Source: Henriciella sp. (GTDB taxonomy: Bacteria; Pseudomonadota; Alphaproteobacteria; Caulobacterales; Hyphomonadaceae). From it: 64,000 bases of DNA. Location of the stretch: positions 1 through 64,000 of the forward strand of contig JABSQB010000016.1 of assembly GCA_013214545.1 (NCBI GenBank), given 5' to 3'. Positions within the stretch are counted from its first letter, which is position 1, and every line of letters starts with the position of its first letter. This document shows positions 1-64,000 of this stretch, piece after piece. The translations under genes were made by a program, and so were the position numbers. The notes under the pieces were generated by a model that saw only the letters and a list, made by a program, of their open reading frames with translations, did no database searches and had not been told where the DNA came from.

Positions 1-1
1 T

Positions 2-553
2 GGCGTCGATTTTGAGTTCTTCGAAACGCGCTTGCGACAAAGACGGCGGACGACCGATTCGCGCGGCCGCACCCGCACGCGCTGGGTCACGGTTTTCTCT
101 GGTCAGTGTCTGCGGTTCAAATTTCACAAGTCATTCGTAGGACGAACTCTGGTGCTGCGCGACGCGGGTTTGTTCAACATCTTCGGCCGGGGCCGCGGTC
201 TGGAACAGGTGAAGCTGGAATCCAAAGTCTTCGAGCAAGCTTTCCAGGTTTATTCAAACGACCAGGTCGAGGCGCGTTTTCTGCTGACGCCGGATCTGAT
301 GCAGCGCCTGATCGAACTGGAGAAGGTGTTTCACGGCGGCAAATTGCGCTGCGCCTTTCAGAATGGTGAGCTTCTGATCGCGGTCGAAGGAGGCAACCTG
401 TTCGAACCAGGGAGTATGTTTACGCCGCTGGACAACCCGGATCGGGTGCGTGAGCTGCTGGATGATTTTGCCGCCATCTTCAACCTGATTGACAGTTTCG
501 CCGATCCGGAAACCGTGAAGAAAAGTCGCCGGGATGACGGGCGAGACGCATAG
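2..553 (+). CDS. DUF3137 family protein, C-terminal part
   Basis: The reading frame is open from the first bases of the window, so this is the 3' part of a longer gene; the first in-frame start-like codon (TTG at 32) falls inside conserved sequence and is probably not the start. The visible ~183 residues match my memory of DUF3137 proteins: a V-D-F-E-F-F-E stretch, then an R-W-V-T-V-F-S-G-Q segment and an F-K-F-H-K-S-F-G-R-T-L-V-L strand pattern, which in this family follow an N-terminal membrane part lying outside the window. The function of the family is unknown. The downstream gene is on the same strand, 84 bases away. Family assignment is by pattern recall, not by search. Confidence 0.7.
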   Translation, partial: GVDFEFFETRLRQRRRTTDSRGRTRTRWVTVFSGQCLRFKFHKSFVGRTLVLRDAGLFNIFGRGRGLEQVKLESKVFEQAFQVYSNDQVEARFLLTPDLMQRLIELEKVFHGGKLRCAFQNGELLIAVEGGNLFEPGSMFTPLDNPDRVRELLDDFAAIFNLIDSFADPETVKKSRRDDGRDA

Positions 554-637
554 AGCACGAATTCGGTCACACTTTGGACCAGATGTAGGCGTCTATGTTC
601 AGAAAAGCTTCAGGTCTCGCTGCGTAGAGAAACTTGC

Positions 638-1003
638 ATGAAACCAATGATTTCCGCCCTGGGCGCTATGAGCGTCGTTTTCATCCTGACCGCCCCGGTG
701 GCGCAGGCTCAATCGTGTCATCAGCAAGCGGCTCAATTGCAAGAGCGCCAAGTGGCCGCGCAAGAACTGGCAGATGCCCGCGTCGCACTGGTCGACGAAG
801 TTGAGGCCGCAGGCGACGCCTGGGAAAACGCGGAAGCGATGCGTAACTTTGGCGTCGAGCAGGCTGCGGAGGCCGATGCAACCAAGGTGACCTATGAGAC
901 GTTGAAGGCGGACTTGCTTGAAAAGGAAGCCTCCCTGCAAACCCAGGTCATCTCGTTGAACGACGCTGTCACCGCGTACAATACAAAATGCGTGCGAAAT
1001 TAG
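638..1003 (+). CDS. Small secreted helical protein, unknown function
   Basis: A 121-residue protein with a clear Sec signal peptide: M-K-P-M, a hydrophobic core ending in A-P-V-A-Q-A and probable cleavage after AQA near residue 25. The mature part is rich in Ala, Glu and Gln with heptad-like spacing, which suggests one long coiled coil, and it has two cysteines (one just after the cleavage site, one near the C-terminus) that could form a disulfide in the periplasm. It resembles many small periplasmic coiled-coil proteins but I do not recognise a family. It ends 4 bases before the convergent xthA stop, leaving no room for a separate terminator. Confidence 0.6.
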   Translation: MKPMISALGAMSVVFILTAPVAQAQSCHQQAAQLQERQVAAQELADARVALVDEVEAAGDAWENAEAMRNFGVEQAAEADATKVTYETLKADLLEKEASLQTQVISLNDAVTAYNTKCVRN

Positions 1004-1007
1004 CGCC

Positions 1008-1787
1008 TTAGTCGCGCAAATTGACAATCACCGGCACATGATCTGATGGTTTCTCGAGGCCGCGGGCTTTGCGATAAATCTCGACACTTTCCAGACGGTC
1101 GGCGGCCTGCGGGCTGAGCAAGTGATGGTCAATTCGGATTCCATGATCCTTTTGCCACGCGCCGCCCTGATAATCCCAGAACGTGTATTCATGACCGCGA
1201 TTGTCAGTGGCCTCAAAAGCTTCTGTCAGGCCGAGATGTTTCAAACGGCGGAATGCGGCACGGCTTTGCGGAAGCGCCAGGGCATCATCGGCCCAAACCG
1301 TCTCCTCCCAGCAATCCTCGCCGCGCGGAATGATGTTATAGTCGCCGCACAGGACGAGTGGCTCTTCCGCCTTGAGTAGCTCGCTCGTATGGGTCTTCAG
1401 CTTGTCCATCCAGTCCAGCTTGTAGTCATATTTCGGACCGGGCGCCGGATTGCCATTTGGGAGATACAAGCCACCAACTCGAACCGGCGTGTCGGCAAGG
1501 ACAAGCGCCTCGATATAGCGTGCCTGATCATCCTCCTCATTGCCGGGCAGGCCCTTGACCACGTCCTCAAGCGGATGTCGCGACAGCATGGCGACGCCAT
1601 TATAGCTTTTCTGACCATGGGCCTCGACATTATAGCCGAGCTCTTCGATTTCCATGTAAGGGAACGCGTCAGTCTCGCATTTGATTTCCTGCAAGCAGAC
1701 GACGTCGCAATCGATGGCCTTGAGCACTTCGATCACCGTGGGCAGGCGGGCTTTGATGGAGTTGACGTTCCAGGTCGCGATTTTCAT
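1008..1787 (-). CDS. xthA: Exodeoxyribonuclease III
   Basis: A 259-residue AP endonuclease/3'-5' exonuclease of the EEP superfamily, the usual length for XthA. It starts with M-K-I-A-T-W-N-V-N-S-I-K-A-R and contains the family signatures L-Q-E-I-K (metal-binding Glu near residue 34), the G-D-Y-N-I core (catalytic Asp and Asn near residue 150) and the C-terminal S-D-H-V-P-V with the catalytic His. It acts in base-excision repair, cleaving DNA 5' of abasic sites and removing blocked 3' ends. It stands alone on the minus strand, converging with the small secreted-protein gene; its start lies about 55 bases from the divergent ArsR promoter. Confidence 0.95.
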   Translation of the reverse strand: MKIATWNVNSIKARLPTVIEVLKAIDCDVVCLQEIKCETDAFPYMEIEELGYNVEAHGQKSYNGVAMLSRHPLEDVVKGLPGNEEDDQARYIEALVLADTPVRVGGLYLPNGNPAPGPKYDYKLDWMDKLKTHTSELLKAEEPLVLCGDYNIIPRGEDCWEETVWADDALALPQSRAAFRRLKHLGLTEAFEATDNRGHEYTFWDYQGGAWQKDHGIRIDHHLLSPQAADRLESVEIYRKARGLEKPSDHVPVIVNLRD

Positions 1788-1837
1788 GGCTTCTGTTTAG
1801 CGCGGTTTGTTGAAAGCGCCAGCCTCGGATTCAAGGC

Positions 1838-1886
1838 TTGACATGAAACTAAACGGTTTCATATAAAGTGAAACTGAAAGGTTTCA
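1838..1886 (+). promoter_or_regulatory. ArsR-gene promoter with two tandem operators
   Basis: A consensus -35 box TTGACA (1838-1843) and a -10 box TATAAA (1862-1867) are separated by exactly 18 bases. That spacer is itself an inverted repeat, TGAAAC-n6-GTTTCA (1844-1861). A second copy with the same half-sites and the same 6-base gap lies at 1869-1886, over the expected transcription start; centres are 25 bases apart. This is the layout of an autorepressed promoter for the gene at 1891. Boxes and repeats are read directly; the binding protein is inferred. Confidence 0.85.
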
Positions 1887-1890
1887 TTTT

Positions 1891-2205
1891 ATGCAAGAAC
1901 AATTGGTCTTTCGCGCCATCGCTGACCCGACCCGGCGCAGCATCATGACAATGCTCGCAGATGGCGAACGATCGCTCAGCGAGATTTCCGCTGAGTATGA
2001 AATGACACGGCCAGCTGTCACCAAGCATTTAAAGATCCTGGAGCAGGGCGGGCTGATCCGCGTGCGCACCAGCGGACGTGAACGGTTGCACCGCCTGCGA
2101 CCGGAGATGCTGAAGACCGTTTCCGACTGGGTAAATTTCTTCAGCCAGTTCTGGGACGAAAAACTTGCAAACCTAAAACAAGCCGTGGAGATGGATGATG
2201 AGTGA
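1891..2205 (+). CDS. ArsR/SmtB-family transcriptional regulator
   Basis: A 104-residue winged-helix repressor. The N-terminus (L-V-F-R-A-I-A-D-P-T-R-R-S-I) is the hallmark of the ArsR subgroup encoded next to SRPBCC/AHSA1 proteins; the recognition helix region is M-T-R-P-A-V-T-K-H-L-K-I-L, followed by the wing G-L-I-R-V-R-T-S-G-R-E-R. I see no clustered cysteines, so it is probably not a classical metal sensor. It overlaps the next gene by 11 bases, implying translational coupling, and is preceded by two matching inverted repeats at the promoter, implying autoregulation. Its ligand is unknown. Confidence 0.9.
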   Translation: MQEQLVFRAIADPTRRSIMTMLADGERSLSEISAEYEMTRPAVTKHLKILEQGGLIRVRTSGRERLHRLRPEMLKTVSDWVNFFSQFWDEKLANLKQAVEMDDE

Positions 2206-2605
2206 TGCTGTGATGGTGAAGACGATCTATTTGAAAGCCACGCCAGAGAAAGTCTGGCGCTATATCACCAAGAAGGAGCTGCTCGCGCAGTGGTTTCACG
2301 AAACGGATCGTGATCTGAACGAGAAAGCCTCGTTCCAATATTACAGCTTTCACGACGACAAAGAGGATCGCAAATTGATGTGGGGCGACGTCCTCGAAGT
2401 CGATGCGCCGCATAAACTGGTACACACCTTCACCCATAAGTGGCTGAAGGGTGTGATCACGACCGTGACCTGGGAATTGATGGCGGTTGAAGGGGGCACG
2501 CAACTTACCCTGACACATGCTGGAATCAACACGTTCGAAGAGCTGACCGGACATGACAAAGGCTGGGACGAGCATTTGCTGCGCCTGCGCATGATGCTCA
2601 GCTAG
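2195..2605 (+). CDS. SRPBCC (AHSA1/START-like) domain protein
   Basis: A 136-residue single-domain protein. The start I-Y-L-K-A-T-P-E-K-V-W-R-Y-I-T and the later W-G-D-V-L-E-V-D-A-P-H-K-L and V-T-W-E-L segments are typical of the AHSA1 branch of the SRPBCC fold, a helix-grip fold around a deep hydrophobic pocket. It is encoded in one operon with the overlapping ArsR-type repressor, a very common pairing; the SRPBCC member may bind a small hydrophobic ligand, but no substrate can be deduced. The last 8 bases overlap tail-to-tail with the DUF1287 gene on the other strand. Confidence 0.85.
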   Translation: MMSDAVMVKTIYLKATPEKVWRYITKKELLAQWFHETDRDLNEKASFQYYSFHDDKEDRKLMWGDVLEVDAPHKLVHTFTHKWLKGVITTVTWELMAVEGGTQLTLTHAGINTFEELTGHDKGWDEHLLRLRMMLS

Positions 2606-3185
2606 GCAGAAACCGGAATCGGCGCTGGTCGCCATAGGCCCAGATGCGGCTATCCTCGCGGGTGCCAAGACCAATATTGTGAATGGCTCTCCAACGGCCG
2701 CGGCCATCCTTCCGGCTCGAGAGGATGCCGATATGCGGTAGGCTGCCGCCAACGCGGCAGGTGATGAGATCGCCGGGTTGCCAGTCGGCGGCCGGCAATT
2801 CATGTCCGTGGCGCACCAGCCATGTTTCGACATTAGGCACGCGGCGATGATCGATGTTCCGGTCGGTTCGGGTGAGACCCCAGCGCTTGGGATAGGCGCT
2901 GAAATTGGCTGTCATGTCTTCATGCACGTGTTGCTGGAAGTCGAAGGCGAAGGCCTCGCGATAGGCGCGGATGATCACATCGATGCAGACGCCGCGATCT
3001 TTTGGAACATCTCCCATCGGATAATCCAGTGCGACATAGGCGCCGTCATAAAGTGTGGTGACCCCGATTTGGTTGCGCGCCTTGACGATCAAGCTGGCCG
3101 CCTTGCTTTCCTGACCAGAAGCGGCGCTTGGCAAAAGCGGAATTGAAAACAGGCTGGCAAGTGTTGTGCGGCGGGTGATCTCCAT
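2598..3185 (-). CDS. DUF1287 family exported protein
   Basis: A 195-residue protein with an N-terminal export signal containing a twin-arginine (T-R-R-T-T-L), so Tat export is possible, with cleavage near A-A-S-G-Q. The mature domain shows the DUF1287 pattern: V-P-K-D-R-G-V-C-I-D with a likely nucleophilic Cys, D-I/L-P-x-D-W-type P-A-A-D-W-Q-P-G-D, and L-P-H-I-G-I-L with a conserved His, resembling NlpC/P60-like cysteine hydrolases. An envelope or peptidoglycan-related role is an inference. It overlaps the convergent SRPBCC gene by 8 bases and lies 47 bases downstream of the nitroreductase gene on the same strand. Confidence 0.75.
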   Translation of the reverse strand: MEITRRTTLASLFSIPLLPSAASGQESKAASLIVKARNQIGVTTLYDGAYVALDYPMGDVPKDRGVCIDVIIRAYREAFAFDFQQHVHEDMTANFSAYPKRWGLTRTDRNIDHRRVPNVETWLVRHGHELPAADWQPGDLITCRVGGSLPHIGILSSRKDGRGRWRAIHNIGLGTREDSRIWAYGDQRRFRFLPS

Positions 3186-3232
3186 GCTGAAGGATCACCT
3201 GCCAGTGTGGCGTCAATGCGGAGGAAACGGGG

Positions 3233-3904
3233 CTAGAATCCCCGAAGCTCGGCAAATTCTTCTAGCTCTGCCCGTTCGGTATAGAGCTGGTTCACCGGAT
3301 CGTCCTTGTCTGGAATGCCGACGGCCATGCCGCACCAGACCATTTCATGCTCATCAAGGCCGAAATGCTCTTTCAGGCTTGGGCGCAGGATGCCCCAGCA
3401 TTCCTGCATACACGTGCCCCAGCCGCGTTCTTCGGCGAGCAGGGCGAGGGTCTGCATCAGCATACCGGTATGACCCCACTGTCCATGGCCGACGCGCTCA
3501 TCCAGCACGAAGAACAAGGCAACCGGTGCATTGAAGAAATTATAGTTGCGCATGAACCAGGTCATACGGCCCGCCTTGTCATCGCGCGGGATACCGATCT
3601 TTTCATACATCATCTCGCCAACGCGGAACCGGCGAGCGTTTTGGGCGTCCGTGATATGGTCTGGATAGATCGGGCGATCGGTTGGCTCTCCGCGCGGATT
3701 TCCTGACAGTTTCGCCGCTGCCAGCTGCACGACCTTGTCGCGTTCCTCGCCGCTAACCGCAATCACGCGCCAGGGCTGCAAGTTGCCACCGGAGGGCGAG
3801 CGCTGCGCATCTTTCAACCATTGCTCCACCTCAGCCTTGGGGAGCGGCGTGTCGAGAAAGCCTCGCGTTGAAATGCGTTGTTTTACGGCGGTACTGACGT
3901 CCAT
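3233..3904 (-). CDS. Nitroreductase-family flavoprotein
   Basis: A 223-residue FMN-dependent oxidoreductase. The N-terminal K-Q-R-I-S-T-R-G-F segment and the S-P-S-G-G-N-L-Q-P-W-R motif (FMN-binding) are diagnostic of the nitroreductase superfamily; the C-terminal half has the G-M-A-V-G-I-P segment that closes the fold. Such enzymes reduce nitroaromatics, quinones or flavins with NAD(P)H as dimers in the cytoplasm; the natural substrate cannot be told from sequence. It is a minus-strand gene upstream of the DUF1287 gene, with 80 bases separating it from the small kinase-like gene. Confidence 0.9.
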   Translation of the reverse strand: MDVSTAVKQRISTRGFLDTPLPKAEVEQWLKDAQRSPSGGNLQPWRVIAVSGEERDKVVQLAAAKLSGNPRGEPTDRPIYPDHITDAQNARRFRVGEMMYEKIGIPRDDKAGRMTWFMRNYNFFNAPVALFFVLDERVGHGQWGHTGMLMQTLALLAEERGWGTCMQECWGILRPSLKEHFGLDEHEMVWCGMAVGIPDKDDPVNQLYTERAELEEFAELRGF

Positions 3905-3984
3905 GAGGAGCTCCCTGGTCTCTTTATCTTTCTGAACCTAGTGGCGCAAAATCAGGATGCTAGGGGTCTCGTTAGGACAGGCCG

Positions 3985-4515
3985 TCAGGCTGGCGTGATG
4001 GTTTCAACGATCAGCTCCGCGGCTTCATAGGCGCTCATCTTTTCCGTCTCGATGGTCAGGTCAGCTGGCGGCATGGCTTTAGTGCTGGCTTCGAACTGGT
4101 CGAGATTGGCCTTCAGGATTTCAACATTGCGCAGCTTTCCAAACTTTGAGCGATCCTCGTTGGCGATGCGCTTCAATTGTCCCGCTTGCGAGAGATGCAG
4201 GTGCACGAAGGTGACGGTGCCGCCTGCCTTTTCGACCGTTTCGCGGACGCGATTGGGAAAATTCGGATCGACAGAGTTTTCCGGCTGAAAGGTGAAGATG
4301 AGAGATTTGTCTTCGGCGGCCGCGGCTTCGAACATGTCCATCCAGAACTGTTCACGCAGGCGCATGAAATTCTCGGTTCCAAACGGGAAAACGGCGGCTA
4401 CCGCATCGACGACAAGATGATTGTGAAATAGCGGCAGTCCCGTCAGCTCAGAAACGCGCCGGGAGACCGTGTACTTTCCGGCGGCGGGAGGACCATAGAC
4501 GAAAATCAGATGCAT
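3985..4515 (-). CDS. Small P-loop kinase-like ATPase
   Basis: A 176-residue protein starting M-H-L-I-F-V-Y-G-P-P-A-A-G-K-Y-T-V, a Walker A loop of the adenylate-kinase/shikimate-kinase type at residues ~8-15, in which the usual Ser/Thr after Lys is replaced by Tyr followed by Thr. The rest (a helix with R-x-x-E-L-T-G-L-P-L-F-H-N-H, later S-K-F-G-K-L-R-N) matches the family annotated as AAA or shikimate kinase-like proteins in proteobacteria. The phosphorylated substrate is unknown. It starts 6 bases after the stop of the M20 amidohydrolase gene, so the two are probably co-transcribed. Confidence 0.7.
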   Translation of the reverse strand: MHLIFVYGPPAAGKYTVSRRVSELTGLPLFHNHLVVDAVAAVFPFGTENFMRLREQFWMDMFEAAAAEDKSLIFTFQPENSVDPNFPNRVRETVEKAGGTVTFVHLHLSQAGQLKRIANEDRSKFGKLRNVEILKANLDQFEASTKAMPPADLTIETEKMSAYEAAELIVETITPA

Positions 4516-4521
4516 CAGAGA

Positions 4522-5922
4522 TCAGCCGTCCTCGAACAGAGCGAGCGCAGTGGCGGTCATGCTGGCGACACCCGTCTCAATGGTTGGCTCATAGTCTGGC
4601 GCAAAGAAGGGGGAGTGCAGCGACGGCAGGCCCAGCGCGCTGTCCTGAGCAGCTTCCCATTTTGTCGGCTCAACAGCGCCAACCCAGAATATCATGCTCG
4701 GTATCTTGGCATCGGTGCGGCTGTACTGGCTGAAGTCTTCGCCGCCCATGACGGGAGCGACTTCGCTAATATTCTCGGCCCCGATCACAGACCCAATTGC
4801 GGCAGCGGCTTTGGCTGAGAGATCCGGGTCATTGTAGGTCGAAGGCGTATAATCCGGATCGATGAAGATTTCAGGCTCCGGCGCTCCAAAGGCGAGGGCC
4901 TGGGCGCGGGCGATCCGCTCGATGCCTTCGAGCAGCATAGCGCGGGTTTCGTCATCATAGGATCGTACCGTGAGCAGCAATTTAGCTTCGTCGGAAATGA
5001 TATTGTGCTTGGCCCCGGCCTGGAACGACCCGACGGTCACTACTGCAGGCGTTTGTGGATCGACATTGCGTGAGACCAGGGTCTGAATAGCCGTCACGAT
5101 GGACGCGCCGACAATGACAGGGTCTTTGGTCGTGTGGGGATAAGCGCCGTGTCCACCGATGCCCTTGACCGTGATGTCGACACTGTCGACATTGGCCAGG
5201 GCATAGCCCGACGAATACGCGACCTTGCCGCTCGGGACGCTGGCGGAGACATGCAGTGCGAGATTGTAGTCCGGCCGCGGGAACCGGTCGAACAATCCGT
5301 CCTCGATCATAGCTTGCGCCCCATTGCCCAGCTCTTCCGCCGGCTGCGCAATCATGATCAGCGTGCCTGACCAGTCATCTTTTGCGGCGATCAGATTTCG
5401 CGCGGTGCCGACCCAACTTGTCATGTGGATATCGTGCCCGCAGGCGTGCATGACGCCATTGGTAACCCCGGTCCAGGTCTCATCAATGATGCGAGAGGCG
5501 AACGGAACACCCGTTCGCTCCGCCACGGGAAGGGCGTCCATATCTGCGCGGATCAGGACCGTCGGGCCATCTCCATTGCGGTAGACGCCGACCAGGCCAT
5601 AGCCGCCGACTTTGTCGCGGACGACGCCATTATCGCGCATGGACTTCGCCTTGGTCCAGTCGTCACCGAGACCCGTGGTGACCTCGAAGCCCAGGCTTTC
5701 CAGCTCATTAGCCATAATTGTCGAAGACCGAACCTCCTTGAACGACAGTTCTGGATTGGCGTGAAAATACTTATACAGGTCGATCAGGTTGGTGCCGGAG
5801 GTCGGCATATCCGCCGTAATCTCGATGGATTGAGCCGTATCTCGAGCGCCTTGAGCATAGGCACACGCGCCAAGAACAGCAGCGACGGCGAAGGAAGAGA
5901 TTACTGGAACCGATCGAAACAT
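4522..5922 (-). CDS. M20-family amidohydrolase, exported
   Basis: A 466-residue amidohydrolase of peptidase family M20D. The N-terminus is a signal sequence with a lipobox-like L-G-A-C at residues ~17-20, so it may be a lipoprotein or simply periplasmic. Metal-ligand motifs are visible: A-D-M-D-A-L-P, M-H-A-C-G-H-D-I-H, Q-P-A-E-E and a late G-G-E-D-F-S. Relatives hydrolyse N-acyl amino acids, hippurate or indole-acetyl conjugates; family length is usually 380-470. A GAGG ribosome site precedes the ATG. The small kinase-like gene follows 6 bases downstream on the same strand. Confidence 0.88.
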   Translation of the reverse strand: MFRSVPVISSFAVAAVLGACAYAQGARDTAQSIEITADMPTSGTNLIDLYKYFHANPELSFKEVRSSTIMANELESLGFEVTTGLGDDWTKAKSMRDNGVVRDKVGGYGLVGVYRNGDGPTVLIRADMDALPVAERTGVPFASRIIDETWTGVTNGVMHACGHDIHMTSWVGTARNLIAAKDDWSGTLIMIAQPAEELGNGAQAMIEDGLFDRFPRPDYNLALHVSASVPSGKVAYSSGYALANVDSVDITVKGIGGHGAYPHTTKDPVIVGASIVTAIQTLVSRNVDPQTPAVVTVGSFQAGAKHNIISDEAKLLLTVRSYDDETRAMLLEGIERIARAQALAFGAPEPEIFIDPDYTPSTYNDPDLSAKAAAAIGSVIGAENISEVAPVMGGEDFSQYSRTDAKIPSMIFWVGAVEPTKWEAAQDSALGLPSLHSPFFAPDYEPTIETGVASMTATALALFEDG

Positions 5923-6022
5923 AAGGCCTCACTTATCAGCATATTAAGGTAACTGTGCCATCGTGGCGGCAATGATTGTGGAAGACAAGGGCCACGTATC
6001 TCAGTGTGCCTGAAGGGTGACG

Positions 6023-6814
6023 ATGATGCTTCGCAGCACTTTTAAGGCCGCCATTGTGGCCGTCAGCGTTTTCGGTCTCACAGCCTGCGGCGGTAGTGAA
6101 CCGTTTGATCCGGCTATGTTTGACTCTGAAGTTCAGCGCCTCGCTGATGAAGGCGATATGTATGGCGAGATCTTTCTGGTTCTGAAAGAACGTCGTCCGC
6201 GCGTGTATGGCGAGTTTCGTAACATCGCCGTGCGTGAATTCAGCCGCGGTCGCCCGGTGCGGGAAGCGAGCTATGTGGCGGGTCTGCGGATGCGCGAAGT
6301 CTTCCTCGATGAGATCCTGAATCTGTCGCGCAGCGCCAGCGATGACAATGTCAAAGACATGATCGATGTGATCATCATGACGTATGAGCACCTGAACGAA
6401 GAGAACTCAGCGGATTGCTTGCGCAGCATTGAAGGACTGCCACCGGAAAAGGTTGAGAAGTTCCCAGCCGAGCTCCGCAAGCGCGAAATGCAACTGGTTG
6501 TGGACCTGCTCAGCGCGCCGAAGGAAATGGCCAATCGCCGGGCTGCTTCTGATAAGGAAGTCGTCAACTGGATGGTCAATCTGTCGAGCTCTGAGCCTGT
6601 TGTCGCCGACATGTTCACGCTGATGAATGCTGAAAAGAAGCCGCGCGGCAAAGACGCGACGGCGGTCTGCGACGGCATGATCACGGTGTATAAGCGCCTC
6701 AGCTACAAAACAGCCGAAGATCGGGGAACACTGTTTCGCGGGATGGCTTTGATGGCGCTTAAACAGCGGCAATTGCTGAAAAATGCGGAAGCATCCGACG
6801 ACGCGAACAGCTAG
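6023..6814 (+). CDS. Predicted lipoprotein, unknown function
   Basis: A 263-residue protein with a lipoprotein signal: M-M-L-R, a hydrophobic stretch, then L-T-A-C-G-G with the lipidated Cys near residue 22. I place the start at the ATG at 6023 (or the next codon, also ATG), because a GAAGGG ribosome site precedes it; a GTG at 6017 overlaps that site. The mature part is charged and helical with no motif I know, and has two further cysteines (near Asp-Cys-Leu-Arg and Val-Cys-Asp-Gly). It stands alone between the divergent M20 gene and a membrane-protein gene 74 bases downstream. Confidence 0.65.
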   Translation: MMLRSTFKAAIVAVSVFGLTACGGSEPFDPAMFDSEVQRLADEGDMYGEIFLVLKERRPRVYGEFRNIAVREFSRGRPVREASYVAGLRMREVFLDEILNLSRSASDDNVKDMIDVIIMTYEHLNEENSADCLRSIEGLPPEKVEKFPAELRKREMQLVVDLLSAPKEMANRRAASDKEVVNWMVNLSSSEPVVADMFTLMNAEKKPRGKDATAVCDGMITVYKRLSYKTAEDRGTLFRGMALMALKQRQLLKNAEASDDANS

Positions 6815-6888
6815 TCGCCTCAAAATTTAGAATTTGTATTGCTGGTCCGTCTTGCTAAGCTCCGCAGGAGTGATGGAGGGATCGCGAT

Positions 6889-7608
6889 ATGTCTGAAGCC
6901 ACTGACGCCGCAAAACCGGCAGAACCCCAGCCTCAGCAGACTGTGCAGGATGCGCTGAATCAGCTGTCGACGCTGAAAATCTATACGCATTCTCCGATTC
7001 TCTACTGGTGGCCGATCTGGGTGCTGGGTTTTGTCTTTGGCTTTGTCTCGATGTTTGTCGGCGGCGAAGGAACCGAAGCGGCGGCAAGGGTTCAGGGACA
7101 GACTTTTGTCTTCGTCCTGGTCTTCGTGATTTTCTCGACGACCGTGAAGCTGCGCGGCGCCAATTCGGTGATCCTGGGCTTGATCCTACTGATTGGCGGC
7201 ATCCTGCTTGCGACGGCGAACTTGTCTGGTCCGATCGCCTCATTCATTGGCGGGCTCGATATCCGAATGAGTCAGTCCTTCTATTGGTTTGTCGGCACCT
7301 CGGTCTTCATCATGTGGGCCGTGATGATCTTCGGGTTCGATAAAGTGAAGTTCTATGAGATTGCCCCGGGCCAGGTCCGAGAACGTGTTTTCTGGGGCAG
7401 TGGCGACCGGGCAGAGAGCGGCGCAAATGCGCGGTGTAAGTATCTGAAGGATGATTTCTTGCGCCACCGGATTCTGGGCCTGGTAGTGACCGGCGACATC
7501 GAGATAACGCTCGGCGATGGCGAAGTGTGGTACTTGCACAATGTCCTGTTCGCCAAAGAAAAAGCGCACCGGATCAACGAACTGATTGTGACCCGCCCGG
7601 TCGATTAA
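6889..7608 (+). CDS. Four-helix membrane protein with cytoplasmic tail, unknown
   Basis: A 239-residue integral membrane protein. After a ~40-residue Ala/Pro/Gln-rich cytoplasmic N-terminus come four hydrophobic segments (roughly residues 45-62, 78-95, 103-122 and 133-152). A soluble C-terminal domain of ~85 residues follows, with alternating beta-strand patterns (V-K-F-Y-E-I-A-P-G and I-E-I-T-L-G-D-G-E-V-W), reminiscent of small PH-like domains. I do not recognise the family. A GGAGGGATCG ribosome site lies 5' of the ATG. The last 4 bases overlap the convergent gene at 7605. Confidence 0.65.
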   Translation: MSEATDAAKPAEPQPQQTVQDALNQLSTLKIYTHSPILYWWPIWVLGFVFGFVSMFVGGEGTEAAARVQGQTFVFVLVFVIFSTTVKLRGANSVILGLILLIGGILLATANLSGPIASFIGGLDIRMSQSFYWFVGTSVFIMWAVMIFGFDKVKFYEIAPGQVRERVFWGSGDRAESGANARCKYLKDDFLRHRILGLVVTGDIEITLGDGEVWYLHNVLFAKEKAHRINELIVTRPVD

Positions 7609-8225
7609 ACCGTCAGGCTGGGATGCACCTGAGGCTCATATCCATGGGCCAATGCTTGACACGTGATGTGCGGCGTCAGTCGAACCGAGTGTTCGGGTAA
7701 AGCTTCAGGATCGCCATAGCCCGAAAAGGACCATGGATGAGCGCGCCCCTGCCATTTCAGAAAAGCGGTTGCACCAGTCGTGAACATGGCGCCGTTCGGT
7801 AACATTTCAGTCGCCACCGGTTCGCGTTCTGACTTGCCTCGAATGATGTCTTGTATCTCGCCCGCAATGGCGTCGCTGAGGTCGCTCGCTTTCGGGCGGT
7901 AGCGAAACACGCCAGAACGCACCAGCGCTTCCCGAAACTTCTTGGCGTCGCCGTAGCGGCACTCGTAGCAAGGCCGGTGCCCAGCCGCGAGCGCGGTCAC
8001 TTCGTCGAGAAAGAACAGTTCCGTATAACTGCCGTCGCTTATCAACTCGCGATGACGATCCTTGAAATCCAGCACGCAGGTAATCCATTGCCGGGTTTTC
8101 CAATGGGTCGGTTTGAGCGTCTTGTCCTCGGTATGGAAACAACCGCCGCGATTGCCCATCAAAGTGCCGCGTTCGGGAACCGCGTGGATTAGGCCAAATG
8201 GATCAACGCGGTTCTGGAGGGGCAT
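7605..8225 (-). CDS. Conserved hypothetical protein with CxxC and His/Cys motifs
   Basis: A 206-residue soluble protein opening P-L-Q-N-R-V-D-P-F-G and G-T-L-M-G-N-R-G-G, then A-G-H-R-P-C-Y-E-C-R-Y near residue 80, a possible metal-binding C-x-x-C with a nearby His. I recall similar proteins scattered in alphaproteobacteria and other phyla annotated only as hypothetical; no function is known to me. Its ATG lies 3 bases after the metG stop on the same strand, so it is likely co-transcribed with metG and translationally coupled. Its end overlaps the convergent membrane-protein gene by 4 bases. Confidence 0.6.
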   Translation of the reverse strand: MPLQNRVDPFGLIHAVPERGTLMGNRGGCFHTEDKTLKPTHWKTRQWITCVLDFKDRHRELISDGSYTELFFLDEVTALAAGHRPCYECRYGDAKKFREALVRSGVFRYRPKASDLSDAIAGEIQDIIRGKSEREPVATEMLPNGAMFTTGATAFLKWQGRAHPWSFSGYGDPEALPEHSVRLTPHITCQALAHGYEPQVHPSLTV

Positions 8226-8228
8226 GGC

Positions 8229-9950
8229 TTAGCTTTCTTCCCCACCGAACCGCTGCGTCCATTCCGCGACCATGGCGTCTTCGATTTTTTGGAACAGCAC
8301 CGGCGGCGCCTGGATCGGCATTCCGTGCGGCAGTGCATCGAGCAGACCTTGATCGTCTGGCGATGGCCAGTTGCGGTTACCTTCAGGCACGCCCAGCGTG
8401 TCGAGAATGGTCTTGGCCGTATTCGGGATCAGCGGCTGCGCCACAATCGCGAACAGCGCCACAAGATTGAGCCCCGTACGAACGCCAACGGCGGCGGCAT
8501 CGACATCATTCTTGTATTTCACCCAAGGCTCGGCGCGGGTCAGATACTCATTCCCTGCGGCCCAGAGTGCGCGCGTCTCAGCGGCGGCTTTACGGAACTC
8601 CATCGCTTCATAGTGTTCTGTGATGCGCGTCAGGCTGGCTTTGAGTTCGCCCTCCATCCAGGCTTCGTCTTCGCCTCGTGTGCCGGCTGAGGGCAAGGCG
8701 CCATCAAACTTGCTGACAGTGTACCTGGTGATCCGATTGACGAAGTTGCCGAGCACATTGGCGAGGTCTGAATTGATAGCCGCCTGAAAACCTTCCCAGG
8801 TAAAGGCCGCGTCCGACCCTTCCGGCGCATTCGCCATCAGGTACCAGCGCCAGTAATCGGCGGGCAGTAGCTCCAAGGCCTGATCCATAAACACGCCGCG
8901 CTTCTGGCTGGTCGAAAACTTGCCTCCATACCACGTCACCCAGTTAAAGGCCTTCAGCTTATCGACAGCCTTCCAAGGTTCGCCCGAACCGAAAATGGTG
9001 ACCGGGAAAGAGACGGTGTGAAAGGCGACATTATCCTTGCCCATGAACTCAACATACTCGACATCGTCAGCGCCTTTGTCGGTGCGCCACCAGCGCTGCC
9101 AGTCGCCGCCATTGGCTTTGGCCCATTCTTCCGTCGCTGCAATGTATTCGACCGGCGCATCGAACCAGACATAGAAGACCTTATCCTCGAAACCGGGCCG
9201 CGGATTGCCGTCTGCGCCGAGAACCGGCACGCCCCATTTCAGATCGCGCGTAATCGCCCGATCGCGCAGCCCTTCATCCAGCCATTTGAGGGCAATCGAA
9301 CGCGCCAGCTGCGGCCAGTCTTTCGAGGCTTCCACCCATTCGCGGATCGTCTCCTGCATTTTCGATTGCAGCAAGAACAGATGCGCGGTGTCGCGGATTT
9401 CGATGTTGGTGCCGCCAGAAACGGCGGAGTACGGGTTTTTCAGATCGACCGGGTCGAGCAGGCGGCCGCAATTATCGCACTGGTCGCCGCGCGCTTTTTC
9501 GTATCCGCAATGCGGGCAGGTGCCTTCAACATATCGGTCCGGCAGGAAGCGCCCGTCATCGACGCTGTAAACCTGCTGCGAAACACGCTCTTCAATCAGG
9601 CCCTTTTCTTCAAGCACGCGGGCAAAATGTTGCGTTAGCGCCTTGTTCTCATCGCTGGAAGAACGACCGAACCAGTCATAGGAGAGGGCAAAGCCGTCGC
9701 CGGCTGCGCGCTGGATCTCATGCTGCTCATCGCAATAGGCCTGCACGCTCATACCTGCAGCTTGCGCCGCGAGCTCGGCTGGAGTGCCATGTTCATCGGT
9801 GGCGCAGATGTACAGCACATCGTGGCCCTGCAAGCGCTGAAAGCGTGCATAGACATCCGCGGGCAACATCGACCCGGCGAGATTTCCCAAATGCTTGATG
9901 CCATTAATGTAAGGCAAGGCAGAGGTGATCAGGATCCGGCGTTTACTCAA
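8229..9950 (-). CDS. metG: Methionyl-tRNA synthetase
   Basis: A 573-residue class I synthetase that charges tRNA-Met in the cytoplasm. The HIGH-type signature is H-L-G-N (residues 20-23), the zinc insertion has C-P-H-C followed by C-D-N-C (near residues 145-160), and the KMSKS-type loop reads K-F-S-T-S-Q (near residue 345), as in the archaeal/two-knuckle MetRS type. There is no C-terminal EMAP/Trbp111-like extension, fitting the ~570-residue form. The only usable start in frame is a TTG at 9950, since a stop lies two codons upstream. A small conserved gene follows 3 bases downstream. Confidence 0.95.
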   Translation of the reverse strand: MSKRRILITSALPYINGIKHLGNLAGSMLPADVYARFQRLQGHDVLYICATDEHGTPAELAAQAAGMSVQAYCDEQHEIQRAAGDGFALSYDWFGRSSSDENKALTQHFARVLEEKGLIEERVSQQVYSVDDGRFLPDRYVEGTCPHCGYEKARGDQCDNCGRLLDPVDLKNPYSAVSGGTNIEIRDTAHLFLLQSKMQETIREWVEASKDWPQLARSIALKWLDEGLRDRAITRDLKWGVPVLGADGNPRPGFEDKVFYVWFDAPVEYIAATEEWAKANGGDWQRWWRTDKGADDVEYVEFMGKDNVAFHTVSFPVTIFGSGEPWKAVDKLKAFNWVTWYGGKFSTSQKRGVFMDQALELLPADYWRWYLMANAPEGSDAAFTWEGFQAAINSDLANVLGNFVNRITRYTVSKFDGALPSAGTRGEDEAWMEGELKASLTRITEHYEAMEFRKAAAETRALWAAGNEYLTRAEPWVKYKNDVDAAAVGVRTGLNLVALFAIVAQPLIPNTAKTILDTLGVPEGNRNWPSPDDQGLLDALPHGMPIQAPPVLFQKIEDAMVAEWTQRFGGEES

Positions 9951-10061
9951 GATTCATGTTCCCGTACAAAGGTTTACGCTGCGTTAGGGGGATTCGGCCG
10001 CAGAAGCTGTGCCTACCTAATCGCGCGATGGGATAATTGGAACATCCTTAAGGAGGGAACA

Positions 10062-10472
10062 ATGCCAAAAATTGCAGGAGTAAATATTCTCGGGATCGTC
10101 TTGGGAGCGCTCGCCATGTGGGTGCTCGGCTTTATCTGGTTCGGAGTGCTATTCTCTGACGCCTGGATGAGCGCCAGCGGCTTCACCGAAGAGATGTTCG
10201 AGGGCCAAAGCCCATTATGGATGCCGGCAGGCTTCGTGATTTCGCTATTGCTGACGTTTGGCCTTGGCTGGCACATGAAGCAGAAGAGCATTAGCAAGCT
10301 CGACACTGCAGCTTTGTTCGGGCTGTGGATGGCCCTGCTGATTGGCGTGCCTTTGATGATGTACGACTACGTCTACTCACCAACCCATTCCTGGGAACTC
10401 TTGCTGATCGACAGCGGATATACGCTAGCGACGTTTGTTGCGGCCTGCGCCGTCCTGTCGTTCTTCGATTAA
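10062..10472 (+). CDS. DUF1761 family membrane protein
   Basis: A 136-residue membrane protein with four hydrophobic segments. The start V-N-I-L-G-I-V-L-G-A-L-A-M-W-V-L-G-F-I-W plus F-S-D-A-W is the typical DUF1761 N-terminus, followed by transmembrane stretches near residues 50-65, 85-105 and 115-132. The function is unknown. The ATG at 10062 is chosen because a strong AGGAGG ribosome site sits 6 bases upstream; a longer open frame reaching back to 9720 would run across metG. A perfect hairpin terminator follows at 10501. Confidence 0.8.
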   Translation: MPKIAGVNILGIVLGALAMWVLGFIWFGVLFSDAWMSASGFTEEMFEGQSPLWMPAGFVISLLLTFGLGWHMKQKSISKLDTAALFGLWMALLIGVPLMMYDYVYSPTHSWELLLIDSGYTLATFVAACAVLSFFD

Positions 10473-10491
10473 GCCCGCGCGCGCGAACGAC

Positions 10492-10533
10492 AAAAAATGA
10501 CCCCCGGATGGCCTGTCGCCATCCGGGGGTTTT
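10492..10533. terminator. Bidirectional intrinsic terminator
   Basis: A perfect 12-bp stem (CCCCCGGATGGC at 10501-10512 with its complement at 10518-10529) and a 5-base loop is followed by TTTT on the plus strand. A run of six A (10492-10497) precedes it, giving a T-run on the minus strand. It serves the DUF1761 gene and the convergent gene at 10589. Confidence 0.85.
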
Positions 10534-10588
10534 GAGTCGAGCTCTGCATAGGAGACGAGAGCTTCTGGGAGGTAAGGTGCTTGTCCGC

Positions 10589-11056
10589 CTAGCTGATTTC
10601 CGGGGCCCAGGCTGCGACACGGATTTCGACTTTGCGATCCATGGGGGTCCACAGGGTGCTGGCCGGATCTGTCGCGTCGGGGCCAGTTTCGACCCGCATG
10701 CCGTCAAGCTCATATTTGGGCAGGGCGGCGGTGACGGTTTCAATACGCGCGGCGGTGAGAGATTGAGCTTCTGCCTCAGACCGCGCGTCAGCAGCAGAAG
10801 CGTTTAAGGAAACTTGTCCGAGAATGCAGCCATCGAGGCGTGCTTGCGCCGCTTCGAGGATGGCCCTCGAGGCTGGGGTCAACGCACTGGTCCCGGCAGG
10901 AAAGTAAAGCTGGAGTGTCTCGCTACCACATGCACTGGCGGCGGGAGCGGTGTATGCGGTCATTGGCGGCGCGGGCGAAGGCTGAGCATCTGCGAGACTT
11001 GCGGCCAGCAAAGCGGCGCTCGAAAGGCCAAGGGTGGTGGTCAGCGTTTTGAACAT
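10589..11056 (-). CDS. Periplasmic OmpA-like small protein
   Basis: A 155-residue protein with a Sec signal peptide (cleavage probably after S-L-A-D-A-Q, near residue 25) and a proline/alanine-rich linker. The domain has the pattern L-Y-F-P-A-G-T-S-A-L-T-P-A-S-R-A-I-L, then a helix with A-R-I-E-T-V, and a final R-K-V-E-I-R-V strand, resembling a shortened OmpA/MotB peptidoglycan-binding domain. The canonical T-D-x-x-G and N-x-x-L-S-x-x-R-A residues are degenerate, so peptidoglycan binding is uncertain. A GGGAGC ribosome site precedes the ATG. It ends close to the bidirectional terminator. Confidence 0.6.
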   Translation of the reverse strand: MFKTLTTTLGLSSAALLAASLADAQPSPAPPMTAYTAPAASACGSETLQLYFPAGTSALTPASRAILEAAQARLDGCILGQVSLNASAADARSEAEAQSLTAARIETVTAALPKYELDGMRVETGPDATDPASTLWTPMDRKVEIRVAAWAPEIS

Positions 11057-11199
11057 TTTCAGCTCCCGTCTTGCTTGAGCACAGGAAACTCAGATCAGAA
11101 GGCGAAAACATGCCCGATCGGGGATCAATTGTGGCAACTGCATGATCTTGTGATGACGGCTTGCGCTTTGCCGAGGCGCAAGATAAAGGAGCCGCCAGT

Positions 11200-11275
11200 G
11201 CCCCTATAGCTCAGCTGGTAGAGCAACGGATTTGTAATCCGTAGGTCCGCGGTTCGAGTCCGTGTGGGGGCACCA
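11200..11275 (+). tRNA. tRNA-Thr (anticodon TGT)
   Basis: A full cloverleaf: the acceptor stem GCCCCTA (11200-11206) pairs with TGGGGGC (11265-11271), there is an AGCTC D-stem, an anticodon stem ACGGA/TCCGT around the loop TTTGTAA with anticodon TGT, the T-loop GTTCGAGTC, and an encoded CCA (11273-11275). Its 3' end forms the attachment site of the adjoining genomic island and is left intact by the insertion. Confidence 0.97.
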
Positions 11276-11276
11276 T
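11260..11276 (+). repeat. attL core: 17-bp direct repeat in tRNA-Thr 3' end
   Basis: CCGTGTGGGGGCACCAT at the 3' end of tRNA-Thr is repeated exactly at 26929-26945. Flanking bases differ on both sides. This is the usual core left by tyrosine-recombinase integration into a tRNA gene. Confidence 0.9.
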
Positions 11277-11331
11277 TTCTCATTATATATGCAGCAAAAT
11301 CAACCGCTTGCTTCGATTTATTTGCGTGAGA

Positions 11332-11378
11332 CCACCTTTCAGGCCACCCTTCGTTCCGCGCAATAAGGTTCAGCTATG
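11332..11378 (+). other. Left-end arm-type repeats of the island
   Basis: Two CCACC repeats 12 bases apart (11332 and 11344) and the 11-mer GTTCAGCTATG (11368-11378) recur in the same orientation near the right end (26793/26805 and 26839-26849). They are probable binding sites for the integrase or AlpA-type excisionase. Confidence 0.55.
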
Positions 11379-11479
11379 TGGTGACTTGATGAATTCCGGA
11401 TCTTACTGCTAACCTCGGTCCGCCTAGGTATAGTCAAACCTTGGGCATCGCGATGCTCTTCAATCTTGGAGACATCGTG

Positions 11480-11665
11480 ATGAGGATAATCTCGAAGCGC
11501 CAACTGAAAGAGTTAGTTTTGTACTCACCCCAACACATCGCACGGCTGGAAAAGGCGGGCAAATTCCCCAAGCGGGTTCAGCTTGGTCCAAACAGAGTGG
11601 GATGGGTTGAGAGTGAAGTGCTGGACTGGCTTCAATCAAGGCTGGAAGTCCGCGAGACTACCTAA
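11480..11665 (+). CDS. AlpA-family regulator / excisionase-like protein
   Basis: A 61-residue winged-helix protein of the AlpA/HTH_17 type: M-R-I-I-S-K-R-Q-L-K-E-L-V, S-P-Q-H-I-A-R-L-E-K-A-G-K-F-P as the recognition segment, then V-G-W-V-E-S-E-V-L-D-W-L. I choose the ATG at 11480, which has a GGAGA ribosome site 7 bases upstream, over the GTG at 11477 or the ATG at 11453. In P4-like elements AlpA proteins activate the integrase gene or act as excisionase. Here it lies at the end of the island opposite the integrase, near repeats shared by both ends. A strong hairpin follows. Confidence 0.85.
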   Translation: MRIISKRQLKELVLYSPQHIARLEKAGKFPKRVQLGPNRVGWVESEVLDWLQSRLEVRETT

Positions 11666-11687
11666 CCGACTCTCCCTAGAGGGAGCT

Positions 11688-11718
11688 GAATGACCGGGTC
11701 ACTTTGGCCCGGTCATTC
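11688..11718 (+). terminator. Hairpin downstream of AlpA gene
   Basis: A perfect 11-bp stem, GAATGACCGGG (11688-11698) with CCCGGTCATTC (11708-11718) and a 9-base loop, lies 22 bases after the AlpA stop. No T-run follows, so it may be a Rho-independent terminator of weak type or an operator palindrome. Confidence 0.5.
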
Positions 11719-12046
11719 TATAAATTGGGAGAGGTTGAAGCCAAAAAGAGACGTAAGTTGTCACGACTCCAACCTTGGCAAGTTCCACACTAACCCTACA
11801 CAAAGGATTTTAAACGACATGTGAGTCGGATAGTGGCAGCTGAAGGAAGATCAAGCAGCCAATAAGTCCGCGTCTTCATTGCCGGTGTTTGCGGGCTTGT
11901 CTCGTGCAAGCAACCCTCGTTACTAGCTCGAATTCGTCGCTTGTTGTCATTCAGAGCTTGAAACAAAACAACTAGCTTGCGAGTTGTATCCGTGAGTTCG
12001 CCATCGGCGTATGGCACAAATATTCTTTTGAGGCGTTGCGAGAAGA
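11719..12046. other. Intergenic region upstream of sigma-factor gene
   Basis: About 330 bases without a gene I trust. A minus-strand open frame (11796-12092) begins inside the sigma-factor gene and shows no family signature. No clear -35/-10 pair or palindrome was recognised; the region presumably contains the promoter of the sigma/kinase operon. Confidence 0.4.
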
Positions 12047-12589
12047 ATGGATCGAGATTTTGCGTTGTGGAGGGACGGTTCGGAGAAAGCACGCGAAAGA
12101 ATTGTGTCCAAGTATTACAATGAATTGAAGGTATTGGCCCGGCATCAGCTGCGCAGACAAAAGCGCACAGCTTCGTTAGATACGACGGACCTTCAACACG
12201 TAATGATAAGCAAAATTCTAGGCTCCGGAACTATCGCTCCAAAGAACAAAAACCAATTGTTGGGTCTTGCAGCAATTGTGATGCGCCGCGCTTTGGTTGA
12301 TATGGCGAGACGGAAAACGTCGCAAAAACGAGCTGCTATTTTGGTTTCGTTGGACGAAGATAAGAACTCCGTCTCGTCGAACGCTCAAAATTTGCTAGAG
12401 ATTCACAATGCTCTGATCAGACTAAAGGTGATCAGTCCGCAGCAACACGATGTTGTGGAATTGAAAGTGTTCGGCGGGCTCAGTAATCGGGAAGTGGCGA
12501 ATGTGTTAGGGATGAAGCTGCATAAGGTTAAGGAGTCTTGGGCCGCGGCGAGAAATTGGATGCGGGTCGTGATTGAAAATGGACTCTAG
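12047..12589 (+). CDS. ECF-type RNA polymerase sigma factor (kinase-linked subgroup)
   Basis: A 180-residue sigma factor of the Sigma70_ECF / TIGR02999-like group. Region 2 is the N-terminal half (A-R-H-Q-L-R-R with L-D-T-T-D-L-Q-H, then the R-R-A-L-V-D-M-A-R-R segment). Region 4 is the C-terminal half, with D-V-V-E-L-K-V-F-G-G-L-S-N-R-E-V-A as the first helices and the recognition helix before S-W-A-A-A-R-N-W-M. This subgroup is known to be encoded beside membrane Ser/Thr kinases and to be controlled by phosphorylation rather than by a classical anti-sigma factor. The kinase gene overlaps by 11 bases. Target promoters are unknown; adjacent island genes are natural candidates. Confidence 0.88.
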   Translation: MDRDFALWRDGSEKARERIVSKYYNELKVLARHQLRRQKRTASLDTTDLQHVMISKILGSGTIAPKNKNQLLGLAAIVMRRALVDMARRKTSQKRAAILVSLDEDKNSVSSNAQNLLEIHNALIRLKVISPQQHDVVELKVFGGLSNREVANVLGMKLHKVKESWAAARNWMRVVIENGL

Positions 12590-14921
12590 AAAACGCGCAG
12601 AGTTTGCAAGACTACTAGAAATCTCGAACGAGCTTGAGCGTCTTCCAGAACACGAGCGACTATCTTACATTGAAACTGCAACAGATGCAGACTCTCCACT
12701 ACGAACGCTAGCACTTCGATTGCTAAACACGCCTGAACTTGGGGCAGCGTTAATTGGCACGGATGCATTGCTACCAATCATAGATCAGATGACCACGCCA
12801 CAAACGATTGGTCCCTATACCGTGAGGAGGAGGCTTGGCGCGGGCGCTATGGGAGAAGTGTTCTTAGCCAGAAAGAGTAACGCAGATTATGAACACGACG
12901 TTGCGGTCAAGCTGTTACCGGCATTGAACCAGTCTCTGTCTTTGCGTGACCAGTTCAAATCTGAACGAAAAATATTGGCGAGTTTACGTCACCCAAACAT
13001 CGCCCAAATGTACGATGGTGGCGAGACTTCTGAAGGTACACCATACATAGTTATGGAGTATGTTTCAGGCTCCACGCTAGATGCAATGCTCGAAAAGGGA
13101 CAGCTCTCATTACGAGAGAAATTGAAGTGCTTTGAAGAAGTATGTGAAGCGATAGCTTATGCTCATAGTCAATCTATTTTCCACCGTGACATCTCTTCCA
13201 AAAATGTGATCGTAGACAATAAAAAATCCGCGAGGGTCTTGGATTTTGGAATCTCGTTTAACGACAAAACCGAATCGATGGGAGGGACTGCGTCTGACTG
13301 GGCAAAAAAAGATGTCGAAGATCTCGGTCGGCTACTGGGACTGTTATTGCAAGGCGAAAAGCCCTCTCGCGGAGAAGATCTAAGCGCCATTTCTGTTAAA
13401 GCCTGCAGCAATGATCCATATAACTCAGCGCGAGAGCTTCTCGACGACATTCGAGCTTATCAATCTGGGCGAACTGTAGCGGCGCGCCCTTCTTCAGTTT
13501 TCTTGCGAGCCAAACGGGGATTGCAACGGAACCACACAACGGCGATTTTGATTGCACTGTTGGCGGTTTCGATCGCGGCTGGATTGATATTATTTGGAGC
13601 CTCGGTCTCAACGCAAAATTCTTTAGCCGCATCAGCGCAAGAGAACTTGCAAAGAGCAAGAGACATTTCTGTTTCCCTAATTGATGGCTCCAACAAAAGT
13701 GATTTGTCCGGCATGTTACCCACTGAAGCGCGTTTGCTGATGGTTCAGCGTGCGATCGCGGTGTTGGAAGAACTGGAAGGTGACGATCCGAGCCCTGAAA
13801 CAAGGCTGGAGATAATTCGAGGTTACATCCGCCTAGCAGACGCTACGGGATTAGGCGGAGCTTCGAATAACGGGCAACGCCAAAAAGCAAGCGATTTACT
13901 GGCTCGCGCTCGGGAGATGATGGCCAACATCGCGCCGGATGTGCAAACTTGGGAACTTGCCAAGAGCATTCGTTTAGAGTTGCTCGTGACGTCTGCTCGC
14001 GACGAAATATTTTTGTTGGATGACAGTCGTTCAGCCACCGATTTAGTTTCGAGAGCGGAACGGTTGTTTTTACAGCTCGCTGAGCCCGACAAACGAGATA
14101 AACTTAATCTTGCGCACGGAAAAATGTCGATGGCGCGAGCGAACTACTATAGCGAAAACCCTGAAACTAGCATCAAATCCGCACTCGAAGCAGTCCGAAT
14201 TTTGGAATCTCTGGCTGAACAGCATCCGTCCGACGAACCCATCATGCTCGCGCACTCGGAAGCAAATTCGCACGTTGGGCAAGCGATCAGCTGGGCGCGG
14301 TACTATGCCGAACAGCCCTATGACGACGCACTGCCATACTATGCACATGGCATTAATATCGCCCAAAAAGCAATCCTTTCTGAGAGCATGGAGGCGAGAA
14401 GAGCATTAGCATTAGCATTGCTCAGAAGGGCAAATACCACATGCTACATGGACCCGCATCGTTCGCAGGGAATCCACGATCTAATTACCGCCGAGACACA
14501 AACGAAGGCGCTGGAACTGGTGGACCCCAACAATGCTCAGTTTGAGGAAATCGAGACGAACCGCCTGCTGCAGCTTGCAGACTGTTATAATCAGGAAAGA
14601 GATTTCGATCTCGCCAAAGAGGCAGCGTTGCGCGCAGTGACCCGGCAAAGAGAAACTTTGCTTAGAGACCCTAGCAGTCCAGCCCGTGTGAACCGAGTCC
14701 TGCACGCTGAAACGGTATTGCGGTGGATTCAGAACGAAGCAGGCGATGCTGCGGAACGTTGCGCAACAGCCGCGCGTATTAGCTCGCTTTGGAATACTTA
14801 TCATCAATTAGCAGAAGCAGAATTGCTAGAAAGTTGGTCTGAGTCTCAACTGGAGAATGAAAAGATCGTAGCGTTGTGCCTGGAGCGAGACTCGGCTAAT
14901 CCCACAATTCTAATCGATTGA
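12579..14921 (+). CDS. Membrane Ser/Thr kinase-like protein with helical-repeat domain, degenerate active site
   Basis: A 780-residue protein. An N-terminal ~75-residue helical region precedes a kinase domain (about 77-310) with a glycine loop L-G-A-G-A-M-G-E-V, the A-V-K lysine, an S-E-R-K-I-L helix Glu, H-R-D-I-S-S-K-N and D-F-G. The catalytic-loop Lys is Ser, and the segment after D-F-G runs straight from G-G-T into D-V-E-D-L-G-R-L-L, missing the usual Y-x-(A/S)-P-E stretch. One transmembrane helix (about 319-342) follows, then ~440 residues of alpha-helical, TPR-like sequence outside the cytoplasm. ATG at 12579 overlaps the sigma gene by 11 bases (TTG at 12573 is an alternative). Probably regulates that sigma factor; catalytic activity is doubtful. 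Its 3' end overlaps the convergent gene by 26 bases. Confidence 0.85.
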   Translation: MDSRKRAEFARLLEISNELERLPEHERLSYIETATDADSPLRTLALRLLNTPELGAALIGTDALLPIIDQMTTPQTIGPYTVRRRLGAGAMGEVFLARKSNADYEHDVAVKLLPALNQSLSLRDQFKSERKILASLRHPNIAQMYDGGETSEGTPYIVMEYVSGSTLDAMLEKGQLSLREKLKCFEEVCEAIAYAHSQSIFHRDISSKNVIVDNKKSARVLDFGISFNDKTESMGGTASDWAKKDVEDLGRLLGLLLQGEKPSRGEDLSAISVKACSNDPYNSARELLDDIRAYQSGRTVAARPSSVFLRAKRGLQRNHTTAILIALLAVSIAAGLILFGASVSTQNSLAASAQENLQRARDISVSLIDGSNKSDLSGMLPTEARLLMVQRAIAVLEELEGDDPSPETRLEIIRGYIRLADATGLGGASNNGQRQKASDLLARAREMMANIAPDVQTWELAKSIRLELLVTSARDEIFLLDDSRSATDLVSRAERLFLQLAEPDKRDKLNLAHGKMSMARANYYSENPETSIKSALEAVRILESLAEQHPSDEPIMLAHSEANSHVGQAISWARYYAEQPYDDALPYYAHGINIAQKAILSESMEARRALALALLRRANTTCYMDPHRSQGIHDLITAETQTKALELVDPNNAQFEEIETNRLLQLADCYNQERDFDLAKEAALRAVTRQRETLLRDPSSPARVNRVLHAETVLRWIQNEAGDAAERCATAARISSLWNTYHQLAEAELLESWSESQLENEKIVALCLERDSANPTILID

Positions 14922-16863
14922 GTGCCTGTTCATATTTCACTGTCGTAGGACTGGTGCAGCCCTCTTGATTGAGGAAACTCGCGTGATCCAATTCGTATCC
15001 TTCGAAGTTGGATTTCACTGCTTGGCGATAAAGAATGTAATTATTCTCGGGCGTTGACGTATCAACAAACGCTAACGCCTCGATTGGACCTCGATAATTT
15101 TCTACCCACTCGGCATTAAGTTCATCCAAGAACTCATCGCTGATTCGCTTAAACTTCGCGAAAAATTCATGTCTGACAGGAATCCGATCTCGGATGTATG
15201 ATTCATAGTAGTTTGTGATTGTTTTGCTTCCATCCCAATTTACAGTTTCCTCGTAGTCCACGAGACGATCATCGACCCATTCGTAAATAGGGCTGGTGCT
15301 CGGTAGATGCTGTCGGCAGACTTCAGAGTACTGGTAGTGATAGGTGTGGAAAATGATCTGGTTGATTTGTCTGTTGGCGTACGATCCGCCGCCAATTCTA
15401 CCGTTGTAAAGGTCAGCATAAAAGGCCTCCATATCGTCGTTTGCAAACTCGAATGATGGAAACGGTTTCGGCTGCCCATTCGCTACGGCTCGTGCATTAG
15501 CAAGCTCCAGTTCTTCTTGCTCAGCGCGGATCTGCTCCAGACCCTGAGTCATCAGGATTGCGTCCATTGGGCGTAAAAAAGCCACGATACCCACGTTCCA
15601 AGTTTTTTCGCCCCAACTCGTGGTTTCCAACCAACGGGCCAAGTATAGCCTTGTATGCACTTCTTGGCTTTGCGGCCCTACGGAATGTACCAGCATGAAG
15701 CATCCAGGTCCGATTTCAGGCGCCTCGAAACATTCATAACCCGGGATCTTTCGAATGTCGCTCCCTGAAGAGACTGTCTTGATTGTTTGTTCTGACCTAC
15801 GCACGCTTGTGACAATGCTGACGTGACCGCGGTTGAAGCTCAGGTAACCCATAGCACTTGCGATTGGTCCGCTGAAAGGATCCACATAGTCTTTCACTTC
15901 GTGAATGCTGAATGCCTGTTTGTGCAGATGCTCGCTCATTCTAGTTGTGACGAGCTCACCTCCGGAATAGGCGAAGTTTGAGCACCAGCTCTCCCGATCG
16001 AAACTAGATATACAGTGAGTGACAGCCGGAAGAAGAGCGTAGAAATGTGGTGGCGGGTTTGATTCACTCTGAGAAGGAGTAGGAGATTTTTCGCTCGATC
16101 CTGCACCAGGATCAGTATTAGTTTGTCCAACAATTGCTACCGCTTCAGCAACCACCGAAGCAGCATCGTCGGCAGCGCTCTTCTGAACTGATGATGTAAG
16201 CGAAGCGCGTGAATGAACTCGAGAATCGGTAAGTTTATAGACCCCTCCGGCCATCCGCTTGTATCCAACCACATCAAGCAGAAGATCGTTGTACCGGAAG
16301 GCTAATGACACGTATTGCGGACTTCGTTGCTGAACCGCTGGCGAAGATTGTACCCGACTCCAAACGCGAGATACAAACTCATTCGTTGTTACCGAGAGTG
16401 GATCAGCAACTTCGATGTCTGCGCAGACGATTGAGCCTCCCCCAGCTAGGCTACACTTCTCGAGAACGGTAATGGACGCCTCGTTGAAAACGAGCCTGCT
16501 AGGATCGGTCCAATTATCCGCTGCGCTTGTTCTCAGGTTTTGGATGGGTTGCTGACCGGCCATCACCCGCGCGACAATATTGATCGGGTCGGACCCGCAC
16601 TCAAATTGGGCAGCGATGCGCAGGGCAGCGACGAGTTCTTCAAACTCAGCCACAGACAACGCTTTATGTTTGGCATCGAGTTCTAGTGCCGTGACTTGAA
16701 CCATCAATGTACGATCACAGAGCGAATTCGAACGCTCTAAAGCCGCGTAATGTGAATTGGTACGCGCCACCGTTTGTGCATTGGAGTTTTGTGCCAAAAA
16801 AGTCGCGATCGAGATCGATAGAATCGACGCAACCGCCATTCTAAGTGCTGATAACATTTGCAT
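14896..16863 (-). CDS. Large secreted protein of unknown family
   Basis: A 655-residue protein with a Sec signal peptide (hydrophobic core, cleavage probably after N-S-N-A-Q near residue 30). It has a first domain to about residue 230, a low-complexity Ser/Pro linker around 250-275 and a second domain rich in aromatic residues with several cysteines, suggesting disulfides in the periplasm or outside. A late aromatic stretch reads I-I-F-H-T-Y-H-Y-Q-Y-S-E. I recognise no family or catalytic motif. It lies tail-to-tail with the kinase-like gene (26-base overlap) and 26 bases downstream of the glycine-zipper lipoprotein gene on the same strand, so those two probably form one operon. A surface or sensing role with the kinase is inferred from context only. 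Confidence 0.6.
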   Translation of the reverse strand: MQMLSALRMAVASILSISIATFLAQNSNAQTVARTNSHYAALERSNSLCDRTLMVQVTALELDAKHKALSVAEFEELVAALRIAAQFECGSDPINIVARVMAGQQPIQNLRTSAADNWTDPSRLVFNEASITVLEKCSLAGGGSIVCADIEVADPLSVTTNEFVSRVWSRVQSSPAVQQRSPQYVSLAFRYNDLLLDVVGYKRMAGGVYKLTDSRVHSRASLTSSVQKSAADDAASVVAEAVAIVGQTNTDPGAGSSEKSPTPSQSESNPPPHFYALLPAVTHCISSFDRESWCSNFAYSGGELVTTRMSEHLHKQAFSIHEVKDYVDPFSGPIASAMGYLSFNRGHVSIVTSVRRSEQTIKTVSSGSDIRKIPGYECFEAPEIGPGCFMLVHSVGPQSQEVHTRLYLARWLETTSWGEKTWNVGIVAFLRPMDAILMTQGLEQIRAEQEELELANARAVANGQPKPFPSFEFANDDMEAFYADLYNGRIGGGSYANRQINQIIFHTYHYQYSEVCRQHLPSTSPIYEWVDDRLVDYEETVNWDGSKTITNYYESYIRDRIPVRHEFFAKFKRISDEFLDELNAEWVENYRGPIEALAFVDTSTPENNYILYRQAVKSNFEGYELDHASFLNQEGCTSPTTVKYEQALNRLELWD

Positions 16864-16889
16864 TTATTGATCCTTAAGAGGGAAGTAGG

Positions 16890-17345
16890 TCATACGACCT
16901 GCCACGCTCCATCCTCGCCCTTACAAGCAGTCACGCTGTCCTGTTTGGTAGTTCCATCAGCAAGCGACACCGTTTGTTGGATCTCGCGGCAAGTTTTATT
17001 CTCCTCTGTTTCTACAGTCTTGATCACTTTAGCCGAACCCGAATTTCCAGTTTCCGTATTCGACCATTTCTTGGTCTCGCCAGTTTCGGCGGACTGAACC
17101 GTCGACTCGGCCACGCTTTCTTTCTCGCTTTCGTCCAACAGCTTACCGATTTCGCGCCCAACGAATGATCCTGCTGCGAGGCCTGCCATTGTCCATAGGG
17201 TTTTGTTTTCATCCGCAATTTGATTGCCAAGCAAACCGCCAATTGCAGCGCCAGCGCCCGTTCCGATGGATGCAGCTGAGTCTATTGTTTCGCACCCGGA
17301 TAGGAGAACGATTGCGGCTACTGAAGAGAGAATTGGAGATTTCAT
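16890..17345 (-). CDS. Glycine-zipper (17-kDa antigen-like) lipoprotein
   Basis: A 151-residue outer-membrane-type lipoprotein: a signal ending L-L-S-G-C (lipid Cys near residue 18), then a glycine-zipper pair, G-T-G-A-G-A-A-I-G-G-L-L-G and A-G-L-A-A-G-S-F-V-G-R-E-I-G, as in Rickettsia 17-kDa antigen/SmpA-like proteins. A Glu/Ser/Thr-rich stretch leads to a small C-terminal beta domain with two cysteines (T-C-R-E-I and T-A-C-K-G). Relatives sit in the outer membrane and support envelope integrity or inhibit periplasmic enzymes. It is upstream of the secreted-protein gene. Inside this island it may be the envelope partner of the sigma/kinase module (inference). Confidence 0.8.
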   Translation of the reverse strand: MKSPILSSVAAIVLLSGCETIDSAASIGTGAGAAIGGLLGNQIADENKTLWTMAGLAAGSFVGREIGKLLDESEKESVAESTVQSAETGETKKWSNTETGNSGSAKVIKTVETEENKTCREIQQTVSLADGTTKQDSVTACKGEDGAWQVV

Positions 17346-17753
17346 TTGATGTCCCGAACGTGTTTTCAGGCCTCGTGATTAAGGCCCCTAATTACTAGAA
17401 CGCAAAATTCTCGGAAACTGGTCATGGAAAATGACTCTAGCATCCCGAAATTTGGTTGAGATACATCGACGTTTCTATGAAGACATCCAAGGACGCCATC
17501 ATAGTCTATTGTTCATGAGGATACCTTAGTAGTTTCTGTATCCCCATAAACACTGCGGCTTGATCCCCAAACAAGCCTTCTCATTTCTGACCATAGCCCC
17601 ACTTTTGAACAAAGACTAGTTGCGTGACTTCATATGTATTTTCCATATGAACCCACCCTCACCACCCATAATACAAAGCCTTTTATTGCGCTTGCGAAAT
17701 AAAAGGCTTTGCGCTTATCTATCTGTATAAAGATAGATTACCGGGGGGCGGGA
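17346..17753. promoter_or_regulatory. Divergent intergenic region with three successive inverted repeats
   Basis: The first ~280 bases hold nothing I recognise beyond the expected lipoprotein-gene promoter. Then come three perfect inverted repeats: TTCATATG/CATATGAA (17629-17636 and 17644-17651, 7-base gap), a 14-bp pair CAAAGCCTTTTATT/AATAAAAGGCTTTG (17674-17687 and 17698-17711, 10-base gap), and ATCTATCT/AGATAGAT (17717-17724 and 17731-17738, 6-base gap). A GGGGGGCGG ribosome site leads to the ATG at 17754. They may be operators, a transcript hairpin, or part of a transfer origin. Confidence 0.7.
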
Positions 17754-18269
17754 ATGAAACTGCTATTGAAGCGAGAGCAGACGACTGGACGAGTAGGTCA
17801 GGTCAACTTCAAACTGTGGGCGAAGATTGAAATCGATGATGATGACCGTGCGCTCGTAAATCGATACAAATTCGACCAAGCATTATTGATGGGGGAGCAT
17901 GATCCATCTTTGCTGCGTAAATCAGGGTTCTATGGTCTGCTTGTGGGATTGCTCGCAGCTTTCATTTTAGACTTCATCTTTCCGATGAATCTCGCACTCT
18001 TGCTCGGGCTCGGTGCCGCCGGAGGCTTCACCTACTGGTACTACAATGAGAAACGAGATCAGGTGTTTGTAAAAGACCTGATGCACGGTCGACACTTCAA
18101 GTGTCCCGGCATCATTGATCTAACCAAGAAGGAAGCGGAGATTTCGGAGATCACCGCGATCTTTAGACAAGTGATGGAGAGCGCCAAACATTGGGGCGGA
18201 ACTGAAACCGAAGATATTCCAGTGTTGACCCGTGACGAAGCGAGAGAGCTCATTTTGAAGGTATTCTAA
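17754..18269 (+). CDS. Membrane protein encoded with conjugation-type ATPase
   Basis: A 171-residue protein. The N-terminal ~55 residues are soluble and charged (I-E-I-D-D-D-D-R), two adjacent transmembrane helices span about residues 60-95 around F-P-M-N-L, and the C-terminal ~75 residues are cytoplasmic with T-R-D-E-A-R-E-L near the end. I do not recognise a family. The ATG at 17754 is chosen over an upstream start at 17709 because of the purine-rich site directly before it and because 17709 falls inside an inverted repeat. The stop is followed immediately by the ATPase ATG (no gap), so the two proteins probably work together as a membrane anchor and its ATPase. Confidence 0.6.
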   Translation: MKLLLKREQTTGRVGQVNFKLWAKIEIDDDDRALVNRYKFDQALLMGEHDPSLLRKSGFYGLLVGLLAAFILDFIFPMNLALLLGLGAAGGFTYWYYNEKRDQVFVKDLMHGRHFKCPGIIDLTKKEAEISEITAIFRQVMESAKHWGGTETEDIPVLTRDEARELILKVF

Positions 18270-19404
18270 ATGGCCCTTCATTTTGGACCCCGACTACACG
18301 CACTGACGCATCGGCTGTTCAAGTCAAAAGATGAGACGGAAACGGCTGATCTGTACAACGAAGTTGCAGCACTGTTCGCTCGCGTCGGTATTACGGATGA
18401 AGAAGAGCGACAGGCCGTCATCCGCGCACTTGCTCAATGTGTTTCTGACGCCTTCGAGATCGACACCGCGACACCTTTAGCTTGTCAGATTGAGACGCTC
18501 GCGCAACGATTGCTCGATTATGAGTTGATCTGGTGGCTGCCTGATCTCGATTGGTCAAAAAAACGAGAAACCTCCGAATGGTGGGAAATCCGCGAGGAAC
18601 TCAATCGACAACGTGGGTTCTTAGTCGAGTTTGATCAAACATTCGATCTCATCGTCGATGCATTGCTGATCATGCTCGAGCCATTCGCCAAAAATGGGCC
18701 TCAGACGCACGATTCTGATCAATTGGATGTTGTGGTCGAGACACCGCTTCTTAATCGTGTCAGCGACCTTCCTGATGCTCTGGAGCGCACGCTGGGTGTG
18801 CCGAGCGCACAAGAACTGGTCGACGCCAACCTGTTCACGCGGTTGCGGGATCAAATTGAGCGGAATCTAATCGTGGCCTCGGGAGGAAATCTCGCAGATC
18901 CTCGGTCTTTCTCTAAGTCACCCGTGCTACCGTCTAAATCATCTATCAAAGACCAGTCTGCGCTGGCCGAAGCGTATTTAAACGCAACGCCTCTGATAGA
19001 TTTCTTGAATCAATCAACGACCTTCGCGATTCCAACGGACACGCGATTTGAACATACGCATATGGTCGCTGGTACTGGTCACGGGAAGTCTCAGACACTT
19101 CAGTATCTAATCGCACAAGACCTACCGGCTGTAGCGGCAGGAAAGCGATCAGTCGTGGTAATCGACAGCCAGGGCGATCTTATCAAGACAATTTCCAGGC
19201 TAAAGGATTTCGCACCCGGCGAGCGCTTACATGACCGACTGGTGTTGATCGATCCAACGGATGTCGAATTTCCCGTGTCATTGAATTTGTTCGATGTTGG
19301 AAAAGAACGGCTTGAAGGGTATGAGGCGCTTGAACGCGAACGACTGACCAACTCAATTCTCGAATTGTATGACTTCGTGCTCGGTTCGCTACTCGATGCC
19401 GCGA
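18270..19404 (+). pseudogene. Conjugation-type (VirD4/TraG-like) ATPase, truncated by IS
   Basis: The first ~378 codons of an ATPase. The N-terminal ~235 residues are helical and unassigned. Then T-R-F-E-H-T-H-M-V-A-G-T-G-H-G-K-S gives a Walker A loop near residue 267, V-V-V-I-D-S-Q-G-D a Walker B-like strand near 296, and L-V-L-I-D-P-T-D-V-E-F-P a following strand. The pattern matches conjugative-transfer/DUF87-like ATPases of integrative elements, usually 650-800 residues as I recall. Here the frame runs into an IS3-family element and stops at 19421. None of the three frames to the right of the IS continues the domain, so the 3' half seems deleted and the protein is probably inactive. Confidence 0.75.
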
Positions 19405-19415
19405 TGACCCGCCCC

Positions 19416-20291
19416 CTATAGCGCAGCCAGTTTCTGTGTAGTGTTTTGAGCCTGGATTTGGAAGGGCAATTTCGTTTCCGGCGCTGGCGGTCGGTAGCCG
19501 AGTGATGAGTGGGGCCGCACCGTATTGTAGTGCTGACGCCATTGTTCGATCAGTGTCCTGGCTTCTTTTATCGAGCAGAAAATCTCCCCGTTGAGCAGCT
19601 CGTCTCTGAGCTTGCCGTTGAAGCTTTCATTGTATCCATTCTCCCACGGACTGCCCGGTTCGATGAAGAGGGTCTGCACGCCGATCCGGTCAAACCATTC
19701 GCGCAGAGCATTGGCGGCAAACTCCGACCCGTTGTCGGACCTGATATATTTCGGCACTCCATGCTTCAGCATTGCGTCTGCAACGGCGTATAGGACGTCA
19801 CCAGACCGCAGCTTGCGTTGCACTTCGATGGTCAGGCATTCGCGGGTGTACTCATCGATCAGTGTCAGCATGCGGAACGCGGTGCCATCATGCGTTCGAT
19901 CTAGGACGAAGTCATAGGCCCAGACATGGTTTTTGTGCTCTGGCCTCAGCCGCATGCACGATCCATCATTCAGCCATAGCCGTTTTCGCTTCGGCTGCTT
20001 AGCTGGGACCTTCAGCCCTTCACGCCGCCATATCCTGGCAACCCGTTTGTGGTTCACATGCCAGCCCTGAGTGCGCAGCAATGCTGTGATCCGCCGATAG
20101 CCATAGCGACCGTACTGACGAGCAAGGCCAATGATTGCTGATGTCAGAGCGTGCTCATCATCAGCGATCCTCAGCCGGCGCCATTGTGTAGACCGTGTCT
20201 GGCCAACACATCGACAAGCCCGGCGCTCGGAAACGCCGAGCTTTTTCTTGACGTGATCAACAAACCTGCGGCGACGCTCAGGGCTTAGAAG
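19416..20291 (-). CDS. IS3-family transposase OrfB (DDE integrase domain)
   Basis: About 291 codons in the -1 frame relative to orfA, with no convincing start of its own near the top; it is most likely made as an OrfAB fusion by frameshifting at 20291-20297. It begins L-L-S-P-E-R-R-R-R-F-V, then an HTH_21-type segment (R-Y-G-Y-R-R-I-T-A-L-L) and the rve integrase core with the DDE residues: W-A-Y-D-F, R-S-D-N-G-S-E-F and the E in N-G-Y-N-E-S-F-N-G-K-L-R-D-E. It ends with the typical R-P-H-S-S-L-G-Y-R-P-P. The catalytic triad looks intact, so the element may still be active. Confidence 0.92.
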   Translation of the reverse strand, partial: LLSPERRRRFVDHVKKKLGVSERRACRCVGQTRSTQWRRLRIADDEHALTSAIIGLARQYGRYGYRRITALLRTQGWHVNHKRVARIWRREGLKVPAKQPKRKRLWLNDGSCMRLRPEHKNHVWAYDFVLDRTHDGTAFRMLTLIDEYTRECLTIEVQRKLRSGDVLYAVADAMLKHGVPKYIRSDNGSEFAANALREWFDRIGVQTLFIEPGSPWENGYNESFNGKLRDELLNGEIFCSIKEARTLIEQWRQHYNTVRPHSSLGYRPPAPETKLPFQIQAQNTTQKLAAL

Positions 20292-20563
20292 TTTCCCGAG
20301 GCAGCTTCACGCAAGATCGATTTATCCAGTTCCGCATCAGCGAGCAGACGCTTCAACCGGGCGTTCTCTTTCTCCAGCTCTTTGAACCGTTTGGCCTGAT
20401 CCACTTTCAGACCGCCATATTCTTTGCGCCAACGGTAGTAGGTGACATCTGACACTCCAAGATGACGGGTAACATCCGCCACTGTCTGACCTTGTCCGAT
20501 CAATACATCCGCTTCGCGAAGCTTACGGATGATCTCCTCGGTTGTGTAACGTTTTCGAGCCAT
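20285..20563 (-). CDS. IS3-family OrfA (helix-turn-helix protein)
   Basis: A 92-residue protein opening A-R-K-R-Y-T-T-E-E-I-I-R-K-L-R-E-A, with a helix-turn-helix (V-A-D-V-T-R-H-L-G-V-S-D-V-T-Y-Y-R-W-R) and a leucine-zipper-like end (L-E-K-E-N-A-R-L-K-R-L-L). In IS3 elements OrfA binds the terminal repeats and also forms the N-terminal part of the OrfAB transposase. The slippery heptamer lies just before its stop codon. Confidence 0.92.
   Translation of the reverse strand: MARKRYTTEEIIRKLREADVLIGQGQTVADVTRHLGVSDVTYYRWRKEYGGLKVDQAKRFKELEKENARLKRLLADAELDKSILREAASGNF
20291..20297 (-). other. Programmed -1 frameshift site GGGAAAC
   Basis: On the minus strand the last orfA codons read G-GGA-AAC, a canonical X-XXY-YYZ heptamer. 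Slipping back one base puts ribosomes in the orfB frame, which is open from here to 19416. Frames were checked by hand. Confidence 0.85.
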
Positions 20564-20600
20564 AATTCTCTCCTGAACAGCCTATTTCTATAACCAAAAC

Positions 20601-21554
20601 ATGGCTGCAATTCAGGGGGCTAGGTCAGATGAATCCATTGCGAGTTCTGCATCCACAGTGCGTATTTTGGCACCGTGGAATGGCGTTCTTATTCAAGCGG
20701 GGGGAAGATTAAAGGTCGCGTCAAAACCAGATCTGCGAAGTATGTCGTCAAAGACCGCTGCGCAGCAAATGAAACACCTTGATGCCACGGCAAAGTCTAT
20801 TGACTTGCTGGATGTTGCCATTGCGCAGCAAAAATTACTTTCAGGCGAACTTATGGTTGGTCGAGCGGCGGAGGTGTTAGATGAAAAGGTAATTCCAGCC
20901 TATTTCGAAGCGCGAGTACTACATAAACCCGAAAAGCTAAATGCTCTTTTGGGTTACCAAGTCGTAGACAAGGAATCGATCGGACCCAACTGTGCGACAG
21001 GCAATTTAGCTTGGGACACTCTATGTCTGATGGAGAATAATCCACACTTCAGGCGAAATGTACTGAGAGAACTCACTCTTCGGGCGCTCGAAAACAAAGA
21101 CCTCACGATTGATGATTGGTTAGCCGCGGTCCGCTCACCGTTCTCAGCTGGTTTGTACCGAATATTCGATAGAACATATCTGTTCCGAGACCTGTCCGCA
21201 GAAGAAGACTTAAAAGACTATGCGCTCCATAGCTCTTTAGGTTTTTGGGCGCTGGATCTGCCGCGAGTGCACACGGATCCCAAACTCGATTCCTCGGCAC
21301 AAAACTGTTTTTTGCCTGGAAATGTTGACGTTGAAGTAAAGGAAGGCGTGGCATCAATAGCGAAGCAGTACTATCAGACGGATAATTCGGTGCGCTGTCA
21401 CTTCATGGATGATTTTGCTACCGACATTCGGCTCCTGGACTATCCCGGACCAATACGATTGCTAGCCACCAATCGCGTACTCAACGCGATGCGCATGATT
21501 GATTACTGCCGAAACCCATATTACCTAAATACCTACTGTGAAAACTATCGTTAG
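20601..21554 (+). pseudogene. Truncated unknown ORF fused to IS end
   Basis: An open frame of 317 codons whose only upstream ATG lies inside the IS right inverted repeat, so the true 5' end has been lost. A later ATG at about 20742 has no evident ribosome site. The sequence is soluble and mixed helix/strand, with V-R-I-L-A-P-W-N-G-V-L near the junction, a central S-I-G-P-N-C-A-T-G-N-L-A-W-D segment and a C-terminal half rich in aromatic residues and cysteines. It does not continue the ATPase domain interrupted on the other side. I recognise no family; it is most likely the 3' part of a different gene. Confidence 0.5.
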
Positions 21555-21692
21555 ATAATCGCGATTACCGGTGATTGAGCTTCGTAGTGAGCCAAATGTT
21601 TGTGCGAAGACAATTGCGCTCGAACTTTGTGTCGGCGTTATTTATAGCCATCAATTAGATGAATTCCGGCTTCCGCTGAGTAGCTTGATTTT

Positions 21693-21959
21693 ATGCTCTC
21701 GAACCTTGAAATATCTTTGATTTACAATGCTGAAATGGCGCCTGCGAGTGATAACTCATATGATGTGACCCTCCTCGGGACACTTCTCGAACTCTTGGGT
21801 TTCATGGAATATTCGAATTCGAATGAACTTTCGGAGAATCAAGGATCAAAAAAATTCGAAATAATAATAGAACAGCGTGGGATGAGTAATGTCTTGCCAA
21901 ATATAGAATTTTGTTCGGGCCAAACATTCGATGGATTATTTTTCTCATCAATGGAATAA
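21693..21959 (+). CDS. Small ORF directly upstream of gajA
   Basis: An 88-residue acidic open frame (L-S-N-L-E-I-S-L-I-Y-N-A-E-M, later T-L-L-E-L-L-G-F-M-E-Y) ending 7 bases before the preferred gajA ATG. That spacing is compatible with translational coupling. No ribosome site is obvious before its ATG and I know no homologue, so it may be only an open leader. If real, it could be an accessory component of the neighbouring defence pair. Confidence 0.35.
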   Translation: MLSNLEISLIYNAEMAPASDNSYDVTLLGTLLELLGFMEYSNSNELSENQGSKKFEIIIEQRGMSNVLPNIEFCSGQTFDGLFFSSME

Positions 21960-21966
21960 TGCCTCA

Positions 21967-23826
21967 ATGAAAGTCGCGAGAATAAAAATCAATAATTTCA
22001 GAGGTGTCAGCGCTGCAGACATTCTTTTACCCGAGCACGGCGTCCTTATAGGAGACAATAACACCGGGAAGACGACGATTTTGGAGGCACTTGATTTAGT
22101 GCTTGGCCCAGACCGACTAAATCGGCGGCCACCAATAGATGAGCATGACTTTTTCCAAGGGGATTATTTGCCAAAGAGAGCAGCTCACAATGACGCAGAG
22201 CAAGAACAGGTTGAAGAGACCGATGAAGCCGATGCTACAATTGACGGCGACCCAGGAAATGAACCCGAGCAAGACGCAGAGTCCTACACCGTTGCTCCGG
22301 AGATTCAGATCGAGGCCACTATCATCAATCTAACGGCTGAACAGAAGTCGCGGTTTGGCGATCGGATTGAGTTTTGGGACTCTGAAACAAGTACGATTTA
22401 TAATGAGGCAAACCCTGAAGGAGTTGATGCAGAAAACATTGTTCCAGCCGTCCGAGTCACGTTTGTCGGAAAATACGAACCTGAAGAAGACGATTTTGAG
22501 GGTAAGACTTACTTTAGTGGAAGTTTGATTGATGGAGAAAGTCCCGAGCAATTCTACAAACGTGATAAACAGCTTTGTGGTTTTCTTTATCTACGGACAA
22601 TTCGAACCGGCTCGCGTGCTCTCAGTCTAGAACGCGGGAGCCTGCTGGACATTATTTTGCGCCTTAAAGAGATCCGACCCCAAATGTGGGAGGACACGAT
22701 AGGAAGCCTGAGTGCGCATGCAGTAGCAGCCGATCCATCGATCGGATTGAGCGACGTACTGGGAAGCATAGATAACGCGCTAAAAAAGTACGTACCCAAA
22801 GAATGGGGTGCTGAACCTCGATTAAAGGTTTCAAATCTGACTCGCGAGCACCTTAGAAAGGTGATCACTGCGTTCATAGCTACTGGAGAAGGTGATCATC
22901 TAGCGCCGTTCTACCGCCAAGGAACCGGCACGATTAATATGCTCGTCTTGGCCATGCTCTCGATAATCGCTGAAAGCAAGCAAGAAGTGATTTTCGCTAT
23001 GGAGGAACCCGAGACAGCTATTCCTCCATATGCCCAAAAAAGAATCGTTCATGAGATTCGCAAGTTGTCATCTCAAACCTTGTTCACTTCGCACTCACCG
23101 TATGTGTTGGAAGAGTTTGATTTATCAGAGACCATCGTGCTGGATCGTGACGTCAACGGTTGTTTGAAACAATCTGAGATTACGTTGCCGGATAGTCTCA
23201 AGTTGAAAAAATACAGACAAGACTTTCGGTCTAGATTTTGTGAAGGGTTACTCGCGCGTAGAATTCTGGTGGCGGAAGGAAATACTGAGACCGACGCATT
23301 TCCGGTTGCCTGTCTGCGATTGGCAGAACTCGATCCCGAGCAATACTCATCGTTGGAGTCATTGGGGGTGGCTGTCGTTAACGCTAGCGGAGAGAATAAT
23401 ATTCCAGGCTTAGCAAAAATGTACAGCAGGCTTGATAAACGAACCTTTGCGATCTGCGACACACAGGATGCTGCGAACAAAGCACTTATCGAGGCTCAAG
23501 TAGAAGAACTATTTATGCACCCTGAACCAACATTTGAGGCGTTGATCTTAAATGGCACTACGGATGCTGCGCTTGAGCGGTTCGCTGGGGATATCGATTG
23601 GCCTCCTCATTTAGTCGCCAACTTTCCTGATCCGGTGGCGGATGCTCGGAACGCTCTGACCGCTTATTTTAAATGGTCGAAAGGGAACTGGGGCGTAGCC
23701 GACTTTTTGGCTCAGTGTTCTGAAAACGAAATACCCGAGTGGATTAAAAACGCAGCAAAAAAGCTGGCAGAGTTATGTGATCCGGCTCCAGTTTCGGAAG
23801 AAGGTGCTGCAGCTGCGGCAGATTAA
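21967..23826 (+). CDS. gajA: Gabija protein GajA: OLD-family ATPase/TOPRIM nuclease
   Basis: A 619-residue protein starting M-K-V-A-R-I-K-I-N-N-F-R-G, the standard OLD/SMC-like start, with Walker A G-D-N-N-T-G-K-T-T at residues ~29-37. An ABC Walker B region I-F-A-M-E-E-P-E-T lies near 340 and a C-terminal TOPRIM nuclease domain follows: V-A-E-G-N-T-E-T-D near 435 and I-C-D-T-Q-D near 496. A strongly acidic low-complexity insert (~70-108) is unusual. I prefer the ATG at 21967, since an upstream ATG at 21931 would overlap the small ORF. In the known Gabija system GajA is a nucleotide-sensing, sequence-specific nickase forming a complex with the GajB helicase, encoded here 10 bases downstream. 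It is an anti-phage system by homology. Confidence 0.88.
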   Translation: MKVARIKINNFRGVSAADILLPEHGVLIGDNNTGKTTILEALDLVLGPDRLNRRPPIDEHDFFQGDYLPKRAAHNDAEQEQVEETDEADATIDGDPGNEPEQDAESYTVAPEIQIEATIINLTAEQKSRFGDRIEFWDSETSTIYNEANPEGVDAENIVPAVRVTFVGKYEPEEDDFEGKTYFSGSLIDGESPEQFYKRDKQLCGFLYLRTIRTGSRALSLERGSLLDIILRLKEIRPQMWEDTIGSLSAHAVAADPSIGLSDVLGSIDNALKKYVPKEWGAEPRLKVSNLTREHLRKVITAFIATGEGDHLAPFYRQGTGTINMLVLAMLSIIAESKQEVIFAMEEPETAIPPYAQKRIVHEIRKLSSQTLFTSHSPYVLEEFDLSETIVLDRDVNGCLKQSEITLPDSLKLKKYRQDFRSRFCEGLLARRILVAEGNTETDAFPVACLRLAELDPEQYSSLESLGVAVVNASGENNIPGLAKMYSRLDKRTFAICDTQDAANKALIEAQVEELFMHPEPTFEALILNGTTDAALERFAGDIDWPPHLVANFPDPVADARNALTAYFKWSKGNWGVADFLAQCSENEIPEWIKNAAKKLAELCDPAPVSEEGAAAAAD

Positions 23827-23836
23827 TGCGACGACC

Positions 23837-25627
23837 ATGGAGTTATCGAGCGAGCAGCAAGAAATCTTGGACATCGATGGGCACTTGCTCGTTAAGGGTG
23901 GTCCCGGCTCAGGCAAGACCACGATCTCTATTCTCAAGGCATCGCAAATCGCGCTGAGTAAACTTACGCCCGGCCAAAAAATTCTTTTTCTTAGTTTTGC
24001 TCGAGCCACCGTGGCCAGAGTGACTCAAGCGATTGATGCGGAGAGTTCAATTTCTAAGGAAGCAAAAGCCAGAATTGAAGTTGAAACATATCACTCGTTT
24101 TTTTGGCGTATCCTGAAAACGCATGGGTACCTGTTAGGGCTTCCGATACCAGTTAAGCTGCTGTCACCATCTAATGAGGCGATAGCTTTAGCTGGGGTAC
24201 GGGCCGATTTTCCCAGTCGTGGAATTTCGGAAGAACAAAAAAAAGAGAAATCAAAAAAAGAGGAATTAGAGAGGCGGCGATTAGCATTTGATGAGGGACT
24301 TGTTTGCTTCTCGTTGTTTGCTGAATTTGTGGCAGATCTGATAGGACGAAGCGATAAAGTACGTCGTTTGATTTCGGACAAATTCCCGTTCATCATCCTT
24401 GATGAGTTTCAAGATACAGATCAAAATCAATGGCGTGTGATGAAGGTTCTTGGTGTGGGCTCCTGCATTTTGGCTCTCGCCGACCCCGAGCAAAGGATTT
24501 TCGAATGGATTGGCGCAGATCCAGAACGACTGGATCATTTTGAATCAGAGTTCTCGCCAACCCTGATCGACCTCGGGTCAGCAAATCATCGAAGCGGGGG
24601 AACAGATCTCGCCACGTTCGGCGATCATATACTTACAGGCAAATTTCAAGACGACCCTTACGCTGGTTTGTATTTTGAGACTTATCCATCGAACAAGAAC
24701 CAAGCTCTGACCAAGGTGATAACAACTGCACTTCAGGCAAGAACGCGTTTGCTTAGAGATGGCGCGAAAGACTGGTCGATTGCGATACTTGTGCCGACAA
24801 AAGCAATGACCCGGATTGTGTCAGACAAGTTACGTCATCCTCCCGCTGGACTATCCGCAGTTTCTCACTCTGCGGCGGTAGAAATGGAAGCGGTGGTTTT
24901 GGCTGCAGAGCTGATAGCGTTCTCACTGGAAGTATCGGGCGGTAGTAGTGAAACAGCATCCTTTCTGTCGATGATAGAGGAGTTCTATCTCGGCAGAGGT
25001 GGAGACAGTCCGACAAAAAAGGACTTAAAATCTGCTGGGAAAATTCGCAGTGATTTTGCCGCGTTCACCAAGGCGATTAGCCAGCAAAAAAAACCGCGAA
25101 AAACGAACTCAATACCATCTATTTTAGCCGCCTTTGAATTGTTGAGCAGTTTGGACTTGAGTGGAAACCCCGAAGTAGACTGGCTCGAAGTGAGGAAGGT
25201 TCTTGAGGGGTGCGGTAGTCCACAATTGGTCGAAATTGCTGATGAAGCAAAGAACGTGCGGCTCTTGGAGCGTGGCAGTGAATTAAGACAGGCCCTTGCA
25301 CAATTGTGGAGAGATGGTGGTTCCTATGCTGGTGCATTGGAGGTTGTGCGTGGAGCTTTTGTTCAGGAGCATTTCTCATCCTCAAATCGGCCCGAGCAGG
25401 GGGTAGTTGTCATGAACATGCATAAAGCAAAAGGAAAGCAATTCGATGAAGTCATCATTTTTGATGGCTGGGAAAGATTTCGGAACAGAATTGTTCGCCA
25501 AAACAAAGCTGAGAATGTTTCAGGACAGGTTCGACAAAATTTTAGAGTAAGCGTTACGCGCGCGAAGACTCGAACAACAATTCTGACTCCGCAAAATGAT
25601 GCATGTGTGTTGCTTGTTGCAGACTAG
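23837..25627 (+). CDS. gajB: Gabija protein GajB: UvrD/PcrA-like helicase
   Basis: A 596-residue superfamily 1A helicase: Q-motif region S-S-E-Q-Q-E-I-L, Walker A K-G-G-P-G-S-G-K-T-T near residue 20, Walker B I-I-L-D-E-F-Q-D-T-D near 186, motif IV-V segment N-M-H-K-A-K-G-K-Q-F-D-E-V and motif VI R-V-S-V-T-R-A-K near the C-terminus. It is somewhat longer than the ~490-residue GajB I remember from Bacillus. The start at 23837 sits 10 bases after the gajA stop; an earlier in-frame ATG at 23777 would overlap gajA. It probably senses DNA ends or ssDNA produced by GajA during infection. The integrase gene converges 13 bases downstream. Confidence 0.88.
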   Translation: MELSSEQQEILDIDGHLLVKGGPGSGKTTISILKASQIALSKLTPGQKILFLSFARATVARVTQAIDAESSISKEAKARIEVETYHSFFWRILKTHGYLLGLPIPVKLLSPSNEAIALAGVRADFPSRGISEEQKKEKSKKEELERRRLAFDEGLVCFSLFAEFVADLIGRSDKVRRLISDKFPFIILDEFQDTDQNQWRVMKVLGVGSCILALADPEQRIFEWIGADPERLDHFESEFSPTLIDLGSANHRSGGTDLATFGDHILTGKFQDDPYAGLYFETYPSNKNQALTKVITTALQARTRLLRDGAKDWSIAILVPTKAMTRIVSDKLRHPPAGLSAVSHSAAVEMEAVVLAAELIAFSLEVSGGSSETASFLSMIEEFYLGRGGDSPTKKDLKSAGKIRSDFAAFTKAISQQKKPRKTNSIPSILAAFELLSSLDLSGNPEVDWLEVRKVLEGCGSPQLVEIADEAKNVRLLERGSELRQALAQLWRDGGSYAGALEVVRGAFVQEHFSSSNRPEQGVVVMNMHKAKGKQFDEVIIFDGWERFRNRIVRQNKAENVSGQVRQNFRVSVTRAKTRTTILTPQNDACVLLVAD

Positions 25628-25640
25628 AAGGCTGGAGCGA

Positions 25641-26789
25641 TCATTTTGTTTCGGTGAGCAAGTAGGAGCTCCATTCGTTCAAAAGTGCTCGACGTTTGTC
25701 AAACAGATCGCTGCGCTGATATGCTCGCTCTACCGAGTTACCGATTACATGGCCCAGCGCGCTCTCTTTTGTTTCCCAATCGGCATCAGTCTCGTTTTCT
25801 GCCCAAGTTCGAAACGTTGCCCGCAGACCATGCGGACGCGCAGACATTTTTGCGCGTTTCATAAATGTGGACATGGCATTCGCTGATAGTGCACCTCCCT
25901 TTGGGGACGGAAATAAAAACTCATCCGTAGATCGTGTTTTGGCGAGCGCCATGACACTAAGGGCCTCATCCGATAGTGGAACACGTATGGCCTTACCAGT
26001 TTTGGTGCGATCTTCGGTCAGATGCCAGGTTCCATCGCGTACTTCGTAAAAGGTAGCGAAACGTACTTCGCTCGAGCGCGCGGCAGTAAGCAGTAGGAAT
26101 CGCAGTGCAAGCGCCGTTGTGGTGTCGTTTCCGACCAATGCTTGGTAGAACGCTGGTGCATTTTGATAGGGTAATGAAGGGATATGTTTCGCTTCGTGTC
26201 GCCTTTTGCCAAGCAATGCTTTCATTTTCATGATTGCCTGAAGGTCGACGTCTAGATCTAGCGCTGCAGCATGCTTCAACGTTAGATTCATCCGGTTCAT
26301 CGCCTTGCGCGCTGCATCTGGCTTAGAGTGCCAGATCGGATCGAACACGGTACGCAAGACATGTTGATCGATGTCTTCAATCGACCTTTGTCCGATTTTC
26401 GGAATGACGTGAGTTTTTAGAGGAGATAACCAACGACCGGCTTTGCCGTCATTCTTCAGCTCGGCCTGTCGTGCTCGGAAGCAATCTTGTATGGCCGCTT
26501 CTACCGTCATTCGCTGCGGTCGGTGTCTGAGCTTAGATCTTTCTTCTATCGGGTCTATTCCATCCCGAAGTTTCTTTCTCGCTTCAGCTGCTCGCTCACG
26601 TGCTTCCGAGATCGAAACGTCGGGCCAAGAGCCCAGACCCATCTCACGGCGCTTACCCTGAATGACGAGGCGAACGATCCATTTGCCAGCGTCCTTTGAT
26701 CGCTTACACAACCAAAGTCCTTGTCCGTCAGCGTACTTCCCAGCTGGCGCTTTCTTGGTCTGCATGTAGGAGAGGTAATGGCGCTTCAT
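25641..26789 (-). CDS. P4-type tyrosine integrase of the tRNA-Thr island
   Basis: A 382-residue integrase. The N-terminal DUF4102-type arm-binding domain carries Y-A-D-G-Q-G-L-W-L and K-W-I-V-R-L near the start, then M-G-L-G-S-W-P-D-V-S. A SAM-like core-binding domain follows, and the catalytic domain has the Arg in T-A-A-R-S-S-E-V-R, H-G-L-R-A-T-F-R-T-W, the His of L-G-H-V-I-G-N and a late Y of E-R-A-Y. It shares distinctive S-L-P-Y-x-x-A-P-A-F-Y and H-G-x-R-A-T-F-R-T-W segments with the integrase at 60712. Its gene begins 139 bases from the right-hand attachment repeat and reads into the island. It is expected to recombine the 17-bp tRNA-Thr core. Confidence 0.95.
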   Translation of the reverse strand: MKRHYLSYMQTKKAPAGKYADGQGLWLCKRSKDAGKWIVRLVIQGKRREMGLGSWPDVSISEARERAAEARKKLRDGIDPIEERSKLRHRPQRMTVEAAIQDCFRARQAELKNDGKAGRWLSPLKTHVIPKIGQRSIEDIDQHVLRTVFDPIWHSKPDAARKAMNRMNLTLKHAAALDLDVDLQAIMKMKALLGKRRHEAKHIPSLPYQNAPAFYQALVGNDTTTALALRFLLLTAARSSEVRFATFYEVRDGTWHLTEDRTKTGKAIRVPLSDEALSVMALAKTRSTDEFLFPSPKGGALSANAMSTFMKRAKMSARPHGLRATFRTWAENETDADWETKESALGHVIGNSVERAYQRSDLFDKRRALLNEWSSYLLTETK

Positions 26790-26792
26790 AGT

Positions 26793-26928
26793 CCACCTAT
26801 AAGCCCACCTTTTTGATTGCGCAAGACTGACTAGCTATGTTCAGCTATGATCGATTTCGTAAAAATAAAAAAATAAAAAACAAATATTTAGGTTGATTTA
26901 TGGTGCGCTATGTTCAGGTCGACCTATG
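26793..26928 (+). other. Right-end arm-type repeats of the island
   Basis: Two CCACC(T) repeats 12 bases apart (26793, 26805) and GTTCAGCTATG (26839-26849) match the left end in sequence, spacing and orientation. GCTATGTTCAG also occurs twice here (26834-26844 and 26907-26917). The stretch between is very A-rich (26855-26888), suggesting a bendable IHF-type region. These probably bind the integrase N-terminal domain and the excisionase. Confidence 0.6.
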
Positions 26929-26945
26929 CCGTGTGGGGGCACCAT
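26929..26945 (+). repeat. attR core: copy of tRNA-Thr 3' end
   Basis: An exact copy of the 17 bases at 11260-11276, including the encoded CCA. Only this fragment of the tRNA gene is present, marking the far end of the island. Confidence 0.9.
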
Positions 26946-27124
26946 CAAAGCTGTTGCCGTTATTGATGTGTATCGATTTTGGTGCTTCGACTTTTTCGTC
27001 AAGATGCCTATGCTGTTGGACGTTTCCCGATAGTTTGCTCTAGGAAAGATCACAATCGCCGAGTGTGGTTTCCGGACATAGCAGCCCCCGATTCAGGCGG
27101 ACGAGAGAAGCGAACCTCCACAAC

Positions 27125-29116
27125 TCACCTCAACGCCTCAATCAGCAGAGGTGCAATGAGTGACGCTCCCTTCGCTGAAAGGTGGTCGTCATCCCGGAAA
27201 ATCATTTGACCATTATCGTACCTATTGCATCGATACTGACCTTCTGGGCACAGCAGTGATTCGACGTCTATGAAAGTCACGCCTCTTTTGTGGGTCTCTG
27301 TTTGGAGAAGCATATTCACGTCAGAGGTTCGTTTCAGTGATTCTGTCCGAGTGTTGCCGCCGCAAGTTGTGAGAATTTTTTCTTGGTTCATGATGTATCT
27401 GGGGCGCGTCAAGCACGTCGGCATATGAACTCCGGGCGGCGGTACGGATCCAATTACAATGATTTCCTGGTTGCCGCCCGCTAGAAAGTCCAACGTCATA
27501 CCAATGCCCGATCTGAAATTCGCTTGAGATTCAGCGATACTAGTGGGAACAACGCCATTCTTTGCGAGCCACTTCCGTCTGTCTTTGTTCTCTATTCCGT
27601 CTCGTTGACTGAGCCAAAGCAGACTGAAACGTGCGTGCACAGCGACTGCGCTCGCGCCACTTTCTTTTGCCCATTCATATTCGCGAGTGAACCCATTCGA
27701 TCTGCGTTTTTGGTTGTCGTATGTTTGGATGTCTACAAAGGGCGCAGAGCCAGTTTGCCAGAGAAGCACACCGCTTAACCGCTCTCTTTTAAACGCGTTG
27801 TCTAAGCCTTTCATAAGGGCCTGAGCGTGGCTGTCGCCAATGAGAACGACATCTGGGTTGCTCTTTTGTGAGCCGAATGCGCAAGCGTTTCTGATGCCTT
27901 CTAAATTTAATGGGCGGCACCTGAAGCTCACATCACCTTTGAGAGCTTCTATCTGCTTTTCCTGATCGGCAGGTATTCTGAAGCTCCACCCACCGTTTGC
28001 CCAGATATGTGCGCACAACACCGAAATGACCGCAACAGAAGCGAGAATCCCTGCAGGTACAGCGAATCGTTCCTGTTCGATACTATCTGTCCATGGTTTG
28101 CGGAACGGCGTTTCGATCAAATGATATGACGCGACCGCTGCAAGCAGGGAAGTCGCCGAAATTGCAACCATTTCGGTGCCACTTAGCGGACGGGCATTAT
28201 AATTGAGCGCAAATACGATTAATGGCCAGTGCCACAGATACAATGAATACGAGATGCGACCGAGATAAACAGACAGCGGATTGGATAATAGGACTCTACT
28301 AATAATGTTCTGGTGACCGGCGATTACGAGCAGTGTTCCGACTGTCGGAAGAAGTGAGTTCTTCCCGGGATAACCGTCTTCCGGAACATTCAAAAACGTG
28401 ACGCAAATCAGCAGAAGCCCGACTGCAGTCGCGGTGGTGCTGAGCAGGGTTGAAGCAACCGATTTCGAGACCATCCTGTCGCTCGGAAAAACTAGAGCCA
28501 GAGCGCCACCAGCTGCGAATTGCCATGCGCGAAATGGACTCAGGTAAAATGCTGCGCTGGGCAGGTTCGTTTGCACCGCAAGCATCAAGGCGAAACCGAG
28601 TACAGTAAGTGCAATGAGCGTTGCGGAAATTAGTAATCGATTCCGCAACAGAACAAGAATGGACATTAAGGCTGGCCAAACCAAATAGAACTGTTCTTCG
28701 ACGCCCAATGACCAAGTATGTAGCAGCGGTTTCGAGAACTTAGCGGCGTCAAAGTAACCGGCCTCAAGCCAGAATCCTATGTTTGAGACGGATAATACGG
28801 CGTAAATCGCTGAGTTCGCGGTTTCTGCATACTGATCGGGTCCGAACAGGAGAAAAGCGCCTAACAAAGTGAATGCCACGACAACAAATAACGCTGGTAA
28901 AAGACGTCTTGCTCGTCGCAGATAAAAATTGATTATCGAGAATCGCTTCTCATTCAGCTGCCCATGAATGATCGTTGTGATCAGATAGCCACTGAGAACG
29001 AAAAATACATCGACGCCGGTGAATCCACCTTTCAGATTTGGGATACCTAAATGAAATGCGAGAACACCTAGAACAGCGACAGCTCGCAATCCGTCCAAGT
29101 CACGGCGATAATTCAT
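27125..29116 (-). CDS. Acyltransferase-3/SGNH (OafA-like) membrane protein
   Basis: A 663-residue protein of the OafA/YrhL type. The N-terminal ~340 residues are an acyltransferase-3 membrane domain starting Y-R-R-D-L-D-G-L-R-A-V-A-V and containing G-G-F-T-G-V-D-V-F-F-V-L-S-G-Y; about ten hydrophobic helices follow, including S-L-G-V-E-E-Q-F-Y. The C-terminal ~260 residues form a periplasmic SGNH domain with G-D-S-H-A-Q-A (nucleophile Ser near residue 416) and a final D-D-D-H-L-S-A-K-G catalytic Asp-His pair. Such proteins O-acetylate or otherwise acylate lipopolysaccharide, peptidoglycan or exopolysaccharide. It is just outside the island, on the minus strand. Confidence 0.9.
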   Translation of the reverse strand: MNYRRDLDGLRAVAVLGVLAFHLGIPNLKGGFTGVDVFFVLSGYLITTIIHGQLNEKRFSIINFYLRRARRLLPALFVVVAFTLLGAFLLFGPDQYAETANSAIYAVLSVSNIGFWLEAGYFDAAKFSKPLLHTWSLGVEEQFYLVWPALMSILVLLRNRLLISATLIALTVLGFALMLAVQTNLPSAAFYLSPFRAWQFAAGGALALVFPSDRMVSKSVASTLLSTTATAVGLLLICVTFLNVPEDGYPGKNSLLPTVGTLLVIAGHQNIISRVLLSNPLSVYLGRISYSLYLWHWPLIVFALNYNARPLSGTEMVAISATSLLAAVASYHLIETPFRKPWTDSIEQERFAVPAGILASVAVISVLCAHIWANGGWSFRIPADQEKQIEALKGDVSFRCRPLNLEGIRNACAFGSQKSNPDVVLIGDSHAQALMKGLDNAFKRERLSGVLLWQTGSAPFVDIQTYDNQKRRSNGFTREYEWAKESGASAVAVHARFSLLWLSQRDGIENKDRRKWLAKNGVVPTSIAESQANFRSGIGMTLDFLAGGNQEIIVIGSVPPPGVHMPTCLTRPRYIMNQEKILTTCGGNTRTESLKRTSDVNMLLQTETHKRGVTFIDVESLLCPEGQYRCNRYDNGQMIFRDDDHLSAKGASLIAPLLIEALR

Positions 29117-29594
29117 TCAAAGTGTCCCCAAAATCCTTGTTCAGTGAAAAGAAAGATTGCAAGTCTCTAGCGTATCAACAATCACGCAGATAGGACGCGC
29201 AAATGGCGCATTGCCACGACCGCTTTTTATGTTGAGTGTATCTCGCTAAGTTAAACCACAGGCGGAAACTTGTCTTTTTGAGATTACGCGCAATTTTTCG
29301 TCCCTCGGTTCGCAGTTGGATCGCTCAATATTGGTCGCGAGACCAACACTCATTGACATGAGAATGGTTCAAACGAATAAGCTCTCGCACGTCAAATTGT
29401 TTATCTGGGATCGTGCCTCATCTAAAACCAATCACGCTGATAAGGCTCGGATAGGCTGCTTTCAAGGCGTTGATTTTTATCGGTCATAACTCGAAATCGT
29501 GGAAATGAAATTAGATATGGGATCAGGTGAAGCATGCGTTAACTTTCGCAGAACTAAGCACTGTGAGCGTAGAGGTTTCTGAGGGTTAGAACGT
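29117..29594. other. Intergenic region, AT-rich, no gene seen
   Basis: About 480 bases between divergent genes. It contains a short inverted repeat TTGGTC-n4-GACCAA (29331-29346) and no open frame of note. It presumably holds both promoters; no consensus boxes stand out. Confidence 0.5.
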
Positions 29595-30350
29595 ATGCCG
29601 ACTAGGCCCAATCTATTCGTCGTGGGTGAGCGAAAATGCGGAACCACATATTTGTGTCGCGCGTTGTCCGACCATCCTCAAATCTTTTTTCCGAGCAAGT
29701 TGGAAACGAATTTTTTCAATGGGTCCGGAGATCGAAGTCTCGATGATCTGATTGAGCAACATTACGCCGATGCGGATCCTTCAGTCGCGTTTTGGGGCGA
29801 GGGATCAACTCCTGTCTTTCAGGCAAAATTTGCTCTGGACAACATTCTGGAGCACTGTGGCGAGAATATTCATGCTTTTTTCGCGCTGCGCCATCCTATC
29901 GATCGCATCGTGTCTCATTTTTATCATGACGTTAAAAGAAACTCGCGGCGCAATGTGCAGACGCTGAGTGATGGTCGATATGTAGAAAGATCGACATACT
30001 CTGCTCACGCCAAAAGATGGATAAATCGACTGGGAGAAAGAGTGCATCCGTTGAAGTTCGAACACTTGGTTCAGGATGCCGATATGTATTTGGCCAAGGT
30101 TACTGATGCCCTAGGATTGGAACGCCTGGAAATGGTTCCAAACGAGAGAGCGAACACCGGTTTCTCGATTGTGAGGGACGGCGACCTCCTTCGAAAGACG
30201 AAGGGCAGCGCGCCGACTCTTCCAATCTCAGAACTGGTGGAAATCCACAATAGTTTGAAGTCCGATATAGAAGAGACTCAAAAAATCACCGGTCTTGATC
30301 TGGCAGATTGGTTTGAGATGCCGGATTGGCCGATGATCGACCAGGCGTAG
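29595..30350 (+). CDS. Sulfotransferase family protein
   Basis: A 251-residue cytosolic-type sulfotransferase. The 5'-phosphosulfate loop G-E-R-K-C-G-T-T-Y-L is near residues 10-19, and the 3'-phosphate site R-H-P-I-D-R-I-V-S-H-F is near residue 98, the two signatures for binding PAPS. The family transfers sulfate to hydroxyl or amino groups of carbohydrates or small molecules. A GAGGG ribosome site precedes the ATG. Located between an acyltransferase and a second sulfotransferase-like gene, it may modify a cell-surface glycan (inference). Confidence 0.88.
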   Translation: MPTRPNLFVVGERKCGTTYLCRALSDHPQIFFPSKLETNFFNGSGDRSLDDLIEQHYADADPSVAFWGEGSTPVFQAKFALDNILEHCGENIHAFFALRHPIDRIVSHFYHDVKRNSRRNVQTLSDGRYVERSTYSAHAKRWINRLGERVHPLKFEHLVQDADMYLAKVTDALGLERLEMVPNERANTGFSIVRDGDLLRKTKGSAPTLPISELVEIHNSLKSDIEETQKITGLDLADWFEMPDWPMIDQA

Positions 30351-30621
30351 GTTTCGTTACTTAATTCCGGGCGAGTATTTGCTTCACAGAGATGCCAGAT
30401 GAGGAGCCCATCTAACCAGATACCAATTGGCTTTTCGAATTGGCTGACTTAGAAGATCGATCTCGTCCTGATTCCAAACATGGCCCTTGTCGGTCGGCAG
30501 TATCGTTTTCAGATTGTTTTCCAACTTCTTATGGCTCATTTGCCAGTAACGACTTATGTCTTGGCCGCTCGCATGGGATCCGACCAGTTGAGTTAGCTGA
30601 ACAAATTCAGGAGGAAACGGT

Positions 30622-31224
30622 ATGTCGTTGGAATCAAGTGATTCATCATCCGCGAACTCTGCAACGGAAATATGCGCTGGGATTCCACGTTGCGGAACGA
30701 CCTTAATGTTTCGTGCGCTCGCTGGCCTTAAATCAGGAACCAAAACGCCGCAGGATTATAAAGGTCCGGTTCGCAAAACGCACTCTTTCGACCCTCGCTC
30801 TTTTGAAAACGCCAAACGCGCAATTTTCCTGTTTGGAGATCCCGTCGCAGCGGTCATTTCGACACGTAAGAACCGATACGGGCGTCGACATTTTCTAAAT
30901 TGCGGCGCATCCGATCGTGACCCTGAGACCACCGATATTTTCCGTGAGGATGCTTTGAATTACGAGAAGATGTGGCACGCTTGGCCCCAAAGGCAGTCAT
31001 TCGACCTTTTGTGCGTTCGGTATGAGGCCCTGTATGATCACCTCAATACTATCGAGGAATTTTTCGGGAGACGGCTGTATCTCCCTCCGCCAAAACCGAG
31101 GACCACTTCGCTGATTGATGACGTTAGTGCGCTCGATCTAGATGCTATTAGAACCACCTACGCAAATCTCATTGCAGCTATCGATCGTGCACCCGATTTG
31201 ACGATTTGGCGAAAGCAATGTTGA
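30622..31224 (+). CDS. Short sulfotransferase-like protein
   Basis: A 200-residue protein with a PAPS-type loop G-I-P-R-C-G-T-T-L-M-F-R-A-L near residues 20-33, and F-G-D-P-V-A-A-V-I-S-T, which resembles a degenerate 3'-phosphate site (the usual R-(D/N)-P start is G-D-P). It is shorter than typical sulfotransferases (250-300). A strong AGGAGG site lies 8 bases before the ATG at 30622, so the gene is probably real. The 270 bases between it and the first sulfotransferase gene hold no gene I trust. Confidence 0.7.
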   Translation: MSLESSDSSSANSATEICAGIPRCGTTLMFRALAGLKSGTKTPQDYKGPVRKTHSFDPRSFENAKRAIFLFGDPVAAVISTRKNRYGRRHFLNCGASDRDPETTDIFREDALNYEKMWHAWPQRQSFDLLCVRYEALYDHLNTIEEFFGRRLYLPPPKPRTTSLIDDVSALDLDAIRTTYANLIAAIDRAPDLTIWRKQC

Positions 31225-31537
31225 GCGGAAATTATGGGTAGCTTCTCGATCATAATTGCAAAATAAATTGTCCGCGCGCGAGCAACATTTCTCCATGGGA
31301 TTGTCGTTGCGCTTTGAATTTGAAGTTCGGAGATAGTCGAAAGTCACCGAGTTTCTTGATGTGGAGTTTGCCACACACCGGTCGGAAGTTTTCAACCGGA
31401 CGCCGCGTAACTTATTGACAAATGGTCGCACTCCGTCGTGTCATCGATTTGAGGTTTGCGCAAAGAACGCGGATCCGCAGAAAACACATCGAATTTGGCG
31501 ACCCAAAAATATAGGCGCCATGGGAGGAGTTAATTAA
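31225..31537. other. Intergenic region upstream of TonB receptor
   Basis: About 310 bases with no credible gene. A TTGACA lies at about 31416, without a convincing -10 box. A GGGAGGAG ribosome site sits just before the receptor ATG at 31538. Confidence 0.45.
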
Positions 31538-34486
31538 ATGAAAGTCTCACGACGTTCGAATTACGTCTTGCTCGCAGGTGCGTCCGCGCTGGCATTGTCT
31601 ATGGCAGCTCCGGCGGCGATTGCGCAAGATCAGGATGAAGAAGCACGTACGCTCGGCACCGTGGTTGTGACCACACAGAAGACCGAAGAATCTATCCAGG
31701 ATGTTCCGATAGCAGTGTCCGCTTTTGATGAGGATTCACTCGAGAAGCTTCAACTTGCTGGTGGTCCGGATTTGGTGAAAGCCATCCCAAACGTGTCCTT
31801 CACTAAAGGAAATTTCACGGGCTTTAATTTCAAGATTCGCGGTATTGGTAACGATGCCGTCGCACAATCGGGTGATGCTGGCGTTGGTATCCATATGAAC
31901 GACGTGCCGCTGCAATCAAACTTGCTCTTCGAACAGGAGTTTTTCGACGTCGAGCGTATCGAGGTGCTGCGTGGTCCCCAAGGTACTCTGTACGGCCGTA
32001 ACGCGACTGCGGGTGTGTTCAATCTAATCACCGCGAAGCCTGTGCTTGAAGAATTTCAAGCTGATGCCCGCTTTACTTTCGGCAACTATAATACGGTGAA
32101 AGCCAACGGTATGATCAACCTGCCGCTCGGCGAACGCGCTGCATTGCGGGTTGCTGGCGCTTATACAAGCCGTGATGGTTATGTGGAGAATACGTTCCTG
32201 GGAACCGACATTGATGATCGCGATCTGCGGTCTATTCGTGCCACGCTCGCATTCGAACCAACAGACAGATTGCGCGGCTATGTCATGGTCGAGCATTTTG
32301 AAGAGGATGATACGCGTCTGCGCTCCGCCAAGCAGCTCTGCTCTAAAGATCCATTGAAAGATAATTTCAACGGCATTCCGATCTCTGCGGATGATCAGCT
32401 GGTAACGTCACTTGGGTGTGTGGAAGCTCCTTTGTCGGAGAGCTTTGAGCGGACGAACTCGGTGGGTACGCTTTTCGGTGCACTGCCGATTTCTGCGGGG
32501 CTGCTCAACGGTGATATCTACACGACGCCGCTTAACCCTGACTTACGTCAGATCGAAACGCCAATTGACCCGAGCTATCAGGCTGATCAAACCGTCTACA
32601 CGGCGAATATTGGCTTCGACCTTACAGACTCTCTTTTGCTGACTTCGACCACTTCGTTCAGCGAAAACAGCGTTCTGTCGGTCGCAAGCTACAATAACCA
32701 TGTGCCTGATACGCCGTTCAATGATCTATCGGCGATTCCGCCCGGACTTGATCCAGCCGCCGACCTATACAACGCACTATTCCCAGGCGGCGTTGTGAAC
32801 GATCCGCAGCTCGGACCATCAAACTTCTTCAATACGATGGACTTATCGGGTGGCGAGAATGAGCAGTTCACACAAGAGATTCGTCTCCAGTCGGACTTTG
32901 ACGGACCGTTCAATTTCAATCTCGGTGCGATCTATGTCGACTATGAGTTCAAGGAAACCATTCCGGCCAGCTATTACGTGATTTCGAATGGTTTGACGGC
33001 CTTGGCGCAGTTGAACAATGCGATTGGCGGACTGCTGCCGCCAGCCACGGGTCTATTGAACGGACCAATTCCGATTGACACGTCAAATCCTGGTGCATCA
33101 TTGCCGGCTTCGCTGGATGGCCAGGGACGGAACTATTTCAGGTCGTTGTCGCCGTTCGAATTGCAATCCTTCGCTCTGTTTGGCGAAGCCTATTTCGATA
33201 TTTCCGATACGCTGAGCTTCACAGCTGGTTTGCGTTACACGGACGATGACAAATCGCAGCTCAACCGGCCTTCGCTGGTCTTCATTTCCGATGATCCGGG
33301 TACGTTCGGAAACGTTCCGCTTGGCGAGACCGGTGCGTCTCAGCTCAACCAACCTGAGGTTCTCGAGGTTGACTTCCAGGAAGTCACTGGTCGTGCCACT
33401 CTTGAGTGGACACCAGACTTTGCGGCAACCGAAGACACGCTGATCTACGGTTCTTATGCTCGAGGGTATAAGGGCGGTGGTATCAACCCACCACAACAGA
33501 TCGGTGCGGCCGCATTCGATCAATTCTTCGATCCTGAGTTCGTCAACGCGTACGAGATCGGGACCAAGAACACGTTCAATGGTGGCTTATTCCAGTTGAA
33601 CGGGTCTGCGTTCCTATATGATTATGAGGGATATCAGATCACTCAAATCATCAACCGTTCATCAGTGAACTTCAATATCGACGCCGAAATCCGCGGTATC
33701 GAGCTTGAAGGCGTCTGGAACCCAGTGAGCACACTCTTGCTGAACGCCAATGTCGGCTTCCTGGATACGGAAGTGCAGGATGCCTTCGGCGTAGATGTGC
33801 TGGACCGCACCAACGGTCGTTCTGATCTCATTACGATCAAGAACTTCTCGAATGGCGCGAACTGCGTTGTTTCCGCGGCAGGTTACGCAGCGGTCTTGAC
33901 GGGCATTGCCGGCAGCGCGTTCCCAGAAGGATCCGCGCAAGGCATCTGTAACGGTGCGCTCGCCGCTGGCGTTGGCGGTACCCTTGACCAGGAAGCAAAT
34001 CTGGCAATTCTGGAAGCGGCGCTGATGCTGGATGGCCAGACGGTCAGTTACATTGACGGTGACGGAAATGTACAAACAGCCTCCATGCTGGAACCTTTCC
34101 AGGGCGAGGCGACCAGCCTAAGTGGTAACCAGATCCCGGGTTCGCCTGAAACCACGTTCAACTTCGCAGCGGAATATACCTGGGAAGGTATCTTCGGTGG
34201 TGGATGGGATCTGACAGCCCGCGGTGACTATTACTATCAGGGCGACAGCTTCAGCCGGATCTGGAATACAGGTCGCGATCAGCTGGATAGCTGGGACAAT
34301 ATCAACCTGTCTCTGCTGCTGATGAACACTGAGAACGATTGGTCGCTCGAAGTGTTTGGTAAGAACATCACCGATGAGGAAGTCATCACAGGTACTTACC
34401 TGACCGATGATAGCTCTGGTCTGTTTACGAACATCTTCCTGACCGAGCCTCAGACCTACGGTATCACGCTCACGAAGCGCTGGTAG
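31538..34486 (+). CDS. TonB-dependent outer-membrane receptor
   Basis: A 982-residue receptor. Signal peptide A-L-A-L-S-M-A-A-P-A-A-I-A-Q with cleavage near residue 30; a TonB-box/plug start T-V-V-V-T-T-Q-K and plug motifs D-V-P-I-A-V-S-A-F, I-R-G-I-G and V-L-R-G-P-Q-G-T-L-Y-G-R-N-A-T-A-G; the rest is a 22-strand barrel ending in T-K-R-W with a C-terminal aromatic. This is the large Caulobacter/sphingomonad-like receptor type, length typical (750-1000). The substrate is unknown; no riboswitch or Fur box was recognised upstream. A terminator hairpin follows at 34529. It is separate from the B12 receptor at 41150. Confidence 0.93.
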   Translation: MKVSRRSNYVLLAGASALALSMAAPAAIAQDQDEEARTLGTVVVTTQKTEESIQDVPIAVSAFDEDSLEKLQLAGGPDLVKAIPNVSFTKGNFTGFNFKIRGIGNDAVAQSGDAGVGIHMNDVPLQSNLLFEQEFFDVERIEVLRGPQGTLYGRNATAGVFNLITAKPVLEEFQADARFTFGNYNTVKANGMINLPLGERAALRVAGAYTSRDGYVENTFLGTDIDDRDLRSIRATLAFEPTDRLRGYVMVEHFEEDDTRLRSAKQLCSKDPLKDNFNGIPISADDQLVTSLGCVEAPLSESFERTNSVGTLFGALPISAGLLNGDIYTTPLNPDLRQIETPIDPSYQADQTVYTANIGFDLTDSLLLTSTTSFSENSVLSVASYNNHVPDTPFNDLSAIPPGLDPAADLYNALFPGGVVNDPQLGPSNFFNTMDLSGGENEQFTQEIRLQSDFDGPFNFNLGAIYVDYEFKETIPASYYVISNGLTALAQLNNAIGGLLPPATGLLNGPIPIDTSNPGASLPASLDGQGRNYFRSLSPFELQSFALFGEAYFDISDTLSFTAGLRYTDDDKSQLNRPSLVFISDDPGTFGNVPLGETGASQLNQPEVLEVDFQEVTGRATLEWTPDFAATEDTLIYGSYARGYKGGGINPPQQIGAAAFDQFFDPEFVNAYEIGTKNTFNGGLFQLNGSAFLYDYEGYQITQIINRSSVNFNIDAEIRGIELEGVWNPVSTLLLNANVGFLDTEVQDAFGVDVLDRTNGRSDLITIKNFSNGANCVVSAAGYAAVLTGIAGSAFPEGSAQGICNGALAAGVGGTLDQEANLAILEAALMLDGQTVSYIDGDGNVQTASMLEPFQGEATSLSGNQIPGSPETTFNFAAEYTWEGIFGGGWDLTARGDYYYQGDSFSRIWNTGRDQLDSWDNINLSLLLMNTENDWSLEVFGKNITDEEVITGTYLTDDSSGLFTNIFLTEPQTYGITLTKRW

Positions 34487-34528
34487 CAATAACGACATCC
34501 CGGCAATGGGCCGGGGGGACGTAAGATG

Positions 34529-34557
34529 AAGGGCGATCCGATTTTTGGATCGCCCTT
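34529..34557 (+). terminator. Intrinsic terminator after TonB receptor
   Basis: A perfect 11-bp stem, AAGGGCGATCC (34529-34539) with GGATCGCCCTT (34547-34557), with loop GATTTTT and a short T-rich tail (TTTGT). Confidence 0.8.
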
Positions 34558-34645
34558 TGTCATTCGGGGCGCTCTGGCGCTGGCGCGTTGCCAATGTGCC
34601 CTATAGACAGGCGCTAGGCATGAGGGCTCGGCAGGTGAAACCAAG

Positions 34646-35155
34646 ATGACAAGCACGCTGATACTCGGGGGCGCCCGCTCCGGCAAAAGCAGGCGCGCGC
34701 TGACGCTTGCAGAGCAGGCGAGCGCGCAGCGCATTTTTATCGCCACGGCGCAAGCGTTGGACGATGAAATGGCAACCCGAATTTCGCATCATCAGGCCGA
34801 ACGCGGCGCCGGGTGGGAGACAGTCGAGGCGCCGCTCGATCTGGCTGAAGGCATCGCGCTGGCTAGCCAAGTTGGGCAGGTTTGCGTCGTCGATTGTCTC
34901 ACGCTTTGGCTCTCAAATCTGATGCACCACAACCGCGACGTCGCCGCCGAGACAGAGCGACTTTGCGCCGAACTCAATCAGCGCGCAGGCGAGATCATCC
35001 TGGTATCGAATGAAGTCGGGTTAGGCCTGGTGCCCGAGACGCCATTAGGGCGCGAATTTCGCGATGCACAAGGCCGACTGAATCAGGCTGTCGCCGCGGT
35101 TTGTGACACGGTTGAATTCGTGGCCGCCGGATTACCCATCAAGCTAAAAGGCTGA
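34646..35155 (+). CDS. cobU: Adenosylcobinamide kinase / guanylyltransferase
   Basis: A 169-residue bifunctional CobU/CobP enzyme that phosphorylates adenosylcobinamide and attaches GMP from GTP, giving AdoCbi-GDP, the CobS substrate. P-loop G-G-A-R-S-G-K-S-R near residues 8-16; the conserved I-A-T-A-Q-A-L-D-D-E-M and H-H-Q-A-E-R-G segments follow, the latter with the guanylylated His. The length is normal. It is the only plus-strand gene of the B12 region, converging with cobD and overlapping its 3' end by 17 bases, so it is expressed independently of the riboswitch operon. Confidence 0.93.
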   Translation: MTSTLILGGARSGKSRRALTLAEQASAQRIFIATAQALDDEMATRISHHQAERGAGWETVEAPLDLAEGIALASQVGQVCVVDCLTLWLSNLMHHNRDVAAETERLCAELNQRAGEIILVSNEVGLGLVPETPLGREFRDAQGRLNQAVAAVCDTVEFVAAGLPIKLKG

Positions 35156-36137
35156 GGGCTTCGTTGAGGCGCGCGAGCTGATTCTCCCCCTTAGGCAGGC
35201 CAATGCGCAAATGCTCGGGCAAGGAGTCGAACCGCCGGACATAGATTCCTGCCTCGGCGAGCCCCCGCCAGATCTCCGGTGCATGTTCCACGCACACTAG
35301 GCAAAACAGATCGGTGCCGCCAACGATTTCCAGCTTGTGCGCGGACAGAACCTCATCAAGCAGGCGGCGCATATGTTTCAGAGTTGTTCTTGTGCTCTCC
35401 TGCCAGGCTCGGTCGGCATAAGCCTCTGCCCCAATCTTGAGCGCGCCGCTTGAAACTGGCCAGACGCCAAGCTGTTCGGTCATGCGCGCGAGCAGCCACG
35501 GTGGGGCGACCAAAGCGCCGAGACGTAAACCCGCCAAGCCATAAAACTTGCCGAACGAACGCAGGATGATCAGCCCGTCTTCGCCGCCTTGCCGGGCCAA
35601 GCTGAGATCAGGTGAGAGGTCTGCGTAGGCCTCATCAATGATTAGCCAGCCGCTTTTTTCGGCCAGTTTTGCATGCGCCTCACGTAAGCGCTCCGGTTGG
35701 AAAATCTGACCATTTGGATTGTTGGGATTGCAGACAATGACCGCGTCGGACTGATCTATTTGTGCGAGGGGCGTATCTGTCTCGATCACTCGACATGGCG
35801 CTTTGCGCCAGACGTCGAGATGGTCGCCATAAGTCGGTGTCAGGATGACCACGCGCTTAGGAGATATGAACTGCGGCAGCAAGCGGATGAGCAGCTCGCT
35901 TCCCGGTGCCAGGCAGATACTGTCCCGCGGGGCACCGATGGCTTTCGCCATGGCATTCCGGCAAGCATTATACTCAGACTGCGTCGGCAGCTGATCGAAC
36001 ATAGCCGGGTCGGTTTCTGCGACGCGATACGGCCAAGGATTGATTCCCGTGGATAGATCAATCCATGGCGTCTGGGCCGCCGGAAACAATCTCCGCATAC
36101 GATCTATGGCCCCGCCATGCGGTCCTTCACTTGGCAT
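35139..36137 (-). CDS. cobD: Threonine-phosphate decarboxylase (aminopropanol arm)
   Basis: A 332-residue PLP-dependent fold-type I enzyme (called CobC in the Pseudomonas denitrificans scheme) making (R)-1-amino-2-propanol phosphate for the nucleotide loop. It starts P-S-E-G-P-H-G-G and has I-D-L-S-T-G-I-N-P-W-P, C-N-P-N-N-P-N-G, I-I-D-E-A-Y-A-D and the PLP lysine in L-R-S-F-G-K-F-Y-G-L-A-G. I use the ATG at 36137, with GGGGG upstream, rather than the TTG at 36152. It overlaps cbiB by 11 bases and is the last gene of the riboswitch-led operon. Confidence 0.9.
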   Translation of the reverse strand: MPSEGPHGGAIDRMRRLFPAAQTPWIDLSTGINPWPYRVAETDPAMFDQLPTQSEYNACRNAMAKAIGAPRDSICLAPGSELLIRLLPQFISPKRVVILTPTYGDHLDVWRKAPCRVIETDTPLAQIDQSDAVIVCNPNNPNGQIFQPERLREAHAKLAEKSGWLIIDEAYADLSPDLSLARQGGEDGLIILRSFGKFYGLAGLRLGALVAPPWLLARMTEQLGVWPVSSGALKIGAEAYADRAWQESTRTTLKHMRRLLDEVLSAHKLEIVGGTDLFCLVCVEHAPEIWRGLAEAGIYVRRFDSLPEHLRIGLPKGENQLARLNEALSLLA

Positions 36138-37080
36138 GGTGCGCCCCCACAATACCCAAGATGAGCAATCCCCCCAGAACGCTCATCGCGCGAACGTACA
36201 GAGCTAATCCTCGCTTGATGTCCTGCGCTTCAGGGTCGCGCGCGCCCGCATTGAGCCAGGGCTCGTTTGTGCTGTGTCCCGCATACGTGCGTGGTCCGGA
36301 CAGGCGAACATTCAGCCCGCCAGCCATGGCGGCTTCAGGCCAACCTGCATTCGGCGACCGGTGCTTGCCAGAATCGCGGAGCAGCACCTTGAACGCTGAT
36401 GCATTAGCGCTGGCCATCGCAAACAGGAGACCAGTCATGCGCGCGGGGATCAGATTGGCGAGATCATCAAGCCGTGCAGCGAACCCGCCAAATCTGGCGA
36501 ACTTCGGTGTACGATGACCAATCATGGAGTCGAGTGTGTTGACGCTTTTATAAGCGACTAGCCCTGGCAGTCCGAAAATCAGGCCCCAGAAGATCGGCGC
36601 CGTTACACCGTCCGATGTGTTTTCGGCCAAGCTCTCCAGGCTCGCGCGAGCGATGGCGTTCTCGTCGAGCTGATTGGGATCGCGCCCAACAATACGGCTG
36701 ACTGCTTCGCGGGCCGTTTCCAGATCATTCTGATGGAGCGGGCGAAGCACATTTAAGATATGTTCGTACAGGCTTCGTGAGGCGAGCAGGCTGGAGGCGA
36801 TCAGCGCTTCAAGAGCGGTCCCCCACCATGAATTGGGAAGCGCGTGGCTGATCACGATCGCGACCCCTGTCGCCGCCGTGATTGTGATGATGGCAGTGAA
36901 GGCACCGAATACATATTGGATAGCAGGCGGGTGCGCGTTGCAATTGAGCCTGGCCTCGAACGCATTAATCATTCCACCGATCCAAACCACTGGATGTGCG
37001 ATGCGGCGATACAACCAATTCGGCCATCCCAACGCCACTTCCATTCCCCAGGCGAGCGCGATGAGAACAGGCGTGATCAT
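36127..37080 (-). CDS. cbiB: Adenosylcobinamide-phosphate synthase
   Basis: A 317-residue integral membrane enzyme (CbiB, also named CobD) that joins aminopropanol (phosphate) to adenosylcobyric acid. Family signatures are H-P-V-V-W-I-G near residue 28 and S-L-A-E-N-T-S-D-G-V-T-A-P-I-F-W in the middle; several transmembrane helices are evident, including one at the C-terminus. It overlaps cobQ upstream (ATGA overlap, 4 bases) and the decarboxylase gene downstream. The two downstream genes thus supply and use the same intermediate. Confidence 0.93.
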   Translation of the reverse strand: MITPVLIALAWGMEVALGWPNWLYRRIAHPVVWIGGMINAFEARLNCNAHPPAIQYVFGAFTAIITITAATGVAIVISHALPNSWWGTALEALIASSLLASRSLYEHILNVLRPLHQNDLETAREAVSRIVGRDPNQLDENAIARASLESLAENTSDGVTAPIFWGLIFGLPGLVAYKSVNTLDSMIGHRTPKFARFGGFAARLDDLANLIPARMTGLLFAMASANASAFKVLLRDSGKHRSPNAGWPEAAMAGGLNVRLSGPRTYAGHSTNEPWLNAGARDPEAQDIKRGLALYVRAMSVLGGLLILGIVGAHHAK

Positions 37081-38564
37081 CCCGATCCTGATTGCACGTC
37101 TGGTGTCCGTGCCAGTTGCAGCAGCGCGTCAATGTCCGCTGCCTTGGCGACATTTGCGGCCAGGTCGTCGAGTGCGGTCTCGATCTGCGCGTCGAAACTA
37201 ATGCCGATTCCGAGGTCGGCATCGAATTGAGACAGCCAGGAATATCGGAATTCATCTTCGGAAAACGCGCCGTGCAAATAGGTTCCCTGGATTCGGCCGT
37301 CTGCAGATCGTGCGCCTTCTGGTGTGTTGCGAATGATCGAGAATGGATGGTCGGTATCTCGGCCTGTCGTGTGGCCAACATGGATCTCATATCCGCTGAT
37401 GGGTAATCTGGTGCGGGCACATTGGCCGGTCACGGGCTGCACTTGCTTTGCCCGGGTCATCACGGTCGATACATTTAGCAGGCCCAGCCCGGGTACAGAG
37501 GCGGGCGGCCCGTCATACCCATTCGGATCATTGATCCGCTGCCCGAGCATTTGATATCCGCCGCAAATGCCGAGGACGCGGCCGCCGGCGCGCGCGTGGG
37601 CGAGAATATCATGGTCCCAGCCTTGTTCACGCAGGAACTGGAGATCACCAATCGTCGACTTTGTGCCGAACAGAATGACGAGATCTGCGTCTCGGGGAAG
37701 TGGCTTACCAGGCGGTGTCCAGTGAAAATCGATGGCTGGGTCCAGGCGCAAGGGATCCGCATCGTCGAAGTTCGCCATGCGCGACAGCATCGGCGCGACC
37801 ACTTTCAATTCGCCAGATGTTTCGCTCGCGCCGCCGGATACCGAAACCGCATCTTCCGCGGGGAGCGTAGACGGAGCTTTCAGCCATGGGATTACCCCGA
37901 AACAGGGCCAGTCCGTTGCCTTTTCGATCGCCTGCACGCCGTCTTCGAACAGCGCGGGATCGCCGCGAAACTTGTTGATCAGGAAGCCTTTGATCATATC
38001 AGCATCGTCTGGTGCCAAGACAGCCTGGGTGCCGACGAGGCTGGCAATCACGCCGCCTTTATCGATGTCACCGATCAGACAGACCGGCACATTGGCTCGG
38101 CGCGCAAACCCCATATTGGCGATGTCGCGGGCGCGAAGATTGATCTCGGCAGGGCTTCCTGCACCCTCAACGATGACTAGATCATTCGCAGCGACGAGGC
38201 GTTCAAAACTCTCCAGCACGGCGCTCATCAATTGATCGCGGGAGCGCATGTATTCTGCCGCCTCCATCGCGCTCAGCGCTTTGCCGTGAACCACGACTTG
38301 TGCGGTGCGATCGGTCTGGGGTTTCAGCAAGACCGGGTTCATATCGACATGGGGGGCGAGCCCCGCCGCCCGTGCCTGTAAAGCTTGTGCGCGCCCAATC
38401 TCGCCGCCGCCCGCGCAGGCCATGGCATTGTTCGACATGTTTTGCGGTTTGAACGGTGCGACGCGTAGACCTTTTTGCTTGGCGATCCGACACAAGGCTG
38501 CCGTCAACACGGATTTCCCCACATCCGATCCGGTGCCTTGCAGCATCAGCGCTTTGCTGGTCAC
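37077..38564 (-). CDS. cobQ: Cobyric acid synthase
   Basis: A 495-residue glutamine-dependent amidotransferase that amidates four side chains of adenosylcobyrinic acid a,c-diamide. The N-terminal dethiobiotin-synthetase-like domain has Q-G-T-G-S-D-V-G-K-S at residues ~9-18 and the P-F-K-P-Q-N-M-S-N-N-A segment. The C-terminal class I-like glutaminase domain has V-L-G-I-C-G-G-Y-Q-M-L-G with the nucleophile Cys near residue 335 and T-Y-L-H-G-A-F with the His. It starts with GTG overlapping the btuD stop by 4 bases. Confidence 0.95.
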   Translation of the reverse strand: MTSKALMLQGTGSDVGKSVLTAALCRIAKQKGLRVAPFKPQNMSNNAMACAGGGEIGRAQALQARAAGLAPHVDMNPVLLKPQTDRTAQVVVHGKALSAMEAAEYMRSRDQLMSAVLESFERLVAANDLVIVEGAGSPAEINLRARDIANMGFARRANVPVCLIGDIDKGGVIASLVGTQAVLAPDDADMIKGFLINKFRGDPALFEDGVQAIEKATDWPCFGVIPWLKAPSTLPAEDAVSVSGGASETSGELKVVAPMLSRMANFDDADPLRLDPAIDFHWTPPGKPLPRDADLVILFGTKSTIGDLQFLREQGWDHDILAHARAGGRVLGICGGYQMLGQRINDPNGYDGPPASVPGLGLLNVSTVMTRAKQVQPVTGQCARTRLPISGYEIHVGHTTGRDTDHPFSIIRNTPEGARSADGRIQGTYLHGAFSEDEFRYSWLSQFDADLGIGISFDAQIETALDDLAANVAKAADIDALLQLARTPDVQSGSG

Positions 38565-39322
38565 AGCGCACCATCCATAATCAACCGGCCTGCATCCATG
38601 CGTGCCGAGACCCGATAAACGTCTGACAATCGTTCGGCGGTGAGCGTTTGGCTCGGCGGTCCGTCGGCGACGATCCGGCCTTCCTTCATCCAGATCAGAC
38701 GCGTGGCGTAGCGTGCGGCCAGTTCAATATCGTGCAGGACCAGAAGCGCGCCGCCTCCGTCATCGACATAGGATTTGATCAAGTCGAGAATTCGAAACTG
38801 ATGGCGCGGATCAAGCGCCGCAGTCGGTTCGTCCGCGATTAAGAGCTTGGCCTCTGTGGCGAAAGCGCGAGCACAATGGACGCGGGCCAGCTCGCCGCCT
38901 GACAAGGAGTCAGTCGATCGATGCGCTAGATGAGTCAGGTCACAGGCGACAATGGCGCGATCGACGGCAGCGGCGTCGCCTCCTGTCAGCTTCCCGAGTG
39001 TTGCCCCATGGCTGAAGCGGCCGAGTGCAACGACGTCCTGCACCTGATTAGGCCAGGCGAGGGGGCGGGTTTGGGGCAGGTAAGCAATCTGCCGCGCGCG
39101 TTCACTTGGCGAGAGCTGGCGCGTGTCCTCGCCGCCTAATGTCGCCTTCCCAGCACTTGGCGCTTGCAGGCCTAATGTGGTGCGGATGAGGCTGGTTTTT
39201 CCGGCGCCATTCGGGCCGAGCAGAATGACCAGTTCGCCAGGAGCAAGGCTAAAACTTGCAGTCTGAAGCAAGGTCGCGCCATCGATGGCCAGCATGAGAT
39301 CAGCTGCTTTCAACTCAGTCAT
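38561..39322 (-). CDS. btuD: B12 ABC transporter ATP-binding protein
   Basis: A 253-residue ABC ATPase of the FecE/BtuD type. Walker A L-G-P-N-G-A-G-K-T-S near residue 37, signature L-S-G-G-E-L-A-R-V-H near 140 (S-G-G-E-L variant), Walker B L-L-I-A-D-E-P-T-A-A-L-D near 160, and the switch His in V-L-H-D-I-E. The ATG at 39322 is chosen over a longer frame that would run 48 bases further into btuC. It overlaps btuC by 8 bases and works with BtuC and BtuF to import corrinoids across the inner membrane. Confidence 0.93.
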   Translation of the reverse strand: MTELKAADLMLAIDGATLLQTASFSLAPGELVILLGPNGAGKTSLIRTTLGLQAPSAGKATLGGEDTRQLSPSERARQIAYLPQTRPLAWPNQVQDVVALGRFSHGATLGKLTGGDAAAVDRAIVACDLTHLAHRSTDSLSGGELARVHCARAFATEAKLLIADEPTAALDPRHQFRILDLIKSYVDDGGGALLVLHDIELAARYATRLIWMKEGRIVADGPPSQTLTAERLSDVYRVSARMDAGRLIMDGAL

Positions 39323-40304
39323 GACCGGCCCGCCTTTGCATTGCGATCCAGACGAATGCCGGTGCGCCAATCAGTGCCGCGACGACGCCAAGCTTGAGTT
39401 CATTTGTGCTCGGCAGAATGCGAACGAAAATGTCCGCGACCACCAGGATCAGGCCAGCCAGCAGAGCAGAAGGGATCAGCGATCTTGCCGGATCATGGCG
39501 AACAAACGGTCGGATCACGTGCGGGGCGACGATGCCGACAAAGCCAATGGCCCCAGCCAGTGCGACGGAGCCGCCAGTAGCGAGTCCGGCGCCGAGCACG
39601 GTCCAGATTCGCTGGCGTTGCAGGTTGAGACCCACTCCGGAAGCGGCTTCCTCGCCAAGCGTCAAGGCAGAGAGACCGCGCCTCGTGACCAGCAGTAATG
39701 CTGCACCGCCCGCGATAAAGGGCAGGGCGAGTCCAATCTCGTCAAAACTACGATTGGCGACTGACCCCAGCATCCAATTGATCATGTCCGACAGCGAAAA
39801 CGGATTGGGCGCGAGGTTCATCAGCAGGCTCATCAAAGCGCCAGAGAAGCTAGAGAGACCAACACCGATCAGGATCAGCGTGACCACGGATTGCGTGCGC
39901 GTGGCTGCAAGTGCCAACAAGGCCGTCGCAATTAAAGCGCCGGTTATGGCGGCGAAGGGGAGGATCCAGGGATTCAGCGCGACAAGGCCAAAGTAGAGCG
40001 CGAAAGTTGCGGTGAGGGAGGCCGACGCTGAAACCCCGAGGACGCCAGGTTCGGCCAATGGATTTCGAAGCAGACCCTGCAAGGCGGCGCCGCTAATCCC
40101 GAGCGCCGCGCCGGTTAGAAAGGCCGCCAAGGCGCGGGGTAGGCGAATGGTCCAGACCACGAGTCGGTCCGACACGTCCGCGCCGCCAAAGAATGCCGCA
40201 AGCACCCGCTCCAGCGGCATCGCGGTTGAGCCCAACAGGCATGCGGCAAAGATCGCCAGCACGCAAAGAAGGATCAGTCCCGGGGTCAGCCAGCGCTCAA
40301 TCAT
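39315..40304 (-). CDS. btuC: B12 ABC transporter permease
   Basis: A 329-residue FecCD-family permease with about ten transmembrane helices. Signatures are R-L-P-R-A-L-A-A-F-L-T-G-A-A-L-G near residue 55, G-L-L-R-N-P-L-A-E-P-G-V-L-G, and G-F-V-G-I-V-A-P-H-V-I-R near 250. It overlaps btuF by 8 bases upstream and btuD by 8 bases downstream. Family members carry iron siderophores or B12; the riboswitch, the BtuB receptor and the cob genes in the same operon make corrinoids the likely substrate. Confidence 0.93.
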   Translation of the reverse strand: MIERWLTPGLILLCVLAIFAACLLGSTAMPLERVLAAFFGGADVSDRLVVWTIRLPRALAAFLTGAALGISGAALQGLLRNPLAEPGVLGVSASASLTATFALYFGLVALNPWILPFAAITGALIATALLALAATRTQSVVTLILIGVGLSSFSGALMSLLMNLAPNPFSLSDMINWMLGSVANRSFDEIGLALPFIAGGAALLLVTRRGLSALTLGEEAASGVGLNLQRQRIWTVLGAGLATGGSVALAGAIGFVGIVAPHVIRPFVRHDPARSLIPSALLAGLILVVADIFVRILPSTNELKLGVVAALIGAPAFVWIAMQRRAGHD

Positions 40305-41145
40305 CGCGTGCTGCCCCTTCCGCCAAAGCTTCTATCGCCTCGAGAAGGAACCAACCCCCACACGAGAGCCAGGCGCCCTCAAGATCGACGCGCTGTGTCT
40401 CGGCGAGCTCCCGTTTGGCAATCGGGTGACGCGAAGGGCTCCACACGTTTTCATGATTGGTCTGCGTGTCATAGTACGCTGCCGCCACCAGTTCAGGTCG
40501 CTCATAGGCGAGGTATTCAAGCGGCAGGCTGTGCCAACCTGGCTTGTCCATAAAGTTGTTCAATCCAGCGGCCTGAAGCATCTCGTGCATCATGGTTTTG
40601 CCGCCTGTGGTGACCCCTGCTGGCGTCATATAAAGCGTCGATTTCCTGCTGGCATTGGCGTTGAGTTGATTGAGGCGAGTCGTGAATTCTTGGACCAATC
40701 GCTCACCGCGTTCAGACTGCCCCAATCCCTCAGCAACACCGTTGATCACGCTGGGGATGGAACCAACATCATCGCCATGAACTGAACTTGCCCATCCGAC
40801 CTGCAGGACGGGAATCCCAGCACGTTCAAACATCGCCCCAGCATTTGGCCCACCGCCGTAAGAGCGAACCACCAAATCGGGTTTCAAGATGAGCACATCC
40901 TCGGCGAGCGGGCGCACGGCCGGGACGCCTTCAGCCTCAGTACGCATGAACGAGAATTCTTTCTCTGCATCGGGCGAAAGCGCCAGGATCTGTTCTCGAT
41001 CCGCGAGCTTGAGTACGTATTGATCGGCGCAAAAGTCCAGGCTGACGATCCGCATCGGACGCTCGGTTGGGGAAGACCCGACCGAGGCCGGCCTGTCACA
41101 AGCGACAAGTCCGAACAGCGCGACGAGGAAAGTCAGCCTGAACAT
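40297..41145 (-). CDS. btuF: B12-binding periplasmic (lipo)protein
   Basis: A 282-residue class III substrate-binding protein. Lipoprotein signal F-L-V-A-L-F-G-L-V-A-C-D with Cys near residue 16, then the fold's opening R-I-V-S-L-D-F-C-A-D-Q-Y-V-L and L-K-P-D-L-V-V-R-S-Y-G-G-G. I use the ATG at 41145, 4 bases after the btuB stop; a longer frame from 41259 lies inside btuB. Lipidation would keep it at the inner membrane beside BtuCD rather than free, which differs from E. coli BtuF. Confidence 0.88.
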   Translation of the reverse strand: MFRLTFLVALFGLVACDRPASVGSSPTERPMRIVSLDFCADQYVLKLADREQILALSPDAEKEFSFMRTEAEGVPAVRPLAEDVLILKPDLVVRSYGGGPNAGAMFERAGIPVLQVGWASSVHGDDVGSIPSVINGVAEGLGQSERGERLVQEFTTRLNQLNANASRKSTLYMTPAGVTTGGKTMMHEMLQAAGLNNFMDKPGWHSLPLEYLAYERPELVAAAYYDTQTNHENVWSPSRHPIAKRELAETQRVDLEGAWLSCGGWFLLEAIEALAEGAARDD

Positions 41146-41149
41146 TACG

Positions 41150-42976
41150 CTAGTACCGTAACCGAATACCGACGGAACCGGATAGACCCGGCGTGCCATA
41201 GCCTCGAATCTGTTGATATTGTTCGTCAAATAGATTCTCGACCCGTCCAAATAGCTCAACGTTCTCTTTGAGATCGTAGCTGCCGCTCAGATCTACGCGA
41301 GTCCAGCTATCGACCACATTGCTCCCGTCCGGCTCTTCGCCATTATAGCGGACGAGTACGACACCCGAGAATGGGCCATCCGGGTCCAGCGAGAGACGGA
41401 TATCGCCTGAATGCTCCGGCTGGCGGCGGAGCGGATTACCGTTAGTGTCAGCAGCGTCGATATAGGCATAGCCGATGTCGACACTTGCCCATTCGGTCAG
41501 CTCTGCGCGTCCCGTTAGTTCGATGCCCGTGGATTCGACCATCGCTTCGTTGAAGTAACCGGTCGAGGCGAAGCTGATCAGGTTTTCGATATCGGTGTCG
41601 AACACGGTCACGCTGGCTGCCAACCGGCCGTCTTGCGACCGCCAATCAATCCCTACATCAAAGGCTTCGGAGGTCTCCGGCTGCAGGTTCGGATTTGGCG
41701 CCGCAAACCCTCCGCCTGACAATTGGAATAGAGTCGGCGCTTTGAAGCCTTGCCCCCAGCTGGCCCGGAAGGTCCATTGTGGATTTGGGTTGTATGCCGC
41801 AGCTGCGCGCCCGGTCGTCTCCGTGCCGAAACTGTTATGGTCATCCACGCGAATACCAGCCGTCAGGGTCAGAGCATCAGTGGCTTTCAGCTCATACAAA
41901 CCAAACAGTCCGTCTATGGTCGTTTCATTGCCGTCAAACTCGGTTTCTTCACGCTCTGCGCCAAAGGCCAGCGTATTGGCATCGTTCACGTCCAGCGTGC
42001 CTTGATAGCGATAGATCGTGCGATCCCCGGCGGCGCCAAAGCTTGGGGCACCATTGCTGAAATTTTGCCGATCAATCTCCGAAATCCCGACCAGCAAGAG
42101 ATTATCGAGACTGCCACCGAACAGCATGCCGGTCAGAGAGACATTACCTGACACTTCCTCGGTTTCTGACACATTAGGCAAATCCCCAACGCTTTGCGGC
42201 GCGCCCGAAACAAAACCATCGAAAGCGGATTCAGCATCGGTCCAAAGGATGTCAGCAGACAAGCGCGCATCACCGCCCAGGTTCAGTCCGCCTTTCGCTG
42301 ACACGGTCAGGGCGTCATAAGGATCGTCTTCGGTATTGCCATTGTTTTCATCGGCTTTTGAGATGCCGTCTGAGTCAGTTGCGGTGACTGCGAGGCGAAA
42401 GTCGCCAGCTTCAGATCCGTTCTCGACAGAGGCACCGCCGCGGAACGTGTTGAAGCTGCCATACTCAGCAAAAGCGGTGCCGCCGAAGCCGTCTTCCGGG
42501 CGTTTGGTCGTAATCGAGACAACGCCGCCAATTGCGTCGGTGCCCCACAAGGTCGATTGCGGGCCTTTGAGGATTTCAATCCGCTCAACATTCTCGGTAT
42601 CCACGCGGGCAAAGTTGAAGCCGCCGCCAGGTGAGGAGGGATCGTTCACCGGAATGCCATCGATCAGGACCAAGGTCTGCTCGCTTGAGGCACCGCGAAT
42701 CCGCACCGACGCAGAGCCGCCAAACGCGCCATTCTGGTTGATCGTCACGCCCGGCGCTGCGGCGATGGCATCAAGCACAAAGTCGACGCCAAGCTGATCA
42801 ATGTCGTCGGCCGTTATGATGCTGACCGATGATCCGATCTCGGTAGCGGTTTGGTTGAGACGTGAGCCTTCGACGATCACGGTGTCCAGGGTTGTAGGAT
42901 CGTCAACGGCCTGTGCCAGACCCGGCAAGGTGATGGAAAGTGAAACAGCGCTCAGCAGCGCGGTTTTGATAGACAT
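41150..42976 (-). CDS. btuB: TonB-dependent cobalamin receptor
   Basis: A 608-residue receptor, close to E. coli BtuB in size. Signal peptide ending L-P-G-L-A-Q-A near residue 24, TonB box region L-D-T-V-I-V-E-G-S, plug motifs V-R-I-R-G-A-S-S-E-Q-T-L-V-L-I-D-G-I-P-V-N-D-P and I-E-I-L-K-G-P-Q-S-T-L-W-G, then a barrel ending in G-I-R-L-R-Y. The ATG at 42976 has GAGGG upstream; an open frame to 43174 runs through the riboswitch and is not coding. It is the first gene of the riboswitch operon and imports corrinoids across the outer membrane. Confidence 0.93.
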   Translation of the reverse strand: MSIKTALLSAVSLSITLPGLAQAVDDPTTLDTVIVEGSRLNQTATEIGSSVSIITADDIDQLGVDFVLDAIAAAPGVTINQNGAFGGSASVRIRGASSEQTLVLIDGIPVNDPSSPGGGFNFARVDTENVERIEILKGPQSTLWGTDAIGGVVSITTKRPEDGFGGTAFAEYGSFNTFRGGASVENGSEAGDFRLAVTATDSDGISKADENNGNTEDDPYDALTVSAKGGLNLGGDARLSADILWTDAESAFDGFVSGAPQSVGDLPNVSETEEVSGNVSLTGMLFGGSLDNLLLVGISEIDRQNFSNGAPSFGAAGDRTIYRYQGTLDVNDANTLAFGAEREETEFDGNETTIDGLFGLYELKATDALTLTAGIRVDDHNSFGTETTGRAAAAYNPNPQWTFRASWGQGFKAPTLFQLSGGGFAAPNPNLQPETSEAFDVGIDWRSQDGRLAASVTVFDTDIENLISFASTGYFNEAMVESTGIELTGRAELTEWASVDIGYAYIDAADTNGNPLRRQPEHSGDIRLSLDPDGPFSGVVLVRYNGEEPDGSNVVDSWTRVDLSGSYDLKENVELFGRVENLFDEQYQQIRGYGTPGLSGSVGIRLRY

Positions 42977-43149
42977 GGGGATAGACCCTCTCAGCGCCAC
43001 GCCGCCCGGAAAATGGCGCACTGAAAACGACAGACTGACCTCACAGATGACTGTGCGAGCGGCCAGGCCAGGGTTTGCCGTTTCAAAGGAGAGGTCCTTT
43101 AAACCTTCCCGACCGCTGAGACTCTTCCCGGCCTCCGGACGAACGACGC

Positions 43150-43316
43150 GATGGCAGGTCTCCTGGCTCGCCAATCTTTGCTTTGGGCCGCCTTCCCAAG
43201 GATATCCTCAGTGGCATTGTGGCCTGCAGCTCCTGGCTAACAGTTGCGGGTACAGCGCCGGATTCACACCGGCTTCCCTCTTAGTCGCGGGTTATGGCGA
43301 CACCATCTGGCGCGCT
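43150..43316 (-). ncRNA. Cobalamin riboswitch
   Basis: Read on the minus strand, the canonical B12 aptamer boxes appear in order: GAGGGAAGCCGGTGTG (43265-43280), CCCGCAACTGT (43240-43250), GCCACTG (43209-43215), GGGAAGG (43191-43197) and AGCCAGGAGACC-type 3' box (about 43157-43168). Closing P1 bases GATGG/CCATC flank it. It sits in the 392-base space between cobO and btuB, upstream of btuB, and should turn the whole btuB-to-cobD operon down when adenosylcobalamin is high. About 170 bases separate the aptamer from the btuB ATG, room for an expression platform. Confidence 0.93.
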
Positions 43317-43368
43317 AGATGCTACAGGGTTGTGCGCTTGTCAAACCGCACTCGCGTCGCAGGTGAGG

Positions 43369-43968
43369 TCAGAAATCAAGACCGCGCTGGGCTTTGATGC
43401 CAGCCTTGAACGGATGCTTGATTTCGCGCATTTCGCTCACAAGGTCGGCATAGTCGCATAGCTGAGGTTTGGCGTCCCGACCGGTGAGGACAACGCTGGT
43501 GTTATTTGCGCGTCGGCGCAGTCCGTCCAGAACAGCTTCCGTCGACAGATAATCATAGCGCATCGCGATATTGATCTCATCCAGGACGATCAGATCATAC
43601 GCACCGCTCGACATCATCTCGTAGGCTTTGGCAAAGGCCGCTTCCGCCGCCTCGATATCCTTATTCTTGTCTTGGGTATCCCAGGTGAAACCATCGCCCA
43701 TCGTGTGCCAGTCGACGGTGCCGAGCTTGTCGAAGAACTGGCGCTCGCCGGTGACCCATTTGCCTTTGATGAATTGCACAACTCCGACGGATTTGCCCCA
43801 GCCGAGGGCTCTGACGATCACGCCAAACGCCGAGCTCGATTTGCCTTTGCCGTCGCCGGTATGCACCAGGATCAGGCCGCGATCCGGGTCGCGGGCTTCC
43901 TCGGTTTTGCGTTTTTGCTCGGCCTGCAGTTTTTGCATCTCGGCTTTGTGGTCGTCTGCGTCGCTCAT
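43369..43968 (-). CDS. cobO: Cob(I)yrinic acid a,c-diamide adenosyltransferase
   Basis: A 199-residue CobO/BtuR/CobA-type corrinoid adenosyltransferase that adds the 5'-deoxyadenosyl ligand. P-loop V-H-T-G-D-G-K-G-K-S-S-S-A-F-G near residues 34-48, V-V-Q-F-I-K-G, V-L-D-E-I-N near 130 and V-L-T-G-R near 165. The ATG at 43968 overlaps the phosphatase gene by 4 bases; a longer frame to 44205 lies inside that gene. It is the last gene of the cobT-cobS-cobC-cobO operon. Confidence 0.94.
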   Translation of the reverse strand: MSDADDHKAEMQKLQAEQKRKTEEARDPDRGLILVHTGDGKGKSSSAFGVIVRALGWGKSVGVVQFIKGKWVTGERQFFDKLGTVDWHTMGDGFTWDTQDKNKDIEAAEAAFAKAYEMMSSGAYDLIVLDEINIAMRYDYLSTEAVLDGLRRRANNTSVVLTGRDAKPQLCDYADLVSEMREIKHPFKAGIKAQRGLDF

Positions 43969-44501
43969 GCGCGCTCCTTTGCGATGTCCGGCAGGCGTAT
44001 AATCTCGCCGAAGTCTATTTCTGTCTGGAAATGGTGTGGTTCGCGGCCCTGCGCCAGCGCCGCGCGAATTACCCCTGCATGGGTGACGATCACGGTTGGG
44101 GTTTGGGTGGCTCGAATGTCCGAAAGCGCTGTATCCACGCGGGATTTCAGATCGCCAACAGATTCGCCTCCATGGGGACGGGCAGCGTAAAAGTCGCTTG
44201 CCCATTGGTCGAGTTCGGCGCGTGGAACCTTGTTCCAGGCGAGGTTTTCCCAGCGGCCGAAATTTAGCTCGGTCAGGCGTGGGTCTAGGCGGATCTTGAG
44301 GCCTGCGTGCGCAGCGATGTGGTCTGCGAGCAGGCGGCAGCGTTTCAGCGGGCTCGACACGATGGCGGCAATGTCCGGCAGATTGGCCAGCACTTGCTCA
44401 GCCTCTTGCTCAAAACTGTCAGCGACGTCGAGGTCAGTTTGACCATAGCAAGTGCCTGATTTCACTTGAGGTTTGGTGTGGCGCAGCATCAGGATAGCCA
44501 T
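43965..44501 (-). CDS. cobC: Histidine phosphatase, probable alpha-ribazole-5'-phosphatase
   Basis: A 178-residue phosphoglycerate-mutase-like histidine phosphatase. The phospho-accepting motif is L-R-H-T (an R-H-T variant as in CobC), with the second pocket residues S-S-P-L-K-R-C near residue 50, L-N-F-G-R-W-E-N and the late V-T-H-A-G-V-I-R. Placed between cobS and cobO with overlapping ends, it most likely removes the phosphate of alpha-ribazole phosphate or of adenosylcobalamin 5'-phosphate. Not to be confused with the decarboxylase also called CobC in other schemes. Confidence 0.88.
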   Translation of the reverse strand: MAILMLRHTKPQVKSGTCYGQTDLDVADSFEQEAEQVLANLPDIAAIVSSPLKRCRLLADHIAAHAGLKIRLDPRLTELNFGRWENLAWNKVPRAELDQWASDFYAARPHGGESVGDLKSRVDTALSDIRATQTPTVIVTHAGVIRAALAQGREPHHFQTEIDFGEIIRLPDIAKERA

Positions 44502-45250
44502 ATGACGAGCCCCACATAGAAGCCCAGTTCGCTAGCCTGCTGAACCGCGCCGAGCGTGTCGCCGGTATAGCCGTTCAGCTTGCGCTCGAACAGAAACCGC
44601 ATACCTGCATGACCGGCAGCAAGACCGATCAGACCCGCCGCCAGAGCGGTGATAGGCACCCAATGGGACGCGACCGCGAGCCCGATGAGGCCTGTCCCCA
44701 TAGCGAACAGCAAGCGACTGAGTGCTATCCCTTCAGCGACCGGTTTTGCTTTGCCGTCTGAACGCGCATAGCGGCTGGTCGTGATGACGATGACGCTCGA
44801 CAGGCGAGACAGTCCGTGACCCACAATCAGCGCCGCAACAATCCAAACTGAGGGCAGTGCGATCAGGGCCACGAACTTGATCGCCAGCGCCATAATCAAA
44901 GCCAGCGTACCATAAGTCCCGAGGCGGGAATCTTTCATGATGGCGAGCGCCTGATCCCGGTCATGTCCGCCGCCTATGCCGTCAAACGTGTCGGCGAGGC
45001 CATCCTCATGAAACGCGCCGGTGAGTAACAGCCCGGCGGCGATCGCGAAGAGTAGGGCGAGCGGGATCGGCACGATCAAGGCCGCGAGCCAGAACACGCC
45101 TGCGCAGATACCGCCGATCAGGAAGCCGACCAGCGGATAATAGCCCGCCGCCGCGTTCAGTCTTTCGGGCGTGTAGAGATTGCCACTCGGAATGGGGATC
45201 CGGGTCAAGAACTGCACGGCCAGCAGGAAGGTGGCGATCTGATTGCTCAT
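44489..45250 (-). CDS. cobS: Cobalamin synthase (AdoCbi-GDP ribazoletransferase)
   Basis: A 253-residue membrane enzyme joining AdoCbi-GDP and alpha-ribazole (phosphate). Family motifs: F-L-T-R-I-P-I-P near residue 15 and the acidic H-E-D-G-L-A-D-T-F-D-G-I-G-G-G with the following K-D-S-R-L-G-T-Y-G near 80-110; six or so transmembrane helices. It overlaps cobT by 4 bases (ATGA) and the phosphatase gene by 13 bases. Confidence 0.95.
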   Translation of the reverse strand: MSNQIATFLLAVQFLTRIPIPSGNLYTPERLNAAAGYYPLVGFLIGGICAGVFWLAALIVPIPLALLFAIAAGLLLTGAFHEDGLADTFDGIGGGHDRDQALAIMKDSRLGTYGTLALIMALAIKFVALIALPSVWIVAALIVGHGLSRLSSVIVITTSRYARSDGKAKPVAEGIALSRLLFAMGTGLIGLAVASHWVPITALAAGLIGLAAGHAGMRFLFERKLNGYTGDTLGAVQQASELGFYVGLVIWLS

Positions 45251-46260
45251 CCGGGACCGCTCACACCGGCCGATTCAAAACTCGCCATATCGCGCAGCAT
45301 CGCCGCTGCCGCTTTCACCAAAGGCCAGGCGAGGAGGGCGCCGGTGCCTTCACCGAGCCTGAGTTCGAGATCGAGCAAAGGCGCCGCACCAATCGCGTCG
45401 AGCACCCGTCTGTGCCCGGCCTCGGCCGAGCAATGGCCGTAGATGAAATTCTGCGCGCAGGCTGGCCTGATCTTCAGCGCGCACAAAGCCGCCGCGCTGG
45501 CAATGAAGCCATCGATGATAATGATCCGACCGGTGTCGCTGGCGCCCAGCATCGCGCCGCACATCATGGCGATTTCGAAGCCGCCATATTCTGTGAGCGC
45601 GGTCTTTGCGTCCAGCTCACCCGGCGTGCGCTGCGCGGCTTGTGCCAGCAGGTCTGACTTTCGTGCCAGGCCCGCATCGTCGAGGCCGGTGCCGCGCCCG
45701 ATCAGGGTTTCGATAGGCAGACCGAGCACTTTCGCAGAGATCAGACTAGCGGCGGATGTATTGCCGATCCCCATTTCGCCAAAACAGGCAACATCGCAAG
45801 TCAGCGCCCGGCCAATCTCTTCGCCTGAAGCGAGCGCCGCCTCCAACTGATCAGTCGTCATGGCCGGTTCGACAATGGCGTTGGCGGTACCCGGCGCGAC
45901 GCGTTTTTGGATCAGCGCCGGGTGCTCAATCGGTGCGCCCATGACGCCGGCATCCACCACCTGAACATCGGCCCCGACGCTGTTTGCGAAGACATTGGCC
46001 GCCGCGCCTTCGGAGAGGAAGTTCAGCACCATTTGCTGTGTGACTTCAGACGGGAAGGCGGAAACGCCCGCCGCTGCCATACCGTGATCCCCGGCGAAAA
46101 TGGTCAGGATACAGGTCTCGGCGCGGGGCGTCAGACTCTGCTGCACATGGGCGATCTGCGCCGCCAGAGATTCGATCACGCCGAGCGAGCCAACCGGTTT
46201 GGTCTTGTTATCAATTGTCGCGCGAACTGTTTCGGAGAAGGTCAATTTTGCGTTGCCCAT
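45247..46260 (-). CDS. cobT: Nicotinate-nucleotide-dimethylbenzimidazole phosphoribosyltransferase
   Basis: A 337-residue CobT that activates the lower-ligand base (usually 5,6-dimethylbenzimidazole) as alpha-ribazole phosphate. Motifs are G-D-H-G-M-A-A-A-G-V-S near residue 55, G-E-M-G-I-G-N-T-S-A-A near 170 and the catalytic Glu in L-R-L-G-E-G-T-G-A near 310. It is the first gene of the cobTSCO operon, 76 bases from the galK stop. No bluB (base synthesis) is visible in the window. Confidence 0.95.
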   Translation of the reverse strand: MGNAKLTFSETVRATIDNKTKPVGSLGVIESLAAQIAHVQQSLTPRAETCILTIFAGDHGMAAAGVSAFPSEVTQQMVLNFLSEGAAANVFANSVGADVQVVDAGVMGAPIEHPALIQKRVAPGTANAIVEPAMTTDQLEAALASGEEIGRALTCDVACFGEMGIGNTSAASLISAKVLGLPIETLIGRGTGLDDAGLARKSDLLAQAAQRTPGELDAKTALTEYGGFEIAMMCGAMLGASDTGRIIIIDGFIASAAALCALKIRPACAQNFIYGHCSAEAGHRRVLDAIGAAPLLDLELRLGEGTGALLAWPLVKAAAAMLRDMASFESAGVSGPG

Positions 46261-46336
46261 AATTGAAATGTGTACCGGTCCCCGAACCGCCCTTATTCAA
46301 TTGATGGGAACGCGTCCAGAGCGGATCTTGATTGAA

Positions 46337-47401
46337 TCAGACCTGCCAGGTGCCAGGATGGCGCGCGATGAAATCATCGATCCACTCGGCTGCGTCGTCA
46401 CTTTCAAGCAGTGCCACGATGCAGCCACCAAAGCCGCCGCCGGTCAGGCGAGCGCCATGTGCGCCCGTCTTCACCGCGTCGGCGATGAGCTCATCAATCT
46501 CCGGCGTCGACGCCTCAAAATCCACTGCATAAGAGCGGTGACTTTCGTTCATCAGGCGCGCAAATGTTGCCCGGTCGCCCTTGCGCATCGCGGTTGTGGC
46601 TTCCAGCGTGCGGGCATGTTCGGAGGTCACGTAACGCGCGCGCTTTTGCAGATTGGCGGGCAAAGCTGAGAGCGCTTCCATCTGGTCAGCATCAAGCAGG
46701 CAAAGGGCATCTGTGCCGAGCGCGTCAGAGGTTTGCTGGCATTCTTCAAACCGGGCCTTGTAGCGCCCGTCTGCCAACTCGCGGCGAATGCCAGAATGGA
46801 TAACGGCAAATGTCCAATCAGCCGGGATGTCGATCACGTCATATCGCAAATCGCTTGTATCGAGCGCAAGGGCTGAGCCGGGGCTGAGCAGGCCGACGGC
46901 CATCTGATCCATGATCCCGCAAGGCATGCCGATATAGTCATTCTCGACAGCGCGGGCGTGCTGCGCGATTGCAACCGGATCGACAGAGACCATAGCGAGG
47001 TCGGCGGCGGCGCGCAGAATGGCGGTGATCAGAGCTGCGGAAGACGAGACACCAGCGCCATCCGGCACATCGCTGTCGATGAACAAGTCGGTGCCGCCGG
47101 TATGCCAGCCAAGCGCCTCCGCTTTCCACAAGGCCCCGACGGCATAGTCGGTCCAGGATTGTCGCTTCGGATCACCAACGGGGCGCTTGACCCGGTCATC
47201 GAACCGCGTCGATTTGATCGCGATGACGTTGCCATCATTGGGGCGCAGCGCGATCTGCACCCGGCGCTCGATCGCAGCGGGCAGGACCGCGCCACCATTA
47301 TAGTCCGTGTGCTCACCAATCAGATTCACACGTCCCGGAACGGCGGCGATGGCGGCGGGGGGATGTCCGAATGTGTCTTCGAAGTTCGCTGCCAGGGTCA
47401 T
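46337..47401 (-). CDS. galK: Galactokinase
   Basis: A 354-residue GHMP kinase converting galactose to galactose 1-phosphate. The galactokinase signature G-R-V-N-L-I-G-E-H-T-D-Y-N-G-G is near residues 22-36, the ATP loop G-A-G-V-S-S-S-A-A-L near 115, and the C-terminal G-G-G-F-G-G-C near 320. The ATG at 47401 overlaps the galT stop by 4 bases; the longer frame to 47587 lies inside galT. It forms a galT-galK operon; no galE or galM is visible nearby. Confidence 0.95.
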   Translation of the reverse strand: MTLAANFEDTFGHPPAAIAAVPGRVNLIGEHTDYNGGAVLPAAIERRVQIALRPNDGNVIAIKSTRFDDRVKRPVGDPKRQSWTDYAVGALWKAEALGWHTGGTDLFIDSDVPDGAGVSSSAALITAILRAAADLAMVSVDPVAIAQHARAVENDYIGMPCGIMDQMAVGLLSPGSALALDTSDLRYDVIDIPADWTFAVIHSGIRRELADGRYKARFEECQQTSDALGTDALCLLDADQMEALSALPANLQKRARYVTSEHARTLEATTAMRKGDRATFARLMNESHRSYAVDFEASTPEIDELIADAVKTGAHGARLTGGGFGGCIVALLESDDAAEWIDDFIARHPGTWQV

Positions 47402-48480
47402 AGCGCACCTCGCAGCGCGTCTGCGGCCTGGTTTGGCATCACATCGACGGTGAACACGCCCGTGGCTTGCTCGACCGAGGCGAGATACTTCACCCGGTCC
47501 GGCGCGCGCAGCAGGGGATAGAACTGCGCCGTGAACTGGAATTTCCCGTCTTGGCCATATGGCGCAGCGTGCAGGCTGAGCATGCACGGCGTCTCGCGAC
47601 CGAAATAGGCATCATAGCGCTGGACTGTATCGCCGAGCAGATGCGCGAAACCATCGGCCTGCTCTTCAGTGAACGCCCACGGGCCCGAGACGGGCTCGAT
47701 CGCAGAGATCCAGACTTCAAACGGGAAGCGGGCAAACCGCGGCGCGTATGAGACGAGCCCGCCCGCCTGATTGATGTGATACGCGTCGCCCCACTGTTTC
47801 ACATCAGCGGCAAGGTCATAGCCTTGGTCGAACGCCGATGCGGCGGTCTGCTGCGGCTGAGGGATGATCGGGAAGCCGTAAATCTGACCGTGGGGATGGT
47901 GCAGTGTTACGCCAACTTCGTCGCCTCGGTTTTCAAACGGCAGAACAAAGGCGCAGCCCGCATCAAACATCGCCTGATAGCGGTCAATCCAGGCCTCGAG
48001 CAGGAGACGGCGACGCGCTTGGCCGAGGGTGGCGAGCGAGCCGGTTGAGTCAGGCGAATAGACAATCACCTCGCACGCACCGCTTGCGGCCTGCGTTTCG
48101 AGTTCTGATTTGGCTGGCTCTGGGGCGTCCGGAAACAGGCTCGGGAACCGGTTGGAGAAGACGGCAAGCTCAAACGCTTCGAATGGGATTTCCGTCAGCG
48201 GTGCGCCCGCTTTGCTAGGCGCCAGAGGGTTGGCAGCCGCGCTGGGCTTGAAGGTCCGGTTTTGGCGACCGGCAGCATAGATGGACCATTCACCGCGCAG
48301 GGGGTGGCGGCGGAGTTCAGAGCCTTCAACGCGTTGCAGGTCGTCGCCGGGCACGCGCGCCGCGTCGTGCCGCTCAAAGCCATACAGAAAGAGGTCGCGG
48401 CCATCGGATTTTCGATGGTGGCGGCGATGTACGTCCTTGCCGGAGACATCGCGGTCCAGGATCTTCCACTCATCGGTCAT
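47398..48480 (-). CDS. galT: Galactose-1-phosphate uridylyltransferase
   Basis: A 360-residue GalT of the Leloir pathway, exchanging UMP between UDP-glucose and galactose 1-phosphate. Recognised by the active-site H-P-H-G-Q-I-Y near residue 178 (nucleophile is the second His), S-N-R-F-P-S-L near 110 and the late H-A-A-P-Y segment. The N-terminal zinc C-x-x-C seen in E. coli GalT is replaced here by A-A-A-N-P-L-A-P, so this protein probably lacks that zinc site. It is the first gene of galT-galK and lies divergent from the alpha-galactosidase gene. Confidence 0.92.
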   Translation of the reverse strand: MTDEWKILDRDVSGKDVHRRHHRKSDGRDLFLYGFERHDAARVPGDDLQRVEGSELRRHPLRGEWSIYAAGRQNRTFKPSAAANPLAPSKAGAPLTEIPFEAFELAVFSNRFPSLFPDAPEPAKSELETQAASGACEVIVYSPDSTGSLATLGQARRRLLLEAWIDRYQAMFDAGCAFVLPFENRGDEVGVTLHHPHGQIYGFPIIPQPQQTAASAFDQGYDLAADVKQWGDAYHINQAGGLVSYAPRFARFPFEVWISAIEPVSGPWAFTEEQADGFAHLLGDTVQRYDAYFGRETPCMLSLHAAPYGQDGKFQFTAQFYPLLRAPDRVKYLASVEQATGVFTVDVMPNQAADALRGAL

Positions 48481-48571
48481 GGCAGGTCTTTCTGACAGAG
48501 ACGGGAGGCTCCCGGCAATTGAGACGTGTTTGAGCGTCGTATGCGATCAGGACGGAAATATCCATGCTGAT

Positions 48572-48587
48572 TGTTCGGATTCGATGA
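48572..48587. promoter_or_regulatory. Possible DeoR/GlpR-type operator between galT and alpha-galactosidase genes
   Basis: TGTTCG-GATT-CGATGA resembles the glpK-side palindrome TGTTCG-n4-CGAACA: the left half is perfect and the right half matches 4 of 6. It lies about 92 bases from the galT start and 81 from the alpha-galactosidase start. A single weak site. Confidence 0.35.
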
Positions 48588-48668
48588 TAAAATTTCCTAT
48601 TTCCAACATTCGTGCTTTTTGGCAGATCACAGATTGCAGCCTACGCCTGCGCGTTGAAAGAAGGTGAG

Positions 48669-50810
48669 ATGAGCGAACACTCTGGATTTGTGACGCTAAA
48701 TGTCGAGAGGACCAGCCTTGTCCTGAGCTGCGCCATCGGGGCGTCGCCGCGCGTTTTGTATTGGGGGCCGCGGCTTGCCAGCACGGATCCGGACCTGATC
48801 GCGTTGATGACAGACCGGCAGCACGCGCCTGGCGGTCCGGATCAGGAGATTAAAAGCTCGCTCTTAAATGAAACGGGTGTCGGTCTGGGCGGATTTGCCG
48901 GGTTTTCCGCGCATCGACAGGGCCGCGATTGGGCGACCTTGTTCAAGGTTACAGAGGTTCGGTCGCCAAGTCCGCAAAGCGCTGACATTGTCTGTGAGGA
49001 TCAGGTCACCCAGGTGCGCGCCATCGTCTCGATCGCGCTCGATCCCGACAGTGGCGTGATGACCTGCCAAACGCAGATTGAGAACTTCGCTGATACGGAT
49101 CTGTCGATCGATGCCTGCGCCGCGATGGTCTTGCCGCTCGATCCGCTCATGAGCCGGGTGTTTGGCTTCACGGGACGCTGGTCCGAAGAGTTCCAGCTGG
49201 AAGAGATTCCGCCATTCCAGGGCAGCTATGTACGTGAGAATAAGAAAGGCCGCACCTCTCATGACAGCTTTCCGGGCCTCATCGCAGGGACGCCAGAGAC
49301 GTGCGAGCAGGCCGGCGCCTGTTTCGCTTTCCATCTCGGCTGGAGCGGCAACCATCGCGCACGCGTCGATCGCCTCAGCGATGGCCGCGCCTTGGTGCAG
49401 ATGGGGGAGCTATTCCTGCCGGGTGAGGTGTCGCTCGCGGCTGGCGAGAGCTACCAGACACCGCCGCTCAATGCGGCTTTCTCGGACGCCGGATACAGCG
49501 CCTTGTCGCGGCAATTCCATCGCCACCTCAAGGGCGCGGTGATGGATGACCGGATCCGGCGCAAGCCGCGGCCGGTGCATTACAATACCTGGGAAGCGGT
49601 CTATTTCGATCATGATCATGACAAGCTCTTCGCGCTCGCCGACAAGGCTGCCGACATTGGCGCGGAGCGCTTCATTCTTGATGATGGCTGGTTCGGATCC
49701 CGGCGCAACGACAAGGCCGGGCTCGGCGACTGGTGGCCGTGTGAGGACGTTTATCCCGATGGGCTCGGACCGCTGATTGAGCATGTGACGAAGCTCGGCA
49801 TGGAGTTCGGCCTGTGGTTCGAGCCGGAAATGGTGAACCCCGACAGCGAGCTTTATCGCGCGCATCCCGACTGGGTGCTGCAGGCGCCGGGCGTGGAGCA
49901 GATTTCATCGCGCCATCAATATGTGCTGGACCTGACGCGCGACGACGTGAGCGCTTACCTGTTCGAGCGCCTGCACAAGCTGCTCTCCGCGCATCCGATC
50001 TCCTACATCAAGTGGGATATGAACCGCGACATTCATCATCCTGGAAGCGATGGACGTGCGGCAACGAGCCGTCAGACGCGGGCGGTCTATGCCCTGATTG
50101 ACCGGCTGCGTGCCGCCCATCCGGAGCTTGAAATCGAAAGCTGTTCGTCAGGCGGTGGCCGGGCCGATTATGGCATTCTGAAACGCACTGACCGGATCTG
50201 GACCTCCGACAGCAATGACGCGCTTGATCGCCAGAGAATCCAGCGCGGGGCATCGCACTTCTTTCCGCTTGAGGTGATGGGCGCCCATGTCGGCCCCCAG
50301 CGCTGTCACATTACCGGCCGGCGACTGAACATGCGGTTGCGTGTGGCGACAGCCCTGTTCGGGCATATGGGCATGGAGCTCGATTTGCTCAACGAGGAGG
50401 CGGCCGATCTGGACATCCTGAAAGCCGGCATCGCGCTGCACAAACAGTATCGACCGCTGATCCATTCCGGAGACCTTTTTCGCCTCGACACACCTGACCA
50501 TGTCAACGCCGTTGGCGTGATGGCAGAGGATCAGTCTCAGGCGCTGCTATCCTGGTGCAACCTGACCGGACATCGCGAAACCTTGCCCGGCAGGCTCTAT
50601 GTGCCGGGGCTTGATGTCAGCCGATCCTATCGCACGCGCATCGTCTGGCCGCAGCCTGCCAGGTCTGTGTCTCAGCCATCGGTACTGGACGCGCTGAACC
50701 TGACCGAGCAGGGCGCTGTGCTCCCCGGCGAAGCGCTCGCCCATGTGGGGTTGCAAGTGCCATTGCTGCACCCGGAAACCTGTCTCATCTATCATTTTGA
50801 GGCAGTTTGA
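48669..50810 (+). CDS. Alpha-galactosidase (GH36)
   Basis: A 713-residue GH36 enzyme cleaving alpha-galactosides such as raffinose or melibiose. Visible motifs are D-D-G-W-F-G-S-R-R near residue 345, L-G-D-W-W-P, the nucleophile Asp in Y-I-K-W-D-M-N-R near 450, C-S-S-G-G-G-R-A-D, and the acid/base Asp in W-T-S-D-S-N-D near 520. There is no signal peptide, so it acts in the cytoplasm on imported oligosaccharides. The ATG at 48669 follows a GAAGGTGAG ribosome site; an upstream open frame to 48612 overlaps the promoter. The GlpR gene lies 73 bases downstream on the same strand. Confidence 0.94.
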   Translation: MSEHSGFVTLNVERTSLVLSCAIGASPRVLYWGPRLASTDPDLIALMTDRQHAPGGPDQEIKSSLLNETGVGLGGFAGFSAHRQGRDWATLFKVTEVRSPSPQSADIVCEDQVTQVRAIVSIALDPDSGVMTCQTQIENFADTDLSIDACAAMVLPLDPLMSRVFGFTGRWSEEFQLEEIPPFQGSYVRENKKGRTSHDSFPGLIAGTPETCEQAGACFAFHLGWSGNHRARVDRLSDGRALVQMGELFLPGEVSLAAGESYQTPPLNAAFSDAGYSALSRQFHRHLKGAVMDDRIRRKPRPVHYNTWEAVYFDHDHDKLFALADKAADIGAERFILDDGWFGSRRNDKAGLGDWWPCEDVYPDGLGPLIEHVTKLGMEFGLWFEPEMVNPDSELYRAHPDWVLQAPGVEQISSRHQYVLDLTRDDVSAYLFERLHKLLSAHPISYIKWDMNRDIHHPGSDGRAATSRQTRAVYALIDRLRAAHPELEIESCSSGGGRADYGILKRTDRIWTSDSNDALDRQRIQRGASHFFPLEVMGAHVGPQRCHITGRRLNMRLRVATALFGHMGMELDLLNEEAADLDILKAGIALHKQYRPLIHSGDLFRLDTPDHVNAVGVMAEDQSQALLSWCNLTGHRETLPGRLYVPGLDVSRSYRTRIVWPQPARSVSQPSVLDALNLTEQGAVLPGEALAHVGLQVPLLHPETCLIYHFEAV

Positions 50811-50883
50811 TCTGCAACTGCTTGTTCAAGAAGGGCGGCGCGCATGCAAGACTTAGGGACGACATGGATGAAAGTGGGCTGAA

Positions 50884-51669
50884 ATGAGTGACGCTGACCT
50901 CGCCAATCTTCCCGGGCGGCAGAAAGAGATTCTCGAGCTGATCCGGTCTCAGGGTTATGTTGCGACCGAGCAGTTGGTGCGCCATTTCGGCGTAACCCCG
51001 CAAACCATCCGGCGCGACATCAATTTGCTCTGCGAACTGGACCTGATTGAGCGCTTCCATGGCGGCGCTGGCCGGATCGGGAATGCCTACAACCAGCCGT
51101 ATCAGGATCGCCTGCAGGAAGGCATGGACGGCAAACGCAAGATTGCCCGCATGGTGGCCGCGCGCATTCCTGACGGGGCATCGCTGTTCCTGAACATCGG
51201 CACGACCACAGAAGCGCTGGCCGCCGAGCTGGTCGGGCGCAACGATCTGCGCATCGTCACCAACAATATCAACATTGCCAATATGATGCGCGAGACCGAT
51301 GGCTCAGACGTGATGATTGCGGGCGGTTTCGTGCGCCAGTCGGATGGCGGCATTGTCGGCGAGGCGACGACAGAATTCCTCAAACAGTTTCGGCTCGATA
51401 TCGGCGTGATCGGCATTAGCGGCATCGACGAGGATGGCACGTTGCTCGACTTTGATTATCAGGAAATCCGGTCCGCGCAGGCGATCATTCAAAATTCGCG
51501 CACCGTCTATCTGGTCGCTGATGCGTCAAAGTTTGGCCGGCGCGCCATGGTGCGTCTTGGCGACTATTCAGACATCGATCACCTGTTCACCGACAAGACA
51601 CCGCCAACAGCGTTCCTGCGCGCCATCCAGGACGCGGATATGGAGCTCCATATCGCGAGCGACAGCTAG
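50884..51669 (+). CDS. glpR: DeoR-family repressor, GlpR type
   Basis: A 261-residue DeoR-family regulator. N-terminal helix-turn-helix G-Y-V-A-T-E-Q-L-V-R-H-F-G-V-T-P-Q-T-I-R-R-D near residues 20-42, then a sugar-phosphate-binding DeoRC domain: I-G-T-T-T-E-A-L-A, R-I-V-T-N-N-I-N-I-A-N, G-G-I-V-G-E-A-T and L-D-I-G-V-I-G-I-S-G-I-D-E-D-G. By memory this tracks E. coli GlpR almost throughout, which responds to glycerol 3-phosphate. Palindromes near glpD/glpK fit the GlpR consensus. It sits behind the alpha-galactosidase gene, so it may also affect the galactoside genes. It overlaps the convergent symporter gene by 4 bases. Confidence 0.9.
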   Translation: MSDADLANLPGRQKEILELIRSQGYVATEQLVRHFGVTPQTIRRDINLLCELDLIERFHGGAGRIGNAYNQPYQDRLQEGMDGKRKIARMVAARIPDGASLFLNIGTTTEALAAELVGRNDLRIVTNNINIANMMRETDGSDVMIAGGFVRQSDGGIVGEATTEFLKQFRLDIGVIGISGIDEDGTLLDFDYQEIRSAQAIIQNSRTVYLVADASKFGRRAMVRLGDYSDIDHLFTDKTPPTAFLRAIQDADMELHIASDS

Positions 51670-53234
51670 TCTTTTAACGGCGCTGCGGTGGCTGACGGCG
51701 CGCCAATTGTGAACTCAGCTTTGCGCCCAAAGACCAGGAGATTGGTCGCCAGTGCGGTGCCAATGCTCACCATCAGCGTCACGAACATATAGTGGATATA
51801 GTGAATGCCAGCGAGCGTCGCGCCCAGGCCTTGCTCCGGCGAAACGCCGACATATCGATATAGATTGAAGCTGAAGATCGCGTAGACCAGCACGCCGGTG
51901 ATCACGCCAATAATGGCCGACCAGGCGCTGACATTTCGAAACGCCAAGCCGACGATAAAGGCTGACAGGATCGGCATTGAGAGCAGTCCATAAAGCTGCT
52001 GCACCGTATTGATGATGCTCTCTTGCGACGCAAATATCGGGACCAGCGCAATCGCGAGCACGGTCATCGCGATGGACACAAACATGCTCAGTTTCGGCAC
52101 ATCGCGGGCTTCATCCACATAGGCTTCATGCACGTCGCAGACATAGAGCGCTGCCGACGCGTTGAGGATCGAATTGAAGGTGGTGAGCACGGCAGCGGCG
52201 AGGGCGGCCGCGAAGGTGCCGGACAGGATGGGTGGCAGGATATCGCCAACGATCATGCCATACGCGGCGTCACCAACATCGCCATAAAGCTTGTAAGCCA
52301 CGACGCCGGGAAGGACCACGATCACCGGAACGATGAGCAGGCGAATGCCCGCTGCAGCGAGGATCCCTTTGCGCGCTTCTTCCACGCTGGGCGAGGCCAT
52401 CGCGCGCTGTGTGATGGTCTGATTAGTGCTCCAGTAGAAGATCTGAATAAAGATCATGCCGGTCAGCAATGTGTGCCAGGGGATAGGCGTCTCGCTGCCA
52501 TCTTCGAGCTTGTCGCCAAGGAACATGTTCATCCGCTCCGCCGGGACGCCAGAAAAGTCCCAATTGATCGCGTTGAGTGCGAGGATCACAACCAGAACTG
52601 CAAGTGAGAGGATCAACACGCCGCTATACGTGTCGGACACAGCAACCGCGCGTAGACCGCCGAGGATGGCATAGAGCGCACCGACAATGGCGAAGGCGAT
52701 CGACATGATCAGGATGGTCGAATCGACCTCAATGGCGGTGCCGGTAAACAGGCGCTCGCCAAACAGGTTTGAGAAGTCCGCCCCGGTCGTCGACTTCAGA
52801 AACAGGGAGCCGCCATACAGGATGGCTGGCAGGAAGATGAAGAGATTGCCGAGCAGGAACAGCACCGAAATCAAAGCGCGGATATGCTTGTTGTCATACT
52901 TGCGCTGAAGAAGCTCGGTCGTCGTTGTACAATTGTTGCGGTAATAGATCGGGATGAAGACGAAGGCCAGGATCAGCAGACCGACCACAGCGGCAAGCTC
53001 CCACCAGGCCAGCAGCAGCATCTGATTGCCGTTCATGCCCACCAATTGATCCGTCGACAGATTGGTCAGCGTGATCGACCCCGCGACGAAGTACCAGCTG
53101 AGCCCACCATTTGCGAGGAAGTAATCGTGGTCAGAGCCGCGATCCCCCGCCGGGGCGTTGCGACAGCTGAGATAAGTCAGACCGCCAATTGCGGCGGTGA
53201 TGAAGATAAATACGCCGACCTGAACTGGATCCAT
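51666..53234 (-). CDS. Sodium:solute symporter (SGLT-like)
   Basis: A 522-residue SSS-family transporter with about 14 hydrophobic helices. By my alignment from memory to the Vibrio galactose symporter vSGLT, several galactose ligands are kept: Asn and Gln in T-N-L-S-T-D-Q (N64, Q69), Glu in W-W-E-L (E88) and Tyr in F-Y-W (Y263), while Lys294 is Arg (G-I-R-L-L). This favours a sugar substrate, probably galactose or galactosides. The ATG at 53234 has GGGAGGC upstream (a TTG at 53252 is the alternative). It starts 27 bases after the glpD stop, so it is likely co-transcribed with glpD, which also leaves glycerol as a possible substrate. Confidence 0.88.
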   Translation of the reverse strand: MDPVQVGVFIFITAAIGGLTYLSCRNAPAGDRGSDHDYFLANGGLSWYFVAGSITLTNLSTDQLVGMNGNQMLLLAWWELAAVVGLLILAFVFIPIYYRNNCTTTTELLQRKYDNKHIRALISVLFLLGNLFIFLPAILYGGSLFLKSTTGADFSNLFGERLFTGTAIEVDSTILIMSIAFAIVGALYAILGGLRAVAVSDTYSGVLILSLAVLVVILALNAINWDFSGVPAERMNMFLGDKLEDGSETPIPWHTLLTGMIFIQIFYWSTNQTITQRAMASPSVEEARKGILAAAGIRLLIVPVIVVLPGVVAYKLYGDVGDAAYGMIVGDILPPILSGTFAAALAAAVLTTFNSILNASAALYVCDVHEAYVDEARDVPKLSMFVSIAMTVLAIALVPIFASQESIINTVQQLYGLLSMPILSAFIVGLAFRNVSAWSAIIGVITGVLVYAIFSFNLYRYVGVSPEQGLGATLAGIHYIHYMFVTLMVSIGTALATNLLVFGRKAEFTIGAPSATAAPLKD

Positions 53235-53261
53235 ATCGATGCTGCCTCCCAAGCAGAGCGT

Positions 53262-54776
53262 TTATGTCTCTATCCGCGCCGATGACGCAACATGGCGCGC
53301 TTGTAAATGTGTTCTCAGACCGGCGATCTCAGCATCTGTCAGATGCAAGCCAAGCTTGGTCCGGCGCCAGAGAATGTCTTCAGCCGTGCGGGCGAATTCC
53401 TGCTCGAGAAGGTAATCAATTTCGCACTGATACAGACCCCCGCCATAAGCGGCTCCAAGATCGCTCTCTGAATTTGCACCCGCCAGAAGCGTGTGAATGC
53501 AGGTGCCATAAGTCCGCGCCAATCGCTCACGCGTCGCCGCCGCAAGCCACGGATACGCCTCGGTGCACTGACGCGCGAACGCGGCAAAGTCAGCGTCCGG
53601 AATGTCGCCGCCAGGCAGCGGGGCGGCGGCGGTCCATTCTGTTCCCGGCACGGTAAGATCGGGCTGCAGCGCTTTCAGCGCGTCTTCGGCGAGTTTTCGG
53701 TAGGTTGTGATCTTGCCGCCAATCACGGAGAGGAATGGCGCATCGCCCTGATCCTGGCGCTTCAGGACATAATCGCGGGTGACGGAGGAGGCGTCTTCGG
53801 CCTGATCTTCAAACAGAGGACGAACGCCGGAATAAGTCGACACAACATCGGCTGCGCTGATGCGTTTCTCGAAATACTGATTGGCGAGATCGCAAAGGTA
53901 TTCGACCTCCTCGGATGAAGCTTGGACCTGGTTCAGGTCGCCCTCAAAGGAGAGATCGGTTGTGCCGATCAGCGTGAAGCGGCCATCTTCGTAGGGGATC
54001 GCGAACACCACGCGGCCATCGCCTGCCTGAAAGATGAAGCAGCGTTCGTCGTCGAACAGCTTGGGCACAATGATGTGGCTGCCTTTGACCAGTCGGACCT
54101 GGCGGGCATTGGAGGCTTTGACCTGCGCTGTGCTCGCAATCTGATCGACCCAGGGACCCGCGGCATTGATGATGGCCTTGGCTTCGACCTGGATGTCAGA
54201 GCCGTCCTCCTCACGCAGCGTCGCGGTCCAGTGGTCGCCGTTTTGTTGGATGGCGGTGCACTCTGTGCGGGTCATTATGGTCGCGCCGAGTTGCTTGGCG
54301 TCCATGGCGTTGAGCACGACCAGTCTGGCGTCCTCAACCCAGCAATCTGAATACTCAAACCCCTTGGTGAATTCCGGCTTCAACGGGGCGAAGACCTCGC
54401 TATTGGTGCGCGTCCGGGTCTTGGTTGCTGGCAGGAGTTTGCGACCGCCCAGATGATCGTAAAGGAACAGGCCGAGGCGGATCAGCCAGGACGGACGCAG
54501 CTCTTTATGGTGTGGAAGCACAAAACGTAGAGGCCAGATGATATGCGGCGCCGCGCGCAGCAGAACTTCGCGTTCTTTCAGCGCCTTTCTAACCAGCGCA
54601 AAGTCATAGTGTTCGAGATAGCGCAGTCCGCCATGGATCAGCTTGGTGCTGGCAGATGAGGTGTGCGAGGCCAGATCATCCTTCTCACAGAGCAGGACGT
54701 TCAGCCCGCGCCCGGCCGCATCGCGCGCAATCCCCGCCCCGTTAATACCGCCGCCAATGATCAGAATATCGTACAA
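53262..54776 (-). CDS. glpD: Glycerol-3-phosphate dehydrogenase (aerobic, FAD)
   Basis: A 504-residue membrane-associated flavoprotein oxidising glycerol 3-phosphate to dihydroxyacetone phosphate and passing electrons to quinone. N-terminal FAD loop I-I-G-G-G-I-N-G-A-G-I-A-R-D-A-A-G-R, then T-S-S-A-S-T-K-L-I-H-G-G-L-R-Y-L-E near residue 40, and a C-terminal DAO_C helical domain. Length matches E. coli GlpD. The start is a TTG at 54776 (T-Y-D-I-L frame) with only a weak ribosome site. Divergent from glpK; the symporter gene follows 27 bases downstream. Confidence 0.95.
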   Translation of the reverse strand: MYDILIIGGGINGAGIARDAAGRGLNVLLCEKDDLASHTSSASTKLIHGGLRYLEHYDFALVRKALKEREVLLRAAPHIIWPLRFVLPHHKELRPSWLIRLGLFLYDHLGGRKLLPATKTRTRTNSEVFAPLKPEFTKGFEYSDCWVEDARLVVLNAMDAKQLGATIMTRTECTAIQQNGDHWTATLREEDGSDIQVEAKAIINAAGPWVDQIASTAQVKASNARQVRLVKGSHIIVPKLFDDERCFIFQAGDGRVVFAIPYEDGRFTLIGTTDLSFEGDLNQVQASSEEVEYLCDLANQYFEKRISAADVVSTYSGVRPLFEDQAEDASSVTRDYVLKRQDQGDAPFLSVIGGKITTYRKLAEDALKALQPDLTVPGTEWTAAAPLPGGDIPDADFAAFARQCTEAYPWLAAATRERLARTYGTCIHTLLAGANSESDLGAAYGGGLYQCEIDYLLEQEFARTAEDILWRRTKLGLHLTDAEIAGLRTHLQARHVASSARIET

Positions 54777-54822
54777 GATGCTGGCCCTATCACTTCAGCT
54801 CCGTACATAGGGTGCGCCGCAA

Positions 54823-54838
54823 TGTTCGTAAACGATAA
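54823..54838. promoter_or_regulatory. GlpR-like operator on glpD side
   Basis: TGTTCG-TAAA-CGATAA differs from the consensus TGTTCG-n4-CGAACA at two positions in the right half. It lies 47 bases from the glpD start codon, where it could block that promoter. Confidence 0.6.
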
Positions 54839-54895
54839 AAGTAAGCGCGTTTTCGAATATTTGAATGCGATTTCAAAGCCCGTACCGCTGGGCGG

Positions 54896-54930
54896 TTGAC
54901 ACTCAGGGCAGGCTTGTTCGAATACGAACA
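54896..54930 (+). promoter_or_regulatory. glpK promoter with GlpR-like operator
   Basis: A -35 box TTGACA (54896-54901) is followed at -10 distance by the perfect 16-bp palindrome TGTTCGAATACGAACA (54915-54930), which fits the E. coli GlpR site as I recall it (TGTTCG-n4-CGAACA). Binding would cover the -10 region. The glpK ATG is 42 bases downstream. Confidence 0.85.
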
Positions 54931-54971
54931 CAAAAGCGCGTCCCCAAAACAGCGCGCGCAGGGAGGAATAG

Positions 54972-56465
54972 ATGTCAGACCCAGATCTCATCCTGGTGAT
55001 TGATGAAGGTACGACCTCAACGCGAGCGATCGCCTTTGATGGTGACTTTCAGCCGGTTGCCGTCGCTCAGGCGGAAGTGCCGCTCAGCTATCCGGACGAT
55101 GGCTGGGTCGAACAGGATGGCCAGGAGATCTGGGACAAGACGCTCCAGGTCTGCCAGGACGTGATCGCTCAGATTGGCGGCGCCGAGCGCATCGCCGGGA
55201 TCGGCATCACCAATCAACGCGAGACGACCCTGATCTGGGACCGCGCCACATCGCAGCCGATTGCGCCGGCAATCATCTGGCAGGACCGCCGCACGGCGGA
55301 GCGCTGTGATCAGCTCAAAGCAGCCGGTCATGAGGCCAAGGTGCAGCAGGAAACGGGCTTGTTGATTGATCCCTATTTCTCCGGCACCAAAGCCGCCTGG
55401 CTGCTCGACAATGTTGACGGCGCGCGGACGCGGGCTGAGGCGGGCGAGCTCGCTTTTGGGACTGTCGATACTTATCTGATCTGGCGCCTGACTGGCGGCG
55501 CGGTGCACGCCACGGATATGACCAATGCCTCGCGCACACTGCTCTATCCGCTGAACATCTCGCCGGATGCTGGTTGGTCGACGGCGATGCTGGAGCTGCT
55601 CAATGTGCCCGCCAGCCTGTTGCCAGAGGTCAAGCCGAGCGGCGCCCGTTTCGGGGCCACAGACCCAGCGCTGTTCGGACGTGCGATCCCGATCCTGTCA
55701 GCGATTGGCGACCAGCAGGCGGCCCTGGTCGGGCAGGGCTGTCTCGCCCCGCAAACGGCGAAGATTACCTATGGCACCGGCGCGTTTCTGGTTGCCAATA
55801 CCGGAGCCGAGATTCCGAAATCGGAAAACCGCCTGCTTGGAACGCTCGGCTATGGCATTGAGGGCGGCGGCGCGGCCTACGCGCTGGAGGGCGCGATCTT
55901 CAATGCCGGAACCGTCATTCAATGGCTGCGTGATGAACTCGGATTGATTGCCGATGCGGCGCAGTCAGAAGAGATGGCGGAGGGCCTGGACGACAATGCC
56001 GGTGTCTATCTTGTGCCTGGATTTACCGGGCTCGGCGCGCCGCATTGGGACGCGAATGCGCGCGGCACCGTGACCGGGCTGACGCGGGCAGCGAGCGCCG
56101 CGCACCTGGTTCGGGCCGGACTGGAATCAGCGGCCTATCAAACCCGCGATTTGCTGACCGCCTTCGCGGCGGACGGCGCAGACGTGGCCTTGCTGCGCGT
56201 GGATGGCGGTATGGCGGCCAATGACTGGCTGATGCAGTTCATTGCCGACATTTGCGACCGCCCGGTCGAGCGTCCCGATTTCATGGAGATGACCGCCCTT
56301 GGCGCAGCCGCTCTGGCGGGCATGCAGCTCGGCTGGGTCACCGAAGCCGCGTGGGCCGCGCGCACAGCGCCGGGTCGCCGCTTTGAACCCAACATGTCTG
56401 ATGATCTGCGAAACACGCTCGTCAAAGGCTGGCAACGCGCCCTTAAACAGACGCTGACGACTTAG
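54972..56465 (+). CDS. glpK: Glycerol kinase
   Basis: A 497-residue FGGY kinase making glycerol 3-phosphate from glycerol and ATP. Motifs are D-E-G-T-T-S-T-R-A-I at residues ~9-18, the family Q-E-T-G segment near 125, G-L-G-A-P-H-W-D-A-N-A-R-G near 355 and V-D-G-G-M-A-A-N-D-W-L-M-Q near 410. The length is typical. A GGAGGAA ribosome site lies 4 bases before the ATG. The product is both the GlpD substrate and the probable GlpR inducer. No glycerol facilitator gene (glpF) is visible. Confidence 0.96.
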   Translation: MSDPDLILVIDEGTTSTRAIAFDGDFQPVAVAQAEVPLSYPDDGWVEQDGQEIWDKTLQVCQDVIAQIGGAERIAGIGITNQRETTLIWDRATSQPIAPAIIWQDRRTAERCDQLKAAGHEAKVQQETGLLIDPYFSGTKAAWLLDNVDGARTRAEAGELAFGTVDTYLIWRLTGGAVHATDMTNASRTLLYPLNISPDAGWSTAMLELLNVPASLLPEVKPSGARFGATDPALFGRAIPILSAIGDQQAALVGQGCLAPQTAKITYGTGAFLVANTGAEIPKSENRLLGTLGYGIEGGGAAYALEGAIFNAGTVIQWLRDELGLIADAAQSEEMAEGLDDNAGVYLVPGFTGLGAPHWDANARGTVTGLTRAASAAHLVRAGLESAAYQTRDLLTAFAADGADVALLRVDGGMAANDWLMQFIADICDRPVERPDFMEMTALGAAALAGMQLGWVTEAAWAARTAPGRRFEPNMSDDLRNTLVKGWQRALKQTLTT

Positions 56466-56470
56466 AAGAG

Positions 56471-56497
56471 CTGCTCGCGCTAAACCGATGCGAGCAG
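56471..56497. terminator. Weak hairpin between convergent glpK and putA
   Basis: An 8-bp inverted repeat CTGCTCGC (56471-56478) / GCGAGCAG (56490-56497) with an 11-base loop spans the glpK end and the last putA codons. No T-run; it may act as a modest bidirectional terminator. Confidence 0.3.
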
Positions 56498-59400
56498 GGA
56501 GGCATTGCCGCCGGCCGCAGTCGTGTTCACGGTCAGCACTTTTTCGATCCAATAGCGCTGATCCGCGTCGTCGGCAGAGAGCAGGGGAAGGATCGGTCCA
56601 TCCCGTTTCGCAAGCAGGACGCCGGCACGCTCGCGCAGCGCGCCGTCAGCGATGACCCCGTCAATGCCATCGGGGAGATACAGGCTGTCATGATCGGCTT
56701 GATCCAGTGTGACGGCGATATTGCCCGTGGCCTCAGCCCGCTCGATTTGTCGCTGCAAAACGTCCGCTGTGTCGCCGCCCAGGCAGAGTAAGCGACCGCG
56801 CGGATGATAGGTCAGGCGATTATCCTCGCCGGTTGGCCCTGGTAGCCGCGTTTCAAGCGGCGGCGTCTCTCCGCTCACGCTGTCATCAGTGCGGGACAGG
56901 CGCGCCAAATAGTTCGGACCGCCAGCTTTCGGGCCGGTGCCGGAAAGGCCGTGTCCGCCAAACGGCTGGACACCCACCACAGCGCCAATCTGATTGCGAT
57001 TGACATAGAGATTGCCAACCTGCGCCCGCGCGGCGAGGCGTTCGATCCGGAAATCAAGGCGCGTGTGCAAGCCCATCGTAAGCCCAAAGCCAAGCGAATT
57101 GATCGCATCGACGGTTTGATCGAAGGCCTCCGCCTTGAAGCGCACCACGTGCAGAACCGGGCCAAAGATCTCTTCCTGAAGGTCGTCAATTGAATCGAGT
57201 TCGAACGCGATGGGCGGAACGAATGTACCATGCTCAGACCCAATGGATGGACCTTCCGCGATCACGGCAAAGCGCCGACGCATCGCGTCGATATGCGCAC
57301 TGATCCGCGCCTTCGCCTGTGCATCAATGACTGGACCGAGATCGGAGTTCAAATCAGCCGGGTCACCCATGTCGAGTTCGGCGACGGCGCCGTTCAGCAT
57401 GGCATTGAAAGCCGCGGCAATATCTTCCTGAACACAGACAATGCGGCAGGCGGAGCAGCGTTGTCCGGCGCTTTGAAAGGCAGAGTCGATGACGTCTTTG
57501 ACCGCCTGTTCGAGCAAGGCGGTTGAGTCGATCAACATCGCATTGATACCGCCAGTCTCAGCGATCAATGGCAGCGTGGCACGCCCGGTCTCAGCCAGAG
57601 TCGCAGCGATCCGCTTGGCCGTTTGCGTGGAGCCTGTTAAACAGACGCCCGCCACCGCCGGATTTGCGACGAGTGCGGCACCGAGTTTGCCATCCCCGAG
57701 CAGAAGATGGAGGGCGTCTTCCGGAATGCCCGCCGCGTGCAGGATCTTAACCGCCTCGAAGGCGATGAGCGGGGTCTGCTCAGCCGGCTTGGCGAGGACA
57801 CTATTGCCGACCGCTAAAGCTGCGCTCACTTGTCCGAGGAAAATAGCGAGCGGGAAGTTCCATGGGCTGATACAGGCCACCGGTCCAAGCGGCGCTCGCG
57901 TGGCCAGATCAGGGCGCTGACACTGATTGGCGTAATAGTTCAGGAAATCCACGGCTTCGCGAATTTCGGCATCGGCATCGATCCAGGTCTTCCCGGCTTC
58001 AGCGACACAGAGGGCCATCAGGCGCATTTTATCCTGCTCAAGTCCATCCGCCGCCCGGCGCAATACCGCCGCGCGTTCGGCGGGCGTGTGGCTGGGCCAC
58101 GGACTGTTGCCACTCGCGACTATGGCGCGCTCAACGTCGCCGATGACGCTTTGACGGATGGTGCCAACGCCGTGTCCATGATCAGTCGGGGAGAGGATTT
58201 GCAGCTCGGGTCCTGAACTTGGCGTCCCGTTGACCAAACCAAACCCTTCCACGCCGTGAAGCGGTGTCGTCGTTGCAGCCAGATCAGCGATATCAGACTG
58301 GCTGAGATCGAGGCCCGAGGCGGCCAGGCGACGCCCGTCAAAATGATCCCGCGGCGCATGGATTTGGGGATGCGGCGTGAAGCCGTATTCGGCCGCAACG
58401 GTGATTGGATCGCTGACGAGGTCTGCGTCCGTCACAGAAGGGTCGAGGATCTGATTGACGAAGGAATTGTTGGCGCCGTTTTCCAACAATCGGCGGACGA
58501 GATACGGGAGCAAATCCTTGTGCCGCCCGACCGGTGCGTAAGTGCGGATATTGAAACCCATTTGCTTGGCCAGCACCTCATGCAGACCATCGCTCATGCC
58601 ATAGAGGCGCTGGAATTCCAGGTCTCTTCGCGTGCCTGCCATATGTACGATCGCAGCGGCGGAATGGGCATTGTGAGTTGCAAATTGCGGATAGATCCGG
58701 TCGCCGCAAGCCAGCAGCCTGCGGGCGCAGGCGAGGTAGCTGATATCGGTATGTTCCTTGCGCGTGAACACGGGATAGCTTTCCAGCCCCATTTCCTGCG
58801 CGCGCTTGATTTCAGTGTCCCAGTAAGCGCCTTTGACGAGGCGAACCGTGATGTTCCGATCATGCGATTCCGCGGCCTGATGAACCCAGTCGATCACCGG
58901 CAGCGCCCGGCGCTGATAGGCCTGAATGGCGAGGCCGAGCCCGTCCCAGCCTGAGGTGACATCCGAGGCCAGCAAACGCGACAGCACGAGCAGCGACACT
59001 TCCAGCCGGTCCGCTTCTTCTGCATCAATTGTCAGGCCGAGATTTGCCTGCTTGGCCATCGCGCACAGCTCGAGCAGCCGGGCTTCCAGAAGCGGAACGC
59101 AGGTCTCGCGCTTGGCGTATTCATAACGCGGGTGCAGCGCGCTTAGCTTGACGGAAAGGGCAGGGGCCTCATGCAGCGGTGTGCCGCGCGGTGTGGTCTC
59201 GGCGAGGTATTGAAGCGCGCGTTTGTAAGACGCGAAATAGCGCTGCGCGTCCGCATCCGTCAGCGCGGCTTCCCCGAGCATGTCGTATGAGAGGGTTGAA
59301 CCGGCCGCTTCGGATCGGCGGGCGCGTTTGGCGGCACCTGCGATGGAAGTGCCGAGCACAAAGTGTCGACCGAGCAAGCCGACGGCCTGGCGCACCGCGC

Positions 59401-59887
59401 TCAGCATGACGCGATCGCCGAGCTTGGCGAGCAAGTTCGCCGCGTCAACGCCGCCCGTCGCCTTGATCCAGCTCTTGGCAAAAGCGAGCCCTGCCGTGCC
59501 GAGTTTGACCATGACATGCCGGGCGCCGAAATGATCATTCCAGCGTCCGGCGAGCAATTTATCGCGCAGCAACTGGGTCGCCGTCGCCGTGTCTGGAGTT
59601 CGGATCAGCGACTCGGCGAGGCGCATGAGCAGGATGCCTTCTTCAGAAGACAGGCTGTATTCCTGCAAGAAGGCATCGATGACCGAAGGCTTTTGCGCGG
59701 CAATGCGCAGCGTTCCGGCCAGCGTACTTGCGGCCTCGCCAATCTCGGCCCGGTCGGAGGGCGATAGCTCTGTCGCCGCGGCGAGGGACTTGGCGAGATC
59801 TGTCTCTGGCGCGAGATAGGCTTCGCTCAAGGCGGTGAAGGGGTGCGCGTCAAAGAGGGGGGCGGGCAGGCCGTCGCTATAAGCCAT
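56480..59887 (-). CDS. putA: Bifunctional proline dehydrogenase / P5C dehydrogenase
   Basis: An 1135-residue PutA oxidising proline to glutamate. The N-terminal part is an arm plus a FAD-dependent beta/alpha-barrel (L-S-V-K-L-S-A-L-H-P-R near residue 250, V-R-L-V-K-G-A-Y-W-D near 350, Y-P-Q-F-A-T-H-N-A-H). Residues ~540-990 are an aldehyde dehydrogenase with S-P-W-N-F-P-L-A-I, E-T-G-G-I-N-A and the catalytic Cys in S-A-G-Q-R-C-S-A-C-R. The tail (T-T-A-A-G-G-N-A-S-L-L) is the ALDH-superfamily cap of long PutAs. There is no N-terminal ribbon-helix-helix, so it cannot repress itself. ATG at 59887; TTG at 59890 is possible. Divergent from the Lrp-type gene. Confidence 0.96.
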   Translation of the reverse strand: MAYSDGLPAPLFDAHPFTALSEAYLAPETDLAKSLAAATELSPSDRAEIGEAASTLAGTLRIAAQKPSVIDAFLQEYSLSSEEGILLMRLAESLIRTPDTATATQLLRDKLLAGRWNDHFGARHVMVKLGTAGLAFAKSWIKATGGVDAANLLAKLGDRVMLSAVRQAVGLLGRHFVLGTSIAGAAKRARRSEAAGSTLSYDMLGEAALTDADAQRYFASYKRALQYLAETTPRGTPLHEAPALSVKLSALHPRYEYAKRETCVPLLEARLLELCAMAKQANLGLTIDAEEADRLEVSLLVLSRLLASDVTSGWDGLGLAIQAYQRRALPVIDWVHQAAESHDRNITVRLVKGAYWDTEIKRAQEMGLESYPVFTRKEHTDISYLACARRLLACGDRIYPQFATHNAHSAAAIVHMAGTRRDLEFQRLYGMSDGLHEVLAKQMGFNIRTYAPVGRHKDLLPYLVRRLLENGANNSFVNQILDPSVTDADLVSDPITVAAEYGFTPHPQIHAPRDHFDGRRLAASGLDLSQSDIADLAATTTPLHGVEGFGLVNGTPSSGPELQILSPTDHGHGVGTIRQSVIGDVERAIVASGNSPWPSHTPAERAAVLRRAADGLEQDKMRLMALCVAEAGKTWIDADAEIREAVDFLNYYANQCQRPDLATRAPLGPVACISPWNFPLAIFLGQVSAALAVGNSVLAKPAEQTPLIAFEAVKILHAAGIPEDALHLLLGDGKLGAALVANPAVAGVCLTGSTQTAKRIAATLAETGRATLPLIAETGGINAMLIDSTALLEQAVKDVIDSAFQSAGQRCSACRIVCVQEDIAAAFNAMLNGAVAELDMGDPADLNSDLGPVIDAQAKARISAHIDAMRRRFAVIAEGPSIGSEHGTFVPPIAFELDSIDDLQEEIFGPVLHVVRFKAEAFDQTVDAINSLGFGLTMGLHTRLDFRIERLAARAQVGNLYVNRNQIGAVVGVQPFGGHGLSGTGPKAGGPNYLARLSRTDDSVSGETPPLETRLPGPTGEDNRLTYHPRGRLLCLGGDTADVLQRQIERAEATGNIAVTLDQADHDSLYLPDGIDGVIADGALRERAGVLLAKRDGPILPLLSADDADQRYWIEKVLTVNTTAAGGNASLLASV

Positions 59888-60016
59888 CAAAGTCTCCGTG
59901 TGAGAGACCTATTCTAGCATTACGCTTCAGTTCAAAGACGGCGAGTTAGGTAGAAAAACGGATCAATTGAGCTTATTTTCATGGAAAAGTAATCCAAATG
60001 ACCTTAAACTTACGCC

Positions 60017-60493
60017 ATGTTGGAAGATCTGGATGATTTCGACCGAAAAATCCTGCGCGCCATGCAGGCGAATGGCCGGCTTTCGGTCGGCGACCTGTCG
60101 GATGAGGTGGGCCTCAGCAAGACGCCTTGCTTAACCCGCCTGCGCCGCCTCGAAGCCAAGGGTTATATCCGCCAGTATAAGGGCGTGCTCGATCCGGCGC
60201 TCATTCGCCAGGACTATGTCACCTTTGTGCAAGTCAAGCTGGAAGCGACCACGCGCCGTCACCTCGATGCGTTCAGCGACGCGGTTCAGAACATTCCGCA
60301 GATCCAGTCCTGTCACATGATGTCCGGCGGGTATGATTTCCTGCTCAAGATCCGGACCCGTAACATGAAGGCCTATCGCGAGCTGTTAGGGGATGTTCTG
60401 TCTGAATTGCCGGGCATCGCCCAGACCTCGACGTTTCCGGTGATGGAGACGGTCAAGGACACGCATGATTATGCGGTACTGGAGCCGGTTTAG
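60017..60493 (+). CDS. Lrp/AsnC-family regulator, probable PutR
   Basis: A 158-residue Lrp-type activator: F-D-R-K-I-L-R-A-M-Q-A-N-G-R-L-S-V and the recognition helix G-L-S-K-T-P-C-L-T-R-L-R-R-L near residues 30-45, then a RAM ligand-binding domain with V-Q-V-K-L-E-A-T and H-M-M-S-G-G-Y-D-F-L-L-K near 105. It is divergent from putA with 129 bases between the starts. In other alphaproteobacteria (Rhodobacter, Agrobacterium) an Lrp-type PutR activates putA in response to proline, and the same role is likely here. Confidence 0.9.
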   Translation: MLEDLDDFDRKILRAMQANGRLSVGDLSDEVGLSKTPCLTRLRRLEAKGYIRQYKGVLDPALIRQDYVTFVQVKLEATTRRHLDAFSDAVQNIPQIQSCHMMSGGYDFLLKIRTRNMKAYRELLGDVLSELPGIAQTSTFPVMETVKDTHDYAVLEPV

Positions 60494-60711
60494 CGATTTC
60501 AAGGATAGGCTGGCTCCGCGAGTAGGAGCAACACTATTATCGACAGTCGGGGTTGAGAGGAAAAATATTTCCGGTCAACCTCCTATAATAATTCAAAAAA
60601 ATATCCCAATCTATGATTTTTCCTGCAAGGTGGGGGTGCGCGAGATTCCGCAAAAGTGCTACTGGAGTGCTACTCAGCTAACCATAGTACACTCAATTTC
60701 CGGAACACCTT
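60494..60711. other. Left junction of second integrative element
   Basis: No tRNA or other RNA gene is recognisable here. The sequence becomes AT-rich after about 60540. Direct repeats AGTGCTACT (60655-60663 and 60666-60674, 11 bases apart) lie just upstream of the integrase gene and resemble integrase arm sites. Short inverted bases GCTCC/GGAGC (60513-60529) may be a weak terminator or part of the attachment core. The exact element boundary cannot be fixed without the right end. Confidence 0.45.
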
Positions 60712-62076
60712 GTGGCCAAGAATCTGCTCACCAAACGAAAGACCGAGTCCGTCAAAAAGGGCGATTGGTTCTCGGATGGGGCAGGGCTCGCTCTGAAAGG
60801 TTCGGCGCCAGGAGCGGGGAGTTGGGTCTATCGAAAGCGTATAAATGGGAAGCTCAAAACGATGGGGTTAGGTGCTTATCCTGATATCAATCTAGACGAC
60901 GCGCGCTCAAAGCGGGATGAGATTGAGGCTACGATTCTGGATGGTGGCAGCTTCGAGGGCTCAAAGGCTGTCGCGGGGCGTCCTTACGCCGACAGAACGA
61001 CGGTGACGTTCTGGGAGTACGCAGACGATTGGTTGAAGCGACACAAGCCTATCCCGAAAAGCGGAAGACCTCGAACGCACGCGTTGTGGCGCCAACGTAT
61101 CGAGGATTACTGTTCGTCCTTGCATCCGATGACCATGCGAGAAATCCAGGTGGTTCATATCAGAGATTGCTTGCTACCAATTTGGATGGACAAGATTGAG
61201 AGCGCAGACCGAACGCGCCACCATCTAGGAGCCATATTCGCGACGGCAAAGGTGGAAGGGATTATCGCAGAGAACCCGGCCGCGTGGGCGGATAATCTCG
61301 TCCACGTCATGCCCAAGCGAAGAAAAAAGGTAAAACACCATCCATCGCTTCCTTACGGCGAAGCGCCCGCATTCTATGCTTGGTTGGAAGCAGAAGGGTC
61401 GATGACAGCACGGTGCCTTCAGTGGGCGATGTTGACGGGTGTGCGACCGTCCGAGGCAAGATGGACGGAATGGCCGGAGTTCGATTTTGAGCAGCTGGTC
61501 TGGACGGTTCCAGAGGTCCGAATGAAGGAAACGGGTTTAACCACCCACCACATGGTTCCCATGAGCCGCGAGATGCTGCGGGTGCTGGCTGAACTCAGAA
61601 AGGGCAATGTCCAGTACCGTGAAAAGGGAAGAGCGCTCAGAGACAATCCAAGTTGGTGGAACAGGCGAACAGACTTGATCGGTTACCGATGGCTGTTCCG
61701 ATTAAATCAAAAGCACAAACCGATATCTGAGACCGCCATTCGGAAGCTATTGCTCAGGGCTCCATTCCGCCACTGCACGATGCACGGCTTTCGCGCAACG
61801 TTCAGAACGTGGCTTGAGGAAAAGATGGAAGTTCCCGAACACATCGCCGAAGCCTGCTTGGCGCACAAAAAGCAAAGTAGAACTCAGCGAGCGTATCTTC
61901 GAACCGATCATCTGGAACAGAGACGGCCACTCATGGAAGCTTGGGGAGAATATTTAGCGCCCGGTTTGGCTGACGATCATCATCTGTTTGGGCCGGTGTC
62001 TGAGTTGTCAGATGAAATGTTCAAAGAACCTCCGCCACGGCGGGTTGGAAGGCCGCGTAAAGCGATGGTTGATTAA
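60712..62076 (+). CDS. P4-type tyrosine integrase of the second element
   Basis: A 454-residue integrase. DUF4102-type N-terminus with L-T-K-R-K-T-E-S-V-K-K-G-D-W-F, W-V-Y-R-K-R and M-G-L-G-A-Y-P-D-I; a core-binding domain; then the catalytic residues Arg in T-G-V-R-P-S-E-A-R, H-G-F-R-A-T-F-R-T-W, a region H-K-K-Q-S-R-T-Q in place of the usual L-x-H/W motif, and Tyr in Q-R-A-Y-L-R. It is longer than the island-1 enzyme owing to an insert around residues 295-320 and a basic tail (R-R-V-G-R-P-R-K). The start is GTG at 60712 with no strong ribosome site. It reads into the element. Shared unusual segments show it is a relative of the integrase at 25641. Confidence 0.94.
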   Translation: MAKNLLTKRKTESVKKGDWFSDGAGLALKGSAPGAGSWVYRKRINGKLKTMGLGAYPDINLDDARSKRDEIEATILDGGSFEGSKAVAGRPYADRTTVTFWEYADDWLKRHKPIPKSGRPRTHALWRQRIEDYCSSLHPMTMREIQVVHIRDCLLPIWMDKIESADRTRHHLGAIFATAKVEGIIAENPAAWADNLVHVMPKRRKKVKHHPSLPYGEAPAFYAWLEAEGSMTARCLQWAMLTGVRPSEARWTEWPEFDFEQLVWTVPEVRMKETGLTTHHMVPMSREMLRVLAELRKGNVQYREKGRALRDNPSWWNRRTDLIGYRWLFRLNQKHKPISETAIRKLLLRAPFRHCTMHGFRATFRTWLEEKMEVPEHIAEACLAHKKQSRTQRAYLRTDHLEQRRPLMEAWGEYLAPGLADDHHLFGPVSELSDEMFKEPPPRRVGRPRKAMVD

Positions 62077-62298
62077 CTGGCGCGTTAAATTTGAAGCGGA
62101 CTTTTTGCGAAACCAAACAAGTCTTGTTTTCCTGGCATTATCGAGGCCAAGGCTCATGTGATCGACGTAGATTCGTGATGTGGGCGGTTTAAGTCCAGTA
62201 AACGAACTTTTTACCTGGTGCGGACTATACATTACTCACTTCACACCCTACTTCACACATGAGATGATCGAAAAGATTCGCAGCATCGGGAGTGTTAA

Positions 62299-63117
62299 AT
62301 GAGTTCACGAATAAACGACCCTCTTTTTGGGGCGCCTCCCGAGCGAGTACAATTGGGGGCTGCGCCTTTGGTGCGCGTGTTGGCACAAGTGAGATTCTCC
62401 AAAATAATCAAAATCTCGGAAGAGCAACATATTGGCGACTTTCAGGAAGTCCTGCGACAGGAATATCCGCATCTAGCGAAGGATGCTGCTCAAGCTCTCG
62501 AGTTTGAAGTTAACCAGGGTGCAGTTTCTACCAAATCGACAAACGAAGTCATCTGGCGTTTGTTTGATGCACAAAAGATTTGGCGTGTCTCACTCGCACC
62601 AGAGTTCATTAGCATAGAAACTGCGGTATATACGTCTCGGGACGATTTTTTATCCCGCACTGAGCGAGTGCTTAATGCGGTCTCGCGTACACTAAAGCCA
62701 GCGCTCGCTACGCGTGTTGGTTTTCGATACCTCAACCGTTTGGAAGGGCAACACAATCTAGGTGATCTTGAGAAGTTGATACACCCAGAACTGGTCGGAA
62801 TGCATTCTGGAGCATTGAGGTCTCATATAGTTGGTGCGTCTTCTCAAATTGAGGCGGCAACTCGCGAGGGACGTTTGTTAGCGCGCTGGGGACTTACGCC
62901 CGCTGGCGCATCGCATGACCCGAATATGGCGCCACCCGCGAATGAGACAAGTTGGGTATTGGATATCGACTCGTTTAAGGAAAACAATCCAGTGGAAGAG
63001 GGTTTTCGCGCCGCGGAGCTAAGCGAAATGGTGGGAACAATGGCGAATCGAGCTTACGCATTTTTTAGATGGAGTGCGCAGGATGAATTCTTGCGTCGAT
63101 TTGGAGGAAATATTTAG
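62299..63117 (+). CDS. TIGR04255 family protein
   Basis: A 272-residue protein matching the sporadically distributed TIGR04255 family as I remember it: an opening P-L-F-G-A-P-P-E-R-V-Q-L-G-A-A-P-L-V, V-L-A-Q-V-R-F near residue 30, W-R-V-S-L-A-P-E-F-I-S-I-E-T near 95, V-G-F-R-Y-L-N-R-L near 142 and a C-terminal A-Y-A-F-F-R-W-S segment. The function of the family is unknown; its patchy distribution in islands suggests defence or toxin-antitoxin-like roles. A GGGAG ribosome site precedes the ATG. The next gene starts at the very next base after the stop, so the two are translationally coupled. Confidence 0.85.
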   Translation: MSSRINDPLFGAPPERVQLGAAPLVRVLAQVRFSKIIKISEEQHIGDFQEVLRQEYPHLAKDAAQALEFEVNQGAVSTKSTNEVIWRLFDAQKIWRVSLAPEFISIETAVYTSRDDFLSRTERVLNAVSRTLKPALATRVGFRYLNRLEGQHNLGDLEKLIHPELVGMHSGALRSHIVGASSQIEAATREGRLLARWGLTPAGASHDPNMAPPANETSWVLDIDSFKENNPVEEGFRAAELSEMVGTMANRAYAFFRWSAQDEFLRRFGGNI

Positions 63118-63837
63118 ATGCCTGCTAAAGTTGGCACAGCTGCCGCCATTGTTTCAGCGTTTGCTTGGAGCGGAACGTCTAATTCGGCGAGTAATAATTG
63201 GGACGAAGCCTCGATATACGATTCACTCGCTCCATTTAATCAAGTTAGAGCGCTTCAAATTCCGGTTGCTTCTCTCGCGGACCATATCAGGAGCATCAAA
63301 GCCAATCGTGGAACTGCTGCGGGATTTGACCTTCTATTCCTCGCAGACGGGCTGCGACGTGACCGGTCAGGAAGAGAACTAGTTCAAGAGATTAAGCGTA
63401 TTTCGGGCTTAAACTGGGCTCAAGTTGCTCAGATGGTCGGTGTTTCAGCAAGGACAATCCACAATTGGAACAACGGAGAAAAAGTTGCCGCGTCAAACCA
63501 TCAAAAACTGGGCCGATTAGCGTCCACAATTCGGTACATTGATCGTGGTTATGGCGACGCCAATCGTAGATTGTTACTTGGTGAAGGTGAGCGTGGTTTT
63601 ACTCTGCACTCAATGTTGATCAATGAGCAGTATGACGAAGCCAAAAGCGTAGCTGGGAAAGGCGCTGGCAGGGGAATCGAGTCTCGCAACCTCACTTCAA
63701 AGGAATTACTGAATACTCAACCCGCGCATTTCGGGCATGAGCTGTCGGAGGCAATAGAAAGCGACGAGCACGACATTGAATTAGTCACCAAAGTGACGAG
63801 CCGGAAAGCACCCGCTCGCTCGCGGTCTGACCGATGA
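63118..63837 (+). CDS. Helix-turn-helix protein coupled to TIGR04255 gene
   Basis: A 239-residue protein whose centre (about residues 93-125) has a clear helix-turn-helix, L-N-W-A-Q-V-A-Q-M-V-G-V-S-A-R-T-I-H-N-W, like the DNA-binding domain of Xre/MbcA-type antitoxins. The N-terminal ~90 residues are unassigned and the C-terminus is basic and disordered (R-K-A-P-A-R-S-R-S-D-R). The ATG follows the upstream stop with no gap, and the next frame starts 10 bases downstream with a purine-rich site. Probably the regulator or DNA-targeting part of a three-gene unit (inference). Confidence 0.65.
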   Translation: MPAKVGTAAAIVSAFAWSGTSNSASNNWDEASIYDSLAPFNQVRALQIPVASLADHIRSIKANRGTAAGFDLLFLADGLRRDRSGRELVQEIKRISGLNWAQVAQMVGVSARTIHNWNNGEKVAASNHQKLGRLASTIRYIDRGYGDANRRLLLGEGERGFTLHSMLINEQYDEAKSVAGKGAGRGIESRNLTSKELLNTQPAHFGHELSEAIESDEHDIELVTKVTSRKAPARSRSDR

Positions 63838-63847
63838 GGAGACGAGT

Positions 63848-64000
63848 TTGGCCGCTGTCGAGAACGAGACCGCGCAGCATATACCAAACGCCCTGGAGTA
63901 TTGGCGACAGGGTGACTTCGTATTAGATTGTGGCCCATTTATCTTCGCGGATAAAGCACCGCCCGATAACCCTGATGGCTTGATACCGCGATATGCCGAC
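63848..64000 (+). CDS. Start of a third gene of the unit, cut by window end
   Basis: An open frame from a TTG at 63848 to the last base (51 codons), preceded by GATGAGGAGACGAG, a good ribosome site. The visible residues read A-A-V-E-N-E-T-A-Q-H-I-P-N-A-L-E-Y-W-R, then G-D-F-V-L-D-C-G-P-F-I-F. The close spacing to the HTH gene implies the same operon. No family is recognisable from so short a piece. Confidence 0.6.
   Translation, partial: MAAVENETAQHIPNALEYWRQGDFVLDCGPFIFADKAPPDNPDGLIPRYAD

Follow-up and report, generated by a model that had tools for sequence, protein, structure and literature searches.

Does a sigma factor gene that overlaps a kinase-like gene on a mobile island form a single regulatory module with the two exported-type genes that face it, and by what means would the kinase act on the sigma factor? 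The original prediction for this locus, which lies in a 64,000-nucleotide stretch of a Henriciella sp. contig (JABSQB010000016.1; hereafter, the window), was that of an undescribed envelope-signaling module in which the exported pair might be both sensor partner and target, with envelope damage or phage adsorption as a possible signal. The features concerned are as follows.

11200..11275, + strand: tRNA-Thr(TGT), integration site
11260..11276: left copy of the att repeat, a 17-bp perfect repeat (CCGTGTGGGGGCACCAT)
11441..11665, + strand: AlpA-type regulator (PF05930, 4.8e-11)
12047..12589, + strand: ECF-type sigma factor, TIGR02999/ECF43-like; DxxD region (residues 45-48), DTTD
12579..14921, + strand: Hanks-type kinase-like membrane receptor with an N-terminal kinase domain, one transmembrane segment, and an all-helical TPR-like C-terminal domain
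14896..16863, - strand: 655-aa exported-type orphan protein with 10 Cys; signal-type N-terminus by inspection
16890..17345, - strand: glycine-zipper lipoprotein whose C-terminal domain is of the 17-kDa-antigen type; its gene precedes the 655-aa gene on the same strand, 26 bases apart
21931..23826, + strand: GajA (Gabija; 9.6e-259)
23777..25627, + strand: GajB (Gabija; 3.9e-219)
25641..26789, - strand: tyrosine integrase with an Arm-DNA-binding domain
26929..26945: right copy of the att repeat, a 17-bp perfect repeat

The sigma/kinase genes and the exported pair sit inside a 15.7-kb tRNA-Thr island with Gabija aboard. The att repeats at the tRNA 3' end, the integrase, and the GajA and GajB genes bear out the earlier placement of the block in a mobile island, and in L094, the closest in metG among the relatives, the island is absent from this site. 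A neighboring island gene is interrupted by an IS3-type element, recognized by inspection. The sigma factor, kinase, 655-aa, and lipoprotein genes each have an uninterrupted reading frame from end to end.

The sigma factor and its kinase

The sigma factor scored 133.9 bits against TIGR02999 (cut-off, 126.15) and matched PF07638 at 2.4e-31. Like ECF43 proteins, it consists of regions 2 and 4 only, in the TIGR02999 manner, and its gene adjoins that of a Hanks-type kinase; TIGR02999 covers ECF43, and the window protein is accordingly called ECF43-like. The sigma stop codon occupies 12587-12589 and the kinase ATG begins at 12579, which confirms the predicted 11-base overlap. In one respect the protein departs from the group: whereas uncharged residues replace the acidic DxxD of region 2.2 in ECF43, here the motif is DTTD, with Asp at both DxxD positions and with Thr47, its third residue, kept at the phospho-position as in QTTA and STTA. 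Asp stands at the first DxxD position in 0 of 54 other sigma factors, and a Glu kept in 49 of those 54 has been lost; with Thr47 retained and this common Glu gone, the acidic surface is not simply canonical. The branch of the window protein was 3.23 long in a sigma tree that left out L033 and L202.

The kinase matched PF00069 at 7.6e-29, over profile positions 1 to 146 of 263 only, and has one hydrophobic segment (about residues 318 to 346, counted from the ATG at 12579). Its AlphaFold2 model (pLDDT 79, pTM 0.53) combines a kinase fold with an all-helical C-terminal domain, and among solved structures the kinase part is closest in sequence to the PknS kinase domain (9EED), which stood at rank 8 in Foldseek. 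The sensor half had no match at an E value of 1e-3 in 385 class genomes besides its own; two PADLOC matches (PD-T4-6 and MAD6), both over the kinase domain, were regarded as generic. The ATP-binding and catalytic residues of Hanks kinases are largely in place (Gly-rich loop, VAVK Lys, HRD Asp, Asn, and DFG). The catalytic-loop Lys (HRDxKxxN) is absent, the sequence being HRDISSKN, and it is also missing from 37 of 64 related kinase ORFs. The APE/P+1 segment is lacking in the window kinase alone among 59 aligned kinases: only 20 residues separate DFG from the helix-F Asp, against 33 to 50 in 58/58 relatives, and the shortened stretch contains no Pro-Glu. Subdomain XI has likewise lost its almost invariant Arg, the partner of the APE Glu. 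In other kinase families, Rio and Bud32 work without an APE segment.

Kinase matches were obtained in 79 of 200 genomes of the order (own included), many covering the kinase domain only. A related sigma ORF lay within 500 bp of 49 of the 64 kinase ORFs examined, a count made on six-frame, stop-to-stop ORFs with crude orientation classes and including one pair (L041) that rests on an odd antisense overlap. To judge from sequence, the window pair belongs with the ECF43-type pairs, and similar pairs are common in the order. Across the 49 pairs, in raw counts that ignore ancestry, the partner sigma factor is without the phospho-Thr in 26 and has an acidic fourth residue in 31 of the 31 pairs whose kinase has no catalytic-loop Lys; the corresponding figures for the 18 pairs with the Lys are 3 and 7.

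The exported pair and its counterparts

The 655-aa protein, whose one hydrophobic window is at the N-terminus, is encoded by a gene that ends, convergently, within the last 26 bases of the kinase gene. It had no match in Pfam, NCBIfam, or PHROGs. Its own genome aside, no homologue was found in 299 order genomes, in 385 class genomes, in plasmids, phages, or viral contigs (the last by a pattern-based search), or in genome contigs, where the pattern-based search reaches close relatives only. A search of 105 family genomes at E values of up to 1 returned short fragments only, at E 0.026 or worse, 6 of 12 of them with stops. A single phmmer match in the PDB (E 0.51) and two weak PADLOC matches (0.003 and 0.015) were taken as chance, and a single-sequence AlphaFold2 model (pLDDT 34) was useless. 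For the collections searched, then, the description of a large secreted orphan of no known family stands; its casting as sensor partner is not supported, and no homologue occurred at any of the 60 sigma/kinase loci examined.

The lipoprotein has a lipobox (LLSGC, by inspection), matches PF16998 over the cut-off (6.1e-8; 32.9 bits against 26.6), and carries a glycine zipper (PF05433, 25.3; cut-off, 24.2), sharing zipper and C-terminal domain with the 17-kDa surface antigen/glycine-zipper lipoproteins of those two families. Of 200 order genomes, just 8 have this C-terminal domain, the window's genome among them. Besides the window's own there are eight places, seven of which (six other loci and a second copy in the window's genome) have no sigma/kinase neighbor; the remaining one lies two genes on from the L034 kinase. 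Regular occurrence of homologues of the secreted protein and the lipoprotein apart from the pair had been named in advance as evidence against the module; most places of the lipoprotein domain are of that sort, and the L034 gene is the exception.

A tree of kinases built with FastTree placed the window protein with L033 and L034 (local support, 1.0), a position made less sure by its long branch (1.63); L237, found later through its kinase, is absent from that tree. Exported-type genes adjoin all three of these nearest relatives found, which are remote loci. At L034, a VPLPA-CTERM protein over the cut-off is encoded beside the kinase, together with an SH3 protein whose C-terminus matches the window lipoprotein (BLASTP, 5e-9; phmmer, 2.5e-9) and two further proteins whose N-termini are of the signal type. 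L033 has a 614-aa exported-type protein and another with a weak VPLPA-type tail that falls short of the cut-off; L237 reads sigma factor, 11-base overlap, kinase, and a protein whose VPLPA-type tail (20.9 bits) also scores below the cut-off. L033, L034 with L202, and L237 resemble the window in a sigma-kinase overlap of 11 to 17 bases and in their exported-type genes; they differ in that their kinases keep the APE segment, their exported-type genes follow downstream in the same orientation instead of converging on the pair, and some of the products have VPLPA-type tails. Comparison by phmmer and by hhalign detected no resemblance between the 655-aa protein and the exported-type proteins of L033 and L034, and an apparent N-terminal likeness to those of L034 was not borne out by BLASTP, phmmer, or hhalign. 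One step further out in the tree, the kinases L036 and L035 have no comparable exported set by inspection.

No bipartite promoter motif shared between the upstream regions of the sigma factor and lipoprotein genes rose above chance (3 seen, 2.57 expected). Of 27 related sigma genes, 16 have the sequence C[CG]GGTCA near their start (mean under the null, 1.35; maximum of 300 shuffles, 6), a count drawn from related sequences; the element is present three times 5' of the window sigma gene (11691-11715) and absent upstream of the lipoprotein gene. We do not claim these copies as a promoter, because they lie inside a strong hairpin after alpA and >330 bp from the sigma gene.

The proposed inclusion of the exported pair in the module thus gains support from the exported neighbors of three relatives, one of which encodes a relative of the lipoprotein domain, but not from a shared promoter motif. 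For envelope damage or phage adsorption as the signal, nothing was found.

A proposed diverged switch with exported cargo

We lean, at slightly better than an even chance, toward a sigma/kinase switch of the ECF43 kind that has diverged strongly and is carried by the island together with linked exported cargo. We infer receptor control, transcription of the exported genes by the sigma factor, and the roles of their products as follows: the periplasmic TPR-like domain of the membrane receptor would meet a signal, the cytoplasmic kinase-type domain would control the co-encoded sigma factor, and the active sigma factor would guide RNA polymerase to a small surface regulon. The convergent lipoprotein/655-aa operon would most likely be part of that regulon, with its products acting at the cell surface. 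Since the kinase is without the catalytic Lys and APE segment and the sigma factor has both DxxD Asp residues, we rate a phosphorylation switch of the EcfP/EcfK type and control by binding, or by phosphorylation of Thr47 in a weak or atypical form, as about equally likely.

An ordinary ECF43 phosphorelay, with Thr47 phosphorylated by the kinase in the manner of EcfP by PknT and with the lipoprotein/655-aa operon as an independent piece of island cargo, would explain why Thr47 and the kinase motifs from the Gly-rich loop to DFG are retained, and it suits both the want of a 655-aa homologue at the 60 loci and the occurrence of the lipoprotein domain mostly away from sigma/kinase genes. We consider it unlikely, given an APE/P+1 segment missing from this kinase alone, a replaced catalytic Lys, and the exported-type genes that accompany each of the three nearest relatives found. 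Similarly doubtful is a pseudokinase-type anti-sigma factor or tether that holds the sigma factor at the membrane until a signal frees it, with little or no phosphotransfer; the combined loss of APE segment, subdomain XI Arg, and catalytic Lys, the two Asp residues of the sigma factor, and the Lys/Thr covariation point that way, but the ATP- and Mg-binding motifs remain, Rio and Bud32 are active without an APE segment, the covariation counts ignore ancestry, and the sigma factor keeps Thr47 and has lost the common Glu. It is conceivable, if rather improbable, that a branch of the order's pairs has replaced the phosphorylation switch with a nucleotide-dependent binding switch, losing Lys and phospho-Thr and gaining an acidic residue, and that the window pair, which lacks the APE segment too and has two Asp residues in its sigma factor, is the extreme member of that branch and has come to lie on a mobile island with surface cargo of its own that is exported and otherwise unknown. 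Decaying cargo, made nonfunctional by an in-frame deletion of the APE segment, would fit the short DFG-to-helix-F stretch, the nearby IS3-type element, and the long branches, but is less likely still with four open genes, with DFG, HRD Asp, and ATP Lys kept, and with the subdomain XI Arg lost alongside the APE segment, which fits adaptation better than one recent deletion.

The diverged switch would be of interest because ECF43 sigma factors are the known case of activation through direct phosphorylation, and a natural pairing of a kinase without its substrate-binding segment with a sigma factor bearing both DxxD Asp residues directly tests the strictness of that rule; the wider Lys/Thr covariation suggests that an entire branch may operate by other means. 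A sensor/sigma switch would, moreover, be seen to travel on a defense-bearing island with surface-protein cargo.

Comparison with known systems

Published accounts describe EcfK/PknS of Xanthomonas citri and EcfP/PknT of Vibrio parahaemolyticus as ECF43 sigma/Ser-Thr-kinase pairs (PMC13147305, PMC8999054); the sigma factor and kinase were thus rightly predicted to be a regulatory pair, of a known kind, and that part of the module is not undescribed. EcfK/PknS, whose sigma factor controls a T6SS, likewise joins an ECF sigma factor to a receptor with a cytoplasmic kinase domain, a transmembrane segment, and a periplasmic TPR domain, and its sigma motif is QATE rather than DTTD; negative charge at the fourth DxxD position is reported for 15.8% of ECF43 (PMC13147305). 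PknS has the catalytic Lys and an APE/SPE motif, whereas the window kinase has neither. EcfP/PknT, whose sigma factor serves polymyxin resistance, resembles the window pair in having a Thr at the phospho-position and no anti-sigma factor, but its motif, STTA, has no acidic residues where the window sigma factor has two (PMC8999054, PMC8103513). What is new at this locus is the pairing of an atypical kinase, with neither catalytic Lys nor APE segment, with a DTTD sigma factor, and the presence of exported-protein genes beside the nearest relatives found of the pair as well.

The gene block and its island

The four genes of the block were found where the original prediction had placed them:

12047..12589, forward strand: sigma factor gene
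12579..14921, forward strand: kinase gene
14896..16863, reverse strand: gene for a 655-residue exported protein
16890..17345, reverse strand: lipoprotein gene

The first two overlap by 11 bases (12579 to 12589, read from the sequence); the other two lie on the opposite strand, 26 bases apart, and the 3' end of the 655-residue protein gene falls inside the kinase gene, within its final 26 bases. The block had also been assigned to a mobile island, next to Gabija, and this was borne out by the presence of all of the following:

11200..11275: tRNA-Thr, integration site
26929..26945: perfect 17-bp copy of the tRNA end (repeat search)
within the island: AlpA (profile match)
within the island: tyrosine integrase
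within the island: Gabija

At comparison locus L094, sequence aligning at 74% to window positions 31360 to 32401, a TonB receptor region, begins no more than about 90 bases after tRNA-Thr, which shows the island to be an insertion. Its G+C content is 49%, versus 55% for the window. For the metG protein of this genome, the best matches among the 80 loci retained, a set that may omit very close records, come from a Hyphomonadaceae MAG (95% identity) and a Henriciella MAG (94%).

Past the right att repeat, at 26946 to 31300, lie genes that by inspection resemble those for acyltransferases and sulfotransferases. They too are missing from the tRNA-Thr/TonB junction of L094, and the stretch may represent another insertion at this site. 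An IS3-type element (19416 to 20581, by inspection) cuts off the reading frame of a gene (18270 to 19418) whose product weakly resembles TrwB/HerA-type ATPases, a near-perfect 18-nt inverted repeat (94%; 17674 to 17711) separates the lipoprotein gene from ORF 17709, and a second tyrosine integrase-like ORF close to the right end of the window (60712 to 62076, by inspection) perhaps marks another island.

The sigma factor and kinase pair

In profile searches, the sigma factor scored above the TIGR02999 cutoff and was the only such match in its genome, which has five weaker matches besides. The kinase is a receptor in which hydrophobicity indicated a single transmembrane segment, and an AlphaFold2 model (18 sequences; mean pLDDT, 79; pTM, 0.53) gave a kinase fold and an all-helical C-terminal domain. 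Its best PDB sequence match was PknS (9EED; 8.3e-28), which ranked 8th by Foldseek. Of 200 order genomes, 79 (this one included) had kinase matches, many spanning the kinase domain only; among 64 kinase ORFs from 60 stretches picked out of the list of matches, 49 had a related sigma factor ORF within 500 bp.

The glycine loop, VAVK, HRD, Asn, and DFG are retained in the alignment, but the APE segment is missing: 20 residues separate DFG from the helix F Asp, versus 33 to 50 in 58 relatives, 56 of which keep Pro-Glu at the APE position, while in the other two (L046 and L083) the segment is altered but of ordinary length. The APE Glu pairs with an Arg in subdomain XI; this nearly invariant residue, present in 56 of the 58 relatives by a loose regular expression, has no counterpart here in an alignment of 18 sequences. 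The catalytic-loop Lys is also replaced (HRDISSKN), a loss shared with 37 of the 64 related ORFs.

The sigma factor carries DTTD (residues 45 to 48) where ECF43, the group paired with Ser/Thr kinases, has QTTA. Among 54 other sigma factors, the first position is never Asp, the third is Thr in 21, and the fourth is Asp or Glu in 42; 49 keep the Glu of the following QE. In the window sigma factor this Glu is replaced by Val, and the acidic surface has therefore not simply been regained. Across 49 sigma/kinase pairs (L033 to L092, window pair excluded), Thr occupied the phosphorylation position in 15 of 18 pairs with the kinase Lys versus 5 of 31 without it (Fisher, 8e-6, shared ancestry ignored), and the fourth residue was acidic in 7 of 18 versus 31 of 31; the window's own pair, with Lys absent and Thr kept, runs counter to the Lys/Thr trend. 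The Lys-less kinases mostly read HRD[LI][TSA]P.N, and their partners are mainly of the STGD type, with the phospho-Thr absent and Asp/Glu present; this branch may not use the ECF43 phospho-switch.

C[CG]GGTCA, often followed by an AT-rich stretch, occurred around the sigma factor starts in 16 of 27 regions of relatives (null mean, 1.35), such as L062, L068, and L084, and is a candidate promoter element of this group. In the window, a strong hairpin after alpA (11688 to 11718; z, -4.2) holds the GGTCA element and is possibly a terminator.

Exported genes beside the pair

Evidence on whether the exported pair belongs to the module points both ways. The 655-residue protein had no homologue in the contig, order-genome, class-genome, plasmid, viral-contig, and phage collections, with only chance-level fragments in its family, and comparisons of upstream motifs gave no promoter link between the sigma factor and the exported pair. 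The C-terminal domain of the lipoprotein occurs in 8 of 200 genomes of the order, at nine places, two of them in the window genome. Its regular separation from sigma/kinase genes was to count against the proposed module, and it stood apart at seven of the eight places besides the window's, one of which (L208) starts at a contig end; in genome G094, the two were found together, the domain being encoded two genes downstream of L034, the closest kinase to ours in the tree.

That tree groups the window kinase with those of L033 and L034 at a local support of 1.0 (0.58 for the window and L034 alone), and every member of this clade is adjoined by exported-type genes; by inspection, the kinases next out (L036 and L035) lack a set of this sort. 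At L033, the pair is followed by a protein whose VPLPA-type tail is weak and then a 614-residue exported-type protein:

6950..7516: L033 sigma factor gene, overlapping the kinase gene by 17 bases
7500..9890: L033 kinase gene

L034, whose sigma factor gene sits at the end of a separate contig (L202), has a VPLPA-CTERM protein over the cutoff, an SH3 protein with a lipoprotein-like tail, proteins of 313 and 582 residues with signal-type N termini, and an ankyrin protein. When the L034 sensor domain was used as the query, one more member, additional to those in the tree, came to light in genome G233: its short contig encodes a sigma factor, a kinase overlapping by 11 bases, and a protein that ends in a VPLPA-type tail (20.9 bits, under the cutoff of 25.35) and is related to its L033 counterpart (9.3e-9). 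By a home-made pattern, such genes lay within 6 kb of the kinase at 4 of 59 loci (L033, L034, L048, and L049). Among 62 family genomes, the sole relative of the 582-residue protein is its own neighbor gene, and the 614-residue protein has only partial relatives, in 6 others; the exported-type proteins thus vary, and the pattern is one of a retained sigma/kinase pair beside changing exported genes. The lipoprotein/655-residue protein operon fits this pattern, in a convergent arrangement.

Discussion

We propose that a signal would meet the periplasmic domain and alter the kinase-type domain, which would in turn control the sigma factor, and that the sigma factor would switch on surface genes, probably the exported pair among them. 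Control could operate through phosphate on Thr47 or through binding, and we favor neither: the absent APE segment speaks against normal substrate phosphorylation, and the kept ATP residues and Thr47 against a dead switch. No evidence emerged for the suggested sensing of envelope damage or phage, Gabija being merely an island neighbor.

Among the matches listed in the open-licence literature, we found no paper on ECF43 pairs with exported or PEP-CTERM neighbors, nor one on kinases of this type that lack the APE segment. The paper from which ECF43 derives, reportedly that of Iyer et al. in 2020, lies outside that scope, and the absence is accordingly only weakly supported. Elsewhere, a conserved divergent gene set adjoins the pair at L047 (10256 to 16189; similar order in L059, L062, and L078) and encodes a transmembrane-type protein, a 554-residue zinc ribbon protein, an FHA protein, a second zinc ribbon kinase, and a papain-type protease. 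A comparable pair is likewise carried by a mobile element, the Eleftheria terrae plasmid NZ_CP106953.1 (L216), typed as mobilizable, where an ECF-type sigma factor gene is followed by two kinase genes and, about 1 kb past them, a PEP-CTERM protein gene.

The sigma/kinase part had been put forward as belonging to an undescribed module; a sigma factor gene beside a Hanks-type kinase gene is, however, the known ECF43 arrangement (PMC13147305, PMC8999054, and PMC8103513), as with EcfP/PknT and EcfK/PknS, and in Xanthomonas EcfK is phosphorylated by PknS (PMC13147305).
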